Program-made: the position numbers and the translations under genes
Part shown: positions 1 to 32,660 of the stretch, piece after piece
How positions within the stretch are numbered: position 1 is the stretch's first letter
How the letters are laid out: every line of letters begins with the position of its first letter
NCBI GenBank assembly: GCA_910575585.1
Contig: CAJTGF010000064.1
Location: 1-32,660 of the forward strand
Origin: Clostridiaceae bacterium
GTDB taxonomy: Bacteria; Bacillota; Clostridia; Lachnospirales; Lachnospiraceae
Direction of reading: 5' to 3'
DNA length: 32,660 nucleotides
Notes under the pieces: model-generated
Database searches by the model: none
What the model was told of the DNA's origin: nothing
What the model saw: the letters and a program-made list of their open reading frames with translations, nothing else

Positions 1-15
1 GCGAATTCTGCTTTT

Positions 16-181
16 GCCCGGGAGGGAAGGCAGGCTGTGTGCCGGGCGGGTGAATCTATGCCATGGAGATGAGACCAGGGAAACAGGAGGGCTGATACCC
101 GACTGGTTCCCGTTTTGGGCTCATCGGAATGTCTGGCATATCTGAACCCGAACGGCACACAGCCTGCCTTCCCTCCCGGGC
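16..181. repeat. Large inverted repeat (29-bp perfect arms)
   Basis: Bases 16-44 are the exact reverse complement of 153-181, 29 of 29 positions, separated by 108 bases. The loop continues the symmetry imperfectly: blocks CGGGT, ATGCCA and GATGAG on the left (about 47-76) have complements in the same order on the right (about 121-150). The whole segment can fold into one long hairpin or cruciform. No flanking target-site duplication is obvious. It could be a MITE-like palindromic insertion, a structured RNA leader or an unusual terminator of an upstream gene outside the window. No coding sequence is supported in it. Confidence 0.75.
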
Positions 182-262
182 CTCACGACAATCCCCGCCC
201 ATTGCTCACTCAACAATACAGCAACATAACGAATTTAAAGTTCCGGTTTATCCGGGTTAGGT

Positions 263-993
263 GTGGAGGGCTCTGTAAAGAGGGCAAGCCCCACAGAAGC
301 GGTATTTCTGGAGGTGGGAGACTTCCTAGCGGACTTTAATTACGAGATGACAGACGGGACCTGGAAACATCTGGAGTTTGAGAGTGACATTCTGTCTGTG
401 GAGGATTTGCGCAGATTTCGAGCTTACGAGTCAGTCATCAGTTACAAGTATGGGGTTGATGTGAGTACCTATGTGGTGTGTACAGCAAAAACAAAGGTCA
501 TAAAAAGCTGTTTGGTACAGGGGAAAAGTACGTATCGGGTAGAGGTTATCCGGATGAAGGATTACAATGCGGATGACATCGTCCAGGCGCTGGAGGAGAA
601 GCAGAAAGCAGGGGAAAGACTGGAGAGGAAGGAACTGCTGAACGTACTTTTGACTTCGTTGATGGATGGTGAGATGAGCCAGGAGATTAGGGTGAAGAGA
701 AGTCTTGGGATCTTGCAAAGAGAGCAGGAGTATGTGGATAAGGGACAGATGTGCCGATGCAGTCGGTGTTGTATGCCTTGGCTATGAAGGTTCTGACGAA
801 TGATGAGATCAAAAAAGTAAAGGAGATGATGACTGTGACGTTGCTGGGACAATTGTTGGTGGAGCATGGCGAGTTTAAAAATATGCAGGAATTGATCCGT
901 GACGGCCTGTTGTCCATGGAGACAGCCGCCGTCAGAAAGCATATGACTGTGGAGGAGTTTCAGGAAAAGCTTAAAGAGCTGAATTTGAGTTAA
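263..993 (+). pseudogene. Frameshifted Rpn-like nuclease/transposase-family gene
   Basis: The first frame (GTG at 263, about 160 codons) carries an acidic core of the type ADFNYE...HLEFES, followed by an RFRAYE segment and a helical region. This resembles the Rpn/PD-(D/E)XK 'putative transposase' proteins common in Lachnospiraceae. The frame then runs off into a Cys-rich nonsense tail and stops at 787. A second frame from about 751 continues with MPMQSVLYALAMKVL and ends at 993. Removing one TG from the ATGTG at 749-753 joins the frames as ...DKGQMPMQSVLY..., so a dinucleotide duplication is the likely lesion. The N-terminus also looks short, with an in-frame stop at 236-238. Family assignment is from recognised sequence style only. 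Confidence 0.6.
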
Positions 994-1010
994 GGAATAT
1001 TTCCAAAAAC

Positions 1011-1051
1011 AAAGGGGTCCTCTCTTTTATCTGTCAAGAGAGGACCCCTTT
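1011..1051. terminator. Strong bidirectional terminator
   Basis: A perfect 16-bp stem (1011-1026 with 1036-1051) encloses a 9-base loop. An A-rich stretch lies on the left and TTTTA on the right. It sits between the rightward broken gene ending at 993 and the leftward argG stop at 1063, so it can serve both. Confidence 0.92.
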
Positions 1052-1062
1052 TATTAATTCTA

Positions 1063-2280
1063 TTACTTCTCGGCTTCAGCCATCTTCATAGCCCGCACCT
1101 TTAACGGAAGTCCAAACAAAGTGATAAATCCGTCGGCGTCGTGATGGTCATATAACTCTCCGGTGGTGAAGGAGGCCAGGGACTCGCTGTACAGGGAGTA
1201 AGGTGAGGTGGTTCCGGCCTTGATGATGTTGCCTTTGTAAAGCTTGAATTTTACCTCTCCGGTCACATACTGCTGGGTGGATTCCACAAATGCCTGGACA
1301 GCTTCCCGCAGGGGAGTGAACCATTTCCCTTCATATACGATCTGGGCCATCTTGTTGCCCATGTCTTTCTTGGTCTCCATGGTGGCCCGGTCTAATACCA
1401 GCTCTTCCAGCTGCTGGTGGGCTTCCATAAGAATGGTTCCGCCGGGAGTCTCGTACACGCCCCGGGACTTCATGCCCACCACCCGGTTTTCCACGATATC
1501 CACGATGCCGATGCCGTGTTTGCCGCCCAGCTCGTTAAGTTTGCGGATGATGTCGGAAACTTTCATCTTCTGGCCGTTGACGCTGACGGGGATGCCCTTT
1601 TCAAAGGCCATGGTCACGTACTCACCCTCATCCGGAGCCTTCTCCGGGGTTACGCCCAGAACCAGGAGATGGTCGTAGTTGGGCTCGCTGGCCGGGTCTT
1701 CCAGTTCCAGTCCCTCATGGCTGATGTGCCATAAGTTGCGGTCCCGGCTGTAGCTGCTGTCCGCGGAGAAAGGAAGGTCAATGCCGTGCTGTTTGCAGTA
1801 CGCAATCTCGTCCTCCCGGGACTGCATGGTCCAGATGTCGGTCATACGCCAGGGAGCGATGATCTTTAAGTCGGGAGCCAGGGCCTTAATGCCAAGCTCG
1901 AAGCGGATCTGATCATTGCCTTTGCCGGTGGCTCCGTGGCAGATGGCGGATGCCCCTTCCTTGCGGGCAATCTCCACCAGCCGCTTGGCGATGGCGGGAC
2001 GGGCCATGGAGGTGCCTAACAGGTATTTGTTCTCATACACGGCGCCTGCCTGGACGCAGGGGACAATATAGTTGTCGCAGAAATCGTCTACCAGGTCTTC
2101 GATGTATAATTTGGAAGCGCCGGATAATTTGGCCCGCTCTTCCAGCCCGTCCAGCTCGCTTCCCTGGCCGCAGTCGATGCAGCAGCAGATCACTTCATAG
2201 TCAAAATGTTCTTTTAACCACGGGATAATGGCCGTGGTGTCAAGGCCGCCGGAATAGGCTAATACTACTTTCTCTTTCAT
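1063..2280 (-). CDS. argG: Argininosuccinate synthase
   Basis: Cytosolic enzyme that joins citrulline and aspartate using ATP (to AMP and PPi), the penultimate step of arginine synthesis. The 405-residue product has the usual family length. It opens with the N-type ATP-pyrophosphatase loop AYSGGLDTT and carries the conserved blocks [12 protein letters not shown] and [19 protein letters not shown], which belong to the substrate and ATP pockets. The ATG at 2280 is preceded on its strand by AGGAGG (around 2290), good spacing. It is transcribed away from argCJBD, with the control region 2281-2709 between them. No argH is present in the window, so argininosuccinate lyase must be elsewhere. No oddities seen. 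Confidence 0.97.
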
Positions 2281-2358
2281 AATTGGTATCCTCCTGAAAT
2301 TTTAATAATTAGTAAGCTGTATAGTGGATGCTGAAACATTCATTTTTAGACTTTCATT

Positions 2359-2387
2359 ACTATAAACCATATTGAGAAAAAATGCAA
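2359..2387 (-). promoter_or_regulatory. argG sigma-A promoter
   Basis: Read on the minus strand, TTGCAT (2387-2382) and TATAGT (2364-2359) are separated by exactly 17 bases. They lie about 80 bases upstream of the argG start codon. An ArgR-like site lies about 30 bases further upstream. Confidence 0.7.
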
Positions 2388-2415
2388 GATGTAAATGAAT
2401 AAAAATTAGAATTAA

Positions 2416-2428
2416 TGTATATTATGCA
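2416..2428. promoter_or_regulatory. ArgR-box-like site, argG side
   Basis: TGTATATTATGCA is a near-palindrome resembling half-site pairs of the Gram-positive ARG box (TGNAT-AT core-NCA). A second weaker site, TGAATAAAAATTA, starts near 2396. Position upstream of the argG promoter fits arginine-dependent control by ArgR/AhrC. This is inference from motif and context. Confidence 0.5.
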
Positions 2429-2573
2429 GAGCCGGATGTTTTCCATGGAGGGGAAGGGGGTTGCTGTCTTGCGGCTTTTTTGGTAAAAGCAGGGTTTTAT
2501 TATGAGGGAAAGGCTTTATGTATAAAGGAAAGGCTGAATGGGAAGGGACAGATGACGGGCTTGGAATGACATG

Positions 2574-2606
2574 TTGCATAATATGCAAATATAATGTATA
2601 ATTATA
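2574..2606 (+). promoter_or_regulatory. argC promoter overlapped by tandem ArgR-like boxes
   Basis: TTGCAT (2574-2579), a 17-base spacer and TATAAT (2597-2602) make a near-consensus sigma-A promoter. The near-palindrome TGCATAATATGCA (2575-2587) covers the -35 region, and the related TGTATAATTATA (2595-2606) covers the -10. A repressor bound to both would block RNA polymerase, the expected design for ArgR control of the argCJBD operon. Confidence 0.7.
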
Positions 2607-2709
2607 AAATATTATTGTAGAAAAAGCCACTTTTCAACAGAGGAAAAACCTACTATAATAAGGAGACACCATATTGAAGAGCATTGGCGAAGACCGAGGA
2701 GATAAGAAT

Positions 2710-3750
2710 ATGATCAAAGTTGGGATTATCGGTTCCACCGGATATGCGGGAGGGGAACTGGCACGGATTTTGCTGCAGAGGGATGATGTGGAGATTAAAT
2801 GGTTTGGCTCCAAAAGCTATGTGGACCAGAAGTATGCCTCTGTTTATCAGAATATGTTTCAGATTGTGGATGATGTGTGCATGGAAGAGAATATGGAGAG
2901 GCTGGCTGAGATCGCGGATGTGATCTTTACGGCGACCCCCCAGGGCCTGTGCGCTTCTCTTGTTAATGAGGAGCTGTTGTCGAAAACAAAGGTGATCGAT
3001 CTAAGCGCGGATTTTCGGATTAAGGATGTGGCGGTGTATGAGAAGTGGTACAAGCTTACGCACCCGTCGCCGCAGTTTATCGGGGAGGCCGTGTACGGGC
3101 TGCCGGAACTGAACCGGGAAGATATTAAGAAGGCCAGGCTGGTGGCCAATCCGGGGTGTTATCCTACCTGTTCCACATTGGCCATCTATCCTCTGGTTAA
3201 AGAAGGGCTTATTGACACGGACACCTTGATCATTGACGCCAAGTCCGGGGTATCCGGGGCCGGAAGAGGGGCTAAGGTGGATAATCTGTACTGTGAGGTC
3301 AATGAGAGCTGCAAGGCTTACGGGGTAGCCGGCCACAGGCATACGCCGGAGATCGAGGAGCAGCTGTCTTACGGGGCGGGCAAGCCGGTGACGCTGAATT
3401 TTACGCCTCATTTGATCCCTATGAACAGGGGGATCTTGATCACGGCTTACGCTTCCTTAGTAAAGAACGTGTCTTATGATCAGGTAAAAGCAGTGTATGA
3501 TAAGTATTATGGAGCGGAGCGGTTTGTGCGAGTTTTGGAAAAAGATGTGTGTCCTCAGACCCGATGGGTGGAGGGGAGCAATTTTGTGGATGTGAATTTT
3601 AAGATTGATGAGAGGACCGGACGTATGATCATCATGGGGGCTATGGATAATATGGTAAAGGGCGCCGCAGGGCAGGCGGTGCAGAATATGAACCTGATGT
3701 TTGGGCTGCCGGAGGATGCGGGACTTAGACTGGTGCCGGTGTTTCCGTAA
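2710..3750 (+). CDS. argC: N-acetyl-gamma-glutamyl-phosphate reductase
   Basis: NADPH-dependent reduction of N-acetylglutamyl-5-phosphate to the semialdehyde, third step of the acetylated arginine pathway. The product starts MIKVGIIGSTGYAGGEL, a Rossmann dinucleotide loop, and contains the catalytic cysteine in VANPGCYPT (around residue 145). The C-terminal part holds the AGHRHTPEIEEQL block. About 346 residues is normal. I chose ATG 2710 because it begins at the conserved family start and has GAGGAG 8 bases upstream. A TTG at 2674 with AAGGAG upstream would add 12 residues and cannot be excluded. First gene of the argCJBD operon; argJ begins 32 bases later. Confidence 0.96.
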   Translation: MIKVGIIGSTGYAGGELARILLQRDDVEIKWFGSKSYVDQKYASVYQNMFQIVDDVCMEENMERLAEIADVIFTATPQGLCASLVNEELLSKTKVIDLSADFRIKDVAVYEKWYKLTHPSPQFIGEAVYGLPELNREDIKKARLVANPGCYPTCSTLAIYPLVKEGLIDTDTLIIDAKSGVSGAGRGAKVDNLYCEVNESCKAYGVAGHRHTPEIEEQLSYGAGKPVTLNFTPHLIPMNRGILITAYASLVKNVSYDQVKAVYDKYYGAERFVRVLEKDVCPQTRWVEGSNFVDVNFKIDERTGRMIIMGAMDNMVKGAAGQAVQNMNLMFGLPEDAGLRLVPVFP

Positions 3751-3782
3751 GAAGAGCAAAATCAAACCAGGAGGGAACGATC

Positions 3783-5012
3783 ATGAGCGTTAATATAATT
3801 GAAGGCGGCGTTACGGCTGCAAAAGGATTTCAGTCCGCGTCAACGGCGGCAGGCATTAAGTATAAGGACAGACAGGATATGGCATTGATCTACAGTGAGG
3901 TTCCCTGCGTGGCGGCGGGGACATTTACCACCAATGTGGTGAAGGCGGCTCCGGTAAAGTGGGACCAGGATCTTGTGTATAACAAGCCTGTGGCCCAGGC
4001 AGTGGTGATCAATGCGGGGATTGCCAATGCCTGCACGGGGGCGGAGGGATACGGATACTGTAAAGAGACGGCAGAGGCGGCGGCTAAGGTTCTGGGGATT
4101 GGGGAGGACTCGGTGCTGGTGGCTTCCACAGGGGTGATCGGGATGCAGCTTCCCATAGACCGGATCTCGGCAGGGGTTAAGGCTATGGCTCCGAAACTGG
4201 ATGGGAGCCTTGAAAGCGGGACGGCGTCGGCCAAGGCCATCATGACTACGGACACCAGGAAAAAAGAGGCGGCGGTTGCGGTGGAGCTGGGAGGAAAGAC
4301 GGTGACCATCGGGGGCATGTGCAAGGGTTCGGGGATGATCCATCCCAATATGTGTACCATGCTGGGATTTCTTACCACGGACGCGGCTATTTCTAAGGAG
4401 ATGCTCCAGGCTGCCCTCAGTGAGGATGTGAAAGACACTTACAATATGGTGTCCGTAGACGGGGATACTTCCACCAATGACACGGTGCTGCTTTTGGCCA
4501 ACGGCATGGCGGGGAATCCGGAGATCAGGTCGAAGAACCAGGATTATGAGGCGTTTAAGGCTGCTCTCCATCAGGTCAATGAGACTCTGGCAAAGATGAT
4601 TGCAGGGGACGGGGAAGGGTGTACGGCTCTGTTTGAGGTGAAAATTGTGGGAGCAGAGAGCAAGGAACAGGCGGTGACTCTGGCCAAGTCAGTGATCACT
4701 TCCAGCCTGACCAAGGCGGCGATTTTCGGACATGACGCCAATTGGGGGCGGATCCTCTGCGCTATGGGGTATTCGGGGGCGCAATTTGACCCGGAACAGG
4801 TGGATCTGTTCTTTGAGAGCAAGGCAGGGAAATTGCAGATCATTGAAAATGGAGTGGCGGTGGATTACAGCGAGGAGGAGGCCACTAAGATCCTTTCCCA
4901 GCCGGAGGTGAAGGCTGTGGCGGATATAAAGATGGGAGACGCCCAAGCTGTGGCCTGGGGGTGCGATCTGACTTTTGATTATGTGAAGATCAATGCGGAC
5001 TACCGGTCGTAA
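3783..5012 (+). CDS. argJ: Bifunctional ornithine acetyltransferase / N-acetylglutamate synthase
   Basis: Transfers acetyl from N-acetylornithine to glutamate, recycling the acetyl group. Bifunctional members also use acetyl-CoA. The 409-residue chain shows the self-cleavage site context KGSGMIHPNM-C-TML: the Thr of TMLGF becomes the new N-terminal nucleophile of the beta subunit. The residue before it is Cys here, where Ala is the commoner choice. Conserved SVDGDTSTNDT and the terminal region are present. The ATG at 3783 follows GGAGGG with proper spacing. Possession of argJ means a cyclic pathway, in which feedback control usually falls on argB. A 108-base gap to argB holds no gene. Confidence 0.96.
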   Translation: MSVNIIEGGVTAAKGFQSASTAAGIKYKDRQDMALIYSEVPCVAAGTFTTNVVKAAPVKWDQDLVYNKPVAQAVVINAGIANACTGAEGYGYCKETAEAAAKVLGIGEDSVLVASTGVIGMQLPIDRISAGVKAMAPKLDGSLESGTASAKAIMTTDTRKKEAAVAVELGGKTVTIGGMCKGSGMIHPNMCTMLGFLTTDAAISKEMLQAALSEDVKDTYNMVSVDGDTSTNDTVLLLANGMAGNPEIRSKNQDYEAFKAALHQVNETLAKMIAGDGEGCTALFEVKIVGAESKEQAVTLAKSVITSSLTKAAIFGHDANWGRILCAMGYSGAQFDPEQVDLFFESKAGKLQIIENGVAVDYSEEEATKILSQPEVKAVADIKMGDAQAVAWGCDLTFDYVKINADYRS

Positions 5013-5120
5013 AGGGCAAAACGGCCCCTGGAACAGGGAGACGGCTGCGGAGGCGTAAGCGGCGTATGGCAAGGCCGATGGAACAGAGAAAGGGACAGAC
5101 GGAGAGGGAGGAAAAGAGAG

Positions 5121-6017
5121 ATGAATTTAGATCCGGCGATTATGCAGAAGGCGGAAGTGCTTATTGAGGCGCTTCCCTATATCCAGCGTTTTAACAGGAA
5201 GATCATTGTGGTAAAATACGGCGGAAGCGCTATGGTGGATGAGAATTTGAAACGCCATGTGATTCAGGATGTGGTGCTTTTGAAGCTGGTTGGGTTTAAG
5301 CCCATCATTGTCCACGGAGGCGGCAAGGAGATCAGCCAGTGGGTACATAAGGTTGGCATGGAGCCCAGGTTTGTAAATGGGCTTCGGGTTACGGATGAGC
5401 CTACCATGGAAATTGCGGAGATGGTGCTTAACCGGGTGAACAAAAGCCTGGTGCAGCTGGTGAATGAGCTGGGCGTCAAGGCGGTGGGCATCAGCGGCAA
5501 GGACGGCATGATGCTTAAGTGCGACAAAAAGTACGCAGGCGGCGAGGATATCGGGTTTGTGGGGGATATTAAGGAGGTGAATCCCAAGGTGATCTACGAT
5601 CTGCTGGAAAAGGATTTCCTTCCCATTATCTGCCCTATTGGATTTGACGATAATTATTTAAGTTATAATATTAACGCGGACGACGCGGCGTGCGCCATTG
5701 CCAGGGCGGTGAAGGCGGAGAAGCTGGCTTTTCTGACAGACGTGGAGGGGCTGTACCGGGATTTTGAGAAGAAGGAGACCCTGATCTCTGAGATGGAAGT
5801 GGGGGAGGCCCAGGCGTTTGTGGACAGCGGAGCGCTGGGAGGCGGGATGCTGCCGAAGCTGCAGAACTGCGTGGATGCTATTAAAGACGGGGTGTCCAGG
5901 GTGCATATTCTGGACGGAAGGATCCCCCACTGCCTTCTTTTGGAGATCTTTACCAATAAGGGGATTGGCACGGCGATTTTAAATTCGAAGGAGGAGCGTT
6001 ATTATCATGGGAAGTGA
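5121..6017 (+). CDS. argB: Acetylglutamate kinase
   Basis: Phosphorylates N-acetylglutamate with ATP, the second and usually rate-controlling step. The 298-residue chain has KYGGSAM near residue 31, the glycine-rich HGGGKEIS, and NINADDAA near the C-terminal ATP-binding half. An N-terminal helix of about 25 residues precedes the first beta strand. In the family this extension marks the hexameric, arginine-inhibited type, which would fit the cyclic pathway implied by argJ; inhibition here is inferred, not shown. ATG 5121 is preceded by GGGAGG/GGAAAAG. The 3' end overlaps argD by 11 bases, suggesting translational coupling. Confidence 0.96.
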
Positions 6018-7212
6018 GGGGAAGGAACTGGAGAAGAACAAGGCCGTTGACAGGGCAGAACAGGTGCTTTACAAGACGTATAACCGCTTTCCCGTCATAT
6101 TTGAGCGGGGGGAGGGTGTCCATCTGTACGATTCCCAGGGAACGGAATACCTGGATTTCGGGGCGGGTATTGCCGTGGCAGGGCTGGGATACAACGATCC
6201 GGAGTACACAAGGGTATTGAAGGAGCAGGCAGAAAGACTGCTGCATATTTCCAATCTGTTTTACAACCAGCCTGCCATTGATGCCGGGGAAAAGCTTTTG
6301 AAGGCGTCCGGAATGGAGAAGGTGTTTTTTACCAACAGCGGCACCGAGGCCGTTGAGGGAGCGATCAAGATCGCCAAGCGCTGCGCGTTTAACCGGGACG
6401 GCCACGGGGGCCATGAGATCATTGCCATGAGGCATTCGTTCCATGGGAGAAGCCTGGGGGCTCTTTCCGTTACAGGCAATGACCATTATCAGGAACCGTT
6501 TGCGCCCCTGCTGCCGGGGATCAAATTTGCGGATTTTAATGACTTAAACAGCGTGAAAGAGCTGATCAATGAGAATACCTGCGCCGTCCTTATGGAGACC
6601 ATCCAGGGGGAGGGCGGCATTTATCCGGCTTCGGAGGAATTTTTAAAGGGTGTGAGAGCTCTGTGCGATGACCATGACATGCTCCTTATGCTGGATGAGA
6701 TCCAGTGCGGCATGGGACGTACCGGATTTATGTTTGCGTGGCAGGAGTACGGCGTGAAGCCGGATGTAATGACCGTGGCCAAGGCTCTGGGCAACGGCGT
6801 GCCGGTGGGGGCGTTTTTGGCACAGGGCAAAGCGGCATGCGCCATGAAGCCCGGGGACCATGGAACTACCTACGGAGGCAATCCTTTTGTGTGCGCGGCG
6901 GCGGATACGGTGCTGCGGCTGTTTGAGGAGAGGAAGATGACAGAGCACGTAAGGACCGTAGGAGCCTATCTGTGGGAGAAGCTGGAGGGATTTGCCCATA
7001 GCCATGATTGCGTGGTGGGACACCGGGGCAAGGGACTGATGCAGGGGCTGGAGTTTGACCGGCCTGTAGGTGATATGGTGAAAAAGGCGCTGCTGGAACA
7101 GCATTTGGTGCTTATCAGCGCCGGGACCCATGTGATCCGGTTCGTTCCGCCGCTGGTGATCACGAAACAGGATGTGGACGAGATGATCGAAAAATTGGGT
7201 GAGACATTATGA
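6007..7212 (+). CDS. argD: Acetylornithine aminotransferase
   Basis: Pyridoxal-phosphate enzyme that converts N-acetylglutamate semialdehyde and glutamate to N-acetylornithine and 2-oxoglutarate. The 401-residue class-III aminotransferase fold shows [13 protein letters not shown] (cofactor phosphate loop), [23 protein letters not shown] (the Asp that pairs with the pyridine nitrogen) and the Schiff-base Lys in TVAKALGNG. Start ATG 6007 lies within the argB end with GGAGGAGC upstream. The stop shares ATGA with the next gene. It completes the glutamate-to-acetylornithine set. argF and the carbamoyl-phosphate genes are not in the window. Confidence 0.96.
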
Positions 7213-8519
7213 GTCCGGCAGACAGTTATGAGAAGCAGAAGCGCAGGACCACATGGGGAATCGTGTCCTCGGCCCTGGTCCTTGGCCTTTCCTTAAGCAT
7301 TGCGCTGGCCGGGTGGTTTTTCTTTCTGGACGCTTGGGGGCAGGCCCTTAGGGCGCAGCAGCGGGAAGTGTGGTTTGACCCCTGGGCGGATGGCGGTAAG
7401 ATCCAAAATTCTTATAAGTGCTGGAATATGACCGGGCTGTCAGAGGAATTTGCGGTGGATTTTAAGGAAACCTGTCATTACTGTTTCGCCTTTGGCCAGA
7501 CAGGGGTTCCTATGATTGTGAAGATGGAAGGCAGTCTGGAGGGATTTCAGCCTTACAGGGACGCGCTGTACGTAGAGGGAGCCCAGATGCCGGAGTCTTT
7601 TTTGCTGCGGGGAGTGGCGGCGCCTATTGAAGACGATATCCGGGAGTTTGCCATTGAAAGTCTGAATATTCTGTATGACGATGAGGTGGTTTCGGAGGAT
7701 GATTTTGAGGATCTCATAGGCGTCAGCTTTTTGGATACTACCAAAAAGCCTATGGGAGGGGCCGACTTTGCGATGGGGACAGGTTGCGGACTGTTTGGTC
7801 TTGTCTTTAGCGGCATCGGGATCTTTTTGCTGATTGTGAATATTAAGAGGCGAAAGAACATAGGGCTTTTGCAGGAGCGGGAGAAAGAAGCCATGAGGCA
7901 GGCAGCCATGTGGCAGAATACCGGTTATGACAGGGCTCATGATGCTTCCTCCTATGGTACGGATTACGGCAGGACTTATGATTCTTCTGTCTGGGGCGAT
8001 GAAAGGCGCCGGGACGGCCAGCCGGCAAAAGGAGCGTCTGCAGGCGCCGGCGTAAGACTGGAACCTGTGAAAAAGAGCAATGTGTTTTTAGGGATTTTGG
8101 GAGCCATAGGCGGCTCCCTCCTTGGCGTGGGACTTTGGCTCCTGATCAGTTTTGTGGGATTTATCGCCGGCTTTGTCGGGTTCGTGATGTTAAAATGCGC
8201 TTTGAAAGGATACGAAGTCCTGTCAGGAAGGCTGGATAAAAAGGGAGCGGTGATGTCTCTTATCATAACGGCCTTTATGATATTTTTTGCCAATGGGCTG
8301 GAATATGTCATTGCGCTGTGCCGGGCGTTTTTTGAGCTGGATGCCAGTTTTGATACCATCTGGTATGTGGTGATGAATTTTGGGGAACTTATGACAGAGA
8401 CACAGTCCTGGGGCGGGTTTTATATGAATCTTGTGCTGGGGTATGGGCTGTCGATTTGGGCCAGCTACAGGGTGATCTGGAGTATCTTAAATTATAAAGA
8501 GCAAGAACCGTTTTTCTAA
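7209..8519 (+). CDS. Polytopic membrane protein, function unknown
   Basis: 436 residues. A first membrane segment lies at about 20-42 and is followed by an outside domain of about 150 residues (Cys pair in ETCHYC). A second membrane segment at about 195-215 leads into a Lys/Arg-rich and Tyr/Ser/Asp-rich cytosolic linker (about 216-285). Three or four further hydrophobic segments run to the C-terminus (GILGAIGGSLLGVGLWLLI, then two or three more). The start overlaps the argD stop by ATGA, so it is probably cotranslated with the arginine operon, yet nothing in the sequence links it to arginine. The two halves look like separate modules. I do not recognise a function; a transporter role is not supported. 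Confidence 0.8.
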   Translation: MSPADSYEKQKRRTTWGIVSSALVLGLSLSIALAGWFFFLDAWGQALRAQQREVWFDPWADGGKIQNSYKCWNMTGLSEEFAVDFKETCHYCFAFGQTGVPMIVKMEGSLEGFQPYRDALYVEGAQMPESFLLRGVAAPIEDDIREFAIESLNILYDDEVVSEDDFEDLIGVSFLDTTKKPMGGADFAMGTGCGLFGLVFSGIGIFLLIVNIKRRKNIGLLQEREKEAMRQAAMWQNTGYDRAHDASSYGTDYGRTYDSSVWGDERRRDGQPAKGASAGAGVRLEPVKKSNVFLGILGAIGGSLLGVGLWLLISFVGFIAGFVGFVMLKCALKGYEVLSGRLDKKGAVMSLIITAFMIFFANGLEYVIALCRAFFELDASFDTIWYVVMNFGELMTETQSWGGFYMNLVLGYGLSIWASYRVIWSILNYKEQEPFF

Positions 8520-8560
8520 AGCCCAAAAGGAAACGACAGAGCCCAGAAGGAGGGAATGAA

Positions 8561-9208
8561 GTGGTTATGACGAAACAGCAGACGATCAGTGAGTTTTTAG
8601 ACGCGTTATCTTCTAAACAGCCGGTTCCCGGCGGCGGCGGAGCGTCGGCTCTGGCCGGGGCTTTGGGGACTGCCCTGGGGCTTATGGTGGGCAATCTGAC
8701 TGTGGGGAAGAAGAAATACGCCCAGGTGGAGGCAGAGGTGGTCTCCATGATGGAGCGGCTGACCAGTATGCAGCGTGAGATGATGGAGCTGGCGGATGAG
8801 GACGCGAAAGTATTTGCGCCTTTGGCAGCGGCATATGGGCTTCCGGCAGGGACCAAAGAGGAGAAAGATCACAAGGCAAAGGTTATGGAGGTTAATCTTT
8901 TGGCGGCCAGTCTGGTGCCTGTGAAGGTTATGGAGTTGGCGGTGGAGAGTCTTGGGATCTTGCAGGAGCTGGAACAAAAGGGCAGCGCTATGGCTGTCAG
9001 CGACGTGGGGGTGGCGGCGCAGTTTGCCAGGACCGCAGTGACGGGAGCGGTGATGAATGTTTATATTAACACAAAGTCCATGGCTGACAGGGATAAAGCC
9101 AGGGAGATCAACGACAGGGCAGCCGCAGCGCTGGAGCGGGGAGCTATGCTGGCGGATGAGATCTACGGCAAGGTGCTGAACAGACTGAAAGGGGATCAGA
9201 GCATATGA
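8561..9208 (+). CDS. fchA: Methenyl-tetrahydrofolate cyclohydrolase / cyclodeaminase family
   Basis: Member of the formiminotransferase-cyclodeaminase C-terminal family (FchA), an all-helical enzyme of about 210 residues. In Clostridia it acts on formimino- or methenyl-tetrahydrofolate. The glycine-rich PVPGGGGASALAGALG near residue 20 and KKKYAQVE are characteristic, as is the late block MNVYINTKS. GTG 8561 is the likely start, with AAGGAGGG six bases upstream; ATG 8567 is the alternative. The stop overlaps the folD ATG (ATGA), so the two enzymes are coupled and act on consecutive one-carbon steps. See folD for why this partner may be essential. Confidence 0.88.
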   Translation: MVMTKQQTISEFLDALSSKQPVPGGGGASALAGALGTALGLMVGNLTVGKKKYAQVEAEVVSMMERLTSMQREMMELADEDAKVFAPLAAAYGLPAGTKEEKDHKAKVMEVNLLAASLVPVKVMELAVESLGILQELEQKGSAMAVSDVGVAAQFARTAVTGAVMNVYINTKSMADRDKAREINDRAAAALERGAMLADEIYGKVLNRLKGDQSI

Positions 9209-10065
9209 TCACATTAAAAGGATCAGAGGTATCTGCAAAGATTAAGGAACAGGTTCAGGAATTGGCGGGCAGTCTGGAAGGAACCATCCCCAGACTGGCC
9301 ATTGTCCGGGTGGGAGAGAGGCCCGATGATCTGTCCTATGAGCGGGGAGCCGTGAAAAAGATGCGCGCTTTCGGCCTGGAGGTCCAGTCCTGCGTTTTTC
9401 CCCAGGATATTGCCAATGAGGAATTTAAAGAACGGTTTCGGGAGATCAACGATGACCCCCAGATCCACGGGATTTTGGTCCTGCGGCCCCTTCCGCGGCA
9501 GATATGCGAAAAGACCATTGAGGAGATGATCTGTCCGGATAAGGATGTGGACGGCATTTCTCCCGTCAATATCGCAAAGGTGTTTTCAGGGGATCCGTCG
9601 GGATTTGCCCCCTGCACGGCGGAGGCTGTGGTGGAGGTGCTGAAAGCCAATGATATTGAGATGGCAGGAAAGCGGGCGGTTATCGTAGGGCGCAGTATGG
9701 TGGTGGGAAAACCTTTGGCCATGCTGCTTATGAAGGAAAACGCCACGGTTACGGTGTGCCATACTAGGACAAAAGATCTGTCGGGAACTTGCCGGGAAGG
9801 GGAGATTCTGGTGGCAGCGGCCGGGCGGGCCAAGATGATAAACAGCGATCATGTGGGCCCGGGGGCCATTGTGATCGATGTGGGGATCAATGTGGATGAG
9901 AACGGGAAACTGTGCGGGGATGTGGACTTTGACAGTATCCAGGAAAAGGCGTCCATGGCTACTCCTGTGCCGGGAGGCGTGGGTGCGGTGACTACGGCTG
10001 TGCTGGCGAAACATCTGGCGCAGGCGGCCGGATATAAGCAAGGGGGCGAGCATGTTTCAGGTTGA
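9205..10065 (+). CDS. folD: FolD-type methylene-tetrahydrofolate dehydrogenase
   Basis: 286-residue FolD homologue. The Rossmann half shows VIVGRSMVVGKPLAMLL and PVPGGVGAVTT, and the folate half shows KDVDGISPVN. Two residues known to be needed for the cyclohydrolase reaction of bifunctional FolD appear changed. The YxxxK motif reads YERGA (Ala at position 49, with Lys only at 51-52), and the VQLPLP loop reads VLRPLP (Leu at 93 for Gln). The protein is therefore probably a dehydrogenase only, with the preceding fchA supplying the cyclohydrolase. The start shares ATGA with fchA. A hairpin terminator follows at 10106. The substitution call rests on an alignment made by eye. Confidence 0.9.
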   Translation: MITLKGSEVSAKIKEQVQELAGSLEGTIPRLAIVRVGERPDDLSYERGAVKKMRAFGLEVQSCVFPQDIANEEFKERFREINDDPQIHGILVLRPLPRQICEKTIEEMICPDKDVDGISPVNIAKVFSGDPSGFAPCTAEAVVEVLKANDIEMAGKRAVIVGRSMVVGKPLAMLLMKENATVTVCHTRTKDLSGTCREGEILVAAAGRAKMINSDHVGPGAIVIDVGINVDENGKLCGDVDFDSIQEKASMATPVPGGVGAVTTAVLAKHLAQAAGYKQGGEHVSG

Positions 10066-10105
10066 CCTATGGAATTAGATACCGTGTCAGAGAAATGGGT
10101 TGAAG

Positions 10106-10162
10106 AAAAAAGGAAGGCAGACGCCGGATGGCATAGTCATCAGGCGCCTGCCTCCTTTTCTT
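10106..10162 (+). terminator. Terminator after folD
   Basis: Twenty-base arms 10106-10125 and 10143-10162 are complementary at 16 of 20 positions, with a loop of about 17 bases and a T-rich right end (CCTTTTCTT). It closes the argCJBD-to-folD gene string. Confidence 0.75.
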
Positions 10163-10305
10163 CTGCGGCACTGCAATCGAGTGAATAAAAATGAAGCAGG
10201 TTAGGGACAATATCTGCATCAGAGATGTGACAGGCAGCTCTTTGGCCGGGCTTTGGGCTTTGAGGATGTCTGGCTCGTTGAGGCAAAGAAAGGAGTTTAC
10301 ATGCC

Positions 10306-10734
10306 ATGTGGGGTATTGTGATCGCGTTGGTCTCCGGCGCGCTGATGAGTATTCAGGGAGTGTTTAACACGGAGGTGACCAAGCAGACCAGTATCTGGGT
10401 CTCCTCCGGGTGGGTGCAATTGACCGCTTTTTTAACGTGCCTTGTGATGTGGATGTGTACCGGAAGGGAGCAGATAAGCGGACTGGGGCAGGTACAGCCC
10501 TGGTACATGCTGACGGGAGGCGTCATAGGAGCGCTGATCACCTACACGGTGATCAAAAGCGTGGGAAGCCTGGGGCCAGCCAGATCGGCGCTGCTTATTG
10601 TGGTGGCCCAGATAATCGTGGCTTATGCCATTGAAGTGCTGGGGCTGTTTGGCGTGGAAAAAGCGGGGCTGGAATGGAAGAAACTTATCGGCGCCGCAGT
10701 GGCTGTGGCAGGAATCGTCATTTTTCGATATTAA
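10306..10734 (+). CDS. Small DMT-type (DUF606/YdcZ-like) membrane protein
   Basis: A 142-residue protein with four hydrophobic segments (about 1-20, 32-50, 66-86 and 95-115, plus a short terminal one). It has the GALMSIQGVFN opening and the terminal GAAVAVAGIVIFRY typical of the DUF606 branch of the drug/metabolite transporter superfamily. Such proteins often work as pairs or dimers; the substrate cannot be told from sequence. ATG 10306 has AAAGGAG about 11 bases upstream. It has its own leader (10163-10305), and a promoter for comEA follows the stop, so it appears to be a single-gene unit. Confidence 0.85.
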   Translation: MWGIVIALVSGALMSIQGVFNTEVTKQTSIWVSSGWVQLTAFLTCLVMWMCTGREQISGLGQVQPWYMLTGGVIGALITYTVIKSVGSLGPARSALLIVVAQIIVAYAIEVLGLFGVEKAGLEWKKLIGAAVAVAGIVIFRY

Positions 10735-10747
10735 CCGAAAAATGTGC

Positions 10748-10776
10748 TTGTATTTAATCGGGGAAATGGTTAGAAT
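10748..10776 (+). promoter_or_regulatory. comEA sigma-A promoter
   Basis: TTGTAT (10748-10753) and TAGAAT (10771-10776) with a 17-base spacer lie 55 bases before the comEA start codon and just after the transporter stop. Confidence 0.65.
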
Positions 10777-10831
10777 AGAGGTAGGCTGAAGATGGTATTC
10801 TCCAAAAAATGAGTATAAGAGGAGGATCACC

Positions 10832-11623
10832 ATGAAAAAACAAAGGATAAAGTATTTGCTGACTGTCATATGTATGATGAGCGCAGGCATATGTTATAGC
10901 TGCGGCAAAGGGACAGACCAGGTGGATTTGGACGGCCAGGCTTTGGTGATGGATCTGCAGGATCAGGAGACATCCCAGGAGGCAGGCGTACAGAACGGAC
11001 TGATGTGGGCGAAGACGGAGGCGGAAGAGGAATCTTTCGATGAACCGGAGGTGGGATCCGGGGAGGAGCCGCCGCCTTGGCAGACAGGATCGGTCCGTTT
11101 CTATGTACATATTTGCGGGGAAGTGGTGAGTCCGGGCGTCTATGAGATGGAGCCGGGGAGCCGGATCTTCCAGGCTGTGGAGGCAGCGGGCGGATTTACC
11201 CCCCAGGCGGCAGCGGATTATCTGAACATGGCCCAGGAGACGGCGGACGGGATGAAGATCACGGTGCCGTCCAGGGAGGATGTAGAGGTTTGGATGGACT
11301 TTTTGGGGGACACAGGGGAGAGTCTGGCAGCAGGCAAAAGTGAAAGCGGCAGCCATAAGTTTTGGACCGATCCGTGGATCCAGGCGCCGGATAAAACCGG
11401 TGAGGGCCCTTTGGATCAGCCAGGGCAAACAAAGAAGATCAATCTTAACACGGCCACAAAGGAGGAACTGATGACGTTAAAGGGAATCGGGGAGGCCAAG
11501 GCGGAGGATATTATCCGCTACCGAAAGGAACAGGGGCCGTTTCAGACCATTGAAGAGGTCATGAATATATCCGGGATCAAGGAAGCGGCTTTCCGGAAGA
11601 TAAAAGACGACATCACGGTATAG
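10832..11623 (+). CDS. comEA: ComEA-type SLBB/helix-hairpin-helix protein
   Basis: A 263-residue exported or membrane-anchored protein. A hydrophobic signal/anchor spans about residues 8-24 and ends at a Cys in YSCGKG, a possible but imperfect lipobox. An acidic linker leads to an SLBB fold at about 88-148 (VHICGEVVSPGVYEM...AGGF), then a second linker. Two helix-hairpin-helix repeats at the C-terminus (about 203-262; INLNTATKEELMTLKGIG and VMNISGIKEAAF) bind duplex DNA without sequence specificity. ComEA captures DNA at the surface during competence. No comEC lies beside it here, so actual DNA uptake is unproven. RBS GAGGAGG precedes ATG 10832. Confidence 0.9.
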   Translation: MKKQRIKYLLTVICMMSAGICYSCGKGTDQVDLDGQALVMDLQDQETSQEAGVQNGLMWAKTEAEEESFDEPEVGSGEEPPPWQTGSVRFYVHICGEVVSPGVYEMEPGSRIFQAVEAAGGFTPQAAADYLNMAQETADGMKITVPSREDVEVWMDFLGDTGESLAAGKSESGSHKFWTDPWIQAPDKTGEGPLDQPGQTKKINLNTATKEELMTLKGIGEAKAEDIIRYRKEQGPFQTIEEVMNISGIKEAAFRKIKDDITV

Positions 11624-11679
11624 GGAAGAAGAGACAGGGGAAGCATTACATGGCAAGGGAATTAGGAAGAGGTGGGATT

Positions 11680-12384
11680 ATGGCAAAAGTTTTAGTTGTT
11701 GATGATGAGAAATTGATCGTCAAAGGGATCCGGTTCAGCTTGGAGCAGGACGGGATGGACGTTGATTGCGCATATGATGGGGAAGAGGCGGTCAATAAGG
11801 CCAGAGATACGGAGTATGATGTGATTTTGCTGGATGTGATGCTCCCCAAGGCGGACGGGTATGAGGTGTGTCAGAGCATTCGGGAATTTTCGGAAGTCCC
11901 TATTATCATGCTCACCGCCAAGGGGGGCGATATGGACAAGATCTTGGGGTTAGAGTACGGGGCGGATGATTATATCACGAAGCCGTTTAATATCCTGGAG
12001 GTGAAAGCCAGGATCAAGGCCATCTTAAGGCGTAATTCCAAGAGAGGGAAGCGGGGCGGCGCGCCGGAGAACCGGGTTGTCACGGCAGGGAGCCTTAAGA
12101 TTGACAGGGACAGCCGCAGGGTGTTTGTAGGTGAAAAGGAGATGAACCTGACGGCCAAGGAATTTGATCTTTTGGAGCTTTTGGCCTGCAATCCCAATAA
12201 GGTGTACAGCAGGGAGTCGTTGCTTGGGTATGTGTGGGGCAACAAGGCCATGGACTCCGGGGATGTGCGGACTGTGGACGTGCATGTGCGGAGGCTTCGG
12301 GAGAAGATCGAGCCAAGTCCCAGCGCGCCGCAGTTTGTCCATACGAAGTGGGGCGTGGGGTATTATTTTCGTGCCCAGGGGTAA
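11680..12384 (+). CDS. OmpR/PhoB-family response regulator (orphan)
   Basis: DNA-binding response regulator of 234 residues. The receiver domain (1-120) has the acidic pair D8-D9, phospho-acceptor D52 in LLDVMLP, the Thr in MLTAKG and the Lys in YITKPF. The C-terminal winged helix (about 135-232) contains LTAKEFDLLELLA and the recognition helix VDVHVRRLREKI. I chose ATG 11680, where the family sequence starts; ATG 11650 with AGGGGA upstream would add 10 residues. No sensor kinase gene follows. The next 134 bases hold no convincing kinase remnant and then a GNAT gene begins. Its kinase must be unlinked or lost. Confidence 0.93.
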   Translation: MAKVLVVDDEKLIVKGIRFSLEQDGMDVDCAYDGEEAVNKARDTEYDVILLDVMLPKADGYEVCQSIREFSEVPIIMLTAKGGDMDKILGLEYGADDYITKPFNILEVKARIKAILRRNSKRGKRGGAPENRVVTAGSLKIDRDSRRVFVGEKEMNLTAKEFDLLELLACNPNKVYSRESLLGYVWGNKAMDSGDVRTVDVHVRRLREKIEPSPSAPQFVHTKWGVGYYFRAQG

Positions 12385-12518
12385 GGAAGACGGGAGCAGA
12401 CGGAGAGCGGTCTGCTGCGGATGTGGATGATGAAAGCTTTTCGGTTTGGCTGTTTGGTTTTTTGCAGGAGACGGCAGAGGGCGATATCGAGGAAGAACAG
12501 ATAAAGGAGAGTGGCGAA

Positions 12519-13013
12519 ATGACGGACCGGATCAGACAGGTGACCATGGAGGATCTGGACAGGGTGACCCAGGTGGAGGCGGTCTGTTTTCCGCCTGCAG
12601 AGGCTGCGGGGAAGGAGGCTTTCAGGGCAAGGATCGAAGGATTTCCTGAAAGTTTTTTTGTGGCGGAAAAGGACGGAGCGATTATCGGATTTATTAATGG
12701 GGCTGTGACAGATGAGCGGACCATAAGGGATGCGATGTTTGAGGACGCGTCGCTCCACGATCCGGAGGGATGCTATCAGAGTATTTTCGGGCTGGATGTG
12801 GCGCCGGAGTGGCAGCATCGGGGGATTGCGGGAGAATTGATGAGGCATATGATCAAGGATGCCAGAAGGCGGGGGTGCAAGGGGCTTATCCTTACCTGCA
12901 AGGACAGGCTTATTGGGTTTTATGAAAGATTCGGGTATAAAAGCCTTGGGGTGTCGGCGTCGGTTCACGGCGGCGCTGTGTGGTATGATATGATTCTGGA
13001 GTTTTCGGAATGA
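12519..13013 (+). CDS. GNAT family N-acetyltransferase
   Basis: A 164-residue acetyltransferase. The acetyl-CoA motif A region reads LDVAPEWQHRGIAGELM, giving the Q/R-x-x-G-x-G/A pyrophosphate loop. The motif B region near the end has FYERFGYKS. Preceding strands include FFVAEKDGAIIGFINGAV, resembling the arylalkylamine acetyltransferase-like branch; the acceptor substrate is unknown. ATG 12519 has AAAGGAGA nine bases upstream. The same frame is open upstream of it, over the response regulator end, but that part lacks an RBS and family similarity. The stop overlaps the rlmH ATG (ATGA), so the pair is likely cotranslated. Confidence 0.88.
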   Translation: MTDRIRQVTMEDLDRVTQVEAVCFPPAEAAGKEAFRARIEGFPESFFVAEKDGAIIGFINGAVTDERTIRDAMFEDASLHDPEGCYQSIFGLDVAPEWQHRGIAGELMRHMIKDARRRGCKGLILTCKDRLIGFYERFGYKSLGVSASVHGGAVWYDMILEFSE

Positions 13014-13489
13014 GGATCACCGTGGTGGCAGTGGGAAAGATCAAGGAGCGGTTTTTTGAGGACGCTGTAAGGGAGTATGAAAAGCGCTTGGGGCGGTACT
13101 GCAAGCTGGAGATCATTCAGGTGGCTGATGAGCGGACGCCGGACGGAGCCGGGGAGGCTTTGGAGCGGCAGATCAAGGAGAAAGAAGGGGAGCGGATCCT
13201 GGCTCATATCAGGGACGGAGCCTATGTGATCGCTCTGGCCATTGAGGGGAAGATGCTGGATTCGGAGGAACTGGCGCAGAAGCTGGGACAGCTGGGAGTA
13301 GGCGGCGTCAGCCAAGTGGTGTTTGTCATAGGCGGGTCTTTGGGGCTTTCAGGAGCAGTGCTGGAGCGGGCGGATTACCGGCTGAGTTTTTCGAAGATGA
13401 CGTTTCCTCATCAGATGATGCGGGTGATCTTGCTGGAACAGGTGTATCGGGGGTTTCGGATCTTGAATCATCAGCCGTACCATAAGTAA
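13010..13489 (+). CDS. rlmH: 23S rRNA pseudouridine-1915 N3-methyltransferase
   Basis: SPOUT-class methyltransferase that modifies pseudouridine 1915 of 23S rRNA in helix 69, using SAM. The 159 residues match the family length. It begins MRITVVAVGKIKE and has the knot region FVIGGSLGLS with the following SFSKMTFPHQMMRVILLEQ block. The C-terminus is HQPYHK, where PYHK is the conserved end. Its last codons form the integration site of the element that follows (13472-13486), as for staphylococcal SCC cassettes, and the gene itself remains intact. It overlaps the GNAT gene by four bases. Confidence 0.97.
   Translation: MRITVVAVGKIKERFFEDAVREYEKRLGRYCKLEIIQVADERTPDGAGEALERQIKEKEGERILAHIRDGAYVIALAIEGKMLDSEELAQKLGQLGVGGVSQVVFVIGGSLGLSGAVLERADYRLSFSKMTFPHQMMRVILLEQVYRGFRILNHQPYHK
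13472..13486 (+). repeat. Left attachment site (attL candidate)
   Basis: CAGCCGTACCATAAG, the codons for Q-P-Y-H-K at the rlmH end. It matches 23824-23838 at 14 of 15 positions in direct orientation. This is the same place in rlmH that staphylococcal cassette recombinases use. Confidence 0.8.
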
Positions 13490-13544
13490 AGGCGAAAGAG
13501 GACGGATGTTCTTGGGAATAAAAGAGAATAAGAGTTGTAATTTT

Positions 13545-13577
13545 AACCCCATGGGAGTTTGAGGCTTCCATGGGGTT
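13545..13577. terminator. Bidirectional terminator after rlmH
   Basis: A ten-bp stem AACCCCATGG (13545-13554) with CCATGGGGTT (13568-13577) has TTTT before it and TTTTA across its right end. It lies between rlmH and the convergent HTH gene and is on the element side of attL, so the element seems to bring a replacement terminator for rlmH. Confidence 0.8.
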
Positions 13578-13580
13578 TTA

Positions 13581-13823
13581 CTATTGGTTGTGTAGTTCAT
13601 CTGGTGGAATATATTCTATCAGGTCGTGCAAATCACATTCCAGGGCATAGCATAATCTTGATAGTACAGCAATATCCAGACGCTGAACCTCATTTTTACA
13701 ATACTTTTTCAGTTGTGTTCTTTGCATTTCAGCCCTAAAAGATAATTTATTGATAGAAATATTTCGCTTTTTCATTAACTCTTCTAAATGTATCTTAACA
13801 GTACCAAATTCAAGGTCTTTCAT
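13581..13823 (-). CDS. Small Xre/Cro-type HTH regulator
   Basis: An 80-residue protein that is almost entirely one helix-turn-helix domain (ELMKKRNISINKLSFRAEMQRTQLKKY, then IAVLSRLCYALECDLHDLIEY), of the Cro/C1 type with the usual C-terminal 'DL-YIPP' ending. RBS GGAGGAATG precedes the ATG at 13823. It is transcribed away from the cargo genes starting at 13979. A palindromic site and a good promoter lie between them (13875-13925), so it probably represses that operon and perhaps itself. It may act as the element's control switch. Confidence 0.85.
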   Translation of the reverse strand: MKDLEFGTVKIHLEELMKKRNISINKLSFRAEMQRTQLKKYCKNEVQRLDIAVLSRLCYALECDLHDLIEYIPPDELHNQ

Positions 13824-13874
13824 ACATCATTCCTCCATCCTATATATTTCTATGATATTTTATGTAACTAGGTA

Positions 13875-13925
13875 TTGAAATGAGTAAGAAAATATAGTAT
13901 ATTTATATGAGTAGATATATACTCA
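13875..13925 (+). promoter_or_regulatory. Cargo-operon promoter with palindromic operator
   Basis: TTGAAA (13875-13880), a 17-base spacer and TATATT (13898-13903) form a sigma-A promoter for the gene at 13979. Immediately downstream, TGAGTA (13908-13913) and TACTCA (13920-13925) form an inverted repeat with a 6-base gap. Another TGAGTA copy lies inside the promoter spacer (13881-13886). These are candidate operators for the divergent HTH protein. Confidence 0.65.
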
Positions 13926-13978
13926 ATCGAAATTAGTTTTTTCTATAAATTGGGTTTACTTCTTATAGGGAGGGCTTT

Positions 13979-14296
13979 ATGAATACAAAAAAAGATTATC
14001 TTAGTAAAACAATTACGGTAAATACAGAGGATGCGCTAAAAAATGCCGTAAAAGTTGGATATGGCATTATCTATATTCAAGGAGATTATGCGAATAAAAT
14101 TGCAGGAAAAATGAGGAATAGCGATACTGGAAATTTGTTGTCTAATGCAGGTCTTGCGATTGGCTTTTTCTTTTTTACACCTTTGTTTTTGGCAGGGCTT
14201 GTGGGGAAGATTCTTACAAAGGATATGTCAAAATATAAAATTGTTGCAGTTGGAGATTATGAGGTACAAATCAAACATAAATCAATTAAAGAATAA
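13979..14296 (+). CDS. Small membrane-anchored protein, unknown
   Basis: A 105-residue product that I do not recognise. The first 55 residues are polar and mixed alpha/beta (KTITVNTEDALKNAVKVGYGIIYIQGD). One strongly hydrophobic segment lies at about 60-80 (GLAIGFFFFTPLFLAGLVG), and a short basic tail with KYKIVAVGDYEVQIKHK follows. RBS AGGGAGGG precedes ATG 13979. It is the first gene behind the operator-bearing promoter and is followed 17 bases later by another small gene, forming a two-gene unit under the HTH regulator. That arrangement resembles regulated accessory or defence pairs, but no function is shown. Confidence 0.75.
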   Translation: MNTKKDYLSKTITVNTEDALKNAVKVGYGIIYIQGDYANKIAGKMRNSDTGNLLSNAGLAIGFFFFTPLFLAGLVGKILTKDMSKYKIVAVGDYEVQIKHKSIKE

Positions 14297-14313
14297 CAGG
14301 GAGGATATTTAAA

Positions 14314-14595
14314 ATGGGATTATTTAAGAATTTAGCAGGAAAGGCACTGGATTTAATGACAGAAGATACCGTTTATTCAGCTTCACAAAGAGATTATGAT
14401 TCGTCTTATGAATTACTTCTTAAAGCATCAGACAATAATTACTTGGATTACGTTTCTGCGTATGTCAATCTTATAAATAAGAAAAAATATCCAGGGGGAA
14501 ATTTTTATAGAGCAATAATGGATACTATTAATGATAGACCATCAAATATTCAGAATAAGGCGAGGCAGCTTCTGAATTCCGCAAAAAAGAAGTAA
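14314..14595 (+). CDS. Small helical protein, unknown
   Basis: A 93-residue soluble protein. It starts MGLFKNLAGKALDLMTEDTV, an amphipathic N-terminus, followed by predicted helices with SYELLLKASDNNYLDYVSAYVNLINKKKYPGG. This looks like a single SEL1/TPR-like helical hairpin repeat, though that is only an impression. The tail is Lys-rich. RBS AGGGAGG precedes ATG 14314. It is cotranscribed with the preceding membrane-anchored gene. Unrecognised. Confidence 0.75.
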   Translation: MGLFKNLAGKALDLMTEDTVYSASQRDYDSSYELLLKASDNNYLDYVSAYVNLINKKKYPGGNFYRAIMDTINDRPSNIQNKARQLLNSAKKK

Positions 14596-14663
14596 TTTGC
14601 GTTTGTATCGAAATCGTAAATATATATTATTACCCTGAAATCATGTAGAAAGGGGTGATATAT

Positions 14664-14741
14664 ATGCAGGCAGGAATCTTTATCAATGCATGTGTCATAA
14701 CAGTAGGTGTACTGGTGGCATTAGAGCATGTAACCGCATGA
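14664..14741 (+). CDS. 25-residue hydrophobic mini-protein
   Basis: Encodes MQAGIFINACVITVGVLVAL followed by EHVTA. RBS AGAAAGGGGTG lies 5-8 bases upstream of ATG 14664. It is a single membrane-length hydrophobic stretch with almost no charge. A perfect 14-bp terminator starts 20 bases after the stop, so it is the last open frame of its transcript. Possibilities are a type I-toxin-like peptide, a small membrane regulator or a leader peptide for the DUF1643 gene behind the terminator. Only the ORF, RBS and terminator are directly seen. Confidence 0.55.
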   Translation: MQAGIFINACVITVGVLVALEHVTA

Positions 14742-14760
14742 CAACAGAACCACACAATGG

Positions 14761-14803
14761 AATAAGGGCAATCAGCGTAACAGTTGATTGCCCTTATTTT
14801 TTT
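14761..14803 (+). terminator. Strong terminator after the mini-ORF
   Basis: A perfect 14-bp stem (14761-14774 with 14785-14798), a 10-base loop and a following T-run to 14803. It separates the cargo operon from the DUF1643 gene at 14822. If read through conditionally it would work as an attenuator, but no competing hairpin was seen. Confidence 0.9.
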
Positions 14804-14821
14804 ATGCAAAGGAGCAGTCAG

Positions 14822-15466
14822 ATGGAGAAAAACGTAACAGATAAGTTTGTAATGGAACGAAAAACTATTTTCGACAAGGCAAGAAAAAAGCGGTTTGAGC
14901 TTACTTTTCAGATTCAGGGAGAGAAAGAGCAGAAAAAAATTCTGGTAATCGGCTTGAATCCGGCCAGTATGGATATAAAAGTGTTGGATACCACAACCAC
15001 ATTTATTTTAAATAATCTGCTGCCCATGGGTTATACAACGATTACTATATGCAACCTGTATGCAGACCTGTGCAAGAAACTGAAACCCTCCGAGATTGCC
15101 AATAACAGGGAAAACCGGGCATATCTTCGGGATGTGTTAAAGCGTAAATTTGACACAATCCTTATCGGCTTTGGAAATACATTCACCGGAAATAAATTTG
15201 TGTCAGAGGAAAAACGTTATTTAAAAGAACTTTTAAAGGATTACAAGGACTGCAGCATGGATTTGGTGGATGAAGCTGGAAAATACGCAAGATTAAGGGC
15301 AACACATCCGTTAATGGCTGGAAGGTATTATCCGGGACAATGGAAATTAAGGCCATATCAATTTGAGGAAGTGAAAAAAGAAGCAAAAGAGGAGGCTCCA
15401 GGTGGAACAGATAAAAACGGTGAGAATCAGGAACATCAGCCAGTTGTACCTGCTAAAGCAGATTAA
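14822..15466 (+). CDS. DUF1643 family protein
   Basis: A 214-residue cytosolic protein with the DUF1643 signature: ILVIGLNPASMDIKVLDTTT near residue 40, then CNLYAD, a GFGN block and the terminal THPL...YYPGQWKLRPY. The biochemical role of the family is unknown. DUF1643 genes are regular residents of staphylococcal SCC elements, which strengthens the comparison made for this element. ATG 14822 has AAAGGAG upstream; the frame is open further upstream through the terminator, which is not coding. The C-terminal 20 residues (after about 194) are low-complexity and overlap the next gene by 65 bases. Confidence 0.82.
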   Translation: MEKNVTDKFVMERKTIFDKARKKRFELTFQIQGEKEQKKILVIGLNPASMDIKVLDTTTTFILNNLLPMGYTTITICNLYADLCKKLKPSEIANNRENRAYLRDVLKRKFDTILIGFGNTFTGNKFVSEEKRYLKELLKDYKDCSMDLVDEAGKYARLRATHPLMAGRYYPGQWKLRPYQFEEVKKEAKEEAPGGTDKNGENQEHQPVVPAKAD

Positions 15467-15770
15467 TTCCTGCTTAGGAAAACGGGAAATTCCCAAAGAG
15501 GTTATTCACAGAATGTTCCGCATTGTCCATTCAGGGAAACTTGGAAAAAAGGGCTTTTTGGTTTTGTGCCCGAATAAGATAGAAGATGATTATTATGGCA
15601 TAGAGGAGGCCGTTGGTATGTATCCAGGCCGGATGTGGCTGGATGAGAATATGGGAACTATAGAGGTAAAAAGTGGCTGCCGGAAGAAAGCCGACTGGTA
15701 CATAGCCTATGCGAAAGTAAACGGCCAGAGGATTTATGTTCTTTATCAACTAAAGGAACGGCATAATTAG
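15402..15770 (+). CDS. Conserved-looking 122-residue protein, unknown
   Basis: Starts at GTG 15402 with AGGAGG six bases upstream, inside the 3' end of the DUF1643 gene (65-base overlap in another frame). The protein is mixed alpha/beta, with IPKEVIHRMFRIVHSG and KADWYIAYAKVNGQRIYVLYQL. I do not recognise a family. The long overlap plus a good internal RBS suggests coupled translation with the DUF1643 gene and a shared role. A gap of 10 bases separates it from the next ORF, so 14822-16661 looks like one operon. Confidence 0.75.
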   Translation: MEQIKTVRIRNISQLYLLKQINSCLGKREIPKEVIHRMFRIVHSGKLGKKGFLVLCPNKIEDDYYGIEEAVGMYPGRMWLDENMGTIEVKSGCRKKADWYIAYAKVNGQRIYVLYQLKERHN

Positions 15771-15780
15771 GAGGGATTAT

Positions 15781-16518
15781 ATGACGGGTGTAAGATTTAA
15801 AGACTGGGAAACATTTTTAAGATATGTTGGGAGTCAGGAGAAGATGAAGCATAAGGAAAAATGGAGGAAAGCCACAGAATTATGGGACATGGACGACCTG
15901 GAACCGGGAGAGTGGAAGGGCATGGAAAAGATATTGTCACCCTCTGACTATGAGGAATTAGCAATGTGTTTGGGGACTGTGGAAGTAAGGTCATTCCGGT
16001 TGCCTTTTGAATCAGACGAAATGATTTTCTATGCCGCAGGGAAGGAAGAAGGCGACGGAGGTTATTTCTGTATGGGCTATGGAATTGTGAATGAATCAGA
16101 TATAGAAGACAAAAATAACCGGTTTAGGCCAATGCCGGAGGAATCGAACAGGGAGAAGGATTATTATTATATTGGAACGGAACGGGACTACTGGGAAACT
16201 TATCCGGTTCTGCAAACGTATCTGCCGGAAAAGATACTGGAATACCTTGCTTCACAGGTTGCCATATTGGACAGCAATTATGGAGCGGACAGAGATGTGC
16301 AGGGCGGCATGGGCGGCTTCTGCGCTGTTATCCCGAAACTGGATGAAGCCGCAAAGAAAGCCTACCGACAGATACTGGAGAAGCATTATATCCAGGAATC
16401 TATGTATGAATATCTTGATACGGTCACGGTCAGCGGCACAGAGTGGGTAGAAGCCCTGTATCTTACCAACAATGATTATGGAATCATATTGATTTACCGG
16501 AAAGGAGTCGAAGCATGA
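15781..16518 (+). CDS. 245-residue acidic protein, unknown
   Basis: A soluble acidic protein with no membrane segments. Visible blocks include WDMDDLEPGEWKGMEKILSP, a YYYIGTERDYWETYP segment and a C-terminal part ending in GTEWVEALYLTNNDYGIILIYR. RBS AGGAGG precedes ATG 15781. The stop overlaps the ATG of the 48-residue mini-protein (ATGA), so the two are translationally coupled. No family recognised. Position between DUF1643 and the replication gene makes it an element accessory gene. Confidence 0.75.
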   Translation: MTGVRFKDWETFLRYVGSQEKMKHKEKWRKATELWDMDDLEPGEWKGMEKILSPSDYEELAMCLGTVEVRSFRLPFESDEMIFYAAGKEEGDGGYFCMGYGIVNESDIEDKNNRFRPMPEESNREKDYYYIGTERDYWETYPVLQTYLPEKILEYLASQVAILDSNYGADRDVQGGMGGFCAVIPKLDEAAKKAYRQILEKHYIQESMYEYLDTVTVSGTEWVEALYLTNNDYGIILIYRKGVEA

Positions 16519-16661
16519 TTTTAGGATTTTTAGCGGCTGTGGGAAGTACCATAGCATCCACCGTTATTATTGAATCCGTGACGGCAGGCGTTGGACTGGG
16601 AATTTCCATCTATACAGCGTCAAAGTGTGCGAAGCAGAGCGGCAGAACACGGAGAAAGTAG
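16515..16661 (+). CDS. 48-residue hydrophobic mini-protein
   Basis: MILGFLAAVGSTIASTVIIE starts a Gly/Ala/Ile/Thr-rich hydrophobic stretch of about 38 residues, ending in a strongly basic tail (CAKQSGRTRRK). The ATG overlaps the previous stop as ATGA, and a GGAGT-type RBS (AAAGGAGTCG) sits upstream. It is immediately followed by a 14-bp terminator. Small membrane or pore-like peptides with a basic tail can be toxins, holin-like or membrane regulators; none is proven here. It is the second hydrophobic mini-ORF in this element that directly precedes a terminator. Confidence 0.6.
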   Translation: MILGFLAAVGSTIASTVIIESVTAGVGLGISIYTASKCAKQSGRTRRK

Positions 16662-16665
16662 GGGC

Positions 16666-16714
16666 AAAAAGAATATGTGGGGATTGGCGGTCAATCAACA
16701 CATATTCTTTTTTT
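16666..16714. terminator. Bidirectional terminator
   Basis: A perfect 14-bp stem AAAAAGAATATGTG (16666-16679) and its complement (16699-16712), with A-run and T-run at the outer ends. It lies between the rightward mini-protein gene and the convergent leftward gene that stops at 16729. Confidence 0.9.
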
Positions 16715-16728
16715 GTTGATTTAAAATA

Positions 16729-17339
16729 TTACCATAAATTTAATTTGGTATCAAAATCATCTATACTTTTAAAAACCTTGAGATTGTCAAAGTCAATGGA
16801 TTCTTTGTTCTCATCTAAGATATATAGAAATAATTCTTTTGCTAATTTTTTAAAATCGATATGCTTCATTTTCATTATGTATGGAAAATTGCTTCTTGTG
16901 CTAAGTGTACATAGCTTTAAAAGAATACTGCGAATCTGGAGTATGCGCATTTGCTGTGCCGATGGAAAGTCAGAAATTCCGGCATGAATAATCTGGGCGA
17001 AAAAAAACTCCACATCCTGAATCGATGAAGAGTCATAATATTTTAAAACGTTTCTGATTTTATTATAGGTAATTTTATCTGAAGTATAATAATTGGCAGT
17101 TAAGATAAAAATGTTACAAAAATATGGTGGGCATTGATAGCGGAATTTTCCAGGGGCTGTAAAAAGGATAAATTGTCATTATCTTTTTTTGTGATTTCAA
17201 AAAACAACTGGAATAAACTTTGTTTCCATTTATTATTGCAGCCTTCATCTGCAGTTTTGCTACTATTAACTTTATGGTAAATTTCTGGGCTGTTAAGAAG
17301 TTTTTCCTTACTTATAAATTTTACATTTGGATTGTTCAT
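16729..17339 (-). pseudogene. Frameshifted leftward accessory gene, unknown
   Basis: On the minus strand an ATG at 17339 with AAGGAGG upstream opens MNNPNVKFISKEKLLNSPEI and runs about 78 codons, stopping near 17100. A second frame continues from about 17118 to 16729 with NIFILTANYYTSDKITYNKI, KYYDSSSIQDVEFFFAQIIH and a Lys/Asp-rich tail. Adding one T to the T5 run at 17122-17118 joins them as ...HHIFCNIFILTANYY..., giving a protein of about 205 residues. The gene is very AT-rich and faces the others. No family recognised. A sequencing error or slippery-site frameshifting would be alternatives to decay. Confidence 0.7.
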
Positions 17340-17557
17340 CTTCAATCTTCCTCCTTAAAAATGGATAAATTGTTAATGGTGCTATAATGTATTGTTCTGA
17401 GATGAGAATTAAATGTTAAATGACATGGAATAAAGAACAATAAAGAACGTGTTAGTCAAACCTTCCCCTTTTTTCTATAAAAAAGTGATTTTTGGGTAGA
17501 GTATTATGCCTTTGGAGGCTGTAAAATAAAGCTACAAAAAATAACAGGAGGAAAATA

Positions 17558-20071
17558 ATGAAAGATTCTAATATACTTCACAGCGAAGTGAGAAAAACAT
17601 TTGAAACCCTGATAGAGTCAGGAGTATTTACAGAAGTGAGAATATTAAATACCAAACAAGGAACTCTTTCAGGCTATTACAATGATGTAGATAAGCTGAT
17701 TGAGCATATTCAGCGTTATGATGGCAATTACAATATTTACATCACAATGAACGCTTTAAGCGAAGGAATCGAGGCCAGAGGCAAGAACCATCTAAAGAGT
17801 TATGCGAAGAATACAACCAGCGACAAGGAAATCCGCTGCCGTAGATGGATTCTCATTGACTTAGACCCGGAACGTCCGGCCGGAATTTCCAGCACAGAGC
17901 AGGAGTTAAAGCTGTCTGAGGAATTGGGCAGGAAAATTCAGGGTTATTTAACAGACTGTGGATTCCCGAAGCCTGTAACCGCATTAAGCGGAAACGGCTT
18001 TCATCTTTTATATCCTGTGGAACTTCCCAATACACCGGAAATGACAAGTCTGGTAAGGGGCTTTCTTGGCGCATTGGATTCAAGGTTTTCTACAGAGCAG
18101 GTAAAGGTCGATATAACAACCTATAATGCGGCCAGAATTACAAAGCTTTATGGTACAGTTTCCTGCAAGGGAGATTCCACAGAAGAACGTCCACACAGGC
18201 GTTCCAAAATCCTGTATGTACCGGAGAAACGAGTGCCGGTAGCGATTGAGCTGTTACAGCAGATTGCGGCGCAGTGTGTGGAGAAAGGGAATAAAAAGAA
18301 AACAGTGAATAGAAATGAGAAACGTGAGCCTGCCAGAAGCATATCAGGGAGCAAGATGGAGTTTGATTTGCGTTTATGGCTGGAATCCCATGAGATTCCC
18401 GTCGCAAGGGAAAAGCAGGTAGAGAATGGCATGTGCTATGTTTTGGAGTCCTGCCCATGGAATCAGGAACATTCCAAGGACAATGGGGCTTATGTCATAC
18501 AGTTTGATGATGGTGGGATTGCGGCTGGCTGTCACCATGATAGCTGTAAGGAAGAAAACTGGGAAACCCTCTGGCGTATGCTGGAGGGTGAGAAGCCTAT
18601 GCCGTCAGTGAAAAAAGCAAAGACAGAGAATCTTCCGTCAGCAGAAAAAGAAAGCCCGGTGGATGTTCTTTTAAGACTGATAGAGGAGCAGGGTCATATT
18701 CCGTTCCGAAGCACAGAAGGGGAGGCTTTTATCCAGATTCCAAACAAGGGCAGTTTTGTGAATTATCCGCTTAAATCGGAATATTACCAGATGTGGCTGA
18801 GGAATTTGTATTATCAGACCTACAACCGGGGCAGTCGGAATGATATGATTCAGGCAGTCATGGAAACTCTTGTGGCAAAAGCGCACTGCCAGGGAAAGGA
18901 ATATCCGGTATACAATCGGTTTGCTTTCTATGAGGGCCGCCTGTATTATAACCTGGCGAACGAAGATTCCGCAGTGCTTTGTGTTGACGAGTCGGGAACG
19001 AAATGCTGCAATGAGCCGCCGGTCAGGTTGATAACAAGAAAAACCTTACGCCCACAGCCTATGCCGCAAAAAGGGGAATCGTTTAGGAAACTGATGAGTA
19101 AATATTACCATTTTGCCAGTAAGTCAGACCGGATTCTCCATAACGTTATATTGGTTGTCAGGCTCATAACAGGGATTGAGCAGCCTATCGTTATCTACAA
19201 AGGCGGCAAAGGCTCCTCAAAGACCACTTCCATGGAAATGGATAAACGCTGTCTGGATATATCCAGCAACAATGTAACGGTCATGCCGAAAAATGAAGAG
19301 GACTTTCTGCTTCTTCTGGAATCACAGGATATTGTCTGTCTGGACAACATGGATTCCATTACAAAAAGTCAGGCAAATATTTTCTGCCAGGTAGTGACGG
19401 GGGCAACAGCGGTTAAGAGAAAGAAGTATTCAGACAGCGAATTGTGCGAAATCAATATAAAGTCTGTTGTGTATATGAATGGAATCCATCTGCTTTCCGA
19501 CCGTTCCGATTTTCTTGACCGCTGTGTATTTCTGAATATGAAAGCCATATCATCAGAAAAACGCAGGAGCAAAAAAGACGTCATGGAAGAATTTGAAGCG
19601 GATAAGCCTTGTATCCTTTATAGAATGTTTGAGTGTCTTTCCAGAGCTATGGAAATTGAGCCTTTGATAGAAGTAAATATAGACGACCGACTTCTTGATT
19701 TTTTAAAATGGGGGTGTGCCGTAGCAGAGGCTATGGGGTATGGACAGGAGAAATTTTTAGAGGCATATCAGAAAAACCGTACTCGTCTGAACGAGGAGCT
19801 TTTGGAAGAAGATGAGGTTGCCGGGGCGGTCATGGATTATCTGGAGGAATCCGGGAATTTTGAAGGGACAATGAGCGAACTAAGCGCAGAATTGTTTGAT
19901 ATGCTCTATGAAAAAGGAATGTATGCCAGCAATAAAATCAAACAGGCGAACCACTTATCAAGGAGATTAAAAGAACTGGAGACCGGACTGCACAATGTTG
20001 GGATTTCCGTGGAGATAGGGAAAAACAACGGAAAACGTTTTGTAAAAATCAGCAGAGAGAATACAGAATAA
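17558..20071 (+). CDS. Primase-helicase replication protein
   Basis: An 837-residue multidomain protein. The N-terminal part (about 1-240) looks like an archaeo-eukaryotic-type primase/polymerase fold: metal-binding D101-x-D103 in ILIDLDPERP, the SGNGFHL motif with H149, and VDITTYNAARITKLYGT. A Zn-knuckle-like region follows (C299, H305, C325, C330). The C-terminal half carries an AAA+/SF3-like helicase with Walker A GGKGSSKTT at 549-557 and Walker B DIVCLDN at 591-597. It presumably unwinds and primes the element's origin, much as Cch/primase proteins do in SCC elements. RBS AGGAGG precedes ATG 17558. The 218 bases before it hold only AT-rich sequence and a tandem ATAAAGAAC. It ends on an iteron-like repeat. 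Confidence 0.85.
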   Translation: MKDSNILHSEVRKTFETLIESGVFTEVRILNTKQGTLSGYYNDVDKLIEHIQRYDGNYNIYITMNALSEGIEARGKNHLKSYAKNTTSDKEIRCRRWILIDLDPERPAGISSTEQELKLSEELGRKIQGYLTDCGFPKPVTALSGNGFHLLYPVELPNTPEMTSLVRGFLGALDSRFSTEQVKVDITTYNAARITKLYGTVSCKGDSTEERPHRRSKILYVPEKRVPVAIELLQQIAAQCVEKGNKKKTVNRNEKREPARSISGSKMEFDLRLWLESHEIPVAREKQVENGMCYVLESCPWNQEHSKDNGAYVIQFDDGGIAAGCHHDSCKEENWETLWRMLEGEKPMPSVKKAKTENLPSAEKESPVDVLLRLIEEQGHIPFRSTEGEAFIQIPNKGSFVNYPLKSEYYQMWLRNLYYQTYNRGSRNDMIQAVMETLVAKAHCQGKEYPVYNRFAFYEGRLYYNLANEDSAVLCVDESGTKCCNEPPVRLITRKTLRPQPMPQKGESFRKLMSKYYHFASKSDRILHNVILVVRLITGIEQPIVIYKGGKGSSKTTSMEMDKRCLDISSNNVTVMPKNEEDFLLLLESQDIVCLDNMDSITKSQANIFCQVVTGATAVKRKKYSDSELCEINIKSVVYMNGIHLLSDRSDFLDRCVFLNMKAISSEKRRSKKDVMEEFEADKPCILYRMFECLSRAMEIEPLIEVNIDDRLLDFLKWGCAVAEAMGYGQEKFLEAYQKNRTRLNEELLEEDEVAGAVMDYLEESGNFEGTMSELSAELFDMLYEKGMYASNKIKQANHLSRRLKELETGLHNVGISVEIGKNNGKRFVKISRENTE

Positions 20072-20192
20072 GACGATAAGGACAGTAAGGACGATAAAAA
20101 ACAGAAAAAAGGTAGAGAAGTCTATCGAAAAAAAAGAGCATTGCTAAATATATAAAAATTTTTTTTGATAAAAAAACCGTCCTTACCGTCTT
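20070..20192. repeat. Inverted iterons around an AT-rich core (origin candidate)
   Basis: AAGACGATAAGGACAGT (20070-20086) is repeated in inverted form at 20176-20192, 15 of 17 positions. An 89-base A/T-rich core with long A- and T-runs lies between. The left arm continues into another TAAGGACGAT unit (to about 20094), so the motif is iterated. Its place directly after the primase-helicase stop is where such elements can carry a replication origin. A terminator-like long-range hairpin is the alternative. Confidence 0.5.
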
Positions 20193-20242
20193 TATTGTTC
20201 CGCTTAAAAAAATCATGCCTGTATATTGGAGGAATCTGGAAG

Positions 20243-20338
20243 ATGAATGAGTTAAAACAAGAGGAATGGCAGGAAACGCTTATGTCAATCCTGTCACAGC
20301 TTATTGTTGAGTTCTATTTAAAAGAGAAGGAATCGTAA
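20243..20338 (+). CDS. 31-residue small protein before the recombinase
   Basis: Encodes MNELKQEEWQETLMSILSQL followed by IVEFYLKEKES, a single amphipathic helix flanked by charges. RBS TTGGAGGAAT lies 7-10 bases before ATG 20243. It sits between the origin-like repeat and the serine recombinase. Such a place would suit a recombination directionality or accessory peptide, but the sequence gives no direct proof. Confidence 0.55.
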   Translation: MNELKQEEWQETLMSILSQLIVEFYLKEKES

Positions 20339-20354
20339 TTACATAAGAAAAATA

Positions 20355-20383
20355 CAGACTGGGAGTTTCAGGCTCCCGGTCTG
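20355..20383 (+). promoter_or_regulatory. Hairpin in the recombinase leader
   Basis: An eleven-base stem (20355-20365 with 20373-20383, one G-T pair) and a 7-base loop with no T-run after it. It lies 62 bases before the recombinase ATG. It may be an RNA structure that tunes recombinase expression or a weak terminator. Confidence 0.45.
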
Positions 20384-20445
20384 GAAGGATAGATAGAATA
20401 TATATTATAGATTTGAAATATAAGATAGAAAGGCAGGGACAACAA

Positions 20446-22119
20446 ATGTCTGACACAATGATAAAAAAAGTAGCAATTTATTGTCGTGTATCAACACAGG
20501 AACAGGCAGAGGAAGGGTATTCTCTTGAGGAACAGCAGCGTTTAATCCGTGAATATTGCCAGCAGAAGAATTATGAAGTGGCAATGGTTTATGAAGACGC
20601 CGGAATCAGTGGAAAGGATATCCGCCACCGACCGGCCATGCAGCAGCTTTTGGAGGACGCCTCTAAAAAGAAGTTCCATCTGGTCATGAGCTGGAAGATA
20701 AACCGAATCAGCCGGAAATTATCAGATGCCATTAAAATTGTAGAAACGTTAGAGAAATATGGAATTGGCTACCAATCTTATTCAGAACCTTTTGAGTCCA
20801 GCACGCCAGCGGGGAAAATGCAGTTTTAGATGATGGCGTTGGTTGGCGAATTTGAACGAAATACCATTGCCCAGAATGTTAAAATGGGCATGAGAGCAAA
20901 AGCCATGTCCGGGGAATGGTGCGGTGGGATTCCACCATTTGGATATTGCTGGGTGACAATGGAGGGGACGGAAAACCATGGAAGAAGAAAATCAAGACTG
21001 GAGGTGGTGGAACGAGAGGCGGAGGCAGTGCGCCTTATGTTCCAGCTCTATGCCTCCGAAAAGGGATACAAGGCTATTGTGGGACGGATTAACAGGGAAG
21101 GCTATCGAACTAAGTTGGATAACGCTTTTTCAGTGGCACAGATAAAATCAATTCTCACAAATCCGGTATATATTGGGAAGGTGCGTTATGACGTAAGGAG
21201 AGACTGGAATGAAAAACGAAGGAACAATATCAATCCCAATCCTATTGTTGCAGACGGAAAACATGAAGCAATCATACCGGAGGAGTTATGGGAACAGGTT
21301 CAGTTTATGATTTCCCAAAAGAATGGAAAGCCAGCCAGAATCTACGACGGGGAATATCCGCTGACAGGTATTCTAAAATGTCCTCAATGTGGCGCAGGCA
21401 TGGTGATTTCCAGGACAACGAACCGAAACAAAGACGGCAGCAAACAGAAGCTTACCTATTACGCCTGCGGGAACTGGAAAAATAAAGGAACCACCGTATG
21501 CCACAGCAATATGGTCCGGGTAGAAAAAGCGAACACGTTTGTGTACAATCAACTGGATAAACTGTTAAGCGATGAGAAATTTTTTAAAGAGGTTGTGGGC
21601 AGAGTTAACCGGGAGCATAGAATCTTAAAGGAAAACGCCATAAAGGAACGGGGAGTCCAGGAAAAAAAACTGGAAAAAATCAAGGTTCGCCAGCAGAGAA
21701 ACCATGAACTTTACGAAGACAGCGAGATTTCCAGGGAGGAATTTTTAATACGCAGGGAGGAATTAAACCAGCAGCTATGTGAACTTCGTGAAAAACAGAC
21801 GGAAACATCCATGGTGATTCTGGAAGAAGGGAAAAAAGAAATTCCCAAAGAAACTATCCAGGAGATATTAAAAAATTTCAGCAGGATTTTGTCCAGCGAC
21901 ATTGACCGTACCATCCGAAAACGTCTGTTACATCTTTTGATTTCAGAGATTACAATCGACCAGCACCGGAACATTGATTCCATTAAATTGAAGCTATCAG
22001 ATGAGCTGATTCAGTTTCTACAGGGCTATGGCGGCACACCTCCAGACGGTGCGCCGTCTGTTTTTGTGTTTCGGGAACTGGGGATTAAGACCATGGATTT
22101 GGAGCTTGTGTTATCATAA
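20446..22119 (+). pseudogene. Large serine recombinase interrupted by an amber codon
   Basis: Site-specific recombinase of about 557 codons. ATG 20446 opens the resolvase domain with nucleophile S16 in IYCRVSTQEQ. At 20827-20829 a TAG interrupts the same frame within ...GKMQF*MMALVGEFERNTIAQN, where relatives have Gln (CAG to TAG, one transition). The remaining 429 codons are intact: recombinase domain, Zn ribbon (CPQCG...YACG...VCHSN, about 21381-21500), and a long coiled coil. Catalytic Ser and DNA-binding parts are thus split. This could be an inactivating mutation, amber read-through, or restart at the ATGATG straight after the stop, which has no clear RBS. Length resembles CcrC-type enzymes. 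Confidence 0.85.
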
Positions 22120-22149
22120 ATAAATTTAATCAGAAAGAAGGATGAAAAG

Positions 22150-22722
22150 GTGATGAAAAACAATTTGAACCGGTATATTGCGGCAGAATATGAAAATTTG
22201 AAATCAGAGCTGGAGCAGAGGGAGTTTGTGGAAAAAATAAGGTTCCTGATGATGGCAAAGGATAAAGATTTTACAGATTACTATTCCAGCCGAACCCTGA
22301 CAAAAGAAGAATTTTATTCGGTGGCAGATACACTCTATGCACTGAACAACCTGTGGATGTTGTCAGGATTTATCCGTCAGAACAGACAGGTCTTGTTTCA
22401 GGAAGTCCGAAGTAGCATGAACGGCCTGAAAAGTCCGGATTTCACGGAAACGTGCAGATTTGGAAAGGAAACCATGCTGTCAAGAATGTTCCAGGTCATG
22501 GAACGATTTCAGTTAAATAACTGTATGGTGGCAGAGGATGCGGGTTCGGGTTATACTGTGGCTACCCGGAGGATGAAAGCATACTCATTTACAACAAGGA
22601 GTGGGAAAAATGTGCCGCAGATTATCCTGCAGGGGAACTGGGTGGGGCAGTGGGGCTTTGAGATTGGCTGCAGCGTGTCTGTGGAGTGTTACCAGAATAA
22701 GCTGGTTATTTTAAAAGACTGA
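22150..22722 (+). CDS. Protein with C-terminal SymE-like domain
   Basis: A 190-residue protein with two parts. The C-terminal 40 residues (VPQIILQGNWVGQWGFEIGC, then a VSVE...KLVILKD end) match the SymE/AbrB-fold pattern 'PxIxLxGxWLxxAGFxxGxxVxV...GxLVI'. SymE is an SOS-induced, AbrB-derived toxin or nucleic-acid-binding protein controlled by antisense RNA in E. coli. The N-terminal 145 residues are helical, with LYALNNLWMLSGFIRQ, and belong to no family I recognise, so this is a fusion. Start is GTG 22150 or ATG 22153 after AGAAAGAAGG. It follows the recombinase directly. Confidence 0.75.
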   Translation: MMKNNLNRYIAAEYENLKSELEQREFVEKIRFLMMAKDKDFTDYYSSRTLTKEEFYSVADTLYALNNLWMLSGFIRQNRQVLFQEVRSSMNGLKSPDFTETCRFGKETMLSRMFQVMERFQLNNCMVAEDAGSGYTVATRRMKAYSFTTRSGKNVPQIILQGNWVGQWGFEIGCSVSVECYQNKLVILKD

Positions 22723-22786
22723 AAAAATATTGTGGTCTGTTCGTATGAAATATGATAAAATATCAGTAAGAGCAGGAGGTGAGGCC

Positions 22787-23746
22787 ATGAATACAGATAC
22801 TACCATAGCGAAAAACATCCGTGTGGCTGATGAGAAAGCCAGCTATGATGCGGCCTGCAAGCGGCTGCTTTCGGAGAAGATTATTCTGGCATGGATTATG
22901 AAGAACTGCCTGGAAGAATACCGTGACTGTGATGTGGAAGAGATTGCGGAAAAATATATTGAAGGTACGCCGCAGGTGGGAGAAGTGGCAGTTGCAGCGG
23001 ATGAAACCAACCGTGTTTCTATGATACAGGGAATTGGAAACGAGGACACTTCTCTGACGGAAGGGTCAATTACCTATGATATCCGCTTTTTCGCGATAGC
23101 TCCTGTATCCAGTGAATTGATTCGTTTGATTATCAATATAGAAGCCCAAAATGATTTTTATCCGGGTTATCCATTGATAAAAAGGGGAATCTATTACTGC
23201 AGCCGGATGATTTCTGCCCAGTATGGAACAGAGTTTACAAATTCCCACTATGAGAATATCAAAAAAGTATACAGCATATGGATTTGTATGAATCCGCCAA
23301 AGAGCCGTGAAAACAGCATTACCCGTTATTACATTGCGGAAGAAAATCTGGCGGGCAGTGTAAAGGAACGGAAAACGGATTATGATTTGATGGCGGCTGT
23401 CATGATTTGTCTTGGGAAAGAGGGAGATTCGGGTACAGATTTATTGAAATTGTTGAATGTGCTTCTGTCCACGGAGACAGGTTCACAGGACAAGTGCCAG
23501 ATATTGGCGGAAGATTTTCATATCAGAATGACTTTAGCCTTGGAAAGTGAGGTGTCGCTTATGTGTAATTTAAGTAAGGGTGTGGAGGAGAAAGGAATTC
23601 AAAAGGGAATTGATAAAGGAATAACAGCTATGATTTTAACACTGAAAGAGCTACAAATATCAAGAGACGTTATTCTGAAACAAATCTGTGAAAAGTTTGG
23701 TCTGACAGAAGAAACAGCAGAAACGTACTTAAAAGAAATATGTTAA
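22787..23746 (+). CDS. Rpn/PD-(D/E)XK nuclease-transposase family protein
   Basis: A 319-residue member of the Rpn-like family annotated as 'recombination-promoting nuclease/putative transposase', very frequent in Lachnospiraceae. The nuclease core reads YDIRFF...LIINIEAQNDFYPGYPL, with the Asp and ExQ positions of the PD-(D/E)XK fold (Gln in place of the usual Lys, as in Rpn). A KGVEEKGIQKGIDKGI repeat near the C-terminus and the tail ICEKFGLTEETAETYL are typical. ATG 22787 follows AGGAGGTGAGGCC. It is inside the right end of the element. Its tail is related to the fragment at 24768-24830. Confidence 0.88.
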   Translation: MNTDTTIAKNIRVADEKASYDAACKRLLSEKIILAWIMKNCLEEYRDCDVEEIAEKYIEGTPQVGEVAVAADETNRVSMIQGIGNEDTSLTEGSITYDIRFFAIAPVSSELIRLIINIEAQNDFYPGYPLIKRGIYYCSRMISAQYGTEFTNSHYENIKKVYSIWICMNPPKSRENSITRYYIAEENLAGSVKERKTDYDLMAAVMICLGKEGDSGTDLLKLLNVLLSTETGSQDKCQILAEDFHIRMTLALESEVSLMCNLSKGVEEKGIQKGIDKGITAMILTLKELQISRDVILKQICEKFGLTEETAETYLKEIC

Positions 23747-23748
23747 AC

Positions 23749-23785
23749 ATTTCAGGCAGAGCATTTTTGGTGTTCTGTCTGAAAT
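23749..23785 (+). terminator. Hairpin after the Rpn gene
   Basis: Twelve-base arms 23749-23760 and 23774-23785 pair with one G-T, with a 13-base loop. They start right after the stop codon. The following T-run is weak (AATAATATTACGAGATTTTT), so efficiency is uncertain. Confidence 0.5.
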
Positions 23786-23823
23786 AATATTACGAGATTT
23801 TTCGCACTTAGGTATGTTATGGA

Positions 23824-23838
23824 CAGCTGTACCATAAG
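23824..23838 (+). repeat. Right attachment site (attR candidate)
   Basis: CAGCTGTACCATAAG matches the rlmH-end site 13472-13486 except for one C to T change. In the rlmH register it would read Q-L-Y-H-K. Sequence after it belongs to the ancestral or another insertion-derived flank. Confidence 0.8.
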
Positions 23839-23981
23839 CCAGGATGAGACCAATTTTCATATACCACATAAATGCCAGATATATTGTCGCCATATTCAAA
23901 AACACAGTGGTTTGTCAGGCCGGAATGTGATAAAATACAGACAGAATTATGAAAGACATTAGAATTATTTTGGAGGATGCC

Positions 23982-24767
23982 ATGATACTTGTCACAGGGG
24001 CAAATGGATTTGTCGGCCATAAAATAATGGAGATGCGCAAAGATACAGCTGCCGCGCCGTCTCTTCGCAATGCAACACAGGAAGACATGAATCGCATCAT
24101 CGGAGAAAGCGATGCGGAGGTCATTATCCATACGGCGGCTATTTCTGATATAGGAGCGTGCCAGGCGGATCCGGATGCCTCTTATTATGCAAATGTGCAA
24201 GTCCCGCTTTTTATTGCAAGAGCATCAAAGGGCCGGAAATTGATCTGCTTCAGTTCCGATCAGGTTTACAGCGGCTGCAGTGAAAAAGGGCCATATTGTG
24301 AGGATACGGTAAAACCAGGAAACGTATATGCAGAACACAAGTTGGAAATGGAGCAGAGGGTATTGGAAATCGATTCTGATGCAGTTATGCTCCGCGCTGA
24401 ATGGATGTATGATTACTATTTGAAACGCTCCAACTATTTTATGAATATCCTCAATGCAAAAGAAACGGTCTCATTTAGCTCCGCACAGTTCAGGGGTATT
24501 ACATATTTGAGAGAAGTGGCGGAAAACATGGGAAAAGTAATTGCATTGCCAGGCGGCATATATAATTTTGGAAGCGAAACAACAAAATCCATGTATGATA
24601 TTACTCAGGAATTTATTGATTTATTGGGCAAAAAAGTGAGATTAGAAGATGCTTCTCCAAGACATAATCTGTGGATGAATTGTGATAAAGCTAAAAAGTA
24701 TGGTGTGAAATTCAGTACTGTGACAGATGGTTTGATCAAATGCGCGAAAGATTATAATTTGATTTAA
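23982..24767 (+). CDS. RmlD-like NAD(P)-dependent sugar-nucleotide reductase family protein
   Basis: A 261-residue extended short-chain dehydrogenase. The N-terminal TGANGFVG (residues 5-12) is the cofactor loop, and the catalytic YxxxK is YAEHK in NVYAEHKLE (near 116), with FSSDQVYSG before it. The sequence resembles dTDP-4-dehydrorhamnose reductase-type proteins, but no rhamnose or surface-sugar genes are near, so the substrate is unknown. I chose ATG 23982 with GGAGG upstream at normal spacing; ATG 23949 is less likely. It is AT-richer than the core genes and sits between attR and a broken Rpn tail, so it may be imported. Confidence 0.85.
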   Translation: MILVTGANGFVGHKIMEMRKDTAAAPSLRNATQEDMNRIIGESDAEVIIHTAAISDIGACQADPDASYYANVQVPLFIARASKGRKLICFSSDQVYSGCSEKGPYCEDTVKPGNVYAEHKLEMEQRVLEIDSDAVMLRAEWMYDYYLKRSNYFMNILNAKETVSFSSAQFRGITYLREVAENMGKVIALPGGIYNFGSETTKSMYDITQEFIDLLGKKVRLEDASPRHNLWMNCDKAKKYGVKFSTVTDGLIKCAKDYNLI

Positions 24768-24830
24768 ATCTGTGATAAGTTTCAATTAACTGAGGAAACA
24801 GCAAGGACGTATTTGTCAGAAGCGTTTTAA
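24768..24830 (+). pseudogene. 20-codon tail of a second Rpn-family gene
   Basis: Immediately after the reductase stop, 20 codons read ICDKFQLTEETARTYLSEAF and stop at 24828-24830. This matches the C-terminal tail of the Rpn gene that ends at 23746 (ICEKFGLTEETAETYLKEIC) at 14 of 20 positions. No start codon or rest of the gene is present. It is a remnant left when the reductase block replaced or was inserted into that gene. Confidence 0.75.
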
Positions 24831-24885
24831 CGGTTTTGGTTTACGCGGGAACAGCACAGAAGAACAAACAGGAACCGAAGGACAT

Positions 24886-24913
24886 GGGCAGAACACAGGA
24901 TGAGGTTCTGCCC
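24886..24913 (+). terminator. Hairpin upstream of rtcB
   Basis: GGGCAGAAC (24886-24894) and GTTCTGCCC (24905-24913) form a perfect 9-bp stem with a 10-base loop. No T-run follows, so it may be a weak terminator or a leader structure. Confidence 0.45.
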
Positions 24914-24969
24914 TGCTTGTATTAAGATTTAAAATGAGGCAGCCATTAAAGATGCTGCAAAGGAGACTT

Positions 24970-26469
24970 ATGGTACATCAAATTGAGTATAAAGACGGGA
25001 GCAATGCGGTATCTTGCTATCTGCCTGAAGATTTGGGGCCGGATAAAAACGCGGCGGCGGAGCTGCGCCGGCTGACAGAGCTTAAGGAGACGGTGGAAAG
25101 GCTGTCGGCGGCGCCGGGGTTTTTTGCAGGCGGCGGGCAGCGGGTTGAGCGGATTATCTGCACGCCGGATTTTCACAAAGGTTCAGGGATTCCCATCGGC
25201 ACGGTCATGATGACAAAAGGATTTGCAGTCCCACAGGCGATGGGGAATGATATTAACTGCGGTATGCGGTTTTATATCACGGATTTGTCGGAAGAGAAGA
25301 TTCGGGAAAAGCTTCCACAGCTGAAAAAGAAGATCCGCCATATCTTTTTTGAGGGCGGCAGGCAGATTCCCATGACAGGAAGGCAGCGTCAGGCCATGTT
25401 CTGCCACGGCCTTGAAGGGCTTTTGGAGACCAGCGGCGATGGCAGGGGGCAGGGATTGTGGCGGTATTATGAGCGGGAGGTCCAGGAAAAGCAGCTAACC
25501 CGCACTGTGTTTCGGGGGAGTCTGAAGGCGGATGATACGGAGGGGCTGGAGGATTTTATGGGCAGCTGGGGACAGCTGACGTATGACGACCAGATTGGGA
25601 CCATTGGGGGCGGCAATCATTTTCTGGAGGTGCAGAGGATTGCCCGGATTTATGACGGACAGACCGGAGCTGCCTGGAATCTGAAGAAGGGGGCTGTGGC
25701 GGTGATGCTCCACACAGGCTCTCTTACGATTGGCCATCACAGCGGGCTTTTGAACCGCAATCTTTGCCGGGATATCTACCCGGATGGGGTTATGCACCCG
25801 GAAAACAAGATTTATGTCATACCGGAGGGTTGTGAGCGGTCGGGGGCGTGGAGACGGTTTTGGTCGGTGTCCGGCAATGCGGCCAATTTTGGATTTGCCA
25901 ACCGGATGTTTCTTGGATTTATGATTCAGCAGGTTTTTGACAGCGTACTGGGGGAATGCAGGATGGAACTTTTGTATGACGCTCCCCATAATTATATCTG
26001 GAAAAGACGGATTGGCGGTGAGGACTTTTATATCCACCGAAAGGGGGCCTGCTGTGCCGGGGGATGTGAGGACATGGCAGGCACGGAGTTTGCCTATTAC
26101 GGGGAACCGGTGATGATTCCCGGCTCCATGGGCAGTTCCAGCTATCTGCTGCGGGGACTGGGAAATGAGGACTGCCTTTGGAGCGCCAGCCACGGCGCCG
26201 GGCGGAAAAAGTCCCGGGGAGATGCGGCTAAGGGGAATGATGAGCAGTTTCGGCGGTTTATGGAGAGGTTCCACGTTATCACGCCGGTTGACCCGGAACG
26301 CAGCGACTTAAAGGGGAGATGGGATATTTTGAAAAAATGGGAGGAGTCGGTGCGGGCGGAGGCGCCTTACGCCTACAAAGATATTGATAAAGTGATTGCG
26401 GTCCATGAGGAGCACGGCATGGCGGCGCCGGTAGCCCGGATGGATCCGATTTTTACGGTGAAAGCTTAA
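24970..26469 (+). CDS. rtcB: RtcB-family RNA ligase
   Basis: GTP- and Mn-dependent ligase that joins 3'-phosphate (or cyclic phosphate) and 5'-hydroxyl RNA ends. The 499-residue chain carries the full motif set in order: DFHKGSGIPIG, GNDINCGMRF (metal Cys), IGGGNHFLEVQ, HTGSLTIGHH, APHNYIW, HRKGACCAG, PGSMGSSSYL and the guanylylation His in SASHGAGRKKSRGDA. All metal and GMP residues that I can identify are present, so it looks active. I chose ATG 24970, with AAAGGAG just upstream; 24934 and 24952 are in-frame alternatives with weaker support. No prfH or archease gene is adjacent. The role could be repair of damaged tRNA or rRNA, inferred from the family. Confidence 0.93.
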   Translation: MVHQIEYKDGSNAVSCYLPEDLGPDKNAAAELRRLTELKETVERLSAAPGFFAGGGQRVERIICTPDFHKGSGIPIGTVMMTKGFAVPQAMGNDINCGMRFYITDLSEEKIREKLPQLKKKIRHIFFEGGRQIPMTGRQRQAMFCHGLEGLLETSGDGRGQGLWRYYEREVQEKQLTRTVFRGSLKADDTEGLEDFMGSWGQLTYDDQIGTIGGGNHFLEVQRIARIYDGQTGAAWNLKKGAVAVMLHTGSLTIGHHSGLLNRNLCRDIYPDGVMHPENKIYVIPEGCERSGAWRRFWSVSGNAANFGFANRMFLGFMIQQVFDSVLGECRMELLYDAPHNYIWKRRIGGEDFYIHRKGACCAGGCEDMAGTEFAYYGEPVMIPGSMGSSSYLLRGLGNEDCLWSASHGAGRKKSRGDAAKGNDEQFRRFMERFHVITPVDPERSDLKGRWDILKKWEESVRAEAPYAYKDIDKVIAVHEEHGMAAPVARMDPIFTVKA

Positions 26470-26493
26470 GGGGTGTGTGGATAGCAGCGGTTG

Positions 26494-26524
26494 CCGCAGC
26501 CCTTTTGCGCTGCGGGGATTTTCG
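26494..26524 (+). terminator. Terminator after rtcB
   Basis: CCGCAGC (26494-26500) pairs with GCTGCGG (26509-26515), loop of 8 bases, followed by GGATTTT. It is a modest terminator separating rtcB from the sporulation operon. Confidence 0.55.
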
Positions 26525-26549
26525 GATTATGGGGCGGTTTTTCTGAGTT

Positions 26550-26579
26550 GTCATTTTCCCCTCTTGTCCCACATATATT
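26550..26579 (+). promoter_or_regulatory. Sigma-E-type promoter of spoIIIA
   Basis: GTCATTTT (26550-26557) and CATATATT (26572-26579) are separated by 14 bases. The mother-cell sigma-E consensus is about GTCATATT-N14-CATACAAT, so both boxes and the spacing fit. It lies 24 bases before the spoIIIAA GTG. In B. subtilis the spoIIIA operon is sigma-E dependent. Confidence 0.7.
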
Positions 26580-26602
26580 GAAAGAAAGAGGAGGGGACAA
26601 AG

Positions 26603-27580
26603 GTGGAGAGAAATGATGAGGTAATCCGTATTTTCGCAAAAGAGATTCGCCGGGTTTTGGGGCGGGCGGGGGTTGATTTTAGGAAGGTGCAGGAGATACG
26701 GCTGCGCGTGGGGGCGCCGCTCCTTGTGGTTTATGAAAACAGGGAGTATTTTGTATCCCGGGGCGGGGAGCTTGGGACTGCAGGCAGGGACGCTCACCTG
26801 GTTACCAGGGACGAGCTTAGGGAGACCATGGAGTATATCAGCAGCTATTCTCTTTATGCGTTTGAGGAGGAACTGCGGCAGGGGTTTATTACCATACAGG
26901 GCGGCCACAGAATAGGGGTGGCGGGCAGGATTGTGGCGGAGGACAAACAGGTCCGGGCCATGAAATACATATCGTTTCTCAATGTGCGGCTGTCTCACCA
27001 GATACTGGGGTGCGCCGATGCGGTGATGCCGTTTCTCTATGACGGTCCGGCAGGGCAGGTGCGCCACACGCTGATTGTGTCGCCGCCCAGATGCGGAAAG
27101 ACCACCCTTTTAAGGGATATTATCCGCCAGCTGTCCAACGGGAACCGGGGGCGGGCAGGGGTGACTGTGGGGGTGGTGGATGAACGGTCGGAGCTGGGGG
27201 CCTGTTACCAGGGAGTCCCCCAGAATGATTTGGGAATCCGGACCGATATTCTGGACTGCTGTCCCAAGGCCAGGGGAATGATGATGCTGATTCGGACCAT
27301 GGCCCCTCAGGTGATTGCGGTGGATGAGATTGGCAGCCGGGAGGACATGGAGGCCATAGGGTATGTGATGAACTGCGGCTGCAGGCTGGTGGCCACGGTC
27401 CACGGAAGCTCTTTGGAGGATATCCGTCAAAAGCCGGTTCTGCGGGAAATGGCAGGGCAGCGGATGTTTGACCGGTATGTGATTCTGGGAGCCGGGAGCC
27501 GGGCCGGCTGTGTTGAGGAGATTGCTGATTCCCGGGGAACCAGGCTTTGGGGTTTGGAAGGGATGGCTTATGGTGCTTAA
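26603..27580 (+). CDS. spoIIIAA: SpoIIIAA sporulation ATPase
   Basis: A 325-residue cytosolic ATPase of the mother cell, similar to secretion ATPases, powering the SpoIIIA-SpoIIQ channel that feeds the forespore. Walker A is PPRCGKTT at 161-168 and Walker B is IAVDEIG with D241-E242. VVDERSEL and the terminal region follow the family. GTG 26603 is chosen because GAGGAGGGG is 5-6 bases before it. First gene of the operon. The stop lies inside the spoIIIAB start region, an 11-base overlap. Confidence 0.95.
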   Translation: MERNDEVIRIFAKEIRRVLGRAGVDFRKVQEIRLRVGAPLLVVYENREYFVSRGGELGTAGRDAHLVTRDELRETMEYISSYSLYAFEEELRQGFITIQGGHRIGVAGRIVAEDKQVRAMKYISFLNVRLSHQILGCADAVMPFLYDGPAGQVRHTLIVSPPRCGKTTLLRDIIRQLSNGNRGRAGVTVGVVDERSELGACYQGVPQNDLGIRTDILDCCPKARGMMMLIRTMAPQVIAVDEIGSREDMEAIGYVMNCGCRLVATVHGSSLEDIRQKPVLREMAGQRMFDRYVILGAGSRAGCVEEIADSRGTRLWGLEGMAYGA

Positions 27581-28091
27581 AATAGTGGGGAGTCTTCTGG
27601 TGACCTGTTCCTGCGGGGCTCTGGGTCTGTGGAAGGCGGGGCAGTGGAAAGACCATCTGGGGATGCTGGAACAGCTTCGAAAGATGATTGTGCTTTTGAG
27701 AAGTGAGATTCTTTACGCCCACACGCCTTTGGGGGAGGCGCTGGGCCATGTGGGGAGGAAGTCGGAGGGCGTGCTGGCCGGCCTGTTCGGGGCTGTGGAG
27801 GAGAGAACCATGCAGCAGCAGGGGGAACTGTTCTACATCATCTGGCGGGAGGAAGTGGAGAAGCGGAAAAAGGAGATGCTCCTTTCGGACCGGGAGCGGC
27901 AGGAACTGATTGCCTTTGGGGAACACCTGGGGTATCTGGATTTGGAAATGCAGGAACATACCGTGGCCCTTTACCTGGAGCAGCTGGAGATGAGCATCCG
28001 GTTTTACAGGGAGCATGAGAGGGAGCAGAGCAGATTGTATGCCAGCCTGGGCATCATGGGCGGGCTGTTTCTCTCAATTATGATGTGCTGA
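27570..28091 (+). CDS. spoIIIAB: SpoIIIAB sporulation protein
   Basis: A 173-residue mother-cell membrane protein resembling type II secretion GspF-like platform parts. A hydrophobic N-terminus (LKIVGSLLVTCSCGALGLW) and C-terminus (LGIMGGLFLSIMMC) flank a helical region with LRSEILYAHTPLGEAL. ATG 27570 lies within the spoIIIAA end. In-frame upstream codons belong to the other gene. The family length is about 170. Confidence 0.93.
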   Translation: MVLKIVGSLLVTCSCGALGLWKAGQWKDHLGMLEQLRKMIVLLRSEILYAHTPLGEALGHVGRKSEGVLAGLFGAVEERTMQQQGELFYIIWREEVEKRKKEMLLSDRERQELIAFGEHLGYLDLEMQEHTVALYLEQLEMSIRFYREHEREQSRLYASLGIMGGLFLSIMMC

Positions 28092-28186
28092 ATGATGGGC
28101 TGGCAGCGGGGCTTGAAGGAATGGTGTTGGGGCAATGTGGTAGGGCAAAGGTTAGTTTGGATTTATCCGGGGCGGGGAGGATTGCA

Positions 28187-28381
28187 ATGGGAGTCAATCT
28201 GATTTTCAGAATTGCGGCAGTGGGGATCCTGGTTTCTGTTATCTGTCAGGTATTAAAGCACAGCGGCAGAGAGGAGCAGGCATTCCTCACCAGTCTGGCG
28301 GGTCTGGTGCTGGTGCTGTTTTGGATCGTGCCGTATATATACGATTTGTTTGAGACAATTAAGAAACTGTTTGCGCTGTAG
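28187..28381 (+). CDS. spoIIIAC: SpoIIIAC sporulation protein
   Basis: A 64-residue protein with two membrane helices (about 4-21 and 34-52). It starts MGVNLIFRIAAVGILVSVI, matching the short SpoIIIAC of Bacilli, which is about 68 residues. ATG 28187 has GGGGAGG six bases upstream. The frame is open upstream to about 28085, but that extra part is not SpoIIIAC-like. It is thought to form a ring in the channel with SpoIIIAD. Confidence 0.93.
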   Translation: MGVNLIFRIAAVGILVSVICQVLKHSGREEQAFLTSLAGLVLVLFWIVPYIYDLFETIKKLFAL

Positions 28382-28459
28382 CAGGCGTTTGTTTGGCCGA
28401 AAGGGGTTGCAGGGCAGCATAGGGCTTGACAAAGACAACGAGAGACGAGGAGAGGGGGA

Positions 28460-28852
28460 ATGGCAGTGACCGTGGTGTCCATTGCGGTAATAGGGCTGAC
28501 GGCGGTGGTTCTGGCCGTGCAGTTGAAGGCCGTGAAAGGGGAATATGGGATCTATATGGTGCTGGGGGCCGGGGTGGTGATCTTTTTTTACGCCCTGTCT
28601 AAGATTGAGGCAGTATTGGATGTGTTAAGGCGGGTTCAGTCTTACATCCGGATTGACGGGATGTATCTGGAGGCGCTGATGAAAATGATCGGGATCACCT
28701 ACATTGCGGAGTTTGCGTCGGGGATCTGCAAGGACGCAGGGTACGGCTCCCTGGGGGGCCAGATCGAGATGTTCGGAAAATTGTCCATGCTGGCTGTGAG
28801 CATGCCCATTTTGCTGACATTGATGGAGACCATCCGGGTATTTATGAAATGA
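28460..28852 (+). CDS. spoIIIAD: SpoIIIAD sporulation protein
   Basis: A 130-residue membrane protein with three to four hydrophobic segments, including VVSIAVIGLTAVVLAVQL at the start and IEMFGKLSMLAVSMPILLTL near the end. The middle segment ITYIAEFASGICKDAGYGSL is characteristic. It is related to SpoIIIAC, with a longer C-terminus. RBS AGAGGGGG precedes ATG 28460. The ATG of spoIIIAE overlaps its stop (ATGA). Confidence 0.94.
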   Translation: MAVTVVSIAVIGLTAVVLAVQLKAVKGEYGIYMVLGAGVVIFFYALSKIEAVLDVLRRVQSYIRIDGMYLEALMKMIGITYIAEFASGICKDAGYGSLGGQIEMFGKLSMLAVSMPILLTLMETIRVFMK

Positions 28853-30150
28853 CAGAGACAGAGCGTGAGTTTTGGAAGCGGAAATGGGCCAGGGGCCGCG
28901 CCGTGAGAAAAAGGCGGTGGAGGCGGCTTTCCGGGTTTGGGACAGACTGTTACAGGGGGGACCTTAGAGGCAGGAGAAGGGACCGACAGGGGAAATGGAT
29001 ATGGATCATGATCGCGGCCGGATTTCTGGCGGTCATGATCTTGGGCATTCTGCCGGATGAAGCCTGGGGTGCTTTGGTGGAAAATGAGACGGAGATCTTC
29101 GGACTGGATGATTTTGATTTTTCCGATGTGGACCAGTTTCTTCAAAAAAAGAACGGGGATTTTCCGCTGACCATGGAATCCGTCATGGGGGATCTGATGG
29201 AGGGAGATTTTGGGACGCTGCTGGGGCGAATTGCAAATGGGTTAAGACAGGCTTTGTTTTCGGAGATCTCTCTGGGCAGCCGTCTGATGGGACAGGTTCT
29301 GGCTTTGGGGTTTGTGGGGGCGGTGTTTACTAATTTTTCCACGGTATTCCAGGGGAGTGAGATTTCGGAGACAGGGTTTTTTATTACGTACATTTTGCTG
29401 TTTACCTTTCTGGCGGCTTCCATGATGGAGAGCATGGCGTTGACGGCAGGGGTGGTGGAAGATGTGCTGGAGTTTATGAAGATCCTGATGCCGTCCTATT
29501 TTCTGGCGGTGGCGTTTGCGGGGGGAAGCGTTTCGGCGGTGGTGATGTACGAGTTTACCCTTTGGGTCATGACAGCGGGGCAGTGGTTTTTAGGGGCGGT
29601 AATCCTTCCTCTGGTGAAGATTTACGTGCTTTTGGCCATGGCGGGGAATCTGGTGAAAGAGGAGTTTTTGTCAAGGCTGACTGAGCTTTTGGGGCAGGCG
29701 GCGGGGTGGGGGCTAAAGACTGTGCCTGGGCTGATGCTGGGGTTCCATCTGATCCAGGGGCTGATTCTGCCTTATGTGGATTCCCTGAAACAGGGGGCCG
29801 TGGAGAAGGCGGTTTCCATGATACCGGGTATCGGGCAGGGAGCGTCCGCTGTGACGAAACTTTTAGTGGGCTCCGGCGTGCTGATTAAAAATACCATCGG
29901 AGCGGCGGCAATGGTGATTCTTATGGCGCTGATCGCCGTGCCGGTGTTAAAGCTTGCGGTGCTGCTTGTGATGTACCAGTGTGTGGCGGCGGTTATGGAG
30001 CCGGTGTGTGACAAACGGCTGGTCAACTGCGTTATGGCTGCGGCAAAGGGGCAGAAAATGATGGTCCAGGTGGTGGCATGCGCGGCTCTCATTCTGGTGA
30101 TCACGGTTGCCGTGGTGTGCGCGGGGACCAATGTGACATACTACGCGTAA
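28849..30150 (+). CDS. spoIIIAE: SpoIIIAE sporulation membrane protein
   Basis: A 433-residue multispanning protein and a major core part of the SpoIIIA complex. The N-terminus is unusually basic (about 45 residues with many Arg and Lys) and is followed by a signal-like hydrophobic segment IMIAAGFLAVMILGILPDEAWG. Seven or so membrane segments then run from about residue 145 to the end, with FAGGSVSAVVMYEFTLWVM and GASAVTKLLVGSGVLIKNTI typical of the family. The start overlaps spoIIIAD by ATGA. Confidence 0.95.
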   Translation: MTETEREFWKRKWARGRAVRKRRWRRLSGFGTDCYRGDLRGRRRDRQGKWIWIMIAAGFLAVMILGILPDEAWGALVENETEIFGLDDFDFSDVDQFLQKKNGDFPLTMESVMGDLMEGDFGTLLGRIANGLRQALFSEISLGSRLMGQVLALGFVGAVFTNFSTVFQGSEISETGFFITYILLFTFLAASMMESMALTAGVVEDVLEFMKILMPSYFLAVAFAGGSVSAVVMYEFTLWVMTAGQWFLGAVILPLVKIYVLLAMAGNLVKEEFLSRLTELLGQAAGWGLKTVPGLMLGFHLIQGLILPYVDSLKQGAVEKAVSMIPGIGQGASAVTKLLVGSGVLIKNTIGAAAMVILMALIAVPVLKLAVLLVMYQCVAAVMEPVCDKRLVNCVMAAAKGQKMMVQVVACAALILVITVAVVCAGTNVTYYA

Positions 30151-30187
30151 CGGTTGGGGAAGGGTAAAAAGCAGAGGGAGAGGGCAG

Positions 30188-30856
30188 ATGGACGGGCTGT
30201 TAGACTGGGTGGGAAATATCCTGTTTTTTCTTGTGCTGATTACGGTGGCGGAAAATCTTCTGCCCGGGAAAAAGTACAATAAATACATACGCCTGTGCGC
30301 GGGGATGGTGCTGATCCTTCTGGTGGTAAGGCCGCTGACGGCAGGATTTCACCTGGAGGAGCAGATAAACGGGTATTTTGAGTCATTTGCGTTTCAGCAG
30401 GACGCCAAGGACCTTTCCAGAGAGATCCTGGGGATTGAAAAGCAGCGGCTGGGGCAGGTGATCGACAGTTATGAGCAGGTGGTGGAAACGGATCTTGAGG
30501 CCATGGCGCGGGATATGGGGCTTGTGCCGGCGCGGACTGCGGCTGTTATCGACCGGGACCAGGACAGCGCCAAGTACGGGCTTGTGGTCCGGGTGGAGAT
30601 GGAGGTGCAGAGACAGGACGAAAAAGGCAAAGACGGGGATGAGAAGGGTTACGCGGTGCAGGCGGTAAACCCGGTAAGTCCCGTGGAACCGGTAAATGTG
30701 GCCGTAAGGGAAAGTAAAGAGGACAGGGAGCCGGAGACCGGGAACAGCGAGGAATCTGTGTCCCGGGAGGAGACGCTGGAACAGCTGAGGCAAAAGGTGG
30801 AGGAATATTATGGACTGGAAGCCGGGAAGGTGGAAATTAAATTTCAGGGGAGGTAA
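30188..30856 (+). CDS. spoIIIAF: SpoIIIAF sporulation protein
   Basis: A 222-residue protein with two N-terminal membrane helices (about 9-22 and 37-53), then a domain exposed to the intermembrane space. A long charged, low-complexity linker (about 140-200) precedes a C-terminal YYGLEAGKVEIKFQG strand. The RMB-type ring-building fold of SpoIIIAF is compatible. RBS GGGAGAGGG precedes ATG 30188. The last 47 bases overlap spoIIIAG. Confidence 0.93.
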   Translation: MDGLLDWVGNILFFLVLITVAENLLPGKKYNKYIRLCAGMVLILLVVRPLTAGFHLEEQINGYFESFAFQQDAKDLSREILGIEKQRLGQVIDSYEQVVETDLEAMARDMGLVPARTAAVIDRDQDSAKYGLVVRVEMEVQRQDEKGKDGDEKGYAVQAVNPVSPVEPVNVAVRESKEDREPETGNSEESVSREETLEQLRQKVEEYYGLEAGKVEIKFQGR

Positions 30857-31484
30857 GGATAAATGGCTGGTGGCGCTGGCTGTGGGGCTGATCTTTCTTA
30901 TATTGGCATTTCCGGCAGGAGGCAAGGGCGCAGGCAGCGGCGGATGGATGCAGGGGCAGCCGGTAGAAGGGCAGGATGGACAAAGTTTGGAGACAAACGG
31001 AAAGGATGCCAAGGGTGACGGGGCTGACGAAAAAGATTCCGACAGCCAGGAAAGTTCTGCCAAGCCTGCCGCCTCCAAAGGAACGCTGACCTATGAGCAG
31101 CAGCTGGAGGAGCGGCTGAAGGAACTGCTGAGCCATGTGGAGGGGGTCGGACAGGTGGAGGTGATGATCGTTCTGAAAAGTTCGGAGGAAAAGATCTGGA
31201 GGGTGGACAGAAATACTTCTTATTCCAGCACCCAGGAAACGGACGCAAACGGCGGAACCAGGGACATCCGCAGCCAGGAGACAACAGAGGGGACCATCTT
31301 GTCGGGACAGAGCGGCGCCGAGGGGCCATTGTTGGAAAAAGAGATGCGGCCGGAGATCAGCGGCGTGGTGGTGACAGCCGACGGAGGAGGCAGTCCCACG
31401 GTCCAGGCAGAAATTTCTGCGGCAGTGGAAGCATTATTTGACGTGCCTTCACATAAAATAAAAGTATTAAAGAGGGCAGAATAA
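30810..31484 (+). CDS. spoIIIAG: SpoIIIAG sporulation protein
   Basis: A 224-residue protein with one N-terminal membrane helix (WLVALAVGLIFLILAF, about 19-34), a charged linker and a ring-building domain starting near EERLKELLSHVEGVGQVEVMIVL. SpoIIIAG of Bacilli forms a large ring spanning the intermembrane space. ATG 30810 has GGAGG six bases upstream and overlaps spoIIIAF by 47 bases in another frame, implying tight coupling. Confidence 0.94.
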   Translation: MDWKPGRWKLNFRGGKDKWLVALAVGLIFLILAFPAGGKGAGSGGWMQGQPVEGQDGQSLETNGKDAKGDGADEKDSDSQESSAKPAASKGTLTYEQQLEERLKELLSHVEGVGQVEVMIVLKSSEEKIWRVDRNTSYSSTQETDANGGTRDIRSQETTEGTILSGQSGAEGPLLEKEMRPEISGVVVTADGGGSPTVQAEISAAVEALFDVPSHKIKVLKRAE

Positions 31485-31499
31485 AAAGGAGTGTCGTGC

Positions 31500-32405
31500 A
31501 TGAAATTTAAGAGGGACTTAAAAAGCGTCAATATGAAAAATGTGAACATGAAGAACGTCAATATGAAAAAACTGTTTCGGAGAAACCAGATCATTGTCAC
31601 CACGCTGGCAGTGATGATCGCGGCGGCAGGGTATTTGAACTACACGGGAAAGAAGGATCTGGAGGCGGGAAATGTGATCTCCGAGGCAGGGATGATGGAT
31701 ATTTCCGATGAGGATATTTTGATGGAAAACCAGGGCATCCTGGATACTCCGGGGAAATACGGGGAGATCTTAAGCCTCGATCAGGATCTTGACCAGATTG
31801 AGGAGGCGGAGAGCCTGGCAGAGGGAGCCGCAGGAATTGGCCAGGATATGCAGCAGGTTGCCCAGGCGGAGACTGTGGCAGACCAGGCAGGCATGGAGGC
31901 AGGAGCCCAGGCCGGGACAGCGGGAGACGGGACGGCGCAAAGCACGGCTCAAGGCGGGAGTCAGACCGGAAGCGCTGGGGACGGGACAGATGCCCAGACC
32001 GGATATGAGAATCCGGGGGAGGCTATCCTTACCAGCGGCATGAGCGTGTCTGATTACATAGCGGGAGTCCAGTTGAGCCGGGAACAGGTGCGGGCGAAAA
32101 ATAAGGATACCTTGCTTTCCATCATCAATAATACCAGCATTGAGGAGGCGGCGAAGCAGCAGGCTATCCAGGATATGATCCGTCTGACCGAGGTGGCGGA
32201 GAAGGAGAACGCGGCGGAGACGCTGCTTTTGGCCAAGGGATTTTCTGACCCGGTGGTGAGCATTTCCTCGGATAAGGTGGATGTGGTGGTTAATGCGCCC
32301 AGTATCACGGACGCTCAGAGGGCCCAGATCGAGGATATTGTGAAGAGAAAGGCGGAAGTGCAGGCGGAGAATATCATTATTACGCTGCTGAATCTGTCGG
32401 AGTAG
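31500..32405 (+). CDS. spoIIIAH: SpoIIIAH sporulation protein
   Basis: A 301-residue protein and the mother-cell partner of forespore SpoIIQ. One membrane helix lies at about 26-44 (IIVTTLAVMIAAAGYLNYTG). An acidic then Gln/Ala/Gly/Thr-rich linker (about 110-170) is followed by a YscJ/FliF-like ring domain toward the C-terminus (EKENAAETLLLAKGFSDPVV...VDVVVNAPSITDAQ). Residues 10-24 contain three near-identical VNMKN repeats before the helix. ATG 31500 is preferred, with AAGGAG eight bases upstream; GTG 31491 overlaps the RBS. Last gene of the operon. Confidence 0.95.
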   Translation: MKFKRDLKSVNMKNVNMKNVNMKKLFRRNQIIVTTLAVMIAAAGYLNYTGKKDLEAGNVISEAGMMDISDEDILMENQGILDTPGKYGEILSLDQDLDQIEEAESLAEGAAGIGQDMQQVAQAETVADQAGMEAGAQAGTAGDGTAQSTAQGGSQTGSAGDGTDAQTGYENPGEAILTSGMSVSDYIAGVQLSREQVRAKNKDTLLSIINNTSIEEAAKQQAIQDMIRLTEVAEKENAAETLLLAKGFSDPVVSISSDKVDVVVNAPSITDAQRAQIEDIVKRKAEVQAENIIITLLNLSE

Positions 32406-32425
32406 GAATTGGGCGGTTGGATGAG

Positions 32426-32466
32426 AAAAATGGCATGGCTGATGAGGCTGTGCCATTTTTTCTTTT
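32426..32466 (+). terminator. spoIIIA operon terminator
   Basis: AAAAATGGCA (32426-32435) pairs with TGCCATTTTT (32451-32460) across a 15-base loop, with T-rich sequence following. It is 20 bases after the spoIIIAH stop. Confidence 0.88.
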
Positions 32467-32660
32467 TGGTTTTGGTGATTTATTGTGTTTAAAGAGGTCG
32501 CGCCTTTTGATACCTAAATCATTGTATATTGATATTATATACTCAAACTTCGCACTTTAATAAGTGCCTATGCATCTTGAAAATACAATAAAAACTGGCA
32601 ATTAAATAGCATGAAACCGTCTGGTTTGGTATAATTGAGTTGTCGAAAAACAATTAAAAC
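32467..32660 (+). promoter_or_regulatory. AT-rich flank with extended -10 promoter
   Basis: There is no gene in this last AT-rich stretch. An extended -10 TGGTATAAT (32627-32635) points right, but no good -35 lies 17 bases before it. A short hairpin GCACTT-TAAT-AAGTGC lies at about 32551-32566. The base composition shifts sharply from the GC-rich operon. It probably drives a gene beyond the window edge, possibly on another mobile element. Confidence 0.4.

Follow-up and report, generated by a model that had tools for sequence, protein, structure and literature searches.

Knowledge of cassettes integrated at rlmH comes mostly from methicillin resistance in staphylococci. The window analysed here, 32,660 nucleotides of contig CAJTGF010000064.1 from a member of the Lachnospiraceae, raises the question of whether the AT-rich block behind its rlmH gene is such a cassette, and of which kind. 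The evidence as a whole best fits a site-specific genomic cassette that belongs to the 'cassette chromosome' type found at rlmH and extends over 13474-23825 (probability about 0.9; features in Table 1).

Table 1. Features of the rlmH locus and of the cassette behind it (positions in the window; loci are those of the 79 recombinases compared)
Feature	Position	Strand	Evidence and remarks
rlmH, 159 aa	13010..13489	+	PF02590 SPOUT methyltransferase, 4.8e-60; insertion site is the 3' end
attL half of direct repeat	13472..13486	+	14/15 match; central dinucleotide CA predicted at 13472-13473 from the dyad centre
Cassette left end (LE), TACCATAAGTAAAGGCGAA	13478..13496	+	At the rlmH end and directly behind it; in other genomes it follows rlmH or a cassette RE
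Terminator-like hairpin near LE	13545..13577	+	Single site, weak evidence
Cro/C1-type HTH regulator, 80 aa	13581..13823	-	Pfam HTH_26, 3e-18; 12/79 loci
Small protein, 105 aa, function not assigned	13979..14296	+	ORF; 1/79 loci
Small protein, 93 aa, function not assigned	14314..14595	+	ORF; 1/79 loci
DUF1643 protein	14690..15466	+	PF07799, 6.4e-14; 21/79 loci
122-aa protein	15402..15770	+	Co-occurs with DUF1643; 14/79 loci
245-aa recurrent cassette protein	15781..16518	+	28/79 loci
Short ORF	16729..17013	-	Closest copies only; 4/79 loci
Fused primase-helicase, 837 aa	17558..20071	+	N-terminal PrimPol (AEP), C-terminal SaPI-Rep/D5-like helicase
Large serine recombinase, interrupted	20413..22119	+	In-frame TAG
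In-frame TAG	20827..20829	+	Inside the Resolvase (catalytic) domain, position taken from the intact copy
Protein with C-terminal SymE-like domain, 190 aa	22150..22722	+	Directly behind the recombinase; PF08845, 5e-8; 18/79 loci
Rpn-family nuclease/putative transposase, 338 aa	22730..23746	+	Variable right-hand cargo; 7/79 loci
Hairpin just inside RE	23753..23781	+	Read by eye; similar stems by eye in other RE
Cassette right end (RE), TTTTCGCACTTAGGTATGTTATGGA	23799..23823	+	Imperfect inverted repeat of LE
attR half of direct repeat	23824..23838	+	Central dinucleotide CA predicted at 23824-23825; COE1 and CAJTGE010000002.1 alignments stop exactly at 23838
Remnant of second cassette (probable)	23839..24885	+	GC 40.9%; rmlD-like gene and Rpn-like fragment
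rmlD-like sugar-nucleotide reductase	23949-24767	+	RmlD_sub_bind, 5.9e-28

The first-pass annotation had placed a cassette between two directly oriented copies of the rlmH end, and this repeat was confirmed: CAGCCGTACCATAAG and CAGCTGTACCATAAG differ at 1 of 15 bases and are the sole plus-strand sites in the window with three mismatches or fewer, and the minus strand had no site with one mismatch or none. The cassette is integrated at the rlmH 3' end, as SCC elements are. A genome search gave a single rlmH match in the genome of origin, and matches were found in 54 of 61 genomes (E 1e-20). Between the repeats GC was 40.3%; upstream it was 52.9%, and downstream of 24934 it was 54.5%. This bears out the AT-rich block but not its right limit, since low GC does not end at 23838 and reaches about 24.9 kb (40.9% GC). 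Both the HTH regulator, of Cro/C1 type, and the DUF1643 gene (Pfam 6e-14) that had been read between the repeats are there. An Rfam scan of the window gave nothing at gathering scores, and PADLOC on nine window proteins gave nothing.

Together, RE and LE form an imperfect dyad of about 50 bp whose centre falls on the repeat's first two bases, an arrangement expected of large serine recombinase sites. The window cassette has both direct repeats and inverted-repeat ends, as SCC does. The best dyad centre was the same in 23/23 distinct RE|LE junctions, which were gathered by pattern and are partly related to each other. Pairing in these junctions extended to 13-19 of 25 positions, on average 16.1; mononucleotide shuffles averaged 10.5 and reached 16 at most. 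Several junctions are no better than the best shuffle. Terminator-like sites in 13400-24000 numbered 12 (7.8 expected). A core pattern guessed before looking had no match in the window, and downstream of the window attR there is neither another LE nor a stop codon.

Copies having different neighbours confirmed the boundaries of the cassette. Window 14618-23838 matched CAJTGE010000002.1 (L150) at 97.1% over 9222 nt, and 17558-23838 matched COE1 (L116) at 97.0%; both alignments break off at 23838 to the base, and in those two genomes a 142-bp micro-cassette follows from there. Window 13475-22725 matched 1XD42-76 (L117, G331) at 96.8%; this alignment begins at 13475, and what precedes it there is a micro-cassette, not rlmH. 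The rlmH regions of L150 and of G331, which belongs to another genus, are 73.5% and 71.8% identical to that of the window. Since copies at about 97% identity have different neighbours and, in two, an rlmH region 72-74% identical, the ends are precise and modular, and the cassette has spread horizontally between genera. Tandem composite arrays recur in relatives, as in G224 (rlmH, cassette with recombinase, RE|LE, small cassette, RE), and the window itself has only the probable remnant of a second cassette. LE flags stood behind rlmH 7 times in 30 loci; that of L018 looks like chance. Own-genome candidate scoring stood at 28/62 and family searches at up to three or two per genome, and weaker or extra copies can be missed.

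The DNA after 23838 is probably the remnant of a second cassette. In G310 an RE|LE junction is followed, about 100 bp on, by the start of an rmlD-like gene 88% identical to that of the window, and in G024 the rmlD-like gene precedes sequence matching window 26507-26619. No empty site was found among the 26 genus genomes searched by the right flank; that search found only G024, with the same rmlD-like gene and other genes upstream. In G006 there is no LE behind rlmH, yet the downstream region differs. By eye, a fragment of the probable remnant resembles an Rpn C-terminus.

A serine recombinase had been read between the repeats; it is present, and an uninterrupted relative, 98% identical (L039 4063-5769), has all three domains (Resolvase, Recombinase and zinc-ribbon), but the window frame is broken. 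Because of the in-frame TAG, the window copy is probably stranded unless the enzyme is supplied in trans. The recombinase of G331, a 98% relative, is damaged too (TGA; 26 stops in the range translated). Among the 69 recombinase relatives that are 39% identical or more, 63 had an rlmH-type core on the same strand, against 0/10 more distant ones; a core on the opposite strand was found in 2/79, and the reversed-letter control gave 0/79. A recombinase clade of 42 rows (support 100/99) is linked to this core, as cassettes in the wide sense are, in a tree that left out CcrC and 31/79 recombinases (too short, or with stops in the range translated) and whose bootstrap had not fully settled. With flanks limited to 10 kb and many contigs ending sooner, rlmH was visible in 20/79 loci; it lay up to 10 kb upstream on the same strand in 19/79 (one, L179, weak), and 14 of those 19 had a downstream repeat of its last 15 bases with at most two mismatches. 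The expectation of such recombinases next to rlmH elsewhere held good, clade members being near rlmH in other Lachnospiraceae, Clostridium and Bacilli.

The helicase gene lies directly before the recombinase gene, as in SCC. Its 837-aa product had no Pfam match at E up to 1; fold comparison gave a primase and a helicase, with the SaPI5 primase-helicase as best fold match and a primase half resembling phage PrimPol. The proposed primase-helicase stood in this form, a fused PrimPol plus SaPI-Rep-like helicase, which may or may not count as a Cch, the helicase of DUF927 type in the staphylococcal locus used for comparison. According to the available part of PMC10061031, the SaPI-Rep helicase type is related to helicases of SCC elements, some of which have a type other than DUF927. 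Homologues of the 245-aa protein in Clostridium and some other loci are shorter (mostly 116-137 aa); the protein had no Pfam match, and its best E against PDB folds was 0.01, none being ≤0.001. The 122-aa protein was considered as DUF960 and rejected (no significant BLASTP similarity to the staphylococcal DUF960 protein). The 338-aa Rpn-family protein matched TIGR01784 (3e-7) and PDDEXK_2 (1e-4), each below its own cut-off.

From this arrangement, the recombinase would act at the predicted central dinucleotide and join a cassette site of about 50 bp (RE, two central bases and LE) to the last rlmH codons. As LE supplies its own copy of these codons, rlmH remains intact; each insertion would leave a core accepting the next cassette, and in this way tandem rows of cassettes build up. 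The fused primase-helicase probably serves to copy the putative excised circle, or to synthesise the second strand once the cassette has been transferred. The terminator-like hairpins close to the cassette ends may act as insulators for the cargo (HTH, DUF1643, SymE-like and Rpn).

The most novel item of the analysis is the micro-cassette of 142 bp, which has both recombinase ends and a constant length in eight genomes, the eight copies showing no indel at identities down to 72%. Four ORFs of at least 20 aa overlap the COE1 copy, all of 23-62 aa and all crossing its borders. A promoter was sought and rejected (one promoter-like hit in a 400-base stretch, outside the unit, with one expected by chance), and the micro-cassette pattern had no exact match in viral contigs. 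We propose tentatively, at slightly less than even odds, that this unit without visible gene moves alone in trans and that its length is held by selection. If so, it would rank with the smallest mobile units that insert site-specifically, and might act as a landing site or regulatory element in rlmH arrays. Micro-cassettes pose the question of the minimum DNA needed for cassette movement.

The block might instead be a prophage or satellite remnant, or an integrative mobilizable element with a serine integrase, that stands at rlmH by chance. Such an origin would fit the SaPI5-like helicase half and the phage PrimPol-like primase half, the match of the recombinase to PHROG integrase family 95, and the related phage integrases (28-31% identity, best 20 of 130 records). 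However, the cassette proteins that were scanned included no recognisable phage structural protein or relaxase, 0/15 pattern-matched viral-contig stretches encode a relative of the recombinase, both phage integrases tested fall outside the core-bearing clade, and tandem arrays with common ends are typical of cassettes; we consider this origin improbable. Still less probable is a true staphylococcal-type SCC recently transferred from Bacilli. The recombinase does find its best NCBIfam models in CcrB and CcrC, and target gene, inverted-repeat ends, DUF1643 and a helicase before the recombinase are shared, but the intact copy scored 371 bits (CcrB) and 343 bits (CcrC) against a cut-off of 900, so that neither ccrA/ccrB nor ccrC was found at equivalog level; staphylococcal controls reached 825 bits for CcrA (cut-off 700) and 1137 bits for CcrB (cut-off 900). 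Moreover, the 42-row clade excludes staphylococcal CcrA and CcrB, with the caveat that both form long branches and that the tree leaves the joining point of CcrB open; the closest relatives, among the matches listed, are in Lachnospiraceae and Clostridium, and the primase-helicase is fused and the gene order different.

The rlmH-spoIIIAA interval varies between genomes of the genus; that of G003 contains a transposase set that we take to be IS66-type. This variability would suit a 15-bp repeat arising by chance around an AT-rich block that came via homologous recombination or IS-mediated events. Against it, several genomes share these ends to the base although the neighbours differ, RE and LE make a dyad, and the window has just two such sites; of the origins weighed here this is the least credible.

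A site-specific cassette at rlmH is the reading kept. The wider rlmH-targeted family that had been suggested is backed by the core-bearing relatives (63/69) but is already in print for staphylococci, for enterococci (PMC6222049) and for other Bacilli (PMC10061031); what is new is the variant found in Lachnospiraceae and Clostridium. The large related cassette family of gut Lachnospiraceae and of Clostridium, which has a recombinase clade of its own and a fused primase-helicase, enlarges the reservoir where such gene movement evolved, and provides gut-commensal hosts and new recombinases whose chromosomal target is defined and conserved.

Judged from its sequence, the element appears to work like staphylococcal SCC, with a recombinase far below the Ccr cut-offs. 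Shared with SCC, as seen in a staphylococcal locus and as described in the available part of PMC10061031, are the rlmH 3' end as target, ends with direct repeats plus degenerate inverted repeats, a helicase gene that precedes the large serine recombinases (one or two in number), DUF1643, and composite tandem elements. The window cassette differs from SCC in its PrimPol fused to the helicase, as in SaPIs, whereas SCC has a Pol-MP pair or a DUF927 helicase; in the place of its DUF1643 gene, upstream here but downstream of ccrAB in that staphylococcal locus; in its recurrent 245-aa and SymE-like proteins; and in its gut clostridial hosts. The Enterococcus cassette chromosome (ECC), as far as PMC6222049 is available, likewise has the rlmH target, dyad att sites of about 50 bp and a core with TATCATAA, but carries a ccrAB pair and an average of 42 ORFs in an Enterococcus host. 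The Bacilli Pol-SSB islands in the accessible text of PMC10061031 lie mostly downstream of rlmH, with a large serine recombinase right behind the helicase, form tandem composites, and had their second end located by the repeated last rlmH codons; they have A-family polymerase-SSB pairs, in contrast to the fused PrimPol here, and the C. difficile and C. perfringens examples given there are at ssrA, not rlmH.

The window element is a real rlmH cassette-chromosome element in gut clostridia, of a variant type whose recombinases form a clade of their own and whose PrimPol is fused to the helicase. The first-pass annotation had described a repeat of the rlmH end and an AT-rich composition, and both were borne out. 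The final 15 coding bases ahead of the rlmH stop (13472-13486) recurred at 23824-23838 with one mismatch; the + strand of the window had no further site with ≤3 mismatches to this 15-base end, and the - strand none with ≤1 mismatch. The rlmH product was an RlmH-type SPOUT methyltransferase, and rlmH had one match only in its own genome. Content of GC was 40.3% between the repeats vs 52.9% before and 54.5% after 24934, and was still low (40.9%) beyond the second repeat, at 23839-24885. A 21-bp inverted repeat (90%; 5-bp loop) occupied 16666-16712, between the genes for the 245-aa protein and the primase-helicase, and its self-match was visible also in the copies of two compared genomes, G011 and G331.

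Cassette end motifs, right-flank genes and copies of the 142-bp unit
Feature	Sequence or position	Location	Description
Left end	TACCATAAGTAAAGGCGAA	at rlmH end	cassette end motif
Right end	TTTTCGCACTTAGGTATGTTATGGA	ahead of second repeat	cassette end motif
rmlD-like gene	23949-24767	window	
rtcB	24934-26469	window	
spoIIIAA	26603-27580	window	
142-bp unit	13399-13540	L116 (COE1)	
142-bp unit	13399-13540	L150 (CAJTGE010000002.1)	
142-bp unit	1918-2059	L117 (1XD42-76, G331)	
142-bp unit	968-1109	L143	
142-bp unit	12331-12472	L044	

Because the genome collections held one genome per species, the ends were tested through copies with different neighbours. In L150 the order was rlmH, left end, cassette, 142-bp micro-cassette and then another cassette; its cassette was 97.1% identical to window 14618-23838 (9222 nt), the match halted exactly at 23838, and beyond it the window continued with different sequence. 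The match of COE1 (17558-23838; 97.0%) again halted at 23838. The match of 1XD42-76 (13475-22725; 96.8%) started behind a micro-cassette rather than behind rlmH. G011 had the same element behind rlmH, with its rlmH-carrying contig C109 matching the window to 16478, the contig end (93% identity, flank and rlmH included), and contig C138 starting at window 16352 and matching to 22528 (98%); both covered 127 window bases, as expected of adjoining contigs. Judged by sequence, the cassette moved between genera, since identity to the window in the rlmH region was just 73.5% for L150 and 71.8% for G331, and G331 belongs to another genus. The window copy is probably stranded in its own genome, given an in-frame TAG (20827-20829) in its recombinase gene, of which other genomes have intact close relatives.

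The right-end pattern (≤2 mismatches) was present in 5/26 genus genomes and the degenerate left-end pattern (0 mismatches) in 6/26 (G000, G003, G007, G010, G011, G022). Inspection covered 30 rlmH loci from the 54 genomes that have the gene; in 7 of the 30 a left end was flagged immediately after rlmH, 6 of which look real, and the locus of the close relative G006 had none. Tandem right-end/left-end junctions occurred in G003, G007, G022, G156, G220, G224, G310, G321, G331, G390, COE1 and C48_71. Left ends were present away from rlmH too, at two places in G003 and on G010 contig C69. One of those in G003 lay within the subunit R gene of a type I restriction system (T1R_D3-like, 5e-20), on the reverse strand of locus L061 at about 1091, a possible secondary insertion site.

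The best dyad centre was identical in 23/23 distinct right-end/left-end junctions gathered by pattern, many of them related and hence not independent. Pairing extended over 13-19 of 25 positions (mean 16.1; mononucleotide shuffles, mean 10.5 and maximum 16). The centre coincided with the CA that opens each copy of the 15-bp repeat (13472-13473; 23824-23825), and the circle predicted from it is 10,352 bp long. By analogy with how serine integrases work, strand exchange would occur at this central CA.

The micro-cassette, a 142-bp unit with both cassette ends and no visible gene, is the most novel part of the finding. It was found in 8 genomes, directly behind rlmH (G007, G321, L143) or behind a cassette right end (G003, G331, G156, COE1, C48_71), with constant length, gapless alignment and 72-100% pairwise identity (identical in COE1 and C48_71 only). 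The right end of the G321 copy was degenerate, with no left end after it, and the COE1 copy had no reading frame ≥20 aa wholly inside. In the family sample it was present in 5/397 genomes, merely partially in two of the five (G310, G220). The window had no micro-cassette. G003 also had a 575-bp unit with the right half in common, and G010 had a different unit of 151 bp within the about 300 bp from rlmH to spoIIIAA.

To the right of the cassette, we read 23839-24885 as a putative remnant of a second cassette, its own left end lost, because the rmlD-like gene was 88% identical to a G310 gene starting about 100 bp behind a right-end/left-end junction. A 40-nt repeat (73%) lay ahead of the Rpn gene (22723-22762) and again ahead of the rmlD-like gene (23898-23937), and a fragment at about 24770-24832 resembled, by eye, the Rpn C-terminus; together they suggest an older Rpn unit there. 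The rtcB-spoIIIAA adjacency was common to the window and G007, and this neighbourhood is probably chromosomal.

When 84,980 species genomes were scanned, a recombinase relative was encoded by 167 stretches, of which the best 80 were kept, in 79 loci. Among these, the rlmH-type core was on the recombinase strand in 63/79, namely 63/69 at ≥39% recombinase identity (all but L115, L166, L168, L174, L178 and L181) and 0/10 below 39%, and on the opposite strand in 2/79 (reversed-letter control, 0). In 19/79 loci a same-strand rlmH lay ≤10 kb upstream, with a downstream repeat of its end (≤2 mismatches) in 14 of the 19; rlmH-linked examples were Clostridiaceae bacterium 14S0207 (complete genome), Clostridium thermobutyricum, Clostridium cuniculi and Sporolactobacillus laevolacticus. 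One further locus had rlmH nearby: in Brevibacillus gelatini (L178, 10001-12255) the recombinase was directed towards an opposite-strand rlmH and lay 165 bp from the end of that gene. The core, too, was on the strand opposite to the recombinase, perhaps another cassette orientation. The recombinase tree (52 rows; 31 of 79 recombinases dropped) had a single clade of 42 rows (100/99), comprising 41 core-bearing recombinases and L115, whose fragment lacked a core. Outside it fell CcrA, CcrB and two phage integrases, and the tree did not settle where CcrB joins. The recombinase was present at E 1e-90 or better in 6/397 sampled family genomes, its own included.

Matches among the 79 loci were 28 for the 245-aa protein, 28 for the primase-helicase, 21 for DUF1643, 18 for the SymE-like protein and 12 for HTH. 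The 245-aa protein (15781-16518) matched neither a Pfam domain nor, at E 0.001, a PDB fold; Lachnospiraceae had the long form and Clostridium loci shorter homologues (e.g., L134 4187-4549). In the 14S0207 cassette (L134 1337-3211), a gene for a C-5 cytosine DNA methylase (PF00145) lay beside one without Pfam match, possibly restriction-modification cargo.

The open literature yielded no description of this cassette family in Lachnospiraceae, weak evidence of absence with subscription journals mostly uncovered, and the terms Lachnospir, Roseburia, Eubacterium and Hungatella were all absent from the main text of PMC10061031. Already published are ECC in Enterococcus (PMC6222049) and rlmH islands in many Bacilli, tandem composites among them (PMC10061031); the C. 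difficile and C. perfringens examples in the latter sit at ssrA. The staphylococcal locus compared had the order DUF927, ccrA, ccrB, SAUGI, DUF960, DUF1643. By the account in PMC10061031, SCC helicases are related to Rep helicases of SaPIs, in which a primase precedes the helicase or is fused to it, and in many SCC elements a polymerase pair takes the place of this primase. On these arrangements, the fused primase-helicase of the window cassette is SaPI-like within an SCC-like frame.
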